DNA from: Aurantiochytrium sp. KH105
Lineage: Eukaryota; Sar; Bigyra; Thraustochytrida; Thraustochytriidae
Reading direction: 5' to 3'
NCBI GenBank assembly: GCA_003116975.1
Contig: BGKB01000043.1
Coordinates: forward strand, 372,001-436,000
Length of the DNA: 64,000 bases
Position numbers and translations under genes: made by a program. This document shows, in pieces, positions 1 to 64,000 of the stretch (its first letter is position 1; each line of letters opens with the position of its first letter). The notes under the pieces are model-generated. The model was given only the letters and a program-made list of their open reading frames with translations. It had not been told where the DNA came from and ran no database searches.

Positions 1-1
1 T

Positions 2-535
2 GAGATCAACGCGGAGAGCGGTGCCGTAACCACATGCAAGGCGTTAATCGAGAGCGACAACGTCCGTTCATTCATGAAACGGCAGAGTCCGTCTCCCTTC
101 TCAGAGAGTGGACGACGTTTTTCTTCGTTGCGACGAGGGCGTTTGGATTCGCTCAAGGTTGCGCCCGACGGTACCGACGGGAGCGGTAGTCAAAAGAAAA
201 ATATGAACAGTCTCGAATTGCTCGACTTGGCGGAAGACGATGCTGGAGACGTTGGTGAGACCGGCGTAGTGCACTTCGGCGCCAAGTATCCGCTACCAAC
301 ACGCTGCTTTTCGGAGCTCAAGATCCAGCAAATCGAGCTCATGTTGATGGATCTCTTTGCTCGCTTTTGCGCTGCAGACCCTGCAAACGGGAATGCATGG
401 ACAAAGTACTGCGAGACGCAGCGCGAAATTGAACGTTTTCATACAGCAGCATCGCGAAGTACCAATGCGACGAAGCAAAGCAACAATTCGACTGTGAGTG
501 ACAAGGTGGCCTCCTCGGCCTATATTGAATCATGA
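2..535 (+). CDS. 3' end of an unknown protein (5' truncated by window)
   Basis: The reading frame is open from base 2 to a TGA at 533-535, so this is probably the last 177 residues of a longer gene entering from the left. An ATG at 74 lies inside the frame and need not be the true start. The visible protein is polar, with a basic Ser/Arg-rich stretch, an acidic segment around LLDLAEDDAGD, and a short predicted helical part (residues near FSELKIQQIELMLMDLFARF). No family was recognised. It converges with the gene on the opposite strand that ends at 699. An alternative is that the gene starts at 74 and encodes a 153-residue protein. Confidence 0.55.
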   Translation, partial: EINAESGAVTTCKALIESDNVRSFMKRQSPSPFSESGRRFSSLRRGRLDSLKVAPDGTDGSGSQKKNMNSLELLDLAEDDAGDVGETGVVHFGAKYPLPTRCFSELKIQQIELMLMDLFARFCAADPANGNAWTKYCETQREIERFHTAASRSTNATKQSNNSTVSDKVASSAYIES

Positions 536-698
536 AAACAACAAAAAACAAAAAAGGTTTCTGTAGATTTGAATGTACTCAGTGCAGGACTCGAATGTAG
601 ACTTGAGTCTTCCGCCGCAGAGCGCCCGTTCGTCGCAAAGAAGCGCCCGTTCACTCTTTCTTTGTCGCTCCGGGTACACACACTTAAAATCAGAATTG

Positions 699-3698
699 TC
701 AATGCACAGCTTGTTGCAGAATTCCGGCGATTCTACGAGGATCGTTAAGTCCGAGGAGACCATCAGAGGTCAAACGCGCCTGCTCGGCTGCAGAGTTAAA
801 ATTCGAAGCCTTTTGTGCGCTCCCCGTATGCTCGGCTGCGCGGGCAGCCTGAGACGTAAGGACTGTGGCAAGGGCCGCATTAACCTTGGCTGCAGGCTCG
901 TTCTTCATGCTGCGACCGAGCCATCCAGCATTCGAGCAAGACTCTGCTAGGCTGACACGGGCCCGCGCGAGCTCCGTGATTTCGGACTCGGCGACATTCC
1001 AGTCAGAGCACGTAAGACGCTGAATTCCGGCACGTGCGCTAGCAGCACGCCGGCCAAAACCATCGTTGAGCAAGTCCACACCAACGAGATCCTCGGCCTC
1101 TTGATGGGTTCCGTCGGCAAAGGAAAGCACGCCGCCCCCAACGTCAACCGCGAGATTGCCGCGAGAAAGCTGTGTCGAAGCGGTGAACCAGCGCACAGCA
1201 CCGGTTCCCTTGTCAATTAAAGCGAGGCCAGCTTGAATGGGCACGCGCGCCGATCCGCGCGAGGTGCCGATGCGAACGAGGATTCCATTGTCGCGGATGA
1301 TGGGTGCGGACAGAACGCGAGCCTCCTCGAGTCTGTGCAAGCGCGGGAAGAGTCCGCGAAAGTCGGCGGACCAAGAAAGCTCTGGAGCTCGTCCTCGCGG
1401 CGAGAGAATGAGACGGTGCATTCTGTTATCGTCTGTAATGACGATCTCAGCGCCATCCAAACTGCTTTCCACGTTACGAAGAGGGCGGTATTCCGGTCCA
1501 CAGAGATCAAGAGACCACAGGTCTTGGAGGCCGTCTGCCTGAAACCCATACGCGTGGCAACCGTGCAGCGTGACGACTTGCTGACCGTCAAGGGCAGCAA
1601 GAACGAGCGCTGGGCCGGAAGCTTGCGCAGTTCCCTTGGGAAGTGCTTTGGCCTTGGACACTCTGAACATAAAAGGCTGGTAAAGGTCTGCATCAGCGTC
1701 GATGAGACGCACCAGGTAGACCGCATCAGACCCTGTCTGTGAGGACGGGTCGAGAATGGTGTTCGATTTGATGTAAATATTTCGTCCAAGGGTGGCAAGG
1801 CGGCGCGAGTGCACGCAGTCAGTTCCACTAGGACATGCGAGCTTACGGCGAGGAGCACAAATCGTGCCCGTGGAGGGGTCGATGCCCACGAGGTCGCCGT
1901 CAAGAGTCAGCGCAACGTGACACTTGCCGCCAACGGCTGGCGCAATGTCAACGATCCGGCAGGCATCCACACCTTCTGGTAGTGAAAGACTCCATCCGGG
2001 CACGCCATCCGCAACTCGAAAGGAGTCCACGGAATGGCAGCTACCAGGGTAGAGCACCATATCTCCATGCAGGCGGATATGTGACATGGCTCGCGGACGA
2101 TCTGCTTCGAGGAGGGGCGCGCTCCACACGCTGCGCAGCGTCTCGGTCGTGTATCCTGCCAAGATACCGTTTCCGGCAACCACGGCGCGAGACCCCGTGG
2201 CGTCCACTGCCATCGCCCCGTGCTTGAAAGACTCGGCGCCAGGAGATTGCATCGGTGCGTCAAAGGGGGCAGCTGGTACGAAGCTGGTAGCCGCGTCCAT
2301 CAGCGCAACGTCGGGGCTCAAAACCGTTTCGGCAGGGGCCCAGCTTCGATACGGCGCAAAGGTAAAAGTTCCGTGTGGCCATGGCACGGAATCGCTCAGT
2401 ACGCTGTCAGGTTCACCGGCACCGATTAGCTTGCGGTACCCAACCGTGAGAATGATCGCAAGTAAGCCCGTTCGAAGCAAAAATGTTCCACAGCTCTGCA
2501 ACAGGCCACCACCACCACGACCTGAACGCCGACTCGACCGTTTCCGCTTCCGAGACTTGTATTTATCCTTGCTGTGCTTGCTTGATGCGCCTTTTTTGCT
2601 CTTGTCATGACCAAGAGACTTGCGACGCTCTTCTTTGTTGTTGCGACGATTGTTCTTTTCAGAATGCCGCTTTTCAGTCTTTCCAGAGCGATGGGAGCGT
2701 GCTGCTACGCTTGAGGACCGTCGCGACCTTACAACGCGCGCATCGTCCGGCAGCTTTCCTTTCCGTTCATGCGCGCGACCAGCGCGCTTGCTAGCGGAGC
2801 TCTTATGACTCTTGTGACTCTTGTGGCTGCTGGCTCTACTTCGCGAGGATTTTGGACTTTGAACAAGCTTGTCCGATTTCTGCGTCGAATGACGAGTTCG
2901 CGTATTCGTGTGGCTCCTTCTTTTCCGCAGGGGGAAGCTATCGTCACTATCGCTTTCGCTACTTTGGCTACTACTTTCGTTGTTGCTGTCGCTGCTGTCA
3001 CTATCTCCTCGGGAACGACGATGATGGCGAGAACGATGGCGACGGGTTCTGCTACTACTCCGCGCACTTTTGCCGACCTTTGGACTGAAGATCGGCTGGA
3101 ACTCGAGAGCTGCGCGCTCACGGAGGTCGGCTGCGCTCGCAGATCGAGACCTTTGTGAAGACTCGCTCTCGGATCGTCTCCCTCTCGAAGGTGCCGAGAT
3201 CTGCGTCTGGATTTCGACCAGTGTCACAGCGACCTCGTCGTCTTCATCGATCTTATCAGGGTCGCCCTCGTCACTGCTAAATTCAAAAGCGTCGTCCTCT
3301 TCGCTTGGGTCGCTCAGCTGGGCATCTTCTGCCTCGACGATCTCAAAGTCCTGGCCAGCCGCAAGCCCGTCTTCTTCCTCGTCTTCGTCCGTCAGTGTGC
3401 TGCTGCCAGAGGTACTCGAGAAGTCATCCCCCAGCGAGTCGCTGCTGCTCTCGCTGAGCTCGTCTCTCCTCAGCAGTTCGTCCGCTTCTCTGCGCAGGCG
3501 CTCCGTTTCGCGCCGCCGCTCCTCGCGTCTCCTTTGGTGAGCGCTTTGTTGCTCGGCCTCTTTGCGCCTCTGCTCGACCCTGCGCTCGCGCATCATGGTC
3601 TGCCCGACGCCGTCGGCGTCCTCGAGCCCGCGCTGCACGACGCTGCGCGCCTCGGCCCTGCTCAGCGACCGATTTCCTCTGGGTCTCCAGCTCGCCAT
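699..3698 (-). CDS. Type II membrane protein: SR/acidic N-terminal tail, one TM helix, predicted PQQ/WD-like propeller
   Basis: A single exon encodes 999 residues from an ATG at 3698. Residues 1-95 are charged and probably coiled coil (Arg/Glu-rich). Residues 100-160 are very acidic. Residues 165-395 are Ser/Arg/Lys/His-rich, like splicing-factor SR tails. One hydrophobic helix follows at about 399-421 (FLLRTGLLAIILTVGY), directly after a basic and glycine-rich run, which fits an N-in, C-out type II topology. Residues about 480-880 contain repeating beta-type blocks such as VDSFRVADGVPGWSLSLP and LVGIDPSTGTI, resembling PQQ-like propeller blades. The C-terminus is helical. The propeller would face the ER lumen or cell exterior and the charged tail the cytosol. 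The function is unknown and the propeller call comes from sequence pattern only. Confidence 0.72.
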   Translation of the reverse strand: MASWRPRGNRSLSRAEARSVVQRGLEDADGVGQTMMRERRVEQRRKEAEQQSAHQRRREERRRETERLRREADELLRRDELSESSSDSLGDDFSSTSGSSTLTDEDEEEDGLAAGQDFEIVEAEDAQLSDPSEEDDAFEFSSDEGDPDKIDEDDEVAVTLVEIQTQISAPSRGRRSESESSQRSRSASAADLRERAALEFQPIFSPKVGKSARSSSRTRRHRSRHHRRSRGDSDSSDSNNESSSQSSESDSDDSFPLRKRRSHTNTRTRHSTQKSDKLVQSPKSSRSRASSHKSHKSHKSSASKRAGRAHERKGKLPDDARVVRSRRSSSVAARSHRSGKTEKRHSEKNNRRNNKEERRKSLGHDKSKKGASSKHSKDKYKSRKRKRSSRRSGRGGGGLLQSCGTFLLRTGLLAIILTVGYRKLIGAGEPDSVLSDSVPWPHGTFTFAPYRSWAPAETVLSPDVALMDAATSFVPAAPFDAPMQSPGAESFKHGAMAVDATGSRAVVAGNGILAGYTTETLRSVWSAPLLEADRPRAMSHIRLHGDMVLYPGSCHSVDSFRVADGVPGWSLSLPEGVDACRIVDIAPAVGGKCHVALTLDGDLVGIDPSTGTICAPRRKLACPSGTDCVHSRRLATLGRNIYIKSNTILDPSSQTGSDAVYLVRLIDADADLYQPFMFRVSKAKALPKGTAQASGPALVLAALDGQQVVTLHGCHAYGFQADGLQDLWSLDLCGPEYRPLRNVESSLDGAEIVITDDNRMHRLILSPRGRAPELSWSADFRGLFPRLHRLEEARVLSAPIIRDNGILVRIGTSRGSARVPIQAGLALIDKGTGAVRWFTASTQLSRGNLAVDVGGGVLSFADGTHQEAEDLVGVDLLNDGFGRRAASARAGIQRLTCSDWNVAESEITELARARVSLAESCSNAGWLGRSMKNEPAAKVNAALATVLTSQAARAAEHTGSAQKASNFNSAAEQARLTSDGLLGLNDPRRIAGILQQAVH

Positions 3699-4750
3699 GC
3701 TTCACCGCCGCCGGCAACCGTGCTGCACGAGCTTGTGCTGCACGAGCTTGTGCTGCACGAGCTTATGCTGCACGAGCACGAGCACGAGCACGAGCGCGCA
3801 GCCAATCTCCGATGCCTGCCGCGCCGCAGCCGCTTTCCGCCACGCGCCGCCGCTCTTCGCCGAGCCGAGGGCCGCGGCGCTGCGCGCTGGCCCGCGTCCG
3901 CGCCTCGCGCGCCGTCGCGACGCGGGGCTGGGGCTTCGGACTCTGCCGCGAGCGAGCGGAGTTGTGCAACCAGGAGCTCCCGCGTAGTGCTACTACTCCT
4001 GTGCTACTCCGCGGGCGAGGCGCCAGTGCCACGTCGCGCTTTGCGCCACTTGCGGCGCGTGCAGACAAGGGCTTTATGCGCGCCCGCAAGTGGGACTCAC
4101 GCTTGCTTGCTACTTGCTTTGCTTGCCATGGTTGCTTGCTTGCTTTGCTTGCTTTGCTTGCTGTTAGGGATCGCTCGTAATGGCTTGCACGCGCCCCTTC
4201 ACATCCGCATGCCGCGACGCGGAGAAGCAGCGCGACGCGCAACGCGAGGAGGGGAGGGGAGGAGGAGGGAGGGGATGCGGCAGGCTGCAGGGGCGGTAGG
4301 CTGCAGATCGCGCAGGCAGACACGCGCAAGAGGTCGGGAAGGACAGCTATGTCCAGGACAGGGAGGGCGTACGGTCGGCGGCCCGTGCAAAAATCCTGGA
4401 AAAATGGATTCGGGCGGCCGGCCAGCACGGGTCCCACGCTCGAAGCCTTTGTTGGGGGTCATTGATACGGAGAGAAGCTGAGGCTCGGAAACAGCCAGCT
4501 TCCCTGATGGATGCCGTCAATGCGATTATGATGGGGAGACAAAAGAGTACAGATGCTGAGGATGCTGATTTCATTCGTTGATCGATCAGCTCGTTCGCAA
4601 GTTTTGACAACCAATTGCTTGTCAACAGCGTCCAGCATTAATCGTGACGGGAAAAGCGCAGGAGTCGTTGTAAAAGAAATAATGAGAAAGATAAACCTTT
4701 TGGGTTTGACGTGGTATACGTAGGTAGGTAAATCTGGTGGTCTGGATTGT
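3699..4750. other. Intergenic region with low-complexity repeats
   Basis: This lies between the 5' end of the propeller gene and the 3' end of the GST-like gene. It contains a 15-bp/6-bp compound repeat, a run of CTTGC/TTTGC units (about 4103-4162), and GC-rich purine-rich DNA around 4230-4280. Open frames here are arginine- and alanine-rich with no family features. It probably includes the promoter of the gene ending at 3698. Confidence 0.5.
3720..3794. repeat. Compound tandem repeat, 15-bp units running into 6-bp units
   Basis: Three perfect 15-bp units (GTGCTGCACGAGCTT at 3720, 3735 and 3750) and a fourth that starts with A run into four 6-bp units (CACGAG at 3771-3794). The hexamer is contained within the 15-mer. 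It lies just upstream of the ATG of the minus-strand gene that starts at 3698. Confidence 0.9.
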
Positions 4751-5992
4751 TCACATCGACGAAGAGACATACTTTTCGAGGTAGAGCGTAGATTTGCGGT
4801 TAGGCCCGGGGGGCTTGACCAAACGGCATTTCGAAAGATCGACATCCGCAATGGCGAGCGCATGCGGCCCAATCTCCGATAAAAATGTGCGACATGATGG
4901 GTCCGCACGTGCCACATCGACAATGCGCTGGAACTTCCATGCGTCAAAGGACTGGACGGCGCGCGAGCCGCTGTGGCCACCAATCTGAAAGTGGGCAGAC
5001 CCGAGACCTCGAGGGAGCTCTGCGGAAAGTTTGTCGGGATGTTCAGCAATGTACCTCTTGAGCGCATCGACCGTATTGAGAAGGATCGGCAGGTGATCTG
5101 AACAGAACAAGCGCAAGATTGGCATGAGCGTGCGCGGAATCTGATCATCGGACAAAAAGCCAGCGGCACCAACGGGTTCGGATGAAAATTTGCGCGACGT
5201 GTCATCGAAGGTGTGCGACTGCTCCGGGCCCGGGTGTGCGAAGCCCCGAACCCGCTCCACATACTCTGCGACTGCAGGAAAACTTTCCTTCATCATTTTC
5301 CCAGGCACGGGATCGCGATAGAGGTGCGCGTACATAAAGGTGATGAGACCAAAGTCTCCAGCGCAGGGAGCGTCTCCGAGAAGATAGCGGTGCTGCTGCA
5401 AATGTGTGGTCATGGCCTCGAGAAAGAATTTGTAGGTCGCTTCGATGCCAGGAATCGTTTCTGGCGAGACGCCGAGACCTGGAAGCATGCCGGAAAACTG
5501 TGTCATGTTCCGTCTGGCCAGCTTAATTCGTGCAACAGCGTCCTGTGGAGAGGACTTGGCATGTCGCGCGGGTTGGCCAGCACGATCCCATTCATGCGCG
5601 AGATAATCAAGTTGCTCAGGAAAGCTCCATCGGTAATGCATGCCTGCCATGATGAGCCATTGGTCGCCAAAAGTTTCCAAGATGCTCGACACGAGACGTT
5701 GGCGGGGCGTTGCAGGAATCACGGGGCGATCTCCTCCAAGCTTGCGCTCAAAGTGGTCGATTATGACAGTGGTATCTTGCACGACCGTGCCGTCCACATC
5801 AAGAACGACCGGCACGACGGCCCAACCAACATGAGGGAGAATCACCTTGCGGTAGACGTCGGCACTCGCCGTCACGAGTCGCAGCGGGACGCCTTTGTAG
5901 CGAAGGTACGCGTGAGCCTTGCCCGTGTAGGCCGATTGCTCCATGCCGAGCAGAGTAACCTCATCGCCTGGCTTTGTCTGTGAGTCCGCCAT
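4751..5992 (-). CDS. Glutathione S-transferase-like protein with C-terminal extension
   Basis: A single exon encodes 413 residues from an ATG at 5992. Residues about 12-90 form a thioredoxin-fold GST N-domain: beta strand VTLLGMEQSAYTGKAHAYL, the cis-proline motif VVPVVLD, and QDTTVIIDHFE in the position of the glutathione-binding turn. Residues about 100-255 match the all-helical GST C-domain, including LLGDAPCAGDFGLI, the usual N-capping region. About 150 further residues follow, longer than a typical GST of 200-250. A catalytic Ser/Tyr is not obvious; Ser15 and Tyr17 in SAYTGK are candidates. The probable role is detoxification or redox binding in the cytosol. The substrate is unknown and a non-catalytic role is possible. 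No signal peptide is seen. Confidence 0.78.
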   Translation of the reverse strand: MADSQTKPGDEVTLLGMEQSAYTGKAHAYLRYKGVPLRLVTASADVYRKVILPHVGWAVVPVVLDVDGTVVQDTTVIIDHFERKLGGDRPVIPATPRQRLVSSILETFGDQWLIMAGMHYRWSFPEQLDYLAHEWDRAGQPARHAKSSPQDAVARIKLARRNMTQFSGMLPGLGVSPETIPGIEATYKFFLEAMTTHLQQHRYLLGDAPCAGDFGLITFMYAHLYRDPVPGKMMKESFPAVAEYVERVRGFAHPGPEQSHTFDDTSRKFSSEPVGAAGFLSDDQIPRTLMPILRLFCSDHLPILLNTVDALKRYIAEHPDKLSAELPRGLGSAHFQIGGHSGSRAVQSFDAWKFQRIVDVARADPSCRTFLSEIGPHALAIADVDLSKCRLVKPPGPNRKSTLYLEKYVSSSM

Positions 5993-6602
5993 GGTTAATT
6001 CTTTGGGCCTCGACCGAGCGCCCCTTGTCTCCGCGTCTGTCTGTCTACCTACAACAGCGTCGGGGCCTATTGCTCTTTGGCCGCGCCCGAGTCCTCGAGG
6101 GTTTGACCTCGCGTGCTGGGTCGCGCTCGCTAATCAAGAACTGGGCTCGCCTTTGGACGGACAAGTCGGGATGGTCGGTATGATGATGTCATCACATCGG
6201 CGTCTCCCTGGAAGCATCAGCCGGCAGGGGAGGGGGGAGGTGTGCCAGGACTGGCTCACGGTCAACGACAAGAGGAAGACAAGGGAGCAATTTTACCCTA
6301 CGTGAATTCTATAACGAGATGTATTTTCGCAAAAGGATTGGTTATGTTTGATCAAGTAGTACAAAAGAAAGGAACTGCCTTTACGTAAAAAGGCCGTGCC
6401 GTTTTTGAAGGTGTGACGCTCGTTCTGCACGTTTGTGGTTTCTTGGCGAGCAAAAACCTGGGTCGTGGGCTCTGTTGAATTGGCCACACGCAGGTAGGAG
6501 GATGCAATTTGACGGGGAAATGGAGCAAAAAGTGCTTGTCTGGTTGCTTGCTTGTCTTGGTTGGTTGCTTGCTTCATTGCATTGGTTTCCTCTTCATGTA
6601 TC
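5993..6602. other. Intergenic region
   Basis: This holds the 5' flank of the GST-like gene and the 3' flank of the glycerol-3-phosphate dehydrogenase gene, both on the minus strand. Its right part is AT-richer (6300-6400). A run of TTGCTTG/GTTGCTTGC units lies around 6534-6580. No gene is visible. Confidence 0.4.
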
Positions 6603-7778
6603 TCACAGCATTGAGCGCGCGAGAGGCACTCCAGGTTCCTCGAGCATTTTTTCAGACTTGGAAAGGCCGTCAAAGATCGTCTCCGGGTTTGCGCCCTCAA
6701 AGGCAATGCGGTGAATGTTGCAAAAGAGGGGAAAGTGGTCATCAGCATTGCCCTTGGGAAACTCTGCAGCGAGGACCTTGAAGACCTCGGCGCAAGTGAG
6801 CGTACCCTGGAGCTTTTGTCCGCCGAGGAGATCAGCCTCAATTTCCTCCCAGTTCTTGCTTCCAGCCACGAAAGCCTCGGCGCACTTGCGGTTGCGGCCT
6901 CCATAGCAAGTCGTGATGAGATCGGCGGCGCCGCACGACTGCAAGAGAATCTCCGTGGGAAACTCGCCGCTGCGCAGCTCGATGAAGCGTCCGATCTCCA
7001 AGAGGCCGATGCGGATGATGGCCGCCTTGGCGTTATTGCCGTAACCGAGACCGTCGCAGAAGCCAGCGCCAAGGGCGACAATATTTTTCAAGGCGCCGCA
7101 AAGCTCGACGGCATCCGAGTCGCGGACAGTGGTAACGTGAAACTTGGGGCGGTGAAAGACTTCTTGCAGCACGCGGGCATGGCCGGCCGGGCCGCCGATG
7201 GTGGCCTCTGCAAAGTCGCCGTCGGCAATTTCGGAGGCTACATTTGCGCCCATGAGCGCCGAGACCTCGATGCCGAGGCCCTTTCGGATGACATCCGAAA
7301 CGAGGACGATGCCAGACTCGTCGAAGTCGATGCCCTTGATGAGGGAGATAGCGATGGCGTTTTTGGCCATGTTCTCCTTGATGGTCGGAAGAAGTCCCTC
7401 GAGGAACTGATGCGGGACCACAAAGATGAGCACGTCAGCGCCCTTGCAGGCGGTGGCCAGGTCGGGTTCGGCCACGATGTTCTTGGGGAGCTTAACGCCC
7501 GGAAGGTACTTGACGTTTTCATGGTCCGTGTTCATGATCTCTGTGAGCTTGCGGCCCTCGACCTCCTCCTCGTGCACCCACATGAGGACCTCCTCCTTGA
7601 AGAGCTTGGGTTTTTCGGCGCAATTTTCTGCCACGAGGATGCCCGCGGTACAGCCCCAGTTTCCGGACCCAATGATGGAGACCTTGAGTGGTGGCTTGGG
7701 CATCTTGTCGTGTTCCTGTCGCTCGGCCTCTTCGCGGTCGCCGAGTCCCAGCGTCATTTGTTGGAGACGCTGCAGCAT
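6603..7778 (-). CDS. GPD1: NAD-dependent glycerol-3-phosphate dehydrogenase
   Basis: A single exon encodes 391 residues from an ATG at 7778; a second ATG (Met26) just before the conserved core could also be used. The enzyme interconverts dihydroxyacetone phosphate and sn-glycerol-3-phosphate with NADH, supplying glycerolipid backbones and balancing redox. The Rossmann motif GSGNWG is at about 37-42. FVVPHQFL, ALMGANVASEIADGDFAEATIG and the signature GALKNIVALGAGFCDGLGYG, with its catalytic lysine, are all present, as is the NTKAA-like NNAKAAIIRIGL. The length suits eukaryotic cytosolic GPD1 plus about 25 extra N-terminal residues. The protein ends ARSML, a possible weak PTS1. An N-terminal RLQQMTLGL resembles a PTS2 but lacks the required His/Gln. 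Confidence 0.96.
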   Translation of the reverse strand: MLQRLQQMTLGLGDREEAERQEHDKMPKPPLKVSIIGSGNWGCTAGILVAENCAEKPKLFKEEVLMWVHEEEVEGRKLTEIMNTDHENVKYLPGVKLPKNIVAEPDLATACKGADVLIFVVPHQFLEGLLPTIKENMAKNAIAISLIKGIDFDESGIVLVSDVIRKGLGIEVSALMGANVASEIADGDFAEATIGGPAGHARVLQEVFHRPKFHVTTVRDSDAVELCGALKNIVALGAGFCDGLGYGNNAKAAIIRIGLLEIGRFIELRSGEFPTEILLQSCGAADLITTCYGGRNRKCAEAFVAGSKNWEEIEADLLGGQKLQGTLTCAEVFKVLAAEFPKGNADDHFPLFCNIHRIAFEGANPETIFDGLSKSEKMLEEPGVPLARSML

Positions 7779-10451
<2,673 letters not shown>

Positions 10452-10860
10452 ATGGGCGGCGACGGGGGCACGCTCGCCGTGAAGCGCGCGTACTTGCGCG
10501 GCGAGGGCCGTGACAAGGATCGGAGCCGGCAGAACGCAGAGAAGGCAGCGAGCGCAGAGCAGAGGGCCATCGCGCTCAGGCGTTGCAGTCTCTCGGGCGA
10601 GCCATTACGCGCTCCGGTGGTGTGCTGCGAGCTCGGGAACTTGTACAACAAAGAGGCGGTGCTGCAGCGTCTGGTCGAAGGCCCGCCTTTGGAAGATGCA
10701 TTCAGCCACATTAAGATGAAGGAGATGATCAACTGCGTACTGACGCCCAACCCGGCCTTTGCTTCATCCCAAAAGAGCCATTCTTCCGCATCATCGTCAT
10801 CCTCAACATCGACAACACGATCAGGAGCAGAAACAGCGACATCGGCGACAGACACAAAGG

Positions 10861-10901
<41 letters not shown>

Positions 10902-11261
10902 GCAACAGCAGCAAATTCTCTGACCTTTTGGTCGGACACGGACGCGGGACCCGCAGCGTTTATCTGCCCCGTAACTCAGCTCGAGATGAACGGCAACCAT
11001 CCGTTCGTCTGCTTGTATCCGTCGGGCCGAGTTCTTAGCAACAAGGCCTTGACCGAAGTTCCAGAAACACGCGAAGGCGAACGAATCATCCCATTGAACC
11101 CATCGTCGGAGGAACGGGCTACGTTGTTGGAAAGTCTACTTGCCAGACGCAAGGAAGCCAAACTTGAGCGCAAAAAGAGCAAAAAGAGCAAGAAACGAAT
11201 TGCTAGCGGCAACCCTGAAAAGGACGAGAATGCCGAAATGGAGAAAAAAAGGAAGAGCTGA
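10452..11261 (+). CDS. RTF2: Replication termination factor 2 (RTF2) homologue
   Basis: A single exon encodes 269 residues. The start at 10452 has a good context (ACCATGG), and the N-terminus MGGDGGTLAVKRAYL matches the family's characteristic MG.DGG opening. Known RTF2 proteins act at stalled forks and in pre-mRNA splicing. Residues 43-80 (RRCSLSGEPLRAPVVCCEL, then LYNKEAVLQRL) form the first U-box/RING-like half. Residues 170-200 (FICPVTQLEMNG, YPSGRVLSNKAL) form the second. Between them is a low-complexity linker of Ser/Thr then poly-Ala/Thr encoded by GCA/ACA repeats (about 10858-10910). The C-terminus is lysine-rich (KKSKKSKKR), probably nuclear-localising. An in-frame ATG at 10398 would add 18 residues but spoils the conserved N-terminus. 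Confidence 0.92.
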
Positions 11262-11442
11262 AAAAACTTTCTCTCCATGCTTGGGCCTGCCCTGGTTGCT
11301 GTCGTCACGCGCTCTTCTTTTTTAAAATCCATTCGTTTCCTTAGTTCCTGTCCTGTCAGGTAGGTAGCAAAAGCAGGCGTCATTGTCGCCGCCGCGCGAG
11401 AGTTCTGCTCTCTCTACACTTGTCTGGATACGCAACAGCATC

Positions 11443-12463
11443 TCACTTTTGCGCTTGATCTGTAGGATCTGCAAAGTTGCTTGATAGCTTGCTTAGCACG
11501 TGGTCTTCGTACGTGGTGCCGTCAGGGAGAATGGGTGCGTGAAGGTTCGGCTCAAAAAAGAACGGGAGCGAGACACGATCTCTGTCGCGCGGTGCCAGGA
11601 CACGATGAGGCGTTGCCTTGAAGTATCCGCCGGTCCAGAAGTCAAGCACGTCTCCGATATTCACCACCAAACAGTCAGGAACAGGATCGACATGCTCCCA
11701 CGCGCCGTTTTCGCGTCGTATCTGCAAACATCCCGGCGTGTCGTCCTGGAGGATCATTGTCAAGAGACCGTAGTCGCGATGCTCACCCACGCCCTGCTCT
11801 TCGACGCCAGTCGGTGAACTCGCCGGTGGGTATCTGATTGCCCGCATAATCCAGAAGGGATCGTCGTACATTTCCGGCAGGTTCATAATGCCGTGGGCCT
11901 CTTCCTGCGTGCAAGTCTCACGAAGACCGTCGTCAACTTTCGCCATAATTCTAAATCCCAAGTCTGTCATTGCATCAGCGTACGCTGTGAAAGCAGTACG
12001 CAGCCCAGGTGCTTCTTCCTCGGTTGGCCAGAGGTTCGCCTTGTGCATAAAGTGTGCCGGGTCATCATCGACTCTTGATCCTTTTCCTGCCATGGGTATT
12101 TCGCGCATCAAATCGAGCCCTTCGTGCTGATCGGCCTTGCCTTGCGTCACGTTTTGTCCGCACACCTGAAATCCGCGAAAGCCTGTCGCAGCCCCTTGCA
12201 ACATGATGCGCTCCTTTGCTTTGCGTGGCAGCGCAAAGACTTTGCGACTTTGCGCAAGGGCTTCTTCAAGCACACGGCTCTCCACACCGTGATCTCTCAA
12301 GACGAGAAAACCATGGCCTCGAAGGGCTTGCACGAATTCTGTAGCCTACGCAGGTGCGCTCGACGGGTCAACCATGCTCGGTTAGTCGTCCTACTTTCGC
12401 AAGATACTCGTTGTTTTCGGCACGTACAGAGCTGCGTGCGAGCGACACAGTCGGGACCCCCAT
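11443..12463 (-). CDS. 2-oxoglutarate/Fe(II) oxygenase, isopenicillin-N-synthase-like family (two exons)
   Basis: The coding sequence is exon 1 at 12463-12428 and exon 2 at 12345-11443, giving 312 residues. The long exon has no ATG before the conserved core. Splicing an 82-bp intron adds MGVPTVSLARSS in frame ahead of ATEFVQALRGHGFLVLRDHG, the usual N-terminal DIOX_N start of this family. The iron ligands are His201 and Asp203 (GEHRDYG) and His259 (TPHRVL). Arg269 (RVSLPFFFEPN) binds the 2-oxoglutarate carboxylate. Members hydroxylate, desaturate or ring-close small molecules. The substrate is not predictable; a gibberellin-type role is not implied. The gene is divergent to the glutaminase-like gene at 13193. 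The upstream frame stays open beyond 12463, so an earlier start cannot be excluded. Confidence 0.85.
12346..12427 (-). other. Spliceosomal intron, 82 bp, phase 0
   Basis: On the minus strand the donor is TCT|GTACGT (first base at 12427) and the acceptor is TGCGTAG|GCT (last base at 12346). A CTAAC branch-point motif lies about 40 bases before the acceptor. Splicing removes an in-frame TAG and restores a family-typical N-terminus, which strongly supports it. Confidence 0.85.
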
Positions 12464-13192
12464 GCCAACGCCAGTTGCTCTCCACCGGTCCTCGCGCACG
12501 GTGTCCGTCCAGCCAGCGGTCAAAGCGGTCGCCACGCTCAAGGGTCGAAAGAAAGTCTGTTTACTGCGAAAGAAAACTCGCACTGCACTTCGCGCCGACC
12601 CTGCATACTTTGCAGCAAGTTTGGTTTGATTAAGGGTATAGAGGGGCCCAAAAAAGATATTTTTTCTTGATGCGTCACGAAGCTTGATGCTTGTATAACC
12701 AGGGCCTTTTGCAAAGCGGATGGAGCCTTTGCAAAGCGGACGGAACCTTTTGCAGCAAGCAAGAGCTCGAGTATCATGAGCCACGCCAGTCTTCTACAAA
12801 AAAGAAAGCTTGGCCTAGGTATGTGTGCAACTTCCACGACAGCACACCACGCCTACAATCCAAACAACCAGTCTAGACGTGGCTATACAGACGTGACGCA
12901 GGCGCCCAGCGTTTCTACACTACGCCAGTGGGCTTCCTTGCTGACTGCCAAACAACACAGACATTTGATTCCGTTCCATTTCCCCTTTTGGATTTTTTAG
13001 CAAGAGAAGATTGACAGCGATTGACAGTTACAATGAGTCCCAAAGATCGCGTGGCGAAGCCGAGAGAAGTAAGTCCAAAGCCAGAAAGCCGCGCGTTGCA
13101 GGACGCGCAGGGAGGAGGAGGAGACGGAGAGGCGGAGCGGACGAGGACGCCGCGCCCGCCGCATACACAGATTGATCGAGATTGCCGCGACG
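12464..13192. other. Divergent intergenic region
   Basis: About 730 bp lie between the oxygenase and glutaminase-like starts. It holds a short direct repeat at 12705-12755 and otherwise moderate-complexity DNA. No gene is supported. Confidence 0.4.
12705..12755. repeat. Direct repeat of about 21 bp, 2.5 copies
   Basis: Unit 1 (12705-12725) and unit 2 (12726-12745) share CCTTT(T)GCAAAGCGGA followed by (T/C)GGA. A partial third copy begins at 12746 with CCTTTTGCA. The position between two divergent promoters suggests a possible factor-binding cluster, but it could be a simple minisatellite. Confidence 0.8.
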
Positions 13193-15478
13193 ATGGACCA
13201 CACGTACGTACGCCTGGAGGAAGCCAAGGCGGAGGCGCAGCCAACGCAACAACAGCCTCTTTCATGGCGTCGACGGGGCAGGCAGCTGGGCCTCACGACC
13301 CTCGCGGCGGTCTGTGTGACTGCGATCACGGTCTTCTTGTGCGGAGCTTGCCCAGAGGGCCTGCAGCGCCTGGTCCTTGCCAAGGATGATGCCCCGGTGG
13401 CGTTCCAGCCGCCGACCATCCCGTTGCTCATGCTCGATCCGTACTTTCAGGTGCACATGATGGCGGAAAAGGCCACAGACGACGTGACGCGAGGATGGTA
13501 CAGCGATATGCGAGAGATGCAGGGTATGATCCGCGTTGACGGAACCTCGTACCGCTTTCTCGGCGCCTGCACCGTAAACAGCGACGATTGCCCTGCACCC
13601 ATCGAGCAAGTGAGCGTCGACATCGGGACCGTGCGCACCGACTTTGTCTTTCATGACCCCCAAGGACGCGTTGAGCTGCGCGTCACGTACATGGGAACGC
13701 CCTACACGGATGACGAGGAGCTTTTCGCGCGCCCGGTGGGCTACGTCGTACATGACGTTGAGAGTCTTGATGGCAACGACCACGATGTGCAGCTCTACCT
13801 CGACGCCTCGGCCGAACACGCCACCTTTGAAGCTGACGATGTGGTCGAGTGGGACGGCTGGGAGCAATCTGGACTCAAGGGCATCCGTGTAGGCACTGTT
13901 GCGCAGCAATTTCTCCATCGCCACGGCGACAAGGTTAATTTGGACTGGGGCTTCCTTCACCTGGCTGCGCAGCCGAGCGCAGTGGACTCGGAACACAAGG
14001 ACGCCGAGGGGACCCATCAGCCGCTGACCATCGTACGGGGTGGAGGTGCCTTGGACAACCGCGCAGATTTTATCTCCACCGGGCACGTATCTCGCACGCC
14101 GGATCAGGGCAACCCACGTCCGTGTGGTGAGGGTGCCGAAGAGGACAAGACGATCATTTCGGTGAGCCAGGATATGCAAACGGTGAACGAAGCGAAGCGT
14201 CACGTTGTTCTTGTTGCATACGATGATGTCTACGCGGTCAAGTATTACGGACATAAGCTCAAGGGATTCTGGCGCGAAAAATACAACTCGATCCAGGAGG
14301 CCATGGGCGACGCCATCAAGGAGACGGATGCGATGATGGCCAAGGGCGCCGCGCATGACGCATCCGAGGTCGAAAAGCTCACCAAGGCGGGCGGTGCCGA
14401 GTACGCGGCGGTGACGCGCATTGCTTACCGTCAGACGATGGCAGCGCTCAAGCTCGTGTGGAACGAGGACCTCGGCACCACCTGGATGTTTCTCAAGGAG
14501 ATAAGCACGAATGGCGACATGAACACCGTCGACGTGGTGTATCCGGCAAGTCCGGCGCTTCTTTACCATAACCCAATGCTCTTGCAAAAGCTCCTCGTGC
14601 CGATGCTCAGCTTTGCCAACAATGAGACTTCCATGGAGTACGGTAAACCCTTCTCCCCGCACGAACTTGGCGTTTACCCTGTGGCTGACCACGGCACCAA
14701 GGCGCAGGAGCCCATGCCCATGGAAAATACAGGCAACATGTTTTTCATGATTCTCGCCATCCTCCAGCGCTCGCAAGATCATGCCTGGGTCGAGCCGTAC
14801 TACCCAATGCTGAAAACGTGGGCAGATTACCTCAACTCCACGCTTCCGTTTCCAGAGCATCAGCTCTGCACAGATGACTTCCGAGGACCGCTTGGAAACA
14901 ACACGAACCTCGCTGCAAAGGGCATCGTCGCTCTTGAGGCCTTTGCGGAGATTTGCCATACTCTCGATCGCGCGGATTGCGCGGCATACTCGACGGCGGC
15001 CGTTCATCACGCCGAGGTTTGGACTGCTCTCGCCCGCGAGACGGTCCCGATGCCGCACACGCGTCTTGCCTATGGTGACGAAGGCTCGTTTAGCATCGTA
15101 TACAACCTTCTCTGGCAGCGTTTGCTGCAACTCGGGGCCAAGCCGTTCGCGAATTATGACGATCTCGCTGCTGAGGAGGTTCGCTTTTATCTGAGCATCG
15201 CGAACGCATATGGCACCCCCATGGACTCGCGCGACCACATGGTCAAGACGGACTGGCTTTCTTGGGCGGCGGCGATGGCTGAGGAAAAGGCGGACTTTGA
15301 GCGTCTCTTTCATGGCATCTTCCGCTTCTTCAATGAGAGCACCGTGCGAGTTCCGCTGTCGGATTTTTACAATACTGTGACGGCGGGGCCTATCTTGCAC
15401 GGCTTTCGCGACCGGCCTGTTATTGGTGCATTGTATGCGAAAATGCTGCTGCACTCCACGGAAGGCGAGGCGAAGTAA
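13193..15478 (+). CDS. Membrane-anchored glutaminase A-like protein
   Basis: A single exon encodes 761 residues from an ATG at 13193; the longer frame begins with a non-ATG codon. Residues about 26-46 (LTTLAAVCVTAITVFLCGA) are a signal anchor after a basic tail (WRRRGRQ), so the bulk should be extracytosolic. The remainder resembles the fungal/bacterial GtaA family (DUF4964/5127/4965): an N-terminal PTIPLLMLDPYFQVHMM block, a middle beta-rich part, and the helical C-terminal part with EMPM-like PMPMENTGNMFFMILAI and FRGPLGNNTNLAAKGIVALEAF. Founding members hydrolyse L-glutamine outside the cell, and many homologues are untested. Several N-glycosylation sequons (NET, NST, NNT) fit secretion. 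The gene converges with the minus-strand gene ending at 15806. Confidence 0.82.
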   Translation: MDHTYVRLEEAKAEAQPTQQQPLSWRRRGRQLGLTTLAAVCVTAITVFLCGACPEGLQRLVLAKDDAPVAFQPPTIPLLMLDPYFQVHMMAEKATDDVTRGWYSDMREMQGMIRVDGTSYRFLGACTVNSDDCPAPIEQVSVDIGTVRTDFVFHDPQGRVELRVTYMGTPYTDDEELFARPVGYVVHDVESLDGNDHDVQLYLDASAEHATFEADDVVEWDGWEQSGLKGIRVGTVAQQFLHRHGDKVNLDWGFLHLAAQPSAVDSEHKDAEGTHQPLTIVRGGGALDNRADFISTGHVSRTPDQGNPRPCGEGAEEDKTIISVSQDMQTVNEAKRHVVLVAYDDVYAVKYYGHKLKGFWREKYNSIQEAMGDAIKETDAMMAKGAAHDASEVEKLTKAGGAEYAAVTRIAYRQTMAALKLVWNEDLGTTWMFLKEISTNGDMNTVDVVYPASPALLYHNPMLLQKLLVPMLSFANNETSMEYGKPFSPHELGVYPVADHGTKAQEPMPMENTGNMFFMILAILQRSQDHAWVEPYYPMLKTWADYLNSTLPFPEHQLCTDDFRGPLGNNTNLAAKGIVALEAFAEICHTLDRADCAAYSTAAVHHAEVWTALARETVPMPHTRLAYGDEGSFSIVYNLLWQRLLQLGAKPFANYDDLAAEEVRFYLSIANAYGTPMDSRDHMVKTDWLSWAAAMAEEKADFERLFHGIFRFFNESTVRVPLSDFYNTVTAGPILHGFRDRPVIGALYAKMLLHSTEGEAK

Positions 15479-15805
15479 GAGAGAGAAGGGCATAATTTCC
15501 TATCCCTCTCTTTCTTGTCTCTCTATTTTGCCCGGGAAAGCCGAATCGGTGATCCCGTCTTTTGGAAGTGATAGAATGTCAGGATCCTTTATATTTCTTT
15601 TAGCTTTTTGCGAGATCTTGGAAACCAGCTCGTGGTCTGCGACTGATTCGAAACAGGCGTGCGAGTCCTCACTGTCTGAGAGTCATACACGACTCCTTTC
15701 TCTTTGACAGCACACCTCACATGCGCGCGCCCATAAGAATGCTTGCTTGTTTTCTCCCTTTCAAGAGAAGAGCAAGCAAAGCATACGGCATATAACTAAC
15801 CTCAA
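15479..15805. other. Convergent 3' intergenic region
   Basis: About 330 bp lie between two convergent stops. The region is pyrimidine-rich just after the glutaminase-like stop. No gene is seen; it presumably contains the 3' UTRs of both neighbours. Confidence 0.4.
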
Positions 15806-16570
15806 TCAGGCTGCAAGATGTCTATTTGTGGCTTGGTTTGCAAGAATTTTACGAAGAACCGTGGGTTCTCGAACAAGCTCGCCATCGCGCCCAAGCTGAG
15901 TGCGGGACCGCGCTGGTTTTGGGCTGAAGAAGATGAGATCGTTCGAGTGCTCGGCCTGTTTGCCGACAAGCTCATCTCCCTTTGCGTCAGGCTTTTCGGC
16001 ATTCGAGGCACGATCGGGCGGCGGCACGCTAAAGGGATCAAAGCAAGACAGTGAAGGCCGTCGGATGGAGAATGCGCGCCGCGCTTCCACATCGTCGAGC
16101 AGAGGCTCGGATGGTAGTCCCTGCCAGCTCGCACGTCGATTCGGGATGTCTCCACTTGTGTCCAGAGCCCATGATCCGCTCGTATCATTTTCGTGGTGTA
16201 CGCACGAGTTCGGCAGGGAAACGTGAGTGCTCTGTCCAGTGAGGTTTGTATTTGTAGATGGCGCGTTGCAGGTGGTTGTCATCTGTAGGTGCATTTCGAG
16301 AGACTCGAGACGTGCGAGCGTTTGCACGCGGGCAAAGACGAGACTTTTGAGCAGATCCCGGGCATTTGGACTCTGAAGGAGTGTCGGGAGCGGTTGCGGG
16401 AGACTTTGGCTCTGTGCGAGTTCGCAGAGACGTGTCAGTGCTTCTTCGGCCGGAGCATTGCCTGCAGAGCTACTCAGGAGAGTAGATACCATGTCAGGGC
16501 CAAGTGCTTGGGCGAGGAAGCGCAAGACGGGATCTCGCGTGCAAGATGCGGCAAACCAGACAAGGTCCAT
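15806..16570 (-). CDS. Unknown helical/low-complexity protein
   Basis: The frame encodes 254 residues from an ATG at 16570 (MDLVWFAASC). An upstream in-frame ATG at 16738 would add 56 residues that are Arg/Pro/Ala-rich and look like translated promoter DNA. Residues 1-100 are probably helical (DPVLRFLAQALGPDMVSTLL, DLLKSLVFARVQTLARLESLEMHL), with the last part a short coiled coil. Residues after 100 are Ser/Pro/Asn-rich and probably disordered, with several phosphorylatable Ser motifs such as RRASWQG and IRRPSLS (basophilic kinase-like). No family was recognised. It could be a small regulatory or scaffold protein. Confidence 0.5.
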   Translation of the reverse strand: MDLVWFAASCTRDPVLRFLAQALGPDMVSTLLSSSAGNAPAEEALTRLCELAQSQSLPQPLPTLLQSPNARDLLKSLVFARVQTLARLESLEMHLQMTTTCNAPSTNTNLTGQSTHVSLPNSCVHHENDTSGSWALDTSGDIPNRRASWQGLPSEPLLDDVEARRAFSIRRPSLSCFDPFSVPPPDRASNAEKPDAKGDELVGKQAEHSNDLIFFSPKPARSRTQLGRDGELVREPTVLRKILANQATNRHLAA

Positions 16571-19567
16571 ACTCGAGAGCAGAGGCGGGGCGGCCCTGCC
16601 GCCCCGTGGATTGTTTGGGAGCGCGCGCGCACGCACAAAATCGAGTCTCCGACGCGCGTGCGGAGCCCGCGATGGTAGAAATGGTAGCGCCGCCCGCGGC
16701 CTCGCGCGAAGCGAGATGGCAGACTGCCAGATTGACATGATTGTCGGTCGAATGACGAGGCCCGATCAGCTTCGCGAATAGCTACGCGAACAGCTAAGCA
16801 AGTCTTGGGGCATTCTTCGGGTTATCCAGGCGCGCCTCGGATGTACCCCGTCGAGAGGGTTCGCTCGTCATTCATGGAGCAAATGGCTCGATGCAGGGAA
16901 GGCATCTTCGATTCGGGGCACTCGGTGCCCCAGCGTGACGGTGGGCTGGCCGCCTCACGCGCTCGCTATGGCGGCCGAGGTGAGGCACGCGTGACCTGAC
17001 AAGAGTCCCAGTAGCAAAGCAAAAGCCTCAGCGGGTTCTGCCGCGCAAGCAAGCAACGCGGTTTTTTTGGAGGTCTACACGCCAAACGTTCTGCTTTTAT
17101 GGGGGACTCGCCCCGCGTCTCGCTTGTCTTGGCTGTTTTCTTTTGCGGCTGCGTGGATGTTTACCTGCCTGCCTTTTACGTGTCCTTGTCCTTGTACGTG
17201 AGTGCGTGCGTACGTACGTGTCAGTCTGCCTGCCTTGTGTCCACGTTGCGTGTCTGCGAAGACGGACAGTTGACTTGCATTTCTACGATGAGTCCTCAAG
17301 GTCCCCTTGGGACTTGCAGTGGAAAGCTTGGGACGCAGCGCGGGTCCGCACCGCCTGCCTTCGTCCGCCCGCTTGCCCGCCCCTGCCTGGAAGCCTAGCA
17401 GCGCTGAGGAAGCCTTGCAGTGGGCAGCAGCGGCAACTTTGGGTTCTTGGCAGTGCAGCTAGCGACCGGTGATCGCATCGGGCCGCATGGCGTATTCCCT
17501 CTTGCAGCGCGCTGGCAGCGGTGTCGCACACGCTATTGTCAATGTCATGAGCGTGCGTCTACTACCGGCAGAGATCGAGTCCTCGGGGATCGCGGACGTA
17601 GAGACTCGTCAAGAAGAGAATCAAGAGCTACATTCGGGTTCCTCAATATTTTAAAAAGTCGCAGATCTCAGCTGCAAGATTGATTGCGACAATCGCTTCA
17701 GGACTGTGCGAGATTGCGTGCGATCGATGCTCCAAGTTTTGAGGATTCGTCGCTCGCAGTCGCGTGCAGCCACCAAGGATTTCAGAGTCATCGGCGGGAG
17801 TCGCCCGCACGACGCGCACAAAGAACCTTGGCGACGCGAGCTCTCGTGCCACCCTTGCGAGCTTTTCCCCATTCGCCGCATTCATTAACTTACAGTAAAG
17901 GATTCAGCCCGGCAGCTTGAACGGTGCCTGCACGCGCTGCTGCGGCTGCTGCTGCTGCTGCTGCTGCTGCTCGCTGTCGCACTCCCTGGACGTGACGCGC
18001 AGCAGGCCGTCCTTACAGAATCCTGCTTTTGTCAAGATCTCCCGCTCCGCACGTGGCGATCCGTCAAGAGTCTCTCTCTGTTCGCCCGGCATACGGCGCG
18101 AGCGAGAACGAGAATGCTGACGTGAGTCTGGCCGGGGAGCCCGGGAGGAGGCAAGGAGAGCGAGGCAAAGCAAGGCAAAGCAACTTGATCGCGAGACATC
18201 TTGGAATGTAAAATGGAAAGGTTGGAGCGAGCAGCCTGAACGAGCCGGGATCGAGGCATCTCGAGCACGCACCCTCTTCGCCGCGAATGGGCTGTGAAGG
18301 ATCGATCGACCGTTCCGCCGCTCCGAGCAACCTTTCCCTGCGCGTCTTCAAGCTGCAGCTGATTGAGCGTGTACATATACATCCATCCACTCATGAGCCT
18401 GAGCCCTCACGAGTGTCGCATCGCGTAGCGTTGCGTCGCGTCGTGTCGCGTCTTGCCGAGTTCTGGCGCCGCTGCAGCGGCAGCGGCAGCGCGACCGCTT
18501 GCGAGATCTGCAAGGCGGCGTGCGGCAAGGTGTGCGTGCACGTGCTCGTGCTGCGCGTCCGTGGCTCTTGTTAGCTGCTCCGTCGCACCGAGCGGGCTGC
18601 GAGCATTTTCGCTCTTGACGATCGATCGAACGAACGATCGAACGAACGACCGTCTGCGCGCCGTGACGATTCCCCGCGCGCTCTACGTACCTTCTCAAGC
18701 TCGCGGCGGCAGCGGTGCGCGAGGCAGGCAGCCACGCCGCTGGGCTCGCCGACCAGGCCCGAGTGGCTGCGCGAAGCGGCCTCCGCCCGTGCCGTGAAGA
18801 GTGCGCGCGACCTCCCACCCTTTCAACTTCTTTCTTTTTCTTCTTTTATTTTATTTTTCTGATGGAGCTGTTTTTTCTTCGCCAGCCCGTCGACACAAGG
18901 GCGCCGTCGACACAACGGCGAGCGGTCGACGGCCTGCCGTGAGCAGTCGGCCTCGCTGCGAGCGGCGACCAATAGACGGAGGTCGGCGTCACGCAGGGCG
19001 GGCGAATGCGGCTCGAAGTCGCTCGCGCGTCGCCTGGATGCTCGCTGCAGCTACAGGCTCACGAGCGCCTGCCGGCCAGTGGAGGATTGCTGAATGAATG
19101 AATGACTGTGAATAAAGCGAAGCGACGAGGGAGACGCCCGGGTTTTACTTACTGTTAGGCCAACTGATAGTTCGCTCATTCGCCCATCAAGGCCAGCCAC
19201 GCTGGCTTAGAGTGGTGCCAATGCGACGCGCCGCGACGCAACGCATCGCAACGCAATGGAACGCAGGAAACACCAAGGTCACGGCACATCTTGAGCAATT
19301 CTCGGCAGTGACAGGGAGGCAGGACAAGTATAAGAAGCCTTGGATGGACGGCCAAGAAAAAGGCGAGCGTGGCAAGCGACACGACGGCCTCCGCATCGGG
19401 GCCTGGTTCTCCTGTGGTCGGTCGGTCGGTCGGTCCTCCTACGCAAAACGGCTCCAAGGCACGGTCCCCGGCATTTTTGTCTGGCTGGCAGCCTGGTCTT
19501 CAATGTATGAATGAACGCAGGCTATGAAATACCTCCTTGCTCGTCCTCTGCGTGTACAACATACCAC

Positions 19568-19598
<31 letters not shown>

Positions 19599-22500
19599 TG
19601 GGGGAAATCGCCACGTTCACCCTCGCCATCGATCAGAGAAAGAATTCTTTGCGAGCAACCCCTGCGACGCACCCTTCGAATTAGCTCACAAGCATGCTGC
19701 CGTCCAGCTGCAGCAGTCCGCAGCCGCCAGTGGTGTGGCCGCTGCCGCTTGGCCCAGCGGCCGATCGGGATGCCTCGAAGACTTTGCTCGGCGATGTCCA
19801 AAACGCAGGGTAACGCGGCCCGAGCAAGCAAGGCCCGCTCACAGTATCGACAGTATCGTCTGCCTTTTGCTGCACCTCGGCCGGCCAGAGCCAGCTAGTT
19901 CCGAGTCCGTTTTCGCGTGTCCGGCTCTGCACCTGTCCTGCGGCGCGAGCAGCGTGTGCCGTGGCCCTGCGCAACCCACGCAACCCAGGCCACGATTACT
20001 TACCTTTCTCCCTGCGCCCATCCCTTCCTTGAGCGAGTTTCCTGTCCACGCCCGCAGCGCGAGACGGAGCTGGCTGGCCGCTCTGCCATCGGTCGCTCGC
20101 TGCCTTGTGTTGCCTGCGTTGCCTGCGTTGCTGTTGCTTGCATTTCTGGCTGGATGTTATGGACGATCGAGCCTGTTCGTCTCGCGCCGCGTGCCATGCT
20201 CGTAGGGGCGAGCAATGGCCAGCGTTTCTTGCAGCTGCAGCTGGTTGCCCGCGACTCGGTCTGCAGCTGCGGCAAGAGGGGGGAGGGAGACGGGCGCCAG
20301 GCAGTCAGCCTCTTGGTCAAAAAGGGATTCATTCACTCGCTCTCGGAATCGGAGGCCTTCAATGGCAGCCGTGCCGGCATGGGAGCACGCGCCCCGGAGC
20401 GAGCGAGCGAGCGAGCGTGCATGTGCACGCAAGTAGTTTCGCTCGCTAAGAGGCAGAACGCACAGTGCGTGCGTGCTTGCGTGCGTTGCGTACGTGCTTG
20501 CGTCCGCACTGCAGCTGGTAGGCCTGCAAGTCCTTGATATCGCGCTGTTATCTCTCGGAGGCCGGCCGGCCTCCACCCGCTCCTCTGTGCTTTCGCTTCG
20601 CCTCGCCAGCGACCATGGCGACCGACCGACCGACCGACCGCCCTACGCACGAGCGACGCACAGCGACCGCGGCCGCCGTCGCGAAAAGGAAAGCAAAGGA
20701 AGGTTTCGTGGCGGAGGCTGGCCGACCTGGCCCCGTCTCGGCTCGTCTCTCGCGTCTCTCCTGGCTCCGTCTCTCTCGCGTCGACCACAAAAAAAAAGAG
20801 AGTGCTTCCTGCAGCGACTGCCAGCCAGGCGCCGGGTCTTGAGATTGCGTTTCTGGCCGCAGATTCTTCCCGTCGCCCCCGCCGCGCGGAGGAAGAAGGA
20901 GAAGCTGCAGGAAGGCCCGCCGGTCCAGGTGTGGGGACCTGCTTCCAAGACACGGACGGCGCAAGACCGAGACCAGGACCGCGGCAACACGCACAGCGGC
21001 GGCGGCAGCCGGCACCGGGATGGCTGCGCCGTTCGCGCCCAACGCTGGACGCGGAGAAGGGCAGCTTCCCTGCTGCGGCTGGTTGAGAGCGAATAGATGC
21101 TGGGCCGTCACTAGCGCGTCGCCAGCGATGCCTCCGTGGCTTGGCGGGCCGCTCAGATCTGCGACCTCACGATTTGTAAGAAATGAAAAAAAGGAGACTT
21201 GGAAAGAAATTTTGAAAAATTCCAAAGGCGAGAACTTTTATAGGCTGCAGCGGGTTCAAAACAGACCCCGCATGGCGTGCTCGCGCCAGAAGCAGCGGCC
21301 GCGCGACCCCTTGTCGGAGGCGTCTAAGACGCTCTAGCTGGCTGCTGCTGCTGCTCGCGTTGTACAATAATCAGCGAGCAGCATCAGGCCAGCCATGCGA
21401 GCAACCAAGCCTGTCGAGCGTCTTTGCTTGTTTCTCCCGGGTCCCTGACCGTTCAAATTCCAAGTCCCATGGTGCGGGGCCCGACTGCGGGGACGCCCCA
21501 AAAGTCTCTCCTGCCAACCTTGACAGAGAATATTTACGAGGCGCGGCACCTCCGGCTCCGCTCCGTCCCCGCCCCCGTCCGGACGATTCGACGAGTGGTT
21601 GCTCAAGTTTCTATGGGTTGTGCTATTGCAAGTCTTGGTTGGCAACGGTGTTCGATTGGCGGTTTCGCCTGTCCAGCTGCCCTGGCTGACTGACTGGCTG
21701 GCTTCGAAAATCCACTTTAGCTTGATCCCCGGGGCGGGTCTAGTACTACAGCTCGTGTCGCTTCTTGATGATCAGGACGCCTCGCCACTTGTCCAGAGTC
21801 CAGTGGCACTGCCACGCTTTCTTGGCTGCTCATGAATCAGAAATGGAGGAGGGAATGAAGAACGGAAACGCGCCAGTCAGGAGTAGGCGAGTTGCTTGAC
21901 AGTGAAGCGGGACAAGCTTGCACAGCTCGTAGCATTGAAGAAGAAGAAGAAGAAGAAGCAGAGGAATCCTGCCTGCCTGCCTCTGCCGATCTGTCTGACT
22001 GTTTTGAAGAACAGGCATGCATTCGAAGAAGCGATGCGCTGCTGCCAGGCGTGTCTTCCTTCCTTCCTTTTTATTTTCATCTCTTGCTTACTTGCTTACT
22101 TGCTTGCTTTGCTTCCCCTTTTCTCCTTCCTCAGCCGGTCCATCATCACAGATAGCCTAGTCCAAGCGCGGAAGCCGTCGCTGCTGCTGCTGCTGCAGCC
22201 TGCCACCGCTCCCGTCTCGCACTGCCACCACGCATGGCTCGCTCGCTCGCTCGCTCGCTCGCTCAGAAACAGCGCGTGCCCTTCGCTTCACGCGTGGGAT
22301 AGAGACGCGACGGGTTGATTGATTCCCGAGCGGCACGACTTGCACGCGCTCGATGGAATGAATGTGACGCTGCGCCCACCTTCGCTCCAGCTTCTGCTGC
22401 TGGCATGGCTGCACTGGGAGCCGTAGCACGCGCGTGCCGGCCTGGACGTCCGATTGGCTTCTCTGCAAAAGAAGGATTCATCGGTTCATTCATTTGGCTC

Positions 22501-23810
22501 CTCTCTACAGCAGAAGCAGCAGCAGCAGCAGCTGCAGCAGCAGGATAACTTGCTTCCATGGCGTGTGTAGGCAGGCTGGCCTAGCCTGCGCGTGCATGTC
22601 CGCGCCCGCAGCGCAGCGAGCTAGCCTGCAGTGATGTGATTGGTCGGCCCTTGCTCTCCCTCCCTCCATCCCTCCATCCCATCCACCCATTCATCGATCC
22701 ACGCATCCATTTCTGCGTCCATGCATCCAGTCACTGCGAGGCACCCGCCGCGGCCTGCGCCCGCGCCAAGTTGTGCGCGATGCTGCGGCCCGGCCCGAGT
22801 GACTGCCGGGCGTTCCTCGCCGTACCTTCAAGGCCGGAGCGCGGCGCGCCGCGGAGCAGGAGCGGCAGCACAGATGGAAAGATTTCGGGATTCTCGGCAC
22901 GTGTCGAAATGGTCTTCTCCTTGCTCTGCCGCTATCAGGATCACCAGTGCTCAGTAGTAGTGTAGCTAGCTCCTTAGAGCGAGCGGGCGAACGGCCAAGC
23001 GTCCGCACGTGCGCTGCGTCGCGTGCATGCGCCAGCGCGCGACGGCGGCCGGCGGCTCGCCCAGGGCTTGCTTGCCTTCTTCCCTCGCTCGCACGGCGGC
23101 GCACGCGGCTGCAGGCAGCTGCAGCGGAGACGCGCCTGACGTGCAGGCTGAAAGAAAGAGGGCGTGGGATGAAAGCGGGAGGCATGAGATGAATCGTTGC
23201 AGTGAACGCACCGCGCGAGAGAAAAAAGAATGGACGAAATGAAAAAATAAATGATAAAAGGAAAGAAAAAGAAGGAAAAGCGTCCCCCCTCCTCCCCCGC
23301 AGCATCCGCAGCTGACCTCAGAGGATAAGAGGGAACGGCGCGGGAGGCGGCCGGAACGTGGACAAGAGAATTACCGCATCACACGCGGCTTTGCGGAAGC
23401 AAGTGGCACGCGCGTGCAGCAGAGCAGAACAGAGCAGTGCAGAGCAGAGCACGAGCAAGCGGCGGCGGAAAGCAGAACAGCAGGGAGACCTTCCGTCCAG
23501 CACGGCCGCGCGCCCACCCGTGAGCGATCCGAGCCGATCCGGACGAGCGAGCACTCGCCCGCTCGCCCGGGACGGAAGACAAGACCAGACCAAACCGGAA
23601 CAGAACAGACCCGACCGACTTAGTCTCGACCAGCAGCTGACAGCCCGCTGGCAGTCCATTCCACCCCCGCCCTCCCTGCTCCAATTCCCTAACCCGAGCT
23701 CGCTTGCTCGCTTGCTCGCGGTGAGCAAAGCAAGCGGCCAGCCAGCCAGCCAGCAAGCAGCCAAGCAGGCAAAGTAGGCACGAGGCAGGCGAGCAAGGCC
23801 CCAGGAAAGC
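16571..23810. other. Large gene-poor, microsatellite-dense region
   Basis: About 7.2 kb separate the unknown minus-strand gene from the first receptor gene, with no convincing protein or RNA gene. It is rich in short-period repeats: CTG/GCT runs (17936-17973, 19565-19600, 21336-21356, 22176-22197), (GGTC)n at 19418-19437, (GAGC)n at 20396-20421, (GACC)n at 20616-20641, (GAA)n at 21934-21960, (GCTC)n at 22238-22263, CCAT/CATC runs at 22664-22730, (GCCA)n at 23738-23752 and GCAGA/AGAGC pentamers at 23412-23450. Frames are Arg/Ala/Ser-rich on both strands. It may be a large regulatory region, a non-coding RNA locus or plain low-complexity DNA. Confidence 0.55.
17643..17885 (-). CDS. Possible small open reading frame, unknown
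   Basis: From an ATG at 17885 the frame gives 80 residues with a protein-like composition (ends AIVAINLAAEICDFLKY), in a locally repeat-free island of an otherwise low-complexity region. No family, signal or strong context supports it. It could be an exon of a larger spliced gene, a relic, or chance. Confidence 0.18.
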   Translation of the reverse strand: MNAANGEKLARVARELASPRFFVRVVRATPADDSEILGGCTRLRATNPQNLEHRSHAISHSPEAIVAINLAAEICDFLKY

Positions 23811-26348
23811 ATGGCACCGTCGCAGAAGAAGGCGCAATCCTGGGCCGCGGTCGCCGCCCTCGTGGCCAGCGCCGTCATCGCAGGCGCACGTGGATATGGC
23901 ACCTGCGCGACCGACAGCTGCAACGACTATGTTGAAAACCGTATCTGCGCCGAGGACGTCGCCAGCGAAGGCTTGTACGAACCCACGACCAGCATGGTGA
24001 CGATCGGCATCATTCGCGACCTCACGGCAGACAATGGGCCCGATTTCGCAGCCATGTGTGCCTGGCAGCACGCCCAGGATGCAGGCTTGGATGGTGCTAG
24101 TAATACCCAGCTCATCTGGCTCGATGCCGGAGAGGATATTACCGGTGGCGTCAGGGCAGGCCTGTGCATGCGCAACTCGGGAATGAACCTGGCAGTCGGC
24201 CCCAGCTACAGCACTGTCGCGCAAGGCGCTGCCATGGTGGGCACTATTTACGAGCAGAACACCGTCGGTACGGTGTGCACGTCCCCTCTTCTGAACGACA
24301 CCGACACGTACAGCTACTTTTCCCGCGTCATTGCTTCGGATAACTTTCAAGGATCCATGCTGGCGCGCTACGCTGTGGTCGAAAACGATTGGCAAAAGAT
24401 TGCGACCATTTCCATCGCCACGAACCTGTACTTTTCAGGCATTACCGACGTCTTCGTAAGCACAGCTGTTGAGCTTGGTGCGGAGATCACGAGCTACACC
24501 ATCCCCGCCGAGTTCACGCAGAGTCAGCTTGAGGAAGTTCTTACCAAAATCAAGAACTCGGGTGTGCGCGTTATCATGGCTGCCATGCTTCCCATGCACG
24601 ATACCCTCACCGTTGCCAAAAACTTGGACATGCTCGGGGAGGGATGGGGCTGGCTCACCACCGAGTCTGCAATTTCCATCCTTTACAGCAACCTTTGGAA
24701 CTTGCCTGACTCCAAGATTGACGGCATGGAGACCCTCCTCGACGGTGTTATTGGCCTCGTACCTCGAATGGACACCGAAAGCGACGCGTACACGGCTTGG
24801 CAAAGCTGCATTGACGAACACTACAATGACACCACCGGAATGTTCGCTGGCATGGGCGAAGCAGCCACCTCTCGTGAGGGGTCGGTAAGCGCCGGTCTCG
24901 AAACGATCAAGACCATGTGGAATGGCTACTATTATGACGCAATGATGGTCACCATGAGAGGTTTGGCTTCTCTCGACTCGACCGAACGAATGGATGCCAC
25001 GGTCGTCCGAGAGGCCATTCGCAACACTCCGTACAATGGAACTTCAGGCTCGATCATCATGGACTCTACGGGAGAGCGCACGGAAATGCTCTACGAAATT
25101 CTCAACATCTTCAACGAGACATACAATGTGATTGGGTACATCAACTCCGCCGACGATTCCATTGTCATGACACAGAGCGCTCACTTTCCTGGAGACACGC
25201 TGGCCGTCCCTGTTGACTACGTTATGGACTGCGATTTGCAAAATGATTACGATCAGACGGTCAGCACCTGCCACGGCTCCATGCGGACCATCACCTACAC
25301 GCAAAACAGCAACGAGTCGATGCGGTACTGTCCCGACATCGAACCGTTTGAGGCTGCGTGCGACCATGCGCTCTTTACGGACGCCAGTATGCCCCTCGTT
25401 GTGGTCGGACTCGTTTTTGTGCTCTTGGCCACCATTTCTCTCCTGGCCTGCTGGAACCACAAGGTCATCCGGCTGTCGCAGCGCGAGTTCCTCTTGATCA
25501 TGATGGTTGGTGCCTTTATTTCTCTCGCAGGCCCTCTTCTGTCCATGGGAACTCTTGACGAGCTTCGTTGTGCCGCGCTCCCGTGCTTTACTGCAATTGG
25601 CTATGTGCTGCTCTTTGGCCCGCTCTTTGTCAAGACATGGCGTGTCAACGTGCTCGTGCACAACACCAAGCTTCGCCTCATGAAGATCTCCAACCACATG
25701 CTGTACCGCCGTCTCTTTGTTCTCATTCTCCTCACCTCTGCGCTCCTCGTTGCCATGTTCCTGGTCGACCCTCCGGTGCCCGTGACTGTGCAGCAGACCG
25801 TGTCGGACGGTGACGGCACGGTGCACGTCGTCGAGTCTGAGACCTGTGGTGTCGAGTCCATGACCATGGGAATCCTGGTTATTGTTCTTCTTGGTCTTAT
25901 GACGGCATACGGTTGCTTTGTTTCGTACAAGATCCGCAATGTCAGCTCCGAGCTCAGTGAGGCGCGCTGGATTTTCCTTTCCGTCTACAATGGTGCTCTC
26001 CTCTCCACTGTCACTCTTTCTATTGTCCTCGGACTTGATCTTTCGTACGCTCAGCTCCACCTCTACGCCACGCTTGGCATTGTCCTCACTTGCATTGTCA
26101 CAGTCTGCCTCATCATGGTCCCGAAGCTCATCAACGTGCACAAGGATGTCACGATCAACGGGTCGTCATCCGACGGGAATCAAAGCTCGTACAAAGTCTC
26201 AAAAGGGCCTTCGTACCTCAACAACACCGAGGGCGTCAACACCTACTTGGCAGGAACGGAGGGCTCCGGCGGGTATCGTGGATCCTCCTTCGATGGGAGA
26301 TCCTTTGAGACACCCGCCCCACCTCCATACTCGCAATCCTCTGTATAA
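23811..26348 (+). CDS. GABA-B-like class C G-protein-coupled receptor, copy A
   Basis: A single exon encodes 845 residues from an ATG at 23811. Residues 1-28 are a signal peptide ending near AGARG. Residues about 29-520 are a bilobed periplasmic-binding-protein-like ligand domain (VTIGIIRDL, AVGPSYSTVAQGAAMVG, SYFSRVIASDNFQGSMLARY) with many NxS/T sequons. Seven helices span about 525-772 and carry class C landmarks: CAALPCFTAIGYVLLFGPLF with KTWR in TM3, YGCFVSYKIR after TM5, and MVPKLINVHKD at the end of TM7. The ligand is probably an amino acid or small acid but is not predictable. The tail of about 73 residues ends PPPYSQSSV, holding a PPxY motif and a possible class I PDZ ligand not found in copies B-D. 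It is the most diverged member of a four-gene array. Confidence 0.92.
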   Translation: MAPSQKKAQSWAAVAALVASAVIAGARGYGTCATDSCNDYVENRICAEDVASEGLYEPTTSMVTIGIIRDLTADNGPDFAAMCAWQHAQDAGLDGASNTQLIWLDAGEDITGGVRAGLCMRNSGMNLAVGPSYSTVAQGAAMVGTIYEQNTVGTVCTSPLLNDTDTYSYFSRVIASDNFQGSMLARYAVVENDWQKIATISIATNLYFSGITDVFVSTAVELGAEITSYTIPAEFTQSQLEEVLTKIKNSGVRVIMAAMLPMHDTLTVAKNLDMLGEGWGWLTTESAISILYSNLWNLPDSKIDGMETLLDGVIGLVPRMDTESDAYTAWQSCIDEHYNDTTGMFAGMGEAATSREGSVSAGLETIKTMWNGYYYDAMMVTMRGLASLDSTERMDATVVREAIRNTPYNGTSGSIIMDSTGERTEMLYEILNIFNETYNVIGYINSADDSIVMTQSAHFPGDTLAVPVDYVMDCDLQNDYDQTVSTCHGSMRTITYTQNSNESMRYCPDIEPFEAACDHALFTDASMPLVVVGLVFVLLATISLLACWNHKVIRLSQREFLLIMMVGAFISLAGPLLSMGTLDELRCAALPCFTAIGYVLLFGPLFVKTWRVNVLVHNTKLRLMKISNHMLYRRLFVLILLTSALLVAMFLVDPPVPVTVQQTVSDGDGTVHVVESETCGVESMTMGILVIVLLGLMTAYGCFVSYKIRNVSSELSEARWIFLSVYNGALLSTVTLSIVLGLDLSYAQLHLYATLGIVLTCIVTVCLIMVPKLINVHKDVTINGSSSDGNQSSYKVSKGPSYLNNTEGVNTYLAGTEGSGGYRGSSFDGRSFETPAPPPYSQSSV

Positions 26349-27737
26349 TTCGTGATGTTATGTTCCTTTTGTTTCATCGAGGCTGTGTACACGTATACCC
26401 TCGCAGGATTGCCTTTCTTTCCAAAAGCTGAGACCCCCGTCGAAAGCGAGCTAGATTCGCTGGTCCGTTTTTTCGGGACGCCCTCCATTGATCCAACAAT
26501 CAGTTCTCCAACAGTGCGGCTGGGCCGGAAGCACCATTTTTTTTCTTTTTGCATCCGTGCGTCCGCAACCATGTGACTCTAAAATAGGTCTTCAGGAGCC
26601 CCGCGTCCGCGTTCTCAAGCCCCGCATCCGAAGCAAGTTCCCCCGTGTCCGTTTTGAGCAGCCCCGATTCCGTGCTACGGGACCGTGCTTCCGAATCCAG
26701 TTCTGACCGTCTGCATCTGTTTTCTTCAAAATGCCTTGCAATCGATAGCCCCGGCAGGCTAGGTGGCGCTGGCCGAAGGGCTGCCAGCTCCAGCTGACAG
26801 TGAGTCCCGGCTACTTTTGTCTAGCGACGGTCGGTCAGGGCCGGGCGGCGTTGTCACCACAACGGTCAAAAAACATATTTATTGTGAGTCCGGGGTTGGC
26901 CTACACGCATAGAAAGTCGACTCCGTACGATGCGAAGATTCTTCGCAAGCAGGAAGAGGAGGAGGAGGAGGAGGAGGTTATGTGCCCTATGTGATCGTGC
27001 CCAAGAAAGCCACACATGCTTGATGCACATCCCTCCTTCTCTCTTCTATGTCGCGTACGTTGGTAGAAAATGAATATTTTAGGCTTTGTGGCTGTGGCGC
27101 TGAGGCGCCGTGCACGCGAGAACCGGCAAGATTGCGCTCTGTGACGTAGGAACGCAGAAAACATTTTCGGCATCGGTTTCGGCACGTCTGCATACGCAGT
27201 GTATACCACTGTATTCTTTTCCAACGCCGGAGATCGGCTTGGAACTATAGACAGCAACAGACGATGAAATATTCTCCATGCAACTCCAGGAAGAAATGGC
27301 TCAATGCCGCTTCGCAAAGCTCGTCCATGCAAGATTACACGAGCATTTTCCTACTTCCAAAGGTCTTTGCAAGGATTCTTCTTTCGGGGTCTCGGGGCTT
27401 TCCATAGGCCACGAATACCAAAACCAACGGCTACGCGTGCTTCATCTGCACTTTTGAGGAGTGTGAGCCGTTGCAAGAAGATAGATAAGCTCAAAGGTCG
27501 TATGAAAGGTCTACCAACGGAAGGGCCTGTTCTCGAAGTATATAAGAAGAATGGGCGGCAAAGTTTCCAAGCAAACCACAATCGATGGTTGCTCACCATC
27601 TCTAATCCAATTTCAAGCAGGGCCTCGGCATAAATCAGCGATACTCTGGACTTTTGTCAAGGTTTCAGAGCAAGGCTAAATATCCTGTTGCCGGTCAAGC
27701 TGAGTAGACAAGTGCACGCGGTGGCCACCCCGACACC
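26349..27737. other. Intergenic region between receptor copies A and B
   Basis: It contains a 21-bp degenerate tandem repeat (26598-26702), a short GAG/GAA run (26950-26976) and, about 200 bp before copy B, a TATATAAG sequence (around 27540). Frames of 100-140 residues exist on both strands but have no family features. It presumably holds the 3' UTR of A and the promoter of B. Confidence 0.4.
26598..26702. repeat. Degenerate 21-bp tandem repeat, 5 units
   Basis: Units begin at 26598, 26619, 26640, 26661 and 26682, each 21 bp. All keep a CCCG(N)3TCCG-like core (the fifth is more diverged) while the rest varies. Read on the plus strand in the frame starting at 26599, the units encode a seven-residue repeat with consensus P-R-[VIF]-R-x-x-x. 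The frame is not part of any gene I can support. Confidence 0.75.
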
Positions 27738-30179
27738 ATGAGGCTCAAGACGGGCTTCGCTCTCATTATCTCCTACGGGTTAGTTGCAGAGACAAAGAGC
27801 GACTACGGCGACTGCGGAACAAACAGCTGCAACCAGTACATCTCTGACAGAGTCTGCAACGAAGACACGATCGGCGAAGACTCGCAAGCTCCGAGCGATG
27901 ACTTTTACCGCGTCGGCGTCTTACGGTCGCTATCATCAGGGCCAGGAAGTGACTTCACCACCATGTGTGCCTGGGAGCAAGCGCTCAGCGATGGTCTCAT
28001 GTCGCACGTCACAGATCTCGACATGCTCTGGATCGATTCTGGCTCAGGTATTTCTGGTGGGGTTCAAGCAGGCTTGTGCATGCGCGAGTCTGGTGTAAAT
28101 CTGGTTGTAGGGCCGTCGTACAGCAGTGTTGCACGAGGCGCTTCAATCATCGGAACCATTTACGAGAAGAATGTCATTGGCGCCACGTCCACGTCCCCTC
28201 TACTGAGCGACACTGACTCGTACAGCTACTTTTCGCGTGTCATCCCTTCCGATAACTACCAAGGCGCGATGCTCGCAGAATACGCCGTCAACACACAGGG
28301 ATGGACGAAGATCGCCACGCTCTCCATCTCTTCTGAGGCGTACTTTGAAGGCATCACCAACGTCTTTGCGGAGACCGCGGTGTCGCTTGGCGCACAAGTC
28401 ACCAGCTACACCCTTACAAGCGACTACACGGAGTCTCAGATTTCCGAAGCTTTGCGCAAGATCAGAGCGTCGGGCGTCCGCGTCGTCATGATCGCAATGG
28501 AGCCTGCGCGTGATGCTCTCGTCATCGCCAACGCTACAGGAATGCTCGACGAAGGCTGGGCGTGGCTCACTACAGAGCTGACAATTACTACTCTCTCGAG
28601 TAACCTCAGGAACCTACCCGCTGAAAAGCTGGTTGACATGGAAAAGCTTCTTCACGGCTTCATCGGCCTTGTGCCCTGGATGGACACGGAAGGTCAGGCG
28701 CATCAGGATTGGCTCTCGTGCGTGGATAGCCACTACGATGACACCACCGGCATGTTTGCCAACCTCGGCGCGATGCTGACAGCTGAGAACGGAAACTCTG
28801 TCGAAGTCGGAAAGAGCAAAGCCAAGGACATGTGGAACGGGTATTACTACGATGCCATGATGCTCGCGCTCCGTGCGCTCGATTCTCTGACGGCTTCTGA
28901 GCGTGCAAACGCCACACGGATCCGGGAAGCGATCCGAGAAATGACTTACAACGGTACCTCGGGTTCCATTGCACTCGATGCCGCTGGTGATCGTACCGTG
29001 GCGACGTACGATATTCTCAACATCTACAATGAAGCGCAGAACTCGGTCGGTACCATTGGTGCGGGGACGCGTACAGTGACAACGTTTCAAGCCGAGATCT
29101 TTCCGGGCAACACCACCACTGTCCCCGTCGACTTTGTCATGGCGTGCTCCAACGACGACTATAACATGACCGTGAGCGCGTGCGCGAACTCTCTGCGTAC
29201 TGTGACGCTGACGCAGAACTCGGAAGACGCGTTGCGATACTGTCCGGACATTGAAGCGTTCGAAGCCAGCTGCGACCACGCGAGCTTGAAGAGCGCCGGA
29301 GTGGGGCTCGTCATGTTCGGGTATGCCTTCATCTTCATCTTCCTGCTCGCGCTCGCCAGAGTATGGTCACACAAGGTCATTCGTCTATCGCAGCGCAAGT
29401 TTCTGCTCATCATGATCTTTGGCGCTTTCGTCGCGCTTGCCGGGCCTCTTCTCTCTGTCGACGAGCTAAGCGCTGCACGCTGTGCTGCACTTCCGTGCTT
29501 CACGGCGGTGGGGTACGTTCTGCTGTTTGGACCTCTCTTTGTCAAGACGTGGCGAGTGAGCGTCCTCGTGAACAACTCGAGACTGCGCAGCAAGAAGGTG
29601 TCAAACTGGCGTCTGTATCGTCGTCTGGCAGCACTGATTGTCGCAACTGTCGGCTTGTTGGCGGTGATGCTTCTCGTGGATCCTCCCAAGCCGCAGACGA
29701 GCTCGAAGCCGGTCGACGATGCGAATGGCAATGTGCACTTGGTTCCTTTCGAAACCTGTGCGGTCGAGTCGGGAACACTGGGAATGCTCGTGATTCTATT
29801 GCTCGGGCTTATGACGGCGTATGGCTGCTTCGTCTCGTATCAGATTCGCCACGTGACCTCTGAGCTCAGCGAGGCGCGGTGGATCTTCTTGTCTGTGTAC
29901 AATGGCGCGTTGCTCTCGATGGTCACGCTGGCTGTGGTGCTCGGGCTTGACCTAACGTACGCTGAGCTGCACCTGTTTGCGAGTCTTGGCTCTGTGCTTA
30001 CGTGCATGGTCACAGTGTCGCTAATTATGGTTCCGAAGCTCATCAACATTCACAAGGATGTCAAGTTCACCACTATAACGGGTACCACGGGTGGACCTGG
30101 AGCAACGCTGAATGGGGGTACTTCTGCTGCAAGTGCCGCAAACGATAATGTGTCAAGTGTGCAACCCTCTGTTGGCTAG
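27738..30179 (+). CDS. GABA-B-like class C G-protein-coupled receptor, copy B
   Basis: A single exon encodes 813 residues from an ATG at 27738. The order is signal peptide (about 1-22), a Cys-containing N-terminal cap (GDCGTNSCNQYISDRVCNED), bilobed ligand domain to about 518, seven TM helices at about 520-771 and a short tail. Class C marks are KTWRVSVLVNNSRLR after TM3, YGCFVSYQIRHVTSELSEAR and MVPKLINIHKD. It shares long stretches identical to copies C and D, broken by diverged patches, for example about 27926-28070, where C and D agree with each other but not with B. Its tail (rich in Gly/Thr/Ala, ending QPSVG) differs from all the others. It is probably a plasma-membrane receptor signalling through a heterotrimeric G protein; ligand unknown. 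Confidence 0.92.
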   Translation: MRLKTGFALIISYGLVAETKSDYGDCGTNSCNQYISDRVCNEDTIGEDSQAPSDDFYRVGVLRSLSSGPGSDFTTMCAWEQALSDGLMSHVTDLDMLWIDSGSGISGGVQAGLCMRESGVNLVVGPSYSSVARGASIIGTIYEKNVIGATSTSPLLSDTDSYSYFSRVIPSDNYQGAMLAEYAVNTQGWTKIATLSISSEAYFEGITNVFAETAVSLGAQVTSYTLTSDYTESQISEALRKIRASGVRVVMIAMEPARDALVIANATGMLDEGWAWLTTELTITTLSSNLRNLPAEKLVDMEKLLHGFIGLVPWMDTEGQAHQDWLSCVDSHYDDTTGMFANLGAMLTAENGNSVEVGKSKAKDMWNGYYYDAMMLALRALDSLTASERANATRIREAIREMTYNGTSGSIALDAAGDRTVATYDILNIYNEAQNSVGTIGAGTRTVTTFQAEIFPGNTTTVPVDFVMACSNDDYNMTVSACANSLRTVTLTQNSEDALRYCPDIEAFEASCDHASLKSAGVGLVMFGYAFIFIFLLALARVWSHKVIRLSQRKFLLIMIFGAFVALAGPLLSVDELSAARCAALPCFTAVGYVLLFGPLFVKTWRVSVLVNNSRLRSKKVSNWRLYRRLAALIVATVGLLAVMLLVDPPKPQTSSKPVDDANGNVHLVPFETCAVESGTLGMLVILLLGLMTAYGCFVSYQIRHVTSELSEARWIFLSVYNGALLSMVTLAVVLGLDLTYAELHLFASLGSVLTCMVTVSLIMVPKLINIHKDVKFTTITGTTGGPGATLNGGTSAASAANDNVSSVQPSVG

Positions 30180-31856
30180 GGCAAAGTCCTTGAGCCCCAC
30201 TGATCATTTACCCTGTGCTGCCAAATGATAGCGACAGTCCTTGCGATTCGTTTGTCAAGGCCTGTGCTTGGAAGATTCTTTGCGAAAGAGCATACGTAGG
30301 TGGTCTGTCCCGTCGATGCAAATCCGAGATGCAAGCAAAAGCCGTTGACGAGTTCGAAGTTTCAGGAACGGTTCCGTCTCTGGATTCTGCTTCGTCCGAT
30401 TGGTCTGCTACCTGGTTGGCCTATCTTTGGTTCACAGCGAAGACGACCTGCGGTCAAGAATATGAATTTACCCGGAAACGCCCAAGTTGTCCCTGTCTCG
30501 TGCAATCAAGGAAATGTTATCTCTCAACTTTACGCATAGCCTACAAACCTTTACAGTTATTAACGTGACCTTGAACTCACGTGAAGTGTTCGTTAAATGG
30601 TGTTAGTGCTGTTGGCGCTCGTCGTGGCCCAGACATGTATTCTGACAAGCAGCCATGCAGCCACGTAAAGAGGGAGTTTGACACCACAACCAAGATCGAT
30701 GCTTACAGAAAAAAGACCGCGCCCTCTCTACCCCCCCCCCCCCCCTCCTCCCTCCCCCCTCTTCCACCTTGTTTCTTCCTCGTCCTGCCGCCGCAATCTT
30801 CCTTTGCTTCCTTGCTTCCGAGTGCTTCCATTTGCGTCCTCCACCTCGATTCGGCCGCCGCGTTTCGAATGTAGAAAAGGGTATTTCCGCCAAATTTCGG
30901 CCGTTCGTTCAGCCAGGCGGCGTCAGACCAGCATTCATGCCCCTCAACTTTGTGAGAAACGCGGTTTGTTTTGAGGCTCATCAGCTTCGTCGACGTCCCG
31001 AGTGCAAGGCTATTGATCTCGACGTGCTGATGAGAATGCGGGCGCAAGAATGGGACGTAGACGTTGAAACGCTTTGAACCCGTTTGCCTGCACCCGGACC
31101 CGCACGTCCCACAGAAAGCGCCGAATTGGAAGGGAAGAAATGGGCCATGAGACTTGAAGGCAAGCAGGTGCGTTTCACAGCCTTCACCCTGGCAGGCCTC
31201 ACTGTCAGACATCCGGGCCGAGCCAATCTCGGAGCGCTCGTTGGGCGTAACAAGCAAATTGGAACAAGTGGAGGAGTGACTAATGAGGTGGTTTTCCGAA
31301 GGCTGGTGCGGTCGGCCGAAAAGACAAAAAGGTAGCTCGTCGAGAATCAATCGACAGAGAAGTACCTCGACAAAGGTCGCGGTTACAGACTTTGGTAGCC
31401 GCTTCAGTCGCGCAGAGAAGTGCTTTGCAGAGTACTCGCACTAGAACGTACGACAGTAAGGGGTGACGCAGTGAAAGTTAATAGACGACTGAGCGTAAGG
31501 ATGGATCCGTTCGACGAAACTTATCAGGTAACACTTCTTTGCTGTTTCAACACCGAACTGAGACCCTCGCAAAGGGAGTCCCCCCCATTCTAGCATTCTG
31601 TTCGTTTGTAGACTCCATGTAAGATGTCACATGTCATACAGCTTGGAGTTCGGTCGCGATCGGTTGATCACCACTTCGGTACACTAACTTATAATAAAAA
31701 ACAAAACAAATAAAAAACAGGCTTCCAATTCATGCATCTCGCGTAGCAAACACGCAATTGAGAGAGGTTTTCTTCAGGAATCAAGAAAGAAGAGGATAGT
31801 GAAGACGCCTACTCATCCAGGACTTCTTCGTGCGCATCAGAACGTGACCCAGTTGC
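30180..31856. other. Intergenic region between receptor copies B and C
   Basis: It contains a C15 homopolymer (30731-30745) and AT-rich DNA before copy C (31690-31730, A-rich). It shows no clear similarity to the matching region before copy D, although the genes themselves are nearly identical. A minus-strand frame of 215 residues (31350-30703) is open but has no recognisable features and I do not call it. Confidence 0.4.
30731..30745. repeat. C15 homopolymer in a polypyrimidine tract
   Basis: Fifteen consecutive C bases are followed by TCC/CCT-rich DNA. The opposite strand is a G-run that could form a G-quadruplex. Confidence 0.95.
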
Positions 31857-34307
31857 GTGGCCGAGATGCTTGGCCGGGGGTGGCTCATCTTAGCCCTGGC
31901 GCAGGTGATGCTGGTGGCAGGTCGGGCGGACTTTGGCGACTGTGGAACAAACAGCTGCAACCAGTACATCTCTGACAGAGTCTGCAACGAAGACACGATC
32001 GGCGAAGACTCGCAAGCTCCGAGCGATGACTTTTACCGCGTCGGCGTCTTGCGATCGCTTTCGTCTGGACCTGAAACTGACTTTGCCACTATGTGTGCCT
32101 GGGAAAAAGCGCTCAGCGATGGTCTCATGTCGCACGTCACAGATCTCGACATGCTCTGGATCGACACCGGATCGGGCGTCTCTGGTGGTGTGCAATCAGG
32201 CTTGTGCATACGCGAGTCTGGTATAAATCTGGCTGTTGGACCATTGTACAGCAGTGTCGCGCAAGGCGCTTCAATCATCGGAACCATTTACGAGAAGAAT
32301 GTCATTGGCGCCACGTCCACGTCCCCTCTACTGAGCGACACTGACTCGTACAGCTACTTTTCGCGTGTCATCCCTTCCGATAACTACCAAGGCGCGATGC
32401 TCGCAGAATACGCCGTCAACACACAGGGCTGGACGAAGATCGCCACGATCTCCATCTCGTCCGAGGCATACTTTGAAGGCATCACCAACGTCTTTGCGGA
32501 GACCGCGGTCTCGCTTGGCGCACAAGTCACCAGCTACACCCTCACGAGTGATTTTACAGAATCACAGATCTCCGAAGCTTTGCGCAAGATCAGAGCGTCT
32601 CGCGTCCGCGTCGTCATGATCGCAATGGAGCCTGCGCGCGATGCTCTCGTCATCGCCAACGCTACAGGAATGCTCGACGAAGGCTGGGCGTGGCTCACGA
32701 CGGAGTCGACGATCACTACTCTCACGAGCAACCTGTGGGGTCTGCCAGAAGAAAAGCTGGTTGACATGGAAAAGCTTCTTCACGGCTTCATCGGCCTTGT
32801 GCCCTGGATGGACACGGAAGGTCAGGCGCATCAGGATTGGCTCTCGTGCGTGGATAGCCACTACGATGACACCACCGGCATGTTTGCCAACCTCGGCGCG
32901 ATGCTGACAGCTGCGAACGGAAACTCTGTCGAAGACGGAAAGAGCAAAGCCAAGGACATGTGGAACGGGTACTTTCATGATGCCATGATGCTCGCACTCC
33001 GTGCGCTCAGTCCTCTGACGGCTTCTGAGCGTGCAAACGCCACACGGATCCGGGAAGCGATCCGCGAAATGACTTACAACGGTACCTCGGGTTCCATTGC
33101 ACTCGATGCCGCTGGTGATCGTACCGTGGCGACGTACGATATTCTCAACATCTACAATGAAGCGCAGAACTCGGTCGGTACCATTGATGCGGGGACGCGT
33201 ACAGTGACAACGTTTCAAGCCGAGATCTTTCCGGGCAACACCACCACTGTCCCCGTCGACTTTGTCATGGCGTGCTCCAACGACGACTACAACATGACTG
33301 TGAGCGCGTGCGCGAACTCTCTGCGTACTGTGACGCTGACGCAGAACTCGGAAGACGCGTTGCGATACTGTCCGGACATTGAAGCGTTCGAAGCCAGCTG
33401 CGACCACGCGAGCTTGAAGAGCGCCGGGGCGGGGCTCGTCATGTTCGGGTATGCCTTCATCTTCATCTTCCTGCTCGCGCTCGCCAGAGTATGGTCACAC
33501 AAGGTCATTCGTCTATCGCAGCGCAAGTTTCTGCTCATCATGATCTTTGGCGCTTTCGTCGCGCTTGCCGGGCCTCTTCTCTCTGCGAATCAACTCAGCG
33601 ATGTTCGCTGTGCTGCACTTCCGTGCTTCACGGCGGTGGGGTACGTTCTGCTGTTTGGACCTCTCTTTGTCAAGACGTGGCGAGTGAGCGTCCTCGTGAA
33701 CAACTCGAGGCTGCGCAGCAAGAAGGTGTCAAACTGGCGTCTGTATCGTCGTCTGGCAGCGCTGATTGTCGCAACTGTCGGCTTGCTGGCGGTGATGCTT
33801 CTCGTGGATCCTCCCAAGCCGCAGACGAGCTCGAAGCCGGTCGACGATGCGGATGGCAATGTGCACTTGGTTCCTTTCGAAACCTGTGCGGTCGAGTCGG
33901 GAACACTGGGAATGCTCGTGATTCTATTGCTCGGGCTTATGACGGCGTATGGCTGCTTCGTCTCGTATCAGATTCGCCACGTGACCTCTGAGCTCAGCGA
34001 GGCGCGGTGGATCTTCTTGTCTGTGTACAATGGCGCGTTGCTCTCGATGGTCACGCTGGCTGTGGTGCTCGGGCTTGACCTAACGTACGCTGAGCTGCAC
34101 CTGTTTGCGAGTCTTGGCTCTGTGCTTACGTGCATGGTCACAGTGTCGCTAATTATGGTTCCAAAGCTCATCAACATTCACAAGGATGTCAAGTTCACCA
34201 TGTTGACCGGAGCCGGAACTACTGCGGTGAATCCCTCCTCAGCTGCGAAACCTGTTTCAAGCATGCGCGACTCCACAGCAAAGGTTGTTAGTGTGGCGGA
34301 AACTTAG
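31857..34307 (+). CDS. GABA-B-like class C G-protein-coupled receptor, copy C
   Basis: The ATG at 31865 begins MLGRGWLILAL, a signal peptide; the frame is open from 31857 through a non-family MAE extension whose first codon is also usable, giving 816 residues at most. Domain order matches copy B: Cys-containing cap, bilobed ligand domain, seven helices (about 523-774) and a tail of about 42 residues ending SVAET. Bases 31898-34247 align without a gap to 35762-38111 of copy D, with only a handful of substitutions. I saw three amino-acid changes: Leu/Phe in DM(L/F)WID, Gly/Arg in NTQ(G/R)WT, and Arg/Gly in RAS(R/G)VRV. Outside that block the signal peptide and tail differ. Confidence 0.92.
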   Translation: MAEMLGRGWLILALAQVMLVAGRADFGDCGTNSCNQYISDRVCNEDTIGEDSQAPSDDFYRVGVLRSLSSGPETDFATMCAWEKALSDGLMSHVTDLDMLWIDTGSGVSGGVQSGLCIRESGINLAVGPLYSSVAQGASIIGTIYEKNVIGATSTSPLLSDTDSYSYFSRVIPSDNYQGAMLAEYAVNTQGWTKIATISISSEAYFEGITNVFAETAVSLGAQVTSYTLTSDFTESQISEALRKIRASRVRVVMIAMEPARDALVIANATGMLDEGWAWLTTESTITTLTSNLWGLPEEKLVDMEKLLHGFIGLVPWMDTEGQAHQDWLSCVDSHYDDTTGMFANLGAMLTAANGNSVEDGKSKAKDMWNGYFHDAMMLALRALSPLTASERANATRIREAIREMTYNGTSGSIALDAAGDRTVATYDILNIYNEAQNSVGTIDAGTRTVTTFQAEIFPGNTTTVPVDFVMACSNDDYNMTVSACANSLRTVTLTQNSEDALRYCPDIEAFEASCDHASLKSAGAGLVMFGYAFIFIFLLALARVWSHKVIRLSQRKFLLIMIFGAFVALAGPLLSANQLSDVRCAALPCFTAVGYVLLFGPLFVKTWRVSVLVNNSRLRSKKVSNWRLYRRLAALIVATVGLLAVMLLVDPPKPQTSSKPVDDADGNVHLVPFETCAVESGTLGMLVILLLGLMTAYGCFVSYQIRHVTSELSEARWIFLSVYNGALLSMVTLAVVLGLDLTYAELHLFASLGSVLTCMVTVSLIMVPKLINIHKDVKFTMLTGAGTTAVNPSSAAKPVSSMRDSTAKVVSVAET
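31898..34247. repeat. 2350-bp near-identical block, copy in receptor C
   Basis: This block pairs with 35762-38111. It begins inside the signal-peptide codons at GGCGCAGGTGATGCTGG and ends in the tail at CTCAGCTGCG. There are no indels and roughly ten substitutions on reading the two copies side by side. The flanks drop abruptly to weak or no similarity. Confidence 0.9.
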
Positions 34308-35729
34308 CATCCAGAATGCCCTGAGTTTCATTGAGATGAAACAATCAAACATATCAAAATCGTCGGTTTTCATTTTTTGTGAAGTAGTTGGCATTGCAAG
34401 TTGGGCCAAAGTCATTAACATTGCGTTTGTAGATGTTGAAGACCTTTCTCCATCTAGCGAAAAGGTTGCCTTTCGTATCGTGTAGAAATTTTCAATCAAG
34501 CGCACAATAGGCTTTCTTTCAAAAAAAAATGAGATTTGCAAAGCTAGAAGAGAGAAGAACAAACGCAAGCTTGGGATAACAAGCCTCGATTCCTTTTGGC
34601 AGACCTCTGAGCATAGAAGAGCGTATTGAAGCTAGACATAGACTCTAAGCCTAGGTTTCTTGCCTTGATGAAGTGCGTTGATCTTTCAATGAGGCGGAAT
34701 TTTCAGCCAAAAGGAAGCAGCCAGACGCAAGGTTTCAGTAATGAAACATCATCTCGTGCTTGTTCATCGTTTCACTGTCATTTCATAGTCCCTAGCGCAG
34801 CAGTTTGGCAACCGGACAAGTTCGCGCTCACAGGGATCACCGACTCGCGCTGCACTGCTCGAGAGAGTGCCGGCGGAAAAAGATGTAGTCGAGTGGCGCC
34901 GTCGTTCCGTCGACGCGGGAAGCGAAGAGGCGCCCAGCCGGGCCCGGCTCCGCCTCAGCAACGGACCTCTCATGAAACGAGCCTTCCAGGACATGCCTGC
35001 GTTTCGATCACTTTCATGCAGAGCGTCTCCCGGTCCCTTTCCGCCCCAGGCTGCAGCGTTGCGCACGTTGCGCAGAACGGCTTGGACAGGAAGAAGCCGC
35101 AGCGCAGCACGGAGTGGACGGTTGTACCACCGGCCCCCGTGAGAAATCGGTGGGTGCTTCCGAGAGCGCAGCTGACAGTGAGACGACCGACAGCGACGCT
35201 TGGCACGATCTTGGCCGTTTCGTGCCGCAGCTCCACGCACGTTGAGCAAGCAGAAGTTGGGAAGAAAGTGGGCAAAGGGCCAAGTGGGGGGGGGGGGGGG
35301 TGTGGGTGGGTGGCGCAATAAGTTTGTGCTTCCCACGCATTGGAAAACGAGCACGAAGATGTCCGTTTCTGTAATTTTCAGCAGGTGCGGACTGCGACAA
35401 GCGACGGATCAATCGGTCGACAGAGAGAAGTGAGAGAGCGACTGAAGCCGTTGCTAGAGGCGAAGTCTCTCCCTTGGCCGAATGAAGAAGCATGGCATTG
35501 GAGAGTTCGGGAGCGCACCGACGTGGTAAACAAATGATGGAATGGAAAATCGGCTCGAAACGTTAATCGACAGCGAAAGAAGAAGCTCTCTAACGATCAC
35601 TCAACCATTCAGCAAATACTCAACTGCAACCGGTGATGAGGTGTATAGATTGTCTCTCACTAGGTCTACAGTTTGCATGCTCCACGAAAACAAAAGAACA
35701 AATAGAAGAGTCTTAATAAATCCTTCAGA
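34308..35729. other. Intergenic region between receptor copies C and D
   Basis: It contains a G15 homopolymer (35286-35300) followed by GT/GGGT repeats, and AT-richer DNA near copy D. No gene is supported. A plus-strand frame at 34626-35321 is Ser/Arg/Pro-rich and looks non-coding. Confidence 0.4.
35286..35300. repeat. G15 homopolymer in a G-rich tract
   Basis: Fifteen consecutive G bases are followed by TGTGGGTGGGTGG, a good G-quadruplex candidate on the plus strand, about 430 bp upstream of receptor copy D. Confidence 0.95.
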
Positions 35730-38171
35730 ATGACACGCCACGTGTGGATTGCTTTGACAACGGCGCAGGTGATGCTGGTGGCAGGTCGGGCGGACTTTGG
35801 CGACTGTGGAACAAACAGCTGCAACCAGTACATCTCTGACAGAGTCTGCAACGAAGACACGATCGGCGAAGACTCGCAAGCTCCGAGCGATGACTTTTAC
35901 CGCGTCGGCGTCTTGCGATCGCTTTCGTCTGGACCTGAAACTGACTTTGCCACTATGTGTGCCTGGGAAAAAGCGCTCAGCGATGGTCTCATGTCGCACG
36001 TCACAGATCTCGACATGTTCTGGATCGACACCGGATCGGGCGTCTCTGGTGGTGTGCAATCAGGCTTGTGCATACGCGAGTCTGGTATAAATCTGGCTGT
36101 TGGACCATTGTACAGCAGTGTCGCGCAAGGCGCTTCCATCATCGGAACCATTTACGAGAAGAATGTCATTGGCGCCACGTCCACGTCCCCTCTACTGAGC
36201 GACACTGACTCGTACAGCTACTTTTCGCGTGTCATCCCTTCCGATAACTACCAAGGCGCGATGCTCGCAGAATACGCCGTCAACACACAGAGATGGACGA
36301 AGATCGCCACGATCTCCATCTCGTCCGAGGCGTACTTTGAAGGCATCACCAACGTCTTTGCGGAGACCGCGGTCTCGCTTGGCGCACAAGTCACCAGCTA
36401 CACCCTCACGAGTGATTTTACAGAATCACAGATCTCCGAAGCTTTGCGCAAGATCAGAGCGTCTGGCGTCCGCGTCGTCATGATCGCAATGGAGCCTGCG
36501 CGCGATGCTCTCGTCATCGCCAACGCTACAGGAATGCTCGACGAAGGCTGGGCGTGGCTCACGACGGAGTCGACGATCACTACTCTCACGAGCAACCTGT
36601 GGGGTCTGCCAGAAGAAAAGCTGGTTGACATGGAAAAGCTTCTTCACGGCTTCATCGGCCTTGTGCCCTGGATGGACACGGAAGGTCAGGCGCATCAGGA
36701 TTGGCTCTCGTGCGTGGATAGCCACTACGATGACACCACCGGCATGTTTGCCAACCTCGGCGCGATGCTGACAGCTGCGAACGGAAACTCTGTCGAAGAC
36801 GGAAAGAGCAAAGCCAAGGACATGTGGAACGGGTACTTTCATGATGCCATGATGCTCGCACTCCGTGCGCTCAGTCCTCTGACGGCTTCTGAGCGTGCAA
36901 ACGCCACACGGATCCGGGAAGCGATCCGCGAAATGACTTACAACGGTACCTCGGGTTCCATTGCACTCGATGCCGCTGGTGATCGTACCGTGGCGACGTA
37001 CGATATTCTCAACATCTACAATGAAGCGCAGAACTCGGTCGGTACCATTGATGCGGGGACGCGTACAGTGACAACGTTTCAAGCCGAGATCTTTCCGGGC
37101 AACACCACCACTGTCCCCGTCGACTTTGTCATGGCGTGCTCCAACGACGACTACAACATGACTGTGAGCGCGTGCGCGAACTCTCTGCGTACTGTGACGC
37201 TGACGCAGAACTCGGAAGACGCGTTGCGATACTGTCCGGACATTGAAGCGTTCGAAGCCAGCTGCGACCACGCGAGCTTGAAGAGCGCCGGGGCGGGGCT
37301 CGTCATGTTCGGGTATGCCTTCATCTTCATCTTCCTGCTCGCGCTCGCCAGAGTATGGTCACACAAGGTCATTCGTCTATCGCAGCGCAAGTTTCTGCTC
37401 ATCATGATCTTTGGCGCTTTCGTCGCGCTTGCCGGGCCGCTTCTCTCTGCGAATCAACTCAGCGATGTTCGCTGTGCTGCACTTCCGTGCTTCACGGCGG
37501 TGGGGTACGTTCTGCTGTTTGGACCTCTCTTTGTCAAGACGTGGCGAGTGAGCGTCCTCGTGAACAACTCGAGGCTGCGCAGCAAGAAGGTGTCAAACTG
37601 GCGTCTGTATCGTCGTCTGGCAGCGCTGATTGTCGCAACTGTCGGCTTGCTGGCGGTGATGCTTCTCGTGGATCCTCCCAAGCCGCAGACGAGCTCGAAG
37701 CCGGTCGACGATGCGGATGGCAATGTGCACTTGGTTCCTTTCGAAACCTGTGCGGTCGAGTCGGGAACACTGGGAATGCTCGTGATTCTATTGCTCGGGC
37801 TTATGACGGCGTATGGCTGCTTCGTCTCGTATCAGATTCGCCACGTGACCTCTGAGCTCAGCGAGGCGCGGTGGATCTTCTTGTCTGTGTACAATGGCGC
37901 GTTGCTCTCGATGGTCACGCTGGCTGTGGTTCTCGGGCTTGACCTAACGTACGCTGAGCTGCACCTGTTTGCGAGTCTTGGCTCTGTGCTTACGTGCATG
38001 GTCACAGTGTCGCTAATTATGGTTCCGAAGCTCATCAACATTCACAAGGATGTCAAGTTCACCATGTTGACCGGAGCCGGAACTACTGCGGTGAATCCCT
38101 CCTCAGCTGCGGGTCCCGTGTCGAGCGTGGCAGCTAACTCCACCAAGATTGAGACTGCGACAGAATCTTGA
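35730..38171 (+). CDS. GABA-B-like class C G-protein-coupled receptor, copy D
   Basis: A single exon encodes 813 residues from an ATG at 35730. The signal peptide begins MTRHVWIALTT and joins the shared AQVMLVAGRADFGDC sequence at its cleavage region. The ligand domain (to about 518) and seven-helix domain (about 520-771) are almost identical to copy C. The tail ends SSVAANSTKIETATES and differs from C after NPSSAA. With identical binding and helix regions, C and D should see the same ligand and differ, if at all, in expression, sorting or cytosolic partners. The gene converges with the EF-hand gene on the other strand, with 169 bp between stops. Confidence 0.92.
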   Translation: MTRHVWIALTTAQVMLVAGRADFGDCGTNSCNQYISDRVCNEDTIGEDSQAPSDDFYRVGVLRSLSSGPETDFATMCAWEKALSDGLMSHVTDLDMFWIDTGSGVSGGVQSGLCIRESGINLAVGPLYSSVAQGASIIGTIYEKNVIGATSTSPLLSDTDSYSYFSRVIPSDNYQGAMLAEYAVNTQRWTKIATISISSEAYFEGITNVFAETAVSLGAQVTSYTLTSDFTESQISEALRKIRASGVRVVMIAMEPARDALVIANATGMLDEGWAWLTTESTITTLTSNLWGLPEEKLVDMEKLLHGFIGLVPWMDTEGQAHQDWLSCVDSHYDDTTGMFANLGAMLTAANGNSVEDGKSKAKDMWNGYFHDAMMLALRALSPLTASERANATRIREAIREMTYNGTSGSIALDAAGDRTVATYDILNIYNEAQNSVGTIDAGTRTVTTFQAEIFPGNTTTVPVDFVMACSNDDYNMTVSACANSLRTVTLTQNSEDALRYCPDIEAFEASCDHASLKSAGAGLVMFGYAFIFIFLLALARVWSHKVIRLSQRKFLLIMIFGAFVALAGPLLSANQLSDVRCAALPCFTAVGYVLLFGPLFVKTWRVSVLVNNSRLRSKKVSNWRLYRRLAALIVATVGLLAVMLLVDPPKPQTSSKPVDDADGNVHLVPFETCAVESGTLGMLVILLLGLMTAYGCFVSYQIRHVTSELSEARWIFLSVYNGALLSMVTLAVVLGLDLTYAELHLFASLGSVLTCMVTVSLIMVPKLINIHKDVKFTMLTGAGTTAVNPSSAAGPVSSVAANSTKIETATES
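35762..38111. repeat. 2350-bp near-identical block, copy in receptor D
   Basis: Partner of 31898-34247, with the same length, boundaries and orientation. Confidence 0.9.
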
Positions 38172-38340
38172 TCACTCTGGCTCAATCGTTCATCGATGGC
38201 TTTTTCTTTATGGTGACCAACGATATTCGACCCATTGAGTGCGCAGGGGAGTCGACGGAAATGGAACAGACTGCAGGATACAAAATACAACGAGAAATAA
38301 CAAAAAAACAACAACACTTTATTCTCTTATGACTTCTAAC

Positions 38341-39804
38341 TTAGTCTGAGAGAGAGTTCGAGGATGAAGCGGACCGTGCGCGGAGCCGTTCCTGGCCTCG
38401 TCTTGCGGCACGAAGAGACATAACCTTGCGCTGACGAAGGCGTTTGAATTGCTGCACCTCGGATCCACGACTAATGTCGGTGACGTCGTCCCAGCGCAGG
38501 CCAAGCCATTCTGGAAGACCCGCTTCCATATAGGGCAACAATGTCACCATGAGAGCTACCGCGACGGAGGTGAAAATCTGATCAGGAACGCTCGCCAATA
38601 AAGCCGCTAACGGCGTGAGTCTTGCGACGACGAAAAAGTCTTGCAGCATATGTTTCATCGGCTGCGCAAGCATAGGGAACACGATAATAACCAGCAGTAT
38701 GCGCTTCGTCACGTCGAGCACAACATTGTGACAAAGGTCCTGACAAAGCGCGAGGAATTCTTCGCGGTCGAGCTTTTCATCCTCGTTGAAATCATACTTT
38801 TTCATCACATTCAATACGTGTGCGCGTTTGGGGGGTGGCTTGCGTCCTCCCCAGGGGATGCGATTCAAATTGTGATACAAGAGAAGAACCCCTGCGTAGA
38901 GCTCGCCCGTGTCGATCGCCCCATTCCCGTCAATGTCGCATTCCTCGAAAGCTTGGTCCACCATTTCGAGAAACGTCTGGCTCGTCAAAAAATCGTTACG
39001 CAGGCGCGCGAGCTCCGCTTCGCCTGCGCGTCGTCGCTCTCTGATGCGCTGCAATTGCTTGGACTGCATAACTTGATCGGTCCAGTTATTTACCACGATC
39101 ATAGGCGTGACGGCTCTCTCCTTGAAGATTTTCATGAGCGAAGCTCCATCGCGCGAGCCGTCCGTTTTGCCGCTGCTACCCTTGTGCCGCCGGCGACGGT
39201 TGCGCCGTTTTCCTCTCGTACGCTCGAGGCCATCAGCTTCGCTTTCCTCGTCCTCGTCACCGTCCTCGTCCTCGTCATCGAGACTGTCGAGGTCGCTCTC
39301 GTCCTCGTCCCCTTCCTCGAACTCGAGCTCCTCCTCCAGCTGGTCGTCGAGGTCGGGATCAAACTCGAACTGGACGTGTCCTCGCTTACCCATGGTGAGT
39401 CGATCGCCTGCGCTGGTGTCGTCGTTCTTCTCGAGCGTGGCGTCCTCCTCGAGGCTTTCGACGTCGCTCGTCGCGAGCTCCCGCAGGCGCCAAAACTGCT
39501 CCTGCACGCGGCGACGCGTCGCAGCAGCTCTCGCTGCGGCGGCGGCGAGCAGCAGCTGCTGCTGCTGCTGCTCCTGGCCGTCCTCCTCGCCCTCCTCGCT
39601 GCAGGTCTCCGCGCGGGAGCTGTCCGTGCGCGCGACGTCCTCGTTCGCGGGCTCCGCGGGCTCCGCGTCCTCCTCGTGCTCCTCGTGCTCCTCCTGCGCG
39701 GCGGCCTTCTTCTTGCCCTGCCGCGTCCGCGTCTGCGGCGTCCACGCGCCCGCCAGCCACCGCGCCGCGCCCGTGCCCGCGCCCGCGCCCGCACGCGCCG
39801 GCAT
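38341..39804 (-). CDS. EF-hand protein with C-terminal membrane helices
   Basis: The frame gives 487 residues from an ATG at 39804. The frame extends upstream to about 39999, but with a non-ATG start in AAGCAAGC-type repeat DNA, so I exclude that part. Residues 1-100 are low complexity (Ala, Glu, poly-Gln encoded by CAG). Residues 145-195 are very acidic (Asp/Glu), followed by a basic patch (GKRRNRRRRHK). Two EF-hands follow: a canonical loop at 290-301 (DIDGNGAIDTGE) and a less canonical one at 338-349 (DFNEDEKLDREE). Hydrophobic segments at about 366-380 and 393-425 suggest two membrane helices or a re-entrant pair. A calcium-responsive membrane role is likely. The organelle is unknown. An AATAAA lies about 20 bases past the stop (38323-38318 on this strand). 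Confidence 0.75.
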   Translation of the reverse strand: MPARAGAGAGTGAARWLAGAWTPQTRTRQGKKKAAAQEEHEEHEEDAEPAEPANEDVARTDSSRAETCSEEGEEDGQEQQQQQLLLAAAAARAAATRRRVQEQFWRLRELATSDVESLEEDATLEKNDDTSAGDRLTMGKRGHVQFEFDPDLDDQLEEELEFEEGDEDESDLDSLDDEDEDGDEDEESEADGLERTRGKRRNRRRRHKGSSGKTDGSRDGASLMKIFKERAVTPMIVVNNWTDQVMQSKQLQRIRERRRAGEAELARLRNDFLTSQTFLEMVDQAFEECDIDGNGAIDTGELYAGVLLLYHNLNRIPWGGRKPPPKRAHVLNVMKKYDFNEDEKLDREEFLALCQDLCHNVVLDVTKRILLVIIVFPMLAQPMKHMLQDFFVVARLTPLAALLASVPDQIFTSVAVALMVTLLPYMEAGLPEWLGLRWDDVTDISRGSEVQQFKRLRQRKVMSLRAARRGQERLRARSASSSNSLSD

Positions 39805-40371
39805 CCAGCGCCGCGCCGCTCGCGGTCGGCACGTGCAAGGCGACTTGGCACTCTGCCAAGCAGATCTGATCTCCCAGGTCGACGCAAGCAAACCTAGCAA
39901 AACTAGCCAAGCAAAGCCAAGCAGAGCCAAGCAAGCAAGGCAAGGCAAGCAAGCAAGCAGGGCAAGGCAAGCACGCAAGCCTCGCGCGGCCAGCCCCACC
40001 GACCCAGCCTGCGCTGGAAACCAAGCCGCGAAGCCGCGAAGCCGCGAAGCCGCGCAGCCAGCCGCGCAGCCGCGTGCCGGGCGGATGTACGCGGTTTACG
40101 CTCGGAAATGAATGCATCGTGTGCGTGCGTGCGCCGGCGGGTACCTTTAGCATGAGCAGCGCCGCGGTGTGCGACGCGACGCGACGCGCTAAGTGGGACG
40201 CGGGTACCGCCCGCACCTCGCAGGCGGGATAGTGCGAATCTAGTTCTCGGCAGTCAGTCGCCGGCTGGAAGACGATCAGGACCAGGTCGACGAGGAGGTC
40301 TTGGGCGAGGAGCGCGCCAGTGCCGGTTCTGCGCGGCGAGGTCGGTAGCCAGGGCGGGCGCGGAGGACTCG
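39805..40371. other. Divergent intergenic region with short-period repeats
   Basis: It contains CAAGC/AAGCAAG/GCCAAGC runs (about 39885-39975), CCGCGAAG repeats (40022-40060) and GCGAC pentamers (about 40173-40190). It should hold the promoters of the EF-hand gene and the two-exon gene at 40372. No separate gene is seen. Confidence 0.45.
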
Positions 40372-41318
40372 ATGCAGTCCGCAGCGTGGCTCGCCGCGTC
40401 GTCGGCCAGAGGCGCGTACGCGAGCGTGGCCAAGAACGTGAACCAGACCGTAGAGGCGGTCAAGGGCTCGGGGGCAAGCAGCGCGGCAGGGGCCGCGGCC
40501 GCGCAGCAGGCGACGTCGCGATGTGGCTGTCTTGAACGGGTCTATCACCTGGTCACCGATGCAGTGTACGTTTACTTGGAAAGGCCCTACGCTTGAGAGC
40601 CCGCCAAAATGAGCCATGTCTGACGTGTCGATCCTCTAATCCTTGCATCATTGCCCTCTTTTGACAAAATAGAGGCCTGAGCTCACCAGAGGAGAAACGT
40701 CGCCGTGATTTCGAGAAAAACCATTTACCTATGCTAGAGGAGGGTATTTATGTAACACTTGTGGATTTTGACGAGCCAGAAAAGGTCTCGCTCATGGGAT
40801 CCATGTCGAGATCTGTCTCTAGCTTTCTCGGCACAGGCCGAGCGCCAAGCTCGAGTGGGGCCAAAGCAGGGACAGCTACTGGTGCACATCCTGCAAGTGG
40901 TAGTCAGGTTCTTGTGCGCCTCGTTGTCGCAGACGACGGAATTCGACTCGAATGGCAAACGCTGCAACAGCAGCAGAATCGTCCACTCCACGAGGGGGCC
41001 TTATCCCTGCGCACCGTGCAGGTCATGGATTGCTGCGGCGACGTAGAACTCCGCCTCCTTGACCACCATGGCAAAGTTCTTCTTTCCGTGGAGATGAAAG
41101 CCTCGCAGGATAGGGATCTGTGGCACGCTGCGCTCAAGGAGGCCCAGGCTGTCTTTGCTCCCCAGCTCGAAGAGGAGGCCAGTCGCTCTCGGAGTATGTT
41201 TGACCGCCAGCAGCGATATCTCGAGCTGGAGCAGCGTAAGCGAGAGCGCGATCGCAAAAAACAGGCTCTCGGCTCTGTCGGTATGCAATTCACGGCTCAG
41301 GCCATGGCCAATCAGTAG
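40372..41318 (+). CDS. Unknown protein with possible PH-like domain (two exons)
   Basis: The coding sequence is 40372-40565 joined to 40673-41318, giving 279 residues. The second exon's first ATG (40731) would leave a 195-residue protein. Splicing a 107-bp intron adds 84 residues and keeps the frame (DAV|GLSSPEEKRRRDFEK). Residues 1-50 are Ala/Ser-rich and contain ASVAKNVNQTVEAVKG, a likely amphipathic helix. Residues about 143-225 alternate beta strands and end in a helix (QVLVRLVVADDGIRLEWQ, GALSLRTVQVMD, RDLWHAALKEAQAVF), the pattern of a PH domain. Residues 235-262 are a charged coiled coil. A membrane or lipid-binding adaptor is plausible; the family is unknown. An AATAAA is at 41402-41407. 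Confidence 0.68.
40566..40672 (+). other. Spliceosomal intron, 107 bp, phase 2
   Basis: The donor is GCAGT|GTACGT at 40566 and the acceptor is AAAATAG|AGG ending at 40672. A CTAAT branch-point motif lies at 40635-40639. Removing it joins two open frames and skips in-frame stops in the intron (for example a TGA soon after CTACGCT). Confidence 0.8.
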
Positions 41319-41919
41319 CACGCCAGCTACTCAGCCAGCTACTCAGCCAGCCAGCCGCCTCTCTTGTTTTCATTCGTTTCTTTCCAGTTCTCAACTGGAT
41401 GAATAAAGAAAGCCGCCTTACAAAGGCAAGCCAGCTGGCCAAGTCTACATTTCATGATTCGGTGCAAATCGTCCATTGTAGCTGCGAATGTAGCGGCACT
41501 TTTTCTCCCCCAGACTTTCCAGACAGACTGGCGAACACCAATCCCCACCAACATGTAAATCATCTTCTTTAGTAAAGAAAAGCCTACGATGGACACTGCG
41601 AATTCGCCACGCTGTTTGGTTCCGCCTCCTTCGTTTGTCTGCTGGCTTCCCGTGCTTTTGCTCTTGATTTGATTCCTCGCTTCCAGCGTGGCCCCTATCT
41701 TCGTTAGATAGACTCCGACCAGCAGCAGCAGCAGCAGCAGCTGCTCTGCTCTGCACGTCCCGGCACAAGGCACGGCGCGGCAAACGACGAAGGCGGCGGC
41801 GAGGTGGAGCGAGACGCGTGGCGTCGGAGTTGCGTGGCGCGCGCTGGCTGCAGCGCTCCTCGATACGAAAGGCCTACGCGTAGCCCCTTCGTGTCTGCGC
41901 AACACGCTTGTTCGCTGCC
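41319..41919. other. Intergenic region
   Basis: The left part is the 3' UTR of the two-exon gene, with (CAGC)n-like repeats just after its stop and an AATAAA at 41402. The right part is the 5' flank of the PDI gene and has a CAG run at 41719-41742. A minus-strand frame of 188 residues is open but starts at a non-ATG codon and passes through the CAG run. Confidence 0.4.
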
Positions 41920-43500
41920 ATGAAGCAACGCAGCGGAGGCGGAGCCGGGGGCATGGGCGGCAGCAGCAGTGGCACGGGAGGCGGGACCAGCGGCGGCTTG
42001 AGTGTGCCTGCAGGTGGCCTGTCGGCCCGTCTGCGGTCGTTTGATCTGTATAGAAAGATTCCCAGAGACCTCACCGAGGCAAGTGCCGTAGGCGGCAGCG
42101 TCTCGATCGCCTTCGCCCTCTTCTTTCTGCTCATCCTGTACTTGGAGCTCTCCAACTTTCTGGCAGTACGAGAGTCGACGGCCATTGAGATTGATCACAG
42201 CGAAGACAGCATCTTCCAAATGAACATCAACCTCACCTTTGAGTCCCTCAGCTGTGAGTACCTGGGTGTTGACGTGGAAAACGTCCTCGGCCGAAGACGC
42301 GTCGATATCCTTGATCACTCGCTGCACAAGTACTCGCTCGATGGTGTCAAGGTTGGATCCGTTTCCAAGGGTGGCGCTGGCGACAATGTCGAGGCCGAAT
42401 GGGAACACCTCTACGACGGCACGGACAAGGATGTTTATGGCGTGAAGCGGTATGCGATCGAACTCACCCCGGAGAACTTTGTGAAAACAGTCGACGAATT
42501 CGAGGTTCTCCTCGTCGACTTTCACGCACCGTGGTGCCCTCATTGCCAACGTCTTGCCCCCATCTATGAGCATGCGGCGCACCTGGTTCGTGAGCAGGCG
42601 CCTCACGAGGTTGACGGCCATCACAAGCACTCGATTGCACTCGCAAGTTTTGACTGCACTGTCAAGGCCCACCAAAAGATTTGCATGGACAATGGCATCC
42701 AGGCATTTCCCACCATTCTCGTCTTTCGCCAGAGCAAGGTCAACCGAGTCACGGGTCCTCGCGGCCGGTACAATGAGCAGTACACGGGTGCGCGCAAGGC
42801 AGAACCTTTGGCCAAGTTTGCCATTTCCGTCCTCAAGGAAGTTCAAGCCGAGGACAAGGGCGCACTTCCGGAGCCCCACAAGGGCCATGATGTGGAGAAG
42901 GACGGCAAGCCCGAATCCAAGGTCACGGCGCTCGGCTGCCGCGTCGAGGGTTTTCTCAACTTGCGTCGCGTACCGGGCAGAGTCATCTTTCACCCCAAGC
43001 TGTCCGGCCACACGTTCGAGACAGGACTTCTCAAGCTCGATCATTTCATCCGTCACCTAAGTTTTGGCAAACATAGTGCAAAGCTTGTTCGCAGCCAGAC
43101 TCTTCCGGTCGAAGGCGCCTACGCTGACAAGGTTGGACGTCCGATTGTTCTTGCCGAGGGCATCGACGAGATCCCCTTCAGCGCCAGCGACAATAACTAC
43201 ACTCACGAGCATTACATCAAGGTCATTGGGACCTCGCGCAGGCCGCACCGTGGCAAGTCTATCAACGCATACGAATACACCATCTCCAGCGATACGCACC
43301 CAACGCTAGCTGAAGTTCCTCAGGTCATTTTCAGTTATGACCTTGCGCCGTTCAAGGTTGTCGTTGTTGAAGAGACCAAGCCTTGGATCGAGGGTTTTAC
43401 TTCAATGTGCGCTATTCTGGGTGGCGTGTACACCGTCTCGGTTCTCTTCGAGGGTGTCTTATCTTCTGTCGTCAACACGCTGACGAAAAAGCTCGACTAA
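41920..43500 (+). CDS. ERGIC-type protein disulfide isomerase (ERGIC_N + thioredoxin + ERV41/46-like lumenal domain)
   Basis: A single exon encodes 526 residues from an ATG at 41920; the four codons before it lack an ATG. After a Gly/Ser-rich start, RSFDLYRKIPRDLTEASAVGG and a TM helix (about 57-82) match the ERGIC_N region of ERV41/ERV46 cargo receptors. A thioredoxin domain at about 178-305 has the active site CPHC (206-209, in APWCPHCQ) and cis-Pro264 in FPTI. The ERV-type lumenal domain continues to about 480, a second TM lies at about 490-512, and the protein ends KKLD, a dilysine retrieval signal for a cytosolic tail. Plants and several protists have this fusion as PDI class 5. It probably oxidises or isomerises cargo while cycling between ER and Golgi. 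Confidence 0.93.
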   Translation: MKQRSGGGAGGMGGSSSGTGGGTSGGLSVPAGGLSARLRSFDLYRKIPRDLTEASAVGGSVSIAFALFFLLILYLELSNFLAVRESTAIEIDHSEDSIFQMNINLTFESLSCEYLGVDVENVLGRRRVDILDHSLHKYSLDGVKVGSVSKGGAGDNVEAEWEHLYDGTDKDVYGVKRYAIELTPENFVKTVDEFEVLLVDFHAPWCPHCQRLAPIYEHAAHLVREQAPHEVDGHHKHSIALASFDCTVKAHQKICMDNGIQAFPTILVFRQSKVNRVTGPRGRYNEQYTGARKAEPLAKFAISVLKEVQAEDKGALPEPHKGHDVEKDGKPESKVTALGCRVEGFLNLRRVPGRVIFHPKLSGHTFETGLLKLDHFIRHLSFGKHSAKLVRSQTLPVEGAYADKVGRPIVLAEGIDEIPFSASDNNYTHEHYIKVIGTSRRPHRGKSINAYEYTISSDTHPTLAEVPQVIFSYDLAPFKVVVVEETKPWIEGFTSMCAILGGVYTVSVLFEGVLSSVVNTLTKKLD

Positions 43501-44310
43501 TGTAAGGTGTATTACTTGCCCAGTTTTTACAAAGAAACTCTCTCTCTCTCCATCTCTCTCTCTTTGACCATGGTGGTAGACGTAGTATACCATTATCATC
43601 CGCATCCGGACAAGCAGCCAGAAGCAAGTTAGGCTAAGGTCCATGATGTCTTTTCCCTCTTCGAATGTGCGTGTCGCCGCAAAAAAGAAAGACCGGAAAC
43701 AAACCAATACAAGAAAAGAAAGCGATTGGCAGTGGCAAGGACTGACAGTGACAGTGGATTGGCAACATCGAAAAAAAAGAAAAGAAAGATAAATTGACAG
43801 TGAAATAAAGAAGAAAGCGTGGTGGTTGCAGCCCAAGGACGCAGACCGCGATCGCACGCGCGCCCCGCGCTTCTCGTTCGCCAGACACGGTCCCTCGCCT
43901 GCCTCGCCAACGCCGCTGCTGCGCGCTTCGCCGCCGGCCGCTGATCTCTGCGCAGGAAGGCGGCGGGCGCGCGAATCAAAAGCGCCACCACACGCGACCG
44001 TCAACCCATTCGCCATCGACCGGCCGGCAAACCTGGCTGCCTTGCACTCCAAGGAGCGGGAGGCGCAAGGTCGGGACGCGAGCCGGACGGAGGCCCTGCT
44101 CGCGTGGGGCCAGGCGGGCGGCTGACAGATCGACTGGCCAGGTAGCGGGCCACAGCTTGAAGAAGCCATACAGCTTGGCCCTGGCTCGTTGTGCACAGCG
44201 TGGCACAGCCTGGGCCTAACAACTACTACCTCGCGGCCAACCAAGGCGGCCAACGACCAATCTCGCCGCGGCGCAGAAAGGTCTTCGCGGCAACATCACT
44301 CCCTGTGGCC
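43501..44310. other. Intergenic region
   Basis: About 810 bp lie between the PDI gene and the CCCH/RING gene. TC-rich repeats follow the PDI stop (43540-43566), then A-rich and GACAGTG-type DNA, then GC-rich DNA. The downstream frame is open from about 44191 without an ATG and may be 5' UTR. No gene is seen. Confidence 0.4.
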
Positions 44311-47300
44311 ATGTCCGCGGAAGCAGGGACCTCTGCGACGGCCAAGGCTTCACAATGCAAATTCTATTCACGAAAGGGCGGCTGCCGCTTCGGCGACCGC
44401 TGTCGATTCGCTCATATTGACAGTGACGACCCTGGCTCCGCTGAGCCTTCAGCGCCGGTGTCGGGTAGCAAGAGCACTCCAGCTTCGGAGCCCGTTCCTC
44501 CAGGCGTGGATCCTAAGGCTTGGCGAATCATGCCGCCGGCGATCAAGAACAGGATCCTTGGCGACATGCGAACGAGCTCCACTCAATCCTCGGCCCCGCC
44601 GCGTCCTGCCGGAGCAAAGGCCAACAAAGCAGGGACTAGCGCCCCCAAATCGCTTTCAAGTCCCCCGCACCATACTTCGCAGAGCTCTGCGACCGCAGGA
44701 GCTAATAAGTCTTCGCCGCTGCAGCGCTCCGCAGTCGCAACCCCCACTTCATCCTCTGCGGCGCGGCCCGAGGGCATCGACGCCGCGCTTTGGGAGTCAA
44801 TGCCTCAGTTTCTACGCGATAAGATTCTCACTGAGCTCTCCCATAACAAGAGCGCGCAATCGCATGGGGGTGCTGCAAAAGGAACCAAGCCATCAAACGT
44901 GGATGAAGGTTCAAAGAAGACGGACAAGACACCTTTGTCAAAAAAGGCCCCTTCAGTTGCACAGGCTCCGATCGACTGGACACGTGGTCCTTTCTTGCCG
45001 GAAGCTACCCCCGTCGCACGCGTTCCTGGCAACGCGCTCGCGTATTTTGCCATCGATCCCGTGCGCGCCGAAATTGCCATTTGCTCGCTGAGTTCCAAGC
45101 CAGACAAGGTCAACATCTACAGCTCCGACGAAGGCAACTATCAGTTCACCCTCACTCTCCCTGCGGACGGCGGACCGCTCACCTTTGATCCAAAGCGCGG
45201 AAATCTCCTCGTGCTTTTGTCCAACAAGGGCCAAATTGTCTACTTTGCTCGCCAAGGAAAAAAGTGGGTGCAGGATCGCGCCGCTATCGAAATGCGCGTT
45301 GATATCTCGCAATGCGCTGAGGCTATCCATATGTCACGCAATCCTGAATTTGCGGGCATACTTATTCGTCTCAACAAAGCCCGGGCCCAGGAGCTAGGCA
45401 TGCCACCTTTTCTGGCCTACACCCCGCAGGGTATTGTGTTCCTTCCCGAGTCTTTTGAAAATTTCCAGGACATTTGCACAATTCCAGGGAGCGACATCTC
45501 AGTTCTTGCCACAGACAAACAGATCTTTGCTCGACAATCGCAGACATTCAGAGAGATTCCCTTTCTTGGCAAGGGAATGGCACCGCCTTCGACCCTTCAT
45601 TTGAGCGTTGGGCCGGACGGCAAGATCTACGCACTCGCGCGCTGGGAAACCACGCTTGAGACAAGAGTCTACTGGCTCACCGAGGAAGGTCGCAACATGC
45701 ATGTCCAAATCTCCTCGCGCATTATTGCGTTCGAAAAGCCGTATTTCGCCGTGCACTCTTTTGAAGCAGGCCGCGACGGTGTTCTTTTCGTTTGCATAAT
45801 CGAGTCACCTCACGCTAGTGCAAAAGGCGGCTGGAAATCGCAATGGAAATCGCACCGTGAGATCTATCGTATTGATCCGCACCCGGCAGCGAGCAAGCTA
45901 CAATTCTCCGAGGCTGCAGGTCTCATCCGTCGCGTTTGCGGCGACAGCGTTATCCTGCGTCAATCGTCGAGCCCATTGCAAGATTCGCAACATGTAGGAA
46001 GTGTAGGTGTGGCGAACGACTTGGCGCCTTCCGGGGCCTGGGAAGTCTCCGCGTCACCTGGTTCCAGCAGCGGGTCGGCACTTGCACCGCAAGTTGTGCC
46101 CCAAACGAGGTCGCAGACGGTGCCTGTTCAAGAGGCATCGCCAAAGCATGAGTCTCTCCATATCGATACGCGTGCGCCACCAGGCATGGCGCCGATCCAT
46201 CGACACGGGCTGGATTCACAGGCTCCCACGAGTATCGCAACGGACGGCGTGGATAACCAGTCCGCCTTGGGCGCAAGCCATTTTCCTCTTTCTTCGTCCG
46301 CACACGGGGCTTCTTCATCGCCATTCGGTGGCCTTCCTTCGGGGGATCTCGACGCACATTCTCCGCTTGGGCCGGGCGCTGGGGGGTTCTTCAGCTTTGC
46401 ACCATCGTCAAGCTCGGGTGGATTCTATGGGCATTTCGGAGGCGCTTTCTCTTCCGGTCCATCCGTCTCTTTGCCGCACGTGCAGACGCCTTTGGGTCAG
46501 TCTTCGACTTCCGGGCATCATCAACAGTACGTCGATGACAGCTTTCATCAGCAGGTGTCGTTGTCTTTGCCGCCAACCACTGCGGCGCCGCCTCTCACGG
46601 AGAGCCAAACCGCGACAACACCGCGCTCGCCCCCTCCTGGATTTGGTCCATCGGTTCCTGCTGCTCGACCTGACCCGCCGCAGCCAAGGGAGAATCCTAT
46701 TCTTCCGCCTCGCTCCATTCCAGCTCCTGAAGCCCGTAGACCACAAGAGACTGTGGTACATGACGTCGTCGCTTCTGACCCTGAGTCAGAAAATGCAGAA
46801 TCGATGTTAAACCAGGAGGTCCATGCGCAGAGTATCATGGAGCAGTTTGGAGACCAGCCGATTGGTCAAGATGCCAATGACGCCGTTTCGAGTGTTTGGA
46901 GCGCCCCAAGCGAAACATGGAAGCCGGCTCCTTTTCCATCATCTCCGAGTCAAAGTGTAAAAGTGGCCATCTCTTCAACACCAAAGGGCAAGGATGGTGT
47001 ACAGATGAAAGCCAGCGGACCTGCGAAGGTCGGCACGCAGATCAAGACGAGTGAGCAAGCGGCGAAGGCAGCCAAGCAACCGACAGCAGACGGACCGGCT
47101 GATGCTGGCGACAAGAAAAGGTCCAGCCAAGCCTCATTGAATGATTGCCCCATTTGCTTTGAAGAGATGGATGATCCGCGACGTCTCTTGGTCGCTGGCA
47201 AATGTGGTCATTGTTTTCATCGCGTTTGCCTTGACGATTGGATGGGCAAAGAGGGTGAGAAGCACCAGCGATGCCCAATGTGCAACAACGCAATCAACAA

Positions 47301-49620
47301 GGCTGCAGTTTTTGTCCCTCACGAGCGTCCCAAAGAAGGGCGCGTCCATCTGGGCCACCAACGTTCGACATCTACTGGTCCCCTCATCACCACAAAGACC
47401 CCCGCTGCACCCGTCGCCACAAAGACCCTCGCTGCAAAGACGATCACTCCTTCTGCGGCCTTGGGCAAATCGGAGAAAGAAGTCTCTGCCTTGCGTGCTG
47501 CACCGGCAGCGGGCACAGGCGCGAGTGCAAGCGCGGGTCCGGGTACGGGTGCGGGTGCGGGCAAGACCTGGACGCGTAATCTCACTCGTCACTCGAGTTC
47601 CGGGGCTGCGAGTAACTCGGAGGATGCCTTTGTCGTGCAGCGCGCAAAGCCAGCGCATATTCTGAAAAAGGAAAAGAAGCTCGATGCCGCGCGGCGCGCA
47701 GCGCTTGCTGCGGAGGAAGCCAAAAAGAGCCTTTTCGCATCAGATGACGAGGATGAAAGCGAGGAAAGCGAAGAGGAAGATGAGAATCGCAAGAAAAAGA
47801 CCAGCGATCACGCAGATGGCAAAGAGTCCGCGACAAAGAACGCCCGCGCCTCGAAAGAGTCCGCGAGCAAGAAGGGTGACGAGGACGCAGGCAAGAATGG
47901 TAAAGCATCTTCGACCAAGAATAGCAAAGGTACCCCGAAGGAAGCAGAGAGCAACAAAGGGGATTTACTCAAGCGCAAGGCTGAGCAGCTCATGAAGAGA
48001 CGCTCGTATACTGCGGCTCTCGCGCAATTCAAAGAGGCAATTGCAGAAACACCCGGTGACTTCGATCTGCACTATGGAGCCGGCCAGTGTGCTCTCTCGA
48101 TGAAGCAGTTCGAAGAAGCCGAAGAGCAATTTTCCGTGTGCGTGTTTCTGCGCGACGACAATCACAAGGTTCACCTGAGTCTCGGTCGAATCCGCATGCA
48201 ACAGGGCCATCTGAGCGCGGCCGCGGAAAGCTTTGACGCTGCGATTCGCATCAACCCACTTGCGTTCGAGTCATGCGCGTCCGAAAGAAGGACTTTGGAG
48301 CAAGCAATGGAGAAGCTTGAGCGTGCTAAGCAGCTCAAAGAGCATGGCAAACTGAAGAAGGCGCTCTCTGTGGCTGGTGAGGGTCTCAAGTTGGTTCCCT
48401 CTTGCGCGGAGCTGATACAACTCCAAGAAAATGTCAAGGTCATGAAAGATGACCTCGACATGTCCTCCATGGTTACCAAAATCCGCAGCTACGTCGAAGT
48501 AGGAGACTACCCTACGGCGGAAGATCTCATGACGAAGGTCATGGGCCGCATGTCGGAGTCTAGCAAAGCCAAAGCCACTGCAGAGGTCTGGGCTCTCGCT
48601 GCGTCCATCGCAGTGATGCAGAGCAACTACGAGCTGGCAATTCGACAATTCGAATTTGCGTACCAATGTGACACGGACAACCAGCTTCGTTTGAAGAACT
48701 TTCACGACGCAAACCAGCTTCTGCAGGCGGGCATCAAAATGGCCGAGACCGATCAGCACTCCGAGGCGCTGCTCAACTTCGTCCAGGCTCTCGAAAAGCA
48801 ACCGCACAGCATGCCCTGGTTCGTCAGCAGCATCTTCCTTCAGATGGGCGAATCGCTTCACGCCCTTGGGGAGAGGGAGGAAGCTCGCAGGGCGTACTCG
48901 CGCGCGGTGGAGTCGAGCCCGGGCAATATCTCGGTGGCGCTCGCAAAGATTCAGTATCTAGAGCGCCTCGGTGACTCCTCGTCCATTTTCAATGCGTTCT
49001 TGACAGCGCGCGATGCCGAGCTTCACATGCAAGACCATAATGACAAGCGGACACTTGCGTCGCGTCAGCGAAGACTCTTTGACGAGTACACCAGGTTGCG
49101 ACGCCTGAACGATACGGACGCTCGCGCAGCGAACCACGTGGACTATTATCGAGTCCTTGGTCTCAATCACGCACGAAGAGAGGCAAGTTCGAAGCTCATC
49201 TTTGACGCCTTCGAGCGCAAGTGCATGAAGCTTCTCAAGAACCACATGCACGACGAGGACGAAGTATCGGTGCGGCGTCACATGATCGACCTTGGCGAAG
49301 CTTTCGCAGTGCTTTCTGATCCAGAATTGCGCGAACAGTATGACAGGGGGACTCTTTTTGAGGAGCCCTTTTTCGAAGCAGGCAAGGCCAGCCAACGCCA
49401 GGACGAGATGCTGAAAAGACTTGACAAAGCGGACCCATCGGCGGGCTGGTCTGCCTTCAAGGAGCTTCTGGATCGCTTTGAAAAAGATATCGACTACTGC
49501 AACGAGGACCTGGATTACGAGTATGTCTACGGAGATGACCCAACGCCTTCAGACAGCTACGGAGCCGACGTCTCTCCTGCAAGTAGTCAGGACGGCTCGC
49601 AATCGCTCGATCTCGATTGA
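44311..49620 (+). CDS. Multidomain CCCH zinc finger / RING-H2 / TPR / J-like protein
   Basis: A single exon encodes 1769 residues from an ATG at 44311; an upstream 40-codon extension lacks an ATG. In order: a CCCH finger at 16-35 (spacing C-x8-C-x5-C-x3-H) that should bind RNA; Ser/Pro-rich linkers with two related VDPKAWRIMPPAIKNRIL-like helical motifs (the second is IDAALWESMPQFLRDKIL); a predicted beta-propeller region at about 225-570; a disordered Ser/Pro/Gln stretch; a RING-H2 at about 946-993 (CPIC, then C-x-H-x2-H-x2-C, then CPMC); a charged region with an acidic patch near 1145; TPR-like repeats at about 1220-1560; and a J-like domain at about 1611-1680 (DYYRVLGLNHAR to LSDPELREQYDRG) in which the HPD tripeptide is not visible. 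It is probably an RNA-linked ubiquitin ligase/co-chaperone scaffold. Confidence 0.88.
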   Translation: MSAEAGTSATAKASQCKFYSRKGGCRFGDRCRFAHIDSDDPGSAEPSAPVSGSKSTPASEPVPPGVDPKAWRIMPPAIKNRILGDMRTSSTQSSAPPRPAGAKANKAGTSAPKSLSSPPHHTSQSSATAGANKSSPLQRSAVATPTSSSAARPEGIDAALWESMPQFLRDKILTELSHNKSAQSHGGAAKGTKPSNVDEGSKKTDKTPLSKKAPSVAQAPIDWTRGPFLPEATPVARVPGNALAYFAIDPVRAEIAICSLSSKPDKVNIYSSDEGNYQFTLTLPADGGPLTFDPKRGNLLVLLSNKGQIVYFARQGKKWVQDRAAIEMRVDISQCAEAIHMSRNPEFAGILIRLNKARAQELGMPPFLAYTPQGIVFLPESFENFQDICTIPGSDISVLATDKQIFARQSQTFREIPFLGKGMAPPSTLHLSVGPDGKIYALARWETTLETRVYWLTEEGRNMHVQISSRIIAFEKPYFAVHSFEAGRDGVLFVCIIESPHASAKGGWKSQWKSHREIYRIDPHPAASKLQFSEAAGLIRRVCGDSVILRQSSSPLQDSQHVGSVGVANDLAPSGAWEVSASPGSSSGSALAPQVVPQTRSQTVPVQEASPKHESLHIDTRAPPGMAPIHRHGLDSQAPTSIATDGVDNQSALGASHFPLSSSAHGASSSPFGGLPSGDLDAHSPLGPGAGGFFSFAPSSSSGGFYGHFGGAFSSGPSVSLPHVQTPLGQSSTSGHHQQYVDDSFHQQVSLSLPPTTAAPPLTESQTATTPRSPPPGFGPSVPAARPDPPQPRENPILPPRSIPAPEARRPQETVVHDVVASDPESENAESMLNQEVHAQSIMEQFGDQPIGQDANDAVSSVWSAPSETWKPAPFPSSPSQSVKVAISSTPKGKDGVQMKASGPAKVGTQIKTSEQAAKAAKQPTADGPADAGDKKRSSQASLNDCPICFEEMDDPRRLLVAGKCGHCFHRVCLDDWMGKEGEKHQRCPMCNNAINKAAVFVPHERPKEGRVHLGHQRSTSTGPLITTKTPAAPVATKTLAAKTITPSAALGKSEKEVSALRAAPAAGTGASASAGPGTGAGAGKTWTRNLTRHSSSGAASNSEDAFVVQRAKPAHILKKEKKLDAARRAALAAEEAKKSLFASDDEDESEESEEEDENRKKKTSDHADGKESATKNARASKESASKKGDEDAGKNGKASSTKNSKGTPKEAESNKGDLLKRKAEQLMKRRSYTAALAQFKEAIAETPGDFDLHYGAGQCALSMKQFEEAEEQFSVCVFLRDDNHKVHLSLGRIRMQQGHLSAAAESFDAAIRINPLAFESCASERRTLEQAMEKLERAKQLKEHGKLKKALSVAGEGLKLVPSCAELIQLQENVKVMKDDLDMSSMVTKIRSYVEVGDYPTAEDLMTKVMGRMSESSKAKATAEVWALAASIAVMQSNYELAIRQFEFAYQCDTDNQLRLKNFHDANQLLQAGIKMAETDQHSEALLNFVQALEKQPHSMPWFVSSIFLQMGESLHALGEREEARRAYSRAVESSPGNISVALAKIQYLERLGDSSSIFNAFLTARDAELHMQDHNDKRTLASRQRRLFDEYTRLRRLNDTDARAANHVDYYRVLGLNHARREASSKLIFDAFERKCMKLLKNHMHDEDEVSVRRHMIDLGEAFAVLSDPELREQYDRGTLFEEPFFEAGKASQRQDEMLKRLDKADPSAGWSAFKELLDRFEKDIDYCNEDLDYEYVYGDDPTPSDSYGADVSPASSQDGSQSLDLD

Positions 49621-49844
49621 GATTTTCTGATCTTACCCCCTCCCCCCTCCCCTTGCAAACAACAATAACAACAGCAACAGCAACGATAAAAGGATTAAAG
49701 AAACGCGCTCAGGTACCAGACGGGCACAACGATCATGTTCTCCTCCTCAGCGACCCTTTGGGCTTCCGACCTTTTCCATCACTTTTTTCATAAATCACAA
49801 CATTCATTCTTTGCTCGTCATTTTTCCTTTCTCTTTATTAAACG
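49621..49844. other. Convergent 3' intergenic region
   Basis: It holds a CT/CCCTCC tract, then AACAACAATAACAACAGC-type repeats. An AATAAA on the minus strand (49839-49834) lies six bases after the protease stop. Confidence 0.5.
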
Positions 49845-51155
49845 TCAAAGCTTTGCTTTACTCAGAATGGTCTCGCGGAGAGAGAGAGACTGCGCCTTGA
49901 ACTCATGATTGAGCGGGGCCAACGCCATGTTTGGCGCGCCGCCAGCTTGAAAGACGGATAGATAGCGTTTTAAGAAGACACGACCAGCGACAAAGAGTGG
50001 CCCAAACTCATTGTTTACGTCCAAGGACTGAAGAAGAAGCGCCGGGCAGGCATCGTGCTCGATTTGTGCGTCGCTGCTGAAGTCTTTGCTGTCGAAAACG
50101 TAATGGTCCCCATTGATGACATACGTGAGAGTGCCATTCCCGACGAGAGGAAGTCCGTCTTTGGTGGTTTCATGTGCGTCCATGGTGGCGCATGCAGAGC
50201 GATGCCGGCGCACGAGCTCTTTGTACACAACCGAAGGCATCGTATTGAGCGTGCTTCCGGAATCAAAGGCGAGCTTGCAAATGTTGTCCGGACATGCAGT
50301 TCCTTTCCTTTCTCCATTATCGTCATTGAGAAGGGACTTGCCATTGAAAAGAACATCGTCGAGCTTGACCGTCCAGTAATGCTCCTGAATGATGGGATAT
50401 GTCCTGAGCTGGTCACCAAGATACTGGTCTTTAAAGTCTTCGGGCTCCCCGATGGCAAAAAACTGCTCGCGAGGGCCGAGAAAAAAGTAAAACTGAGGAT
50501 TGTCGAGAGAGCCTTGAGAGACAAAGTTCTCGAGAATGGGGACCGTGTCTGCGTGCGCCAATGACTTGAAGGCAAGGCCGATGAGCCCTGAAAAGGTTGG
50601 CGTCTGGAAGACAACTCCTTCTTCCTTGTTCACCAGCATGATATCTTGGTGCGGAAAGACGATAGGATTCGCTCCGCCGATGGATACCGTGTCTTTGGCC
50701 AGAGTAGCGGAAATCGTCCCGGACCCAAAGGTAATGAAGACTTCGTTCTTGTTTGCCGAAACCTCGAGGGTAGGTGATGCTGCAGGGTCAAATTGCGCAT
50801 GCGATGCGCACGTTTCTGATTCGCACGACGTCGACGTCACCCATGTGTTTGCGCTCCCCGTATCAAGCGCAAGAGGAAAGTTCTGTCCGCCAATGCTGGC
50901 GTTAATCACCGAGAGCATTCGCGCGTCTTTGTTGAGCACTGTTTCCCAGTTAGTTTGTCCCTCTGCGAGGAGCTTTTGTTGCATGTGTAAGGCACGAATG
51001 TGTTCTAGCGCAAGCGATTCTGTGTGCATGTGAGCCTTCATCGCATCTGTATTGACGATGCACATGCAGACCGCCAGCGTGCCGATAGCTGCGGCCAGCA
51101 ACGAGCATGGGTTACTCTTCTTCTTCTTCTTCAGCAGCATGGCGACTACACTCAT
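49845..51155 (-). CDS. Pepsin-like aspartic protease (A1 family)
   Basis: A single exon encodes 436 residues from an ATG at 51155; the codon before it in the open frame is not ATG. A lysine run (LLKKKKKSN) precedes a hydrophobic helix at about 18-35, a signal peptide or type II anchor. A propeptide-like region runs to about 75. The two catalytic aspartates are Asp98 (ALDTGSANTWV) and Asp298 (LAFDSGSTLNTMPS). The flap has FGSGTISA, with Phe where pepsin has Tyr75. Paired cysteines (CESETC, and CPDNIC) and the final hydrophobic motif FVAGRVFLKRYLSVF fit A1 proteases. It probably acts in a vacuole/lysosome or is secreted. The poly-Lys stretch is encoded by a CTT repeat, so its length may vary. 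Confidence 0.93.
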   Translation of the reverse strand: MSVVAMLLKKKKKSNPCSLLAAAIGTLAVCMCIVNTDAMKAHMHTESLALEHIRALHMQQKLLAEGQTNWETVLNKDARMLSVINASIGGQNFPLALDTGSANTWVTSTSCESETCASHAQFDPAASPTLEVSANKNEVFITFGSGTISATLAKDTVSIGGANPIVFPHQDIMLVNKEEGVVFQTPTFSGLIGLAFKSLAHADTVPILENFVSQGSLDNPQFYFFLGPREQFFAIGEPEDFKDQYLGDQLRTYPIIQEHYWTVKLDDVLFNGKSLLNDDNGERKGTACPDNICKLAFDSGSTLNTMPSVVYKELVRRHRSACATMDAHETTKDGLPLVGNGTLTYVINGDHYVFDSKDFSSDAQIEHDACPALLLQSLDVNNEFGPLFVAGRVFLKRYLSVFQAGGAPNMALAPLNHEFKAQSLSLRETILSKAKL

Positions 51156-51547
51156 CAAACCTGATTACTCTATCCGCGTGCTCGCAAGGGAGGTCACGCC
51201 GCCGCCAAGGAGCGAGAGGGAAGAGCAAAGCGACGACGAGAGAAGCGAGAGGGCTGCCCGTGCGGCGCCGGCGCGCCGCAGCGCAGGGTATGCGGGGTCG
51301 AGTCTGACGATTGTTGATTGCCGCTTGTCGCTTGTCGCTTGGAAAAGAAAGCGAGCGAGGATGATCTCTTCTCTTCGTCAACAACAAAGCAACAAACAGC
51401 CAGAGCGTGAGAGAACAAAAGAACGAAACAGTTAGGATTGATCATCATCATCATTCATCATGGGGCATCGATTGCCCCGGTGCCCGCCTCCTAGCTGGAC
51501 CAACTATTTTTCTTCGGACACAGCGAGCGAACAAAAAGAGGGCAACG
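51156..51547. other. Intergenic region upstream of the aspartic protease
   Basis: About 390 bp contain a (TTCTTC)-derived edge, GA/GC-rich DNA, TTGTCGCTTGTCGCTT direct repeats (51326-51341) and ATCATC repeats (51441-51460). It is probably the protease promoter. Confidence 0.4.
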
Positions 51548-51866
51548 ATGCCGAAAAGCAAGCCAAAATCGACTAAATCAAAACCAGATGGGAAAACCCC
51601 AAAACAGTTATGGCTTGAAAAATTGAAACAGAACCCCGAAGCGTATAAGGCACACAGGGAAACAGAGAACGGAAAAGCACGCAACCGCGACCCTAAGTTA
51701 AAAACGAAGGTATGACGAGGCTTATCAGGAGAAGGTAAAAAACGACCCAAACCGGAAGGAGAGACAAAGGTACTTCGAAAACTCTAAGTTCAAGGCGATC
51801 AAGGAAAACATAAGTAAAGTATACATTTGGGGCGTTATGCTACAACGACCTACGTCGCTAGCATGA
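51548..51866 (+). pseudogene. Small AT-rich Lys-rich gene broken by a frameshift
   Basis: An ATG at 51548 opens 55 codons and stops with TGA at 51713. In the next frame, from 51711, the protein sense continues for 51 codons (YDEAYQEKVKNDPNRKERQ and on) to a TGA at 51864. The two halves look like repeats of one motif: K-L-K-Q-N-P-E-A-Y before the break, K-V-K-N-D-P after it. This points to a one-frame shift in a once-continuous gene, or a sequencing error. The DNA is richer in A and in AAA/AAC codons than its neighbours, which suggests transferred or mobile-element origin. The family is unknown. It is squeezed between a protease promoter and the 3' end of the SH2 gene. Confidence 0.4.
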
Positions 51867-52005
51867 AGAGAGAGACAAGCTAGCGTACCTGCGAGAGGCG
51901 CTGCTGAGCTGGATGGATCCCATTGGCGAAGTAAGAAGCTCTTGCCATGGTGCTGATGCTTTTCATTGTTTGCAGTGCAAGAGACGAAGCGTTTCGCCTT
52001 TCTTA

Positions 52006-54114
52006 TTACGTCTCCTTTTCGAATGCTGCTGCTGCTGCTGCTGCTGCTGCCTCGCTAGTAGAAGGAAAAGTACCAGCAGAAATGTATTGACTGTGAGTCA
52101 GTCTGCTATTTGCTGGCTCTGGAACACCAAAGGCATCAAAAGGGACTGCATCGTAGGCATCGCCAGGGCCAGGGCCAGGGCCAGGGGCGGGGCCGGGGTC
52201 GAGGTGATCATTATTGGTGCTACCAGTAGCAGACTCGCCACCATGATTGTATGAACCGTCTGAAAAGGCTGGAATGTCATAACCAATCGTTCCCATCTCT
52301 CCTCCGACGCCGCCGCCCATGACGCCCAGGGGGGTTGAGTACGTTTCGTACTGCGAAGATCCACCATAGCCAACACCCAACCCAAGCCCCATGCCAGGGC
52401 TCTCACCGTGAAAGGCTCCACCCCCGCCACCCAGCATGAAGGGATCAGGCTGAGGAAAGAGTGGATCATAATGATCCGTGGCCGGCAGAGGGCGATAACG
52501 CTCCTCAAAGAGACCTGAAGCAGAGTAAGAACCAAAGCCCGAAGACAGGTCGCCCTGATCGGGAAGTGCAGCATAGCCAAGCTGAGGCGGTGCGTTGTGT
52601 TCATCCATGTCATCATTATTGGGGTCCCCAAGAGACTCGACAGATCTCTCGACGGCAAGGGGAATTCGCAGCTTGTCGCTGTTTTCAAGCACGAGAGCTG
52701 CGATTCGCTTGTATACCTCGCCTCCAAGGATGAAGCCGCGATTTGCGTCGGTGAAGATTTTGGACTGCCGCACACCTTCTGAAGGCGTGACATAGGCCAC
52801 CACAAGACATCCGTCCTGGCTCTGGCTGAATCGGATAAGAAAGGTGCCCACAGGGTGACCCTCTAGCATATCTTCGGCATCATCGAAACTAAGGAATCCG
52901 CGAAAGAGGCGAGCAGGCCCAATATTTTTCACGTCTGGAGCAGGTTGCTGGAGCTGGGCCGAATATGCTGCCACAAGTTCCGCAAAGGAATTGTACGAGT
53001 GGTTACCACTGACAAAGACGCTCTTCTCGTCCTCGTTTGGAACATAGGCGCGGAAAAGCGCATGATTGACCACGCCTGTGAGCGCATTTGCATAGCTGAC
53101 AGCCCACGTGCACACGGAACTTTCGCTGAAGCGAATCAAAAAGGTTCCTGGAGGGTGCGGAGTCAGCACGCAGCGAGCTTCATCAAAAGAGAGCGCACCT
53201 GCGAACCAAGGCGGGCTCGTCAAAGAAGCCTTGAGCTGGATGAGGGCGACACGCAGGCCAGGGCCATACCGAAACAAGAAATCTCCGAGCTGATAGACTG
53301 TGACGGCTGGCCGTGAGTTCGAGCTCAGTGCGTTTCTCAGTTCAACTCGCACGTCTTCGTGCGCGACCAAGCGCGCAACCTTGGGGTCGGCGTGGTTGTC
53401 GAGCGCCGTAAAAAACTGCTGCCACGCAACCGCATACTTGCTCTTTCCAAACGTTTCGACCCACCACTTGCAGCCTTCTTCGTCCTCAATGAGGTGTTGG
53501 ATGGAGAGGATGCCGCCTTCAGCACGAAGTCGTGCGGCCAAGTCGGCATTTCGATCGCGAGACACGCTGGGTGGCGATCCGGCGGTCTCTTGCTCCGTGG
53601 CGGCCTTGGCCAGAGTTTCTTCTCCGCGCGGGGAAGCATTCATGGCGGGGTGAAGATAGGGCTGAACAATATCGACATGAGCGATGAGTTTCTTCTCGAT
53701 GCGAGTGAAGAAGAGACGGAGCCGCGGACCCGTGAGCGTCAGGCTGAGCTTGCCATGAAGATTGCAATGGTTGATCTTGTCTCGGAGTGCGGTGAGCAGC
53801 TCGAAGAGAATGAGGCACCAGCTCTGGAAGCCAAAGTCGTGCAGGAAGGTATTGAGGAGTTGCGGGTTGAAAATCTGGGCGAGCACAGAGCTGCAAAGGG
53901 TCAAGGCCACGCGAAGACCGGCGACCTCGTCATCGCTGGGGTGTCTCTCAAGTCCATGCGTGACCTCTCTGGCGGTCTCGATGCTCATTTTGAGCAGACG
54001 CAGACACGTCTTGGCATCCTTGCTCAGGCCCGGGCTCTCCCTGCTCGCCGCCGCCGCCGCCGACGAGCCGGCGGAGGACTCGCCGCCCTTGGCGCTGCGC
54101 CCGGTGAGCCGCAT
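52006..54114 (-). CDS. Tandem SH2 protein with Cbl TKB-like N-terminal half
   Basis: A single exon encodes 702 residues from an ATG at 54114. Residues 30-155 are helical and could be a four-helix bundle. Residues 200-300 contain CKWWVETFGKSKYAVAWQQF and VTVYQLGDFLFRYG, resembling the EF-hand-like segment of Cbl proteins. This runs straight into SH2-1 (about 303-390) with the phosphotyrosine-binding Arg328 in PPGTFLIRFSES. SH2-2 (about 404-490) has Arg428 in PVGTFLIRFSQS, exactly 100 residues on. The tail (500-702) is Gly/Pro-rich with many tyrosines (NYET-like and YDxP-like contexts) that could be phosphorylated, and ends in poly-Ala. No RING or kinase domain is present. The PPGTFLxRFS motif is also STAT-like, so a STAT-type linker-SH2 is the alternative reading. 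It is probably a phosphotyrosine adaptor. Confidence 0.87.
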   Translation of the reverse strand: MRLTGRSAKGGESSAGSSAAAAASRESPGLSKDAKTCLRLLKMSIETAREVTHGLERHPSDDEVAGLRVALTLCSSVLAQIFNPQLLNTFLHDFGFQSWCLILFELLTALRDKINHCNLHGKLSLTLTGPRLRLFFTRIEKKLIAHVDIVQPYLHPAMNASPRGEETLAKAATEQETAGSPPSVSRDRNADLAARLRAEGGILSIQHLIEDEEGCKWWVETFGKSKYAVAWQQFFTALDNHADPKVARLVAHEDVRVELRNALSSNSRPAVTVYQLGDFLFRYGPGLRVALIQLKASLTSPPWFAGALSFDEARCVLTPHPPGTFLIRFSESSVCTWAVSYANALTGVVNHALFRAYVPNEDEKSVFVSGNHSYNSFAELVAAYSAQLQQPAPDVKNIGPARLFRGFLSFDDAEDMLEGHPVGTFLIRFSQSQDGCLVVAYVTPSEGVRQSKIFTDANRGFILGGEVYKRIAALVLENSDKLRIPLAVERSVESLGDPNNDDMDEHNAPPQLGYAALPDQGDLSSGFGSYSASGLFEERYRPLPATDHYDPLFPQPDPFMLGGGGGAFHGESPGMGLGLGVGYGGSSQYETYSTPLGVMGGGVGGEMGTIGYDIPAFSDGSYNHGGESATGSTNNDHLDPGPAPGPGPGPGDAYDAVPFDAFGVPEPANSRLTHSQYISAGTFPSTSEAAAAAAAAAFEKET

Positions 54115-55703
54115 GTTGTTGTTCTCCTCCTCTCCGCGCGCGTATCCGGCGCTTCCGCTCCCGCCTCGCGCCCGTACACGCAGGCGCGCAGACGCGCGCG
54201 CAGACGGCCAGGCAGAGGGGCGCTCGAACCTGCTACGCGCGGCGGCCTCGGGCGCCGTCGGCGGGCGTCGCGCGGAAGAGCGTCGTCGGGTCGCGCGGCT
54301 TTGGCGATCTGCTCAGAGACAAGAGCAGAGCAGAGCGAGCAGACGGAAGCAGAGAGACAAGGGCAGAGCAGAGCAGAGCAGAGCCCGACCCGCAGGAGAA
54401 CCGCGACGTCTGGTTCGCCGCCCGTTCTGCATGCGCGGCGGCAACGTTGCTCGCGCGGAGCGCGCGGATGATGCGTGGGGATGCTCGAAGGAGGGGACGG
54501 GACGGGGCGGGACGGGCCAGATCACGAAGGGACGAAGGCACCCACCCGTGAATGCTGTGGACGAATGAAAAGAGACGAACGAACGAAGGAAGAAACGAGC
54601 GGAGGCAATCATTGGGGTGTTCTCTTGGTTTGGGAGACGAGGGATCTTGCGGGGAACTTCCTTGCTTCGTGCAGAGCGAGCGAGGGTGGTCGCGAAAGCG
54701 ACAGGATCGGTGGGTATTTCTCAGGATCATGATGATGATGATGGATTCCGCCGAGATGCTATGTTTGGAAGTTGGCCTGGAGCCTTATTGAAGGCTAAAG
54801 GTAACCATGCACTGGGAAAGAGCGTCCCTCTCTCGACTCCTCAACGACAAAGAGACCCGCCTCATTCGTACATCATGCCCATCTCCACGATGTTCCCTGA
54901 AAGCTTCCCCCTTCCTCGTGATCTTGACCTACACTAGGCCCCAGCCGCATACGCAGTACACACCCTGGTAATCGAAACTTCGGCTCAACAAACGTCTACT
55001 TCACTGCCGCATCGCTCTCTGCCTGCAGACTGCCGCCAGACGGCCAGACATCCAGACAGACGCCCTACCTCCCCGGCGCCATGCGCGACACCTCCTGCTG
55101 CGGCTGCTCGTCGCAAGGGCGTTCATCCACGCCGTGGCGCACAACCCTCAAGCGAGGCGCGAAGATTCTGCGCGCAGAGTGGGCCCGGTGCCCCCCGCGC
55201 GGCGCCGCCTCCACAGGTCCAGGGCGGCGCGAGGCGGGCGCGGCGCGGCGGGGGGGCACGGCGCGCGTCCGGGCCCTCGCGCAATCGCCGCCGCCAGACG
55301 CCCAACCCGAGCGAGCCCGAGCCCGAGCCCGCGCAGCCCGCGGCGCCCGAGCAGCGAGCGAGCGAGGCAGCGCGCGCGAGCGAGGCAGCGCGCGCGAGGG
55401 CCCCGAGCTCCCCCTCGCGCGCCCGGCGACCCGGCGACCCGCGAGAGGCGCCGCCACGGAGAAATTGGGAGAGAGGTAAGGCGCGAGAGGCGTCGAGACG
55501 CGACGCAACGCGACGCGACGCGACGCGACGCGACGTGTGGCGAGGCGAGAAGAGAAGAGGAGAGGAGAGAAGAGGCCGGCCGGCGGGGAAGAGGGCGGAG
55601 TCGAAGTGGAGGACTGACGAAATCTGAATGCATGCGTGCGTAGTAGAGAGGTAGTTAGGTGAACCTGGGACAGTAGTTTTCACGTGCACGCCACTGCTCC
55701 AAG
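54115..55703. other. Divergent intergenic region, SH2 gene and methionine synthase
   Basis: About 1.6 kb contain GCAGA/AGAGC pentamers near the SH2 gene (54310-54386), a GAT run (54728-54741), strongly GC-rich DNA (55130-55480) and GCGAC pentamers (about 55498-55539) some 165 bp before the methionine synthase ATG. Frames are Arg/Ala-rich and appear non-coding. Confidence 0.5.
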
Positions 55704-58700
55704 ATGTCCGCTGACAATGTCACCAAGAAGCCTCGTGTCGAGTTCTCGTGGAACTCGGGCGACGCCATTAAGCCCAAGCCCCAGACCAACGGCCCTCCTC
55801 GCCCGCAGTCCGAGGCTGCGCAGAACGCCACCCCCAACCCGTACAACTACGAGGCGTTCAACAGTGTGGAGAAGATCGCCTCTCTCCGCAAAAACGCCGA
55901 CAAGCTCGACTGGTCGCAGCCTGCTGACCTCTATGACGAGAACTTTCCCGCCTTTGTCCGTGCCCGTGACAGCGTGCGGTCGTACATTGCCCAGCTCTTT
56001 GCTGAGGAGATCGCACTTTATGATGGTGCCATGGGCACGATGATCCAGAACTATGCCAAGGACAACACCTTGGAGGAGGCCGAGTACCGCGGTGACCGCT
56101 TCAAGGACTGGTCGAACGAAGTCAAGGGCAACAACGACCTTTTGTCGCTCACGCAGCCCAAGATCATCAAGGACATTCACCGGGCCTACCTCGACGCTGG
56201 CTCGCAGCTGATCGGCACGAACACCTTCTCTTCGACCACGATTGCGCAGGCCGATTATGCGATGGAAAGTCTTGCGTATGAGCTCAACTACATGGGTGCC
56301 AGACTTGCGCGTGAGGCGTGTGACGAAGTGACCGCAGAAGATCCTTCTCGTCCGCGCTTTGTGGTAGGTGCGCTGGGACCTACCAACCGCACAGGCTCGA
56401 TCTCGCCCGACGTTGAAGACCCTAGCGCTCGTAACGTGACCTTTGACGAGCTCGTGGAGGCGTACTTTGAGCAGGTCGTCGGTCTGATGGACGGTGGCGC
56501 GGATATTCTGATGGTGGAGACGATCTTCGACACTCTGAACGCCAAGGCCGCGCTCTTTGCGATCACCGAATACTTGGAAGTGACTGGCCTTGATGTGCCG
56601 GTGTTCATCTCGGGCACCCTGGTCGACCAGTCGGGCCGCACGCTTTCAGGCCAGACGGGCGAAGCTTTCTACGCATCGGTGCGCCACGCCAAGCCGATGT
56701 GTGTTGGCCTGAACTGCGCACTTGGCGCACAGCAAATGGCGCCGTTCCTGGAGCGTCTGAGCAAGGTCGTGGAGTGCTTTGTGCACGTGTACGCCAACGC
56801 GGGTCTCCCGAACGCCATGGGCGGGTACGACGACACGCCAGAGGACATGGCGCGTTACAACACGCCGTTCTTCGAGAACCATCTTGTGAACATGGTTGGC
56901 GGCTGCTGCGGCAGCACGCCGCCTCACATTGCTGCTCTCGGTAAAAGCATCAAAGAGAACGGATACAAGACGCGCGAGCTCCCTGCTCTCGGCATGCCCA
57001 AGATGTGGCTCTCTGGACTTGAGGACTTGGTCGTCGATGATGTGTACAACCAGCATGGTATGCCGTTCCTGAACGTGGGCGAGCGCTGCAACATTGCTGG
57101 CTCGCGTAAGTTCAAGCGTCTGATCATGGAAGGCAACTACGGCGAGTGCATGGATATTGCCAAAGCGCAGGTCTCTGACGGCGCGCACGTGATCGACATC
57201 AACGTCGACGACGGCATGCTTGACGGCATGGACGCGATGCAAAAGTTCGTCAAGATCGCCATCACCGAGCCGGAAGTGTCCAAGGTCCCGTTCATGCTGG
57301 ACGCGTCGAACTTTGACATTGTCGTCGCTGGCCTCAAGTGGTGCCAGGGCAAGCCGATCGTGAACAGCATCTCGCTCAAGGTCGGCGAGGAGAAGTTCAA
57401 GCAGCAGGCTACGCTTCTGCGCAAGCACGGCGCGGCCGTGGTCGTGATGGCCTTCGACGAAGAAGGTCAGGCCGCGACGGAAGACGAAAAGGTGCGCATC
57501 TGCAAGCGCTCGTACGACATTCTGGTGAACGAGGTGCGGTTCCCACCCGAGGACATCATCTTTGATCCGAACGTACTGACGATCGGAACGGGTATGGAGG
57601 AGCACAACGCGTATGGCGTGGACTTTATTCGCGCGACGAAGCGCATCAAGGAGGCTTGTCCGTATGTGAAGATCAGCGGCGGTATCTCGAACCTGAGCTT
57701 TGGTTTTCGTGGTGTGTCAAAGATTCGCGAGTCGATCCATGCGGTGTTTCTCGAGCACGCGATCCTTGAATCGGGTATGGACGTTGGTATTGTGAACGCC
57801 GGCGAGCTCAAATGCGCGGACGACGTTGAGCCTGACCTGCGCGAGCTTTGCGAAGATCTTGTGTTGAACAAGATTCCTGAGGCCACAGAGCATATGCTCG
57901 AGGCGACGAGTTATGAACGCGCCGTTCTCGACGCCAAGAAGAAGGGACTTCCCGCGCCAAAGAAACCTCGCATCAAGGTAACCAAAAAGCCTCGTGTCGA
58001 GTTCTCGTGGAACTCGGGCGATGCCATCAAGCCCAAGCCCCAGACCAACGGCCCTCCTCGCCCGCAGTCCGAGGCTGCGCAGAACGCCACGCCCAACCCG
58101 TACAACTACGAGGCGTTCAACAGTGTGGAGAAGATTGCCTCTCTCCGCAAAAACGCCGACAAGCTCGACTGGTCGCAGCCTGCTGACCTCTATGACGAGA
58201 ACTTTCCCGCCTTTGTCCGTGCCCGTGACAGCGTGCGGTCGTACATTGCCCAGCTCTTTGCTGAGGAGATCGCACTTTACGATGGTGCCATGGGCACGAT
58301 GATCCAGAACTATGCCAAGGACAACACCTTGGAGGAGGCCGAGTACCGCGGTGACCGCTTCAAGGACTGGTCGAACGAAGTCAAGGGCAACAACGACCTT
58401 TTGTCGCTCACGCAGCCCAAGATCATCAAGGACATTCACCGGGCCTACCTCGACGCTGGCTCGCAGCTGATCGGCACGAACACCTTCTCTTCGACCACGA
58501 TTGCGCAGGCCGATTATGCGATGGAAAGTCTTGCGTATGAGCTCAACTACATGGGTGCCAGACTTGCGCGTGAGGCGTGTGACGAAGTGACCGCAGAAGA
58601 TCCTTCTCGTCCGCGCTTTGTGGTAGGTGCGCTGGGACCTACCAACCGCACAGGCTCGATCTCGCCCGATGTGGAGGACCCTAGCGCTCGTAACGTGACC

Positions 58701-61700
58701 TTTGACGAGCTCGTGGAGGCGTACTTTGAGCAGGTTGTCGGTCTGATGGACGGTGGCGCGGATATTCTGATGGTGGAGACGATCTTCGACACTCTGAACG
58801 CCAAGGCCGCGCTCTTTGCGATCACCGAATACTTGGAAGTGACTGGCCTTGATGTGCCGGTGTTCATCTCGGGCACCCTGGTCGACCAGTCGGGCCGCAC
58901 GCTTTCAGGCCAGACGGGCGAAGCTTTCTACGCATCGGTGCGCCACGCCAAGCCGATGTGTGTTGGCCTGAACTGCGCACTTGGCGCACAGCAAATGGCG
59001 CCGTTCCTGGAGCGTCTGAGCAAGGTCGTGGAGTGCTTTGTGCACGTGTACGCCAACGCGGGTCTCCCGAACGCCATGGGCGGGTACGACGACACGCCAG
59101 AGGACATGGCGCGTTACAACACGCCGTTCTTCGAGAACCATCTTGTGAACATGGTTGGCGGCTGCTGCGGCAGCACGCCGCCTCACATTGCTGCTCTCGG
59201 TAAAAGCATCAAAGAGAACGGATACAAGACGCGCGAGCTCCCTGCTCTCGGCATGCCCAAGATGTGGCTCTCTGGACTTGAGGACTTGGTCGTCGATGAT
59301 GTGTACAACCAGCATGGTATGCCGTTCCTGAACGTGGGCGAGCGCTGCAACATTGCTGGCTCGCGCAAGTTCAAGCGTCTGATCATGGAAGGCAGCTACG
59401 GCGAGTGCATGGATATTGCCAAAGCGCAGGTCGCTGACGGCGCGCACGTGATCGACATCAACGTCGACGACGGCATGCTTGACGGCATGGACGCGATGCA
59501 AAAGTTCGTCAAGATCGCCATCACCGAGCCGGAAGTGTCCAAGGTCCCGTTCATGCTGGACGCGTCGAACTTTGACATTGTCGTCGCTGGCCTCAAGTGG
59601 TGCCAGGGCAAGCCGATCGTGAACAGCATCTCGCTCAAGGTCGGCGAGGAGAAGTTCAAGCAGCAGGCTACGCTTCTGTGCAAGCACGGCGCGGCCGTGG
59701 TCGTGATGGCCTTCGACGAAGAAGGTCAGGCCGCGACGGAAGACGAAAAGGTGCGCATCTGCAAGCGCTCGTACGACATTCTGGTGAACGAGGTGCGGTT
59801 CCCACCCGAGGACATCATCTTTGACCCGAACGTACTGACGATCGGAACGGGTATGGAGGAGCACAACGCGTATGGCGTGGACTTTATTCGCGCGACGAAG
59901 CGCATCAAGGAGGCATGTCCGTATGTGAAGATCAGCGGCGGTATCTCGAACCTGAGCTTTGGTTTTCGTGGTGTGTCAAAGATTCGCGAGTCAATCCATG
60001 CGGTGTTTCTCGAGCACGCGATCCTTGAATCGGGTATGGACGTTGGTATTGTGAATGCTGGCGAGCTCAAATGCGCGGACGACGTTGAGCCTGACCTGCG
60101 CGAGCTTTGCGAAGATCTTGTGTTGAACAAGATTCCTGAGGCCACAGAGCATATGCTCGAGGCGACGAGTTATGAACGTGCCGTCCTCGACGCCAAGAAG
60201 AAGGGTCGGCCAGCGCCAAAGAAACCTCGCATCAAGGTAACCAAGAAGCCTCGTGTCGAGTTCTCGTGGAACTCGGGCGACGCCATCAAGCCCAAGCCCC
60301 AGACCAACGGCCCTCCTCGCCCGCAGTCCGAGGCTGCGCAGAACGCCACGCCCAACCCGTACAACTACGAGGCGTTCAACAGTGTGGAGAAGATTGCCTC
60401 TCTCCGCAAAAACGCCGACAAGCTCGACTGGTCGCAGCCTGCTGACCTCTATGACGAGAACTTTCCCGCCTTTGTCCGTGCCCGCGATAGCGTGCGGTCG
60501 TACATTGCCCAGCTCTTTGCTGAGGAGATCGCACTTTACGATGGTGCCATGGGCACGATGATCCAGAACTATGCCAAGGACAACACCTTGGAGGAGGCCG
60601 AGTACCGCGGCGACCGCTTCAAAGACTGGTCGAACGAAGTCAAGGGCAACAACGACCTTTTGTCGCTCACGCAGCCCAAGATCATCAAGGACATTCACCG
60701 GGCCTACCTCGACGCTGGCTCGCAACTTATTGGCACGAACACTTTCTCTTCGACCACGATTGCGCAGGCCGATTATGCGATGGAAAGTCTTGCGTATGAG
60801 CTCAACTACATGGGTGCCAGACTTGCGCGTGAGGCGTGTGACGAAGTGACCGCAGAAGATCCTTCTCGTCCGCGCTTTGTTGTAGGTGCGCTGGGACCTA
60901 CCAACCGCACAGGCTCGATCTCGCCCGACGTTGAAGACCCTAGCGCTCGTAACGTGACCTTCGACGAGCTCGTGGAGGCGTACTTTGAGCAGGTCGTCGG
61001 TCTGATGGACGGTGGCGCGGATATTCTGATGGTGGAGACGATCTTCGACACTCTGAACGCCAAGGCCGCGCTCTTTGCGATCACCGAATACTTGGAAGTG
61101 ACTGGCCTTGACGTGCCGGTGTTCATCTCGGGCACCCTGGTCGACCAGTCGGGCCGCACGCTCTCGGGGCAGACGGGCGAAGCTTTCTACGCATCGGTGC
61201 GCCACGCCAAGCCGATGTGTGTTGGCCTGAACTGCGCACTTGGCGCGCAGCAAATGGCGCCGTTCCTGGAGCGTCTGAGCAAGGTCGTGGAGTGCTTTGT
61301 GCACGTGTACGCCAACGCGGGTCTCCCGAACGCCATGGGCGGGTACGACGACACGCCAGAGGACATGGCGCGTTACAACACGCCGTTCTTCGAGAACCAT
61401 CTTGTGAACATGGTTGGCGGCTGCTGCGGCAGCACGCCGCCTCACATTGCTGCTCTCGGTAAAAGCATCAAAGAGAACGGATACAAGACGCGCGAGCTCC
61501 CTGCTCTCGGCATGCCCAAGATGTGGCTCTCTGGTTTGCAAGATCTTGTTGTGGATGACGTCCACAATCAACTTGGCATGCCGTTCCTGAACGTGGGCGA
61601 GCGCTGCAACATTGCTGGCTCGCGTAAGTTCAAGCGTCTGATCATGGAAGGCAACTACGGCGAGTGCATGGATATTGCCAAAGCGCAGGTCGCTGACGGC

Positions 61701-64000
61701 GCGCACGTGATCGACATCAACGTCGACGACGGCATGCTTGACGGCATGGACGCGATGCAAAAGTTCGTCAAGATCGCCATCACCGAGCCGGAAGTGTCCA
61801 AGGTCCCGTTCATGCTGGACGCGTCGAACTTTGACATTGTCGTCGCTGGCCTCAAGTGGTGCCAGGGCAAGCCGATCGTGAACAGCATCTCGCTCAAGGT
61901 CGGCGAGGAGAAGTTCAAGCAGCAGGCTACGCTTCTGCGCAAGCACGGCGCGGCCGTGGTCGTGATGGCCTTCGACGAAGAAGGTCAGGCCGCGACGGAA
62001 GACGAAAAGGTGCGCATCTGCAAGCGCTCGTACGACATTCTGGTGAACGAGGTGCGGTTCCCGCCCGAGGACATCATCTTTGACCCGAACGTACTGACGA
62101 TCGGAACGGGTATGGAGGAGCACAACGCGTATGGCGTGGACTTTATTCGCGCGACGAAGCGCATCAAGGAGGCATGTCCGTATGTGAAGATCAGCGGCGG
62201 TATCTCGAACCTGAGCTTTGGTTTTCGTGGTGTGTCAAAGATTCGCGAGTCGATCCATGCGGTGTTTCTCGAGCACGCGATCCTTGAATCGGGTATGGAC
62301 GTTGGTATTGTGAATGCTGGCGAACTTCTCGGCGCTGACGAGGTGGAGCCCGATTTGCGCAAACTCTGTGAGGATCTTGTCCTGAACAAGACACCACAAG
62401 CGACGGAGCGCATGCTCGAGGCCACACAGCGTGAGCGCGAGCGACTGAAGCGTCTGAAGGAGGGTGGCGGCGAAGCAGCTGCGGCTGAGAAACCGACCGA
62501 CTGGCGCGCCAAACCTGTCAAGGAGCGTCTGTCTCACGCTCTGGTCAATGGCATCACTAAATTCATTGAAAAGGATGCGGAGGAAGCACGTCTGGCGTCC
62601 GCGAAACCTCTCGACGTGATTGAAGGCCCCCTGATGGACGGCATGGGCATCGTTGGCGATCTTTTTGGGTCGGGTAAAATGTTCTTGCCCCAGGTCATCA
62701 AATCGGCGCGTGTTATGAAGAAGGCCGTGGCGTACCTTGAGCCTTTTATCGAGGCCGAAAAAGAGGAGAACCTTCGCAAGCTCGGCATTGATCCAAACGA
62801 CGCCGACCCAGACGAGGTCTCGCAGGGTACTTTTCTGATCGCAACTGTCGCTGGTGACGTGCACGATATCGGCAAGAACATCACAGCTGTCATTCTCGGA
62901 TGCAATGCTGTACGTGTGATCGACCTCGGCGTCATGTGCGCTTGCGATGATATTATCAAGGCCGCAAAGGAAAACAAGGTGGATGCGGTCGGCCTTTCAG
63001 GTCTCATCACGCCTAGTCTTGACGAAATGGTCAAGGTGGCCAAGGAGATGAAGAAGGCTGGGCTCGATATTCCTTTATTGATTGGCGGTGCAACGACGAG
63101 CAAGCGCCACACCGCCATCAAGATCTCCCCCCACTATTCGACCCCGGAGCATCCAGTCATTCATGTTCTCGACGCTAGTCGCGCCGTCACGGTTGTGCAG
63201 ACACTTCTTTCCGAGGAAGACAAGCCCGATTTCGTGGAGGAAATCCAGGAGGATTATGCTGAAATCGTGGAAGATTACTACGCAGGCCTCGAGGAACGCA
63301 AGTTCTTTTCCCTCGAAGTTGCACAGAAGAAGCGCCTCGAGATCGATTTCGAGGCAAGCCCTCTCGCACCCGCGCCCCAGGTTGGCATCGGTGCCAAGGC
63401 CGCTCCCACGTGCGCGATCGAGGATGTCGTGCCATACATTGACTGGGGCCCCTTCTTCCAGACATTTGAGCTGCGCGGTCGCTACCCGAACCGCGGCTAC
63501 CCCAAGATCTTCAACGACGCGAACGTTGGCGAGGAGGCACGCAAGCTCTTTGACGATGGTCAGGCTCTCCTCAAGCAGATTATGGAAGACAAGAGCCTTT
63601 GGCTCGAGGGCTCGTATGGCATCTTCCCTGCGAACCGGGCTGACAATGGCGAGGATGTCATTATTTACGAAGATGAGACGCGGACGGTCGAGCGCAGCAG
63701 GCTGTGCATGCTTCGTCAGCAAGCGCAGAGCGAGGCAGCGAATATGCTTAGCCAGGCCGATTTTGTCGCGCCGCCCGGATTTGAGGACTATATCGGCGGC
63801 ATGGCTGTTGCTTGCCACGGCGTCGAGGACCTCGCGAGCAAGTACAAGGCCGAGCATGATGACTTTACGGCAATTCTTGCCCAGGCCATCGGCGATCGTC
63901 TCGTTGAGGCCTTTGCGGAGAAGCTGCATCGTGATATCCGTGTCGAGCTCTGGGGCTACGCCAAGGAGGAGGCCCTCAAGCATGAGGACCTGCTTAAGAT
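55704..64000 (+). CDS. metH: Cobalamin-dependent methionine synthase with three tandem Hcy/folate modules (3' end beyond window)
   Basis: One frame is open from the ATG at 55704 to the window end, at least 2765 codons. MetH moves a methyl group from methyl-tetrahydrofolate to homocysteine through B12. Here the first half (N-terminal extension, homocysteine domain, pterin domain; 753 residues) occurs three times, units starting at 55722, 57981 and 60240, all in frame. Each has the zinc cysteines (GLNCALG; GGCCGS; Cys338, 401 and 402 in unit 1) and the pterin motif [16 protein letters not shown], so all three look competent. Unit 3 continues to one cap helix bundle ([18 protein letters not shown]), one B12 domain with lower ligand His2387 (DVHDIGKN), and the AdoMet activation domain ([25 protein letters not shown]), cut by the window about 80-100 residues before its usual end. 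Normal MetH is about 1230 residues. Confidence 0.93.
55722..57980 (+). repeat. MetH module repeat, unit 1 (2259 bp)
   Basis: It runs from ACCAAGAAGCCTCGTG to the linker ATCAAGGTA. The unit encodes 753 residues: about 100 residues of linker/extension, the homocysteine domain and the pterin domain. It differs from unit 2 by few residues (I saw Asn/Ser in EG(N/S)YGEC, Ser/Ala in QV(S/A)DGA, Arg/Cys in LL(R/C)KHG and Leu/Arg in KKG(L/R)PAP). Confidence 0.95.
57981..60239 (+). repeat. MetH module repeat, unit 2 (2259 bp)
   Basis: It has exactly the same length as unit 1 and stays in frame with it. It is joined to unit 1 by a lysine/proline-rich linker ([15 protein letters not shown]). Scattered silent substitutions separate it from units 1 and 3. 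Confidence 0.95.
60240..62323 (+). repeat. MetH module repeat, unit 3 (homology ends at about 62323)
   Basis: Near-identity with units 1 and 2 runs to GAATGCTGGCGA at about 62323. After that the protein stays homologous ([17 protein letters not shown]) but the DNA diverges and leads into the cap and B12 domains. A dense patch of differences lies at 61534-61578. Confidence 0.93.

Follow-up and report, generated by a model that had tools for sequence, protein, structure and literature searches.

A multi-unit metH gene in Aurantiochytrium sp. KH105 with repeated homocysteine and folate domains upstream of a single cobalamin half

The analysed window comprises 64,000 nt of contig BGKB01000043.1 of Aurantiochytrium sp. 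KH105. At its downstream end, a single open reading frame starts with the ATG at 55704 and ends with a TAG at 64301, outside the window (2865 codons, 2765 of them stop-free between 55704 and the edge at 64000). Its length of 8.6 kb is far beyond chance, and the conceptual translation gives a predicted MetH protein of 2865 aa and 315.3 kDa. Three homocysteine and folate (Hcy:Fol) units of 753 codons each are followed by one half with Cap, B12 and activation domains (C-half), with unit-to-unit steps of exactly 2259 and 2259 bp. The features of the locus are listed in Table 1. At the DNA level, units 1 and 2 are 98.8% identical, units 1 and 3 94.9%, and units 2 and 3 94.95%; the corresponding pairs differ at 27, 114 and 115 positions, and each unit carries private substitutions. 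The earliest methionine within any unit is at codon 106.

Table 1 Features of the multi-unit metH locus (positions refer to the window)
Feature	Position	Strand	Remarks
Multi-unit metH open reading frame	55704..64000, on to the stop codon ending at 64301 outside the window	+	
True start, ATG TCC GCT GAC	55704..55715	+	Missing from inner units
Unit 1	55716..57974	+	Leader, Hcy, Linker 1, Fol and outer-type tail; 753 codons
Unit 2	57975..60233	+	Outer-type tail; private changes N474S and R569C
Unit 3	60234..62492	+	Last-unit-type Linker 1 patch and tail
Hcy barrel, units 1 / 2 / 3	56007..56975 / 58266..59234 / 60525..61493	+	
Linker 1 patch, units 1 / 2 / 3	57015..57059 / 59274..59318 / 61533..61577	+	Codons 434-448; outer versus last type in both contigs
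Fol barrel, units 1 / 2 / 3	57066..57920 / 59325..60179 / 61584..62438	+	
Outer-type Fol end and Linker 2/tail, units 1 / 2	57804..57974 / 60063..60233	+	Codons 697-753
Last-unit-type Fol end and Linker 2	62322..62492	+	Runs into Cap
Cap domain (PF02607)	62520..62741	+	Single
Cobalamin-binding domain (PF02310)	62829..63101	+	Single; contains DVHDIGKN
Activation domain (PF02965)	63417..64000, to 64241 past the window	+	Single

A second metH copy is found on another, syntenic contig. It is approximately 95% identical and consists of two units and one C-half, so that the genome contains five units in total. The tails of its units match those of the three-unit gene by position, and the second array has its own substitutions. 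The outer units, i.e. those preceding the last one, are free of stops and frameshifts in both contigs. The unit number could differ naturally between the two genome copies (3 and 2), and the true counts could be higher if units were collapsed in the assembly.

The usual MetH layout has one copy of each domain, which is not strictly defining. By Pfam, the three-unit protein contains three S-methyl_trans domains (PF02574), three Pterin_bind domains, one Cap, one B12-binding and one activation domain. The ratio is thus 3:3:1:1, and the same domain count gives 2:2:1:1 for the second gene. Five more Pfam families match the protein weakly, none with a single stretch that passes alone, and are taken as summed chance matches over the repeats; this includes LRR_FBXL18, which exceeds its whole-protein cut-off. 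Judged by its domains and motifs, the predicted protein is a genuine cobalamin-dependent methionine synthase. The GLNC and GGCC motifs with the three Zn-ligand cysteines are present in all five units, as are the folate-contact motifs, which are identical throughout; in the human enzyme, the MeTHF contacts are given as R384, N470, D537, N579, R585 and R591 (PMC13376404). The Cap domain is followed by a cobalamin domain whose DxHxxG motif, DVHDIGKN, occurs once, and the activation domain matches positions 2-273 of 273 of the AdoMet-dependent activation profile PF02965 with 353.9 bits in both gene copies. The initial annotation had described the same arrangement, namely one frame open from 55704 to the edge, two exact 2259-bp repeat steps, three Hcy:Fol copies that all retain zinc cysteines and pterin motifs, and a lone B12/activation half with DxHxxG, and each of these points was reproduced.

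Conservation extends beyond the motifs. Among 106 residues that are invariant in 58 bacterial proteins, 104 are kept in all five units, and the same two are missed by all. Of 91 residues conserved in ≥90% of the bacterial proteins, the outer units miss 9 and the last units 10. The protein sequence of the Hcy barrel is identical across the five units (322 compared residues).

To identify other methionine synthases, the assembly was searched with unit 1 as query. Five strong matches, the five units themselves, and four weak ones (26-30% identity) were obtained. In a profile search of the assembly, no Cap or activation domain was found outside the two metH genes, and no single-unit MetH or free C-half was found elsewhere in it. 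Likewise, the MetE domains PF08267 and PF01717 have no match anywhere in the assembly (controls were positive in 10/14 and 9/14 known genomes), and no MetE backup was found. A 'MetE-like' PKS fusion has been reported in a Schizochytrium strain (PMC9734096); a counterpart was considered here, and the same absence of MetE domains applies. Since neither another Cap or activation domain nor a MetE domain was found, the multi-unit MetH appears to be the sole methionine synthase of this genome.

The AlphaFold2 model of unit 1 has a mean pLDDT of 87.8, and its best PDB match is the N-terminal half of human MTR (TM 0.97 by target length). Every unit begins with a leader; approximately 116 residues separate the end of one Fol barrel from the next Hcy barrel, and more than half of them are predicted to be disordered. 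No match of the leader to PDB chains was found at E values up to 1. The unit junctions are basic and proline-rich and are followed by the disordered leader.

The differences between units are unevenly distributed. There are 174 variable sites in total. All 28 sites that separate the two contigs are located within codons 1-433 and 449-696, and all 71 sites that separate outer from last units within codons 434-448 and 697-753. Along the sequence, these two classes form 4 runs, compared to at least 23 in each of 100,000 shuffles. A further 21 variable sites show shared patterns that are compatible with neither split. In our reading of the alignment, the two divergent zones map onto Linker 1 and onto the end of Fol plus Linker 2 of published structures. 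Between units 1 and 3, silent differences at codons for identical residues amount to 11/12 and 18/29 in the two zones, versus 20/415 and 5/236 elsewhere. In both zones and in both contigs, outer and last units are close to saturated with silent differences, and a recent duplication is therefore ruled out; on this sequence evidence, the in-frame Hcy:Fol duplication is old and its layout has been maintained. The barrels, in contrast, are nearly identical within each contig, which is most simply explained by gene conversion. Neither the age of the duplication, nor the homogenisation of the barrels, nor the confinement of consistent outer/last differences to Linker 1 and the Fol end/Linker 2 was part of the initial annotation.

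Between the contigs, unit 1 and its partner differ by 58 silent and 3 replacement changes (p = 7e-34), similar to the last unit (62 silent, 2 replacement). Within the outer-only zones of unit 1 (Linker 1 and tail), the ratio is 7 silent to 1 replacement (p = 1.6e-4). These ratios indicate that unit 1, including its outer-only zones, is under purifying selection. Unit 2 carries two private Fol replacements, N474S and R569C, and its dN/dS for codons 449-696 is 0.14 relative to unit 1 (3 replacements) and 0.19 relative to unit 3 (2 replacements), above the values of 0 to 0.03 for the between-contig pairs. As homogenisation alone keeps barrels intact, the conservation of the outer barrels is not independent proof of their use, and the only independent evidence for use of the outer units would come from the short outer-only zones (8 changes). 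If spares are understood as decaying copies, the suggestion that outer units are spares does not hold for unit 1 (58:3 versus 62:2 in the last unit) and is less clear for unit 2 with its two replacements.

In MetH models, a single B12 domain is assumed to move between one Hcy barrel and one Fol barrel. We favor, with a probability of roughly 0.57, an old in-frame tandem duplication of the Hcy:Fol half that left two or three copies per single Cap:Cob:Act half, with one B12 module serving all cassettes. The rigid Hcy:Fol half would have been duplicated long ago and its copies retained upstream of the single C-terminal half. The repeated disordered leader would string the units like beads, and the B12 domain, tethered to the last unit by Linker 2, would take the methyl group from MeTHF and hand it to homocysteine on any tethered cassette. 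This could provide more substrate-loaded catalytic sites locally per scarce B12. A higher substrate-site dosage and tolerance of low B12 had been put forward in the initial annotation as possible benefits. We infer from the sequence that the gene yields one continuous protein, that its outer units are active and that one B12 domain serves them. A more specific version, somewhat short of an even chance, is an inverted stoichiometry: the mobile B12 domain would shuttle among two or three catalytically equal cassettes, the outer units' own conserved Linker 1 and tail would tune docking, and gene conversion would keep the barrels alike.

Several other explanations were weighed. An assembly error that multiplied a gene with a single unit might be suspected from the 95-99% identity among units known from assembly sequence alone. 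The pairwise differences and private substitutions argue against such an artefact, and it is very unlikely because the second contig bears a like array with position-matched tails, in which the number of units differs and separate substitutions are present. More plausible, although still rather unlikely, is that the array is real and translated and only the last unit, with its canonical Linker 2 to Cap, works with B12. The outer units would then be inert or substrate-binding ballast tidied by gene conversion, and their number would drift via unequal crossing-over. The unequal unit numbers, the homogenised barrels and the replacements and somewhat raised Fol-part dN/dS of unit 2 are in line with this. 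However, the outer-only zones are under purifying selection between the contigs, and the outer units lack stops and frameshifts and keep conserved residues as the last unit does.

The long chain or its mRNA could also be cut, in which case the working products would be a MetH of the usual one-unit form and separate Hcy:Fol halves. The character of the junctions would suit proteolysis, and each junction contains a donor-like AAG-GTAACC, through which one unit might be removed in frame. We know of no cleavage motif in the junction peptide, and no polypyrimidine tract is apparent ahead of the junction by inspection. Moreover, inner units depend on the upstream frame, as their first methionine comes too late, and we regard processing or isoforms as distinctly unlikely. 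Re-tasking of the outer units through their own Linker 1 and tail, e.g. for folate storage, a regulatory role or interaction with another partner, is suggested by the consistent outer-versus-last differences in these zones in both contigs. The identical Hcy barrels and folate-contact motifs imply that substrate specificity should be the same in all units, which makes this improbable.

Under the favored shared-carrier reading, cassette-to-carrier ratios of both 2:1 and 3:1 have evolved in an enzyme that is apparently the only methionine synthase of the cell. With these versions, it can be tested directly whether turnover is limited by travel of the B12 domain, substrate loading or the supply of B12. 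The same applies to the question of whether MetH halves can function when they lie far apart in the same chain. The gene is also a clear case of homogenised catalytic domains next to two linker zones that retain old differences.

What appears to be new, based on domain composition, is the layout of a known enzyme. The last unit and C-half share with MetH and human MTR (PDB 9ssp, 4ccz, 8ssc) the five domain types and their order, as well as the Zn cysteines, MeTHF contacts and cobalamin motif. Those enzymes have one Hcy:Fol half, whereas two or three are present here, together with a repeated, largely disordered leader and outer-type linkers. In bacteria, none of 80 MetH loci (the best 80 of 152 relatives) shares the layout or has more than one Hcy or Fol domain in a frame. 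No report of a MetH with repeated Hcy:Fol halves was found among the titles and abstract openings listed from the open-licence literature, which does not prove that none exists but agrees with the earlier remark that no such layout was known.

Related principles are known from other proteins. Dinoflagellate luciferase has three catalytic domains per chain, thought to stem from an old triplication (PMC5029497), and resembles the metH array in its tandem catalytic domains per polypeptide, conserved catalytic centres and more variable flanks. It is, as far as that account goes, without a shared carrier domain, and its corresponding domains are closer between species than within a chain, whereas the metH barrels are closer within a contig. 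In PUFA synthases, productivity is reported to rise with the number of tandem ACP repeats (PMC5067506). Both are repeats within a carrier-type enzyme, but PUFA synthase multiplies the carrier, while metH has several copies of the catalytic half for one carrier. Finally, parts of methionine synthases occur in other combinations in the core methionine synthases, which are described as lacking folate-binding domains (PMC7857596, PMC7005905), in contrast to the multiplied Hcy:Fol half found here.

The methionine synthase (metH) frame of C43, the contig carrying the window, starts at the ATG at 55704 and runs for 2765 codons to the window edge without a stop, as initially annotated. It ends in the adjoining contig sequence with a TAG at 64301, and the product comprises 2865 aa (315.3 kDa). 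The two repeat steps reported earlier were recovered as direct repeats of 2259 bases each, and the proposed three homocysteine-plus-folate (Hcy:Fol) copies with a single B12/activation half were borne out by Pfam: three S-methyl_trans and three Pterin_bind domains are followed by one Cap, one B12-binding and one activation domain. Five weak families were also matched, none with a single stretch passing alone. Each 753-codon Hcy:Fol unit contains a leader of about 97 residues; the start codon is confined to unit 1, and the earliest Met within any unit is codon 106.

A search of the whole assembly (76 Mb, 367 contigs), in which the window was located on C43, identified a second copy of the metH gene: contig C193 encodes a 2112-aa version in which two units precede a single C-half (Cap, B12 (Cob) and activation (Act) part). 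The two loci are collinear over the 28 kb compared, with pieces at 93.6-96.5% identity and some gaps. Another stretch of the window has a single long partner on C221 (94% identity), and the matches to PUFA synthase and MMADHC likewise occur as contig pairs; for these reasons the assembly probably represents two haplotypes, or two parental genomes as in a hybrid. Where paired contigs were aligned (C43/C193, C43/C221), their identity is about 94-95%. The pairs carrying the genes tested are C43/C193, C43/C221, C72/C155, C27/C56, C290/C61 and C19/C3. The top PUFA-synthase-like frames score up to 930 bits, under the PfaA cut-off of 1010.1, and those on C72 and C155 have another match nearby in opposite orientation. 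Such an arrangement of PUFA-synthase genes is typical of thraustochytrids, and a source organism from this group is therefore probable.

By domain content, both predicted proteins are MetH, and neither gene has the one-of-each layout: counted by the method used for bacterial loci, Hcy:Fol:Cap-Cob:Act is 3:3:1:1 on C43 and 2:2:1:1 on C193. In the best 80 of 152 bacterial relatives, counting frames of 300 aa or more, 73 frames carry one of each, Act was undetected in six and Hcy in one, six further frames contain Hcy alone, and a second Hcy or Fol occurs in no frame. No report of a MetH with repeated Hcy:Fol halves was found among the matches listed in open-licence literature. On the assembly's evidence the multi-unit array is real; the unit count of either contig could reflect the collapse of more units. 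It is an old and maintained form of MetH, a known enzyme in a new layout.

The five units (a1-a3 on C43, b1 and b2 on C193; a3 and b2 are last, the others outer) show 97.3% (a1-b1), 97.2% (a3-b2), 98.8% (a1-a2) and 94.9% (a1-a3) DNA identity over 753 codons. Of 174 variable sites, 28 separate the two contigs, all within codons 1-433 and 449-696, and 71 separate outer from last units, all within codons 434-448 and 697-753. Read in unit order, these 99 sites fall into four runs, compared with at least 23 in each of 100,000 shuffles; left out of this count were 47 sites private to one unit, 7 three-state sites and 21 sites shared in some other way (8 of these 21 set a1 and a2 against the rest). 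Same-residue codons of a1 and a3 differ silently at 11/12 (codons 434-448) and 18/29 (697-735) in the two zones, versus 20/415 and 5/236 outside them. As silent divergence is high in both zones relative to the dS of about 0.12 between contigs, the unit duplication is judged to be much older than the split of C43 and C193. The barrels have been homogenised within each contig since then, for which gene conversion is the simplest account; a less parsimonious alternative is that both zones were imported from a diverged source. The third unit may be a gain on C43 or a loss on C193.

The unit proteins differ at 34 positions. Strict outer-versus-last differences are seen at two Linker 1 codons (436 and 447) and at 23 tail positions, and nine positions vary otherwise (1, 49, 69, 444, 474, 487, 569, 707, 745). 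Over the 322 Hcy-barrel residues compared, the five units do not differ. Human Linker 1 (Pro347-Phe371) is described as locking Hcy to Fol, and Linker 2 as a flexible connection of Fol with Cap (PMC13376404; likewise PMC10567725). By our reading of the alignment, codons 434-448 fall within Linker 1, and 697-753 span the Fol end and Linker 2.

The main rival to use of the outer units is that only the last unit works with B12, the outer ones being inert or substrate-binding ballast. The unit 2 replacements N474S and R569C, and its dN/dS over codons 449-696 (0.14 against unit 1, 0.19 against unit 3, on few changes), count against living outer units. Of the 106 residues that never vary among 58 bacterial Hcy:Fol proteins, however, all five units retain 104, and they share the two departures (D168 to Q, S534 to A; unit 1 protein numbering). 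Of the 91 residues conserved in 90% or more, nine are missing from a1, a2 and b1 and ten from a3 and b2; these missed residues look like lineage traits rather than decay. Silent-to-replacement counts between contigs are 58:3 for unit 1, 62:2 for the last unit and 50:6 for the C-half. Since conversion could maintain the outer barrels, most weight falls on the outer-only zones, where the count is 7:1 (p = 1.6e-4). Unit 1 was modelled with AlphaFold2 from a 59-row alignment, in which thinning by similarity had left 58 of the 79 usable stretches from bacteria. The model has a mean pLDDT of 87.8 and a tail helix at 727-747; values drop below 50 at residues 1-52 and 71-88 of the leader and 449-452 of Linker 1. 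In the PDB it comes closest to the N-half of human MTR, with 9ssp (TM 0.97 by target, rmsd 1.4) and 4ccz as the best hits.

Most likely, the outer cassettes are used, and one B12 would thus serve two or three substrate-site sets. The Hcy:Fol pair is described as moving as a rigid body (PMC10567725, PMC13376404), and the Cob domain as covering about 50 Å between both barrels (PMC13376404). In the present arrays the rigid bodies are linked by segments some 116 residues long, 66 of them with pLDDT below 50 in the single-unit model, and because of these largely low-pLDDT stretches the lone Cap:Cob module could reach further cassettes of the same chain. This mechanism is plausible but unproven. PUFA synthase, with higher output from more ACP carriers (PMC5067506), and dinoflagellate luciferase, with three catalytic domains per chain (PMC5029497), offer leads, not tests.

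The activation (PF02965) and Cap (PF02607) domains have exactly two matches each in the assembly, all in the two metH genes. The MetE domains PF01717 and PF08267 had no match in an intron-blind search, which a heavily split gene could escape; positive controls gave matches in 10/14 and 9/14 genomes, respectively. The two genes thus appear to be the only methionine synthase of the assembly. MMADHC, employed in human cobalamin loading (PMC13376404), is present. Three thraustochytrid species are cited as B12 auxotrophs and one Aurantiochytrium with thiamine as sole essential vitamin (PMC12734794); B12 need therefore varies across the group.

Features of the window (positions in window coordinates)
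Feature	Position	Strand
ANF_receptor + 7tm_3 gene 1	23811-26348	+
ANF_receptor + 7tm_3 gene 2	27738-30179	+
ANF_receptor + 7tm_3 gene 3	31857-34307	+
ANF_receptor + 7tm_3 gene 4	35730-38171	+
1809-aa frame: CCCH finger, RING finger, TPR repeats, DnaJ-like stretch (below its cut-off)	44191-49620	+
702-aa protein, two SH2 domain stretches, Gly/Pro-rich tail	52006-54114	-
metH unit 1 (a1)	55716-57974	+
metH unit 2 (a2)	57975-60233	+
metH unit 3 (a3)	60234-62492	+
Antisense open frame, 319 aa	56646-57605	-
Antisense open frame, 319 aa	58905-59864	-
Antisense open frame, 710 aa	59991-62123	-

The open frames antisense to the metH units are probably a by-product of codon use. Both unit junctions (57975-57983, 60234-60242) carry a donor-like AAG-GTAACC, and in-frame skipping of one unit could in principle occur there. 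Elsewhere in the window, the four tandem genes of similar size are a predicted cluster of class C GPCR-like receptors, and the domain mix of the 1809-aa frame is out of the ordinary.
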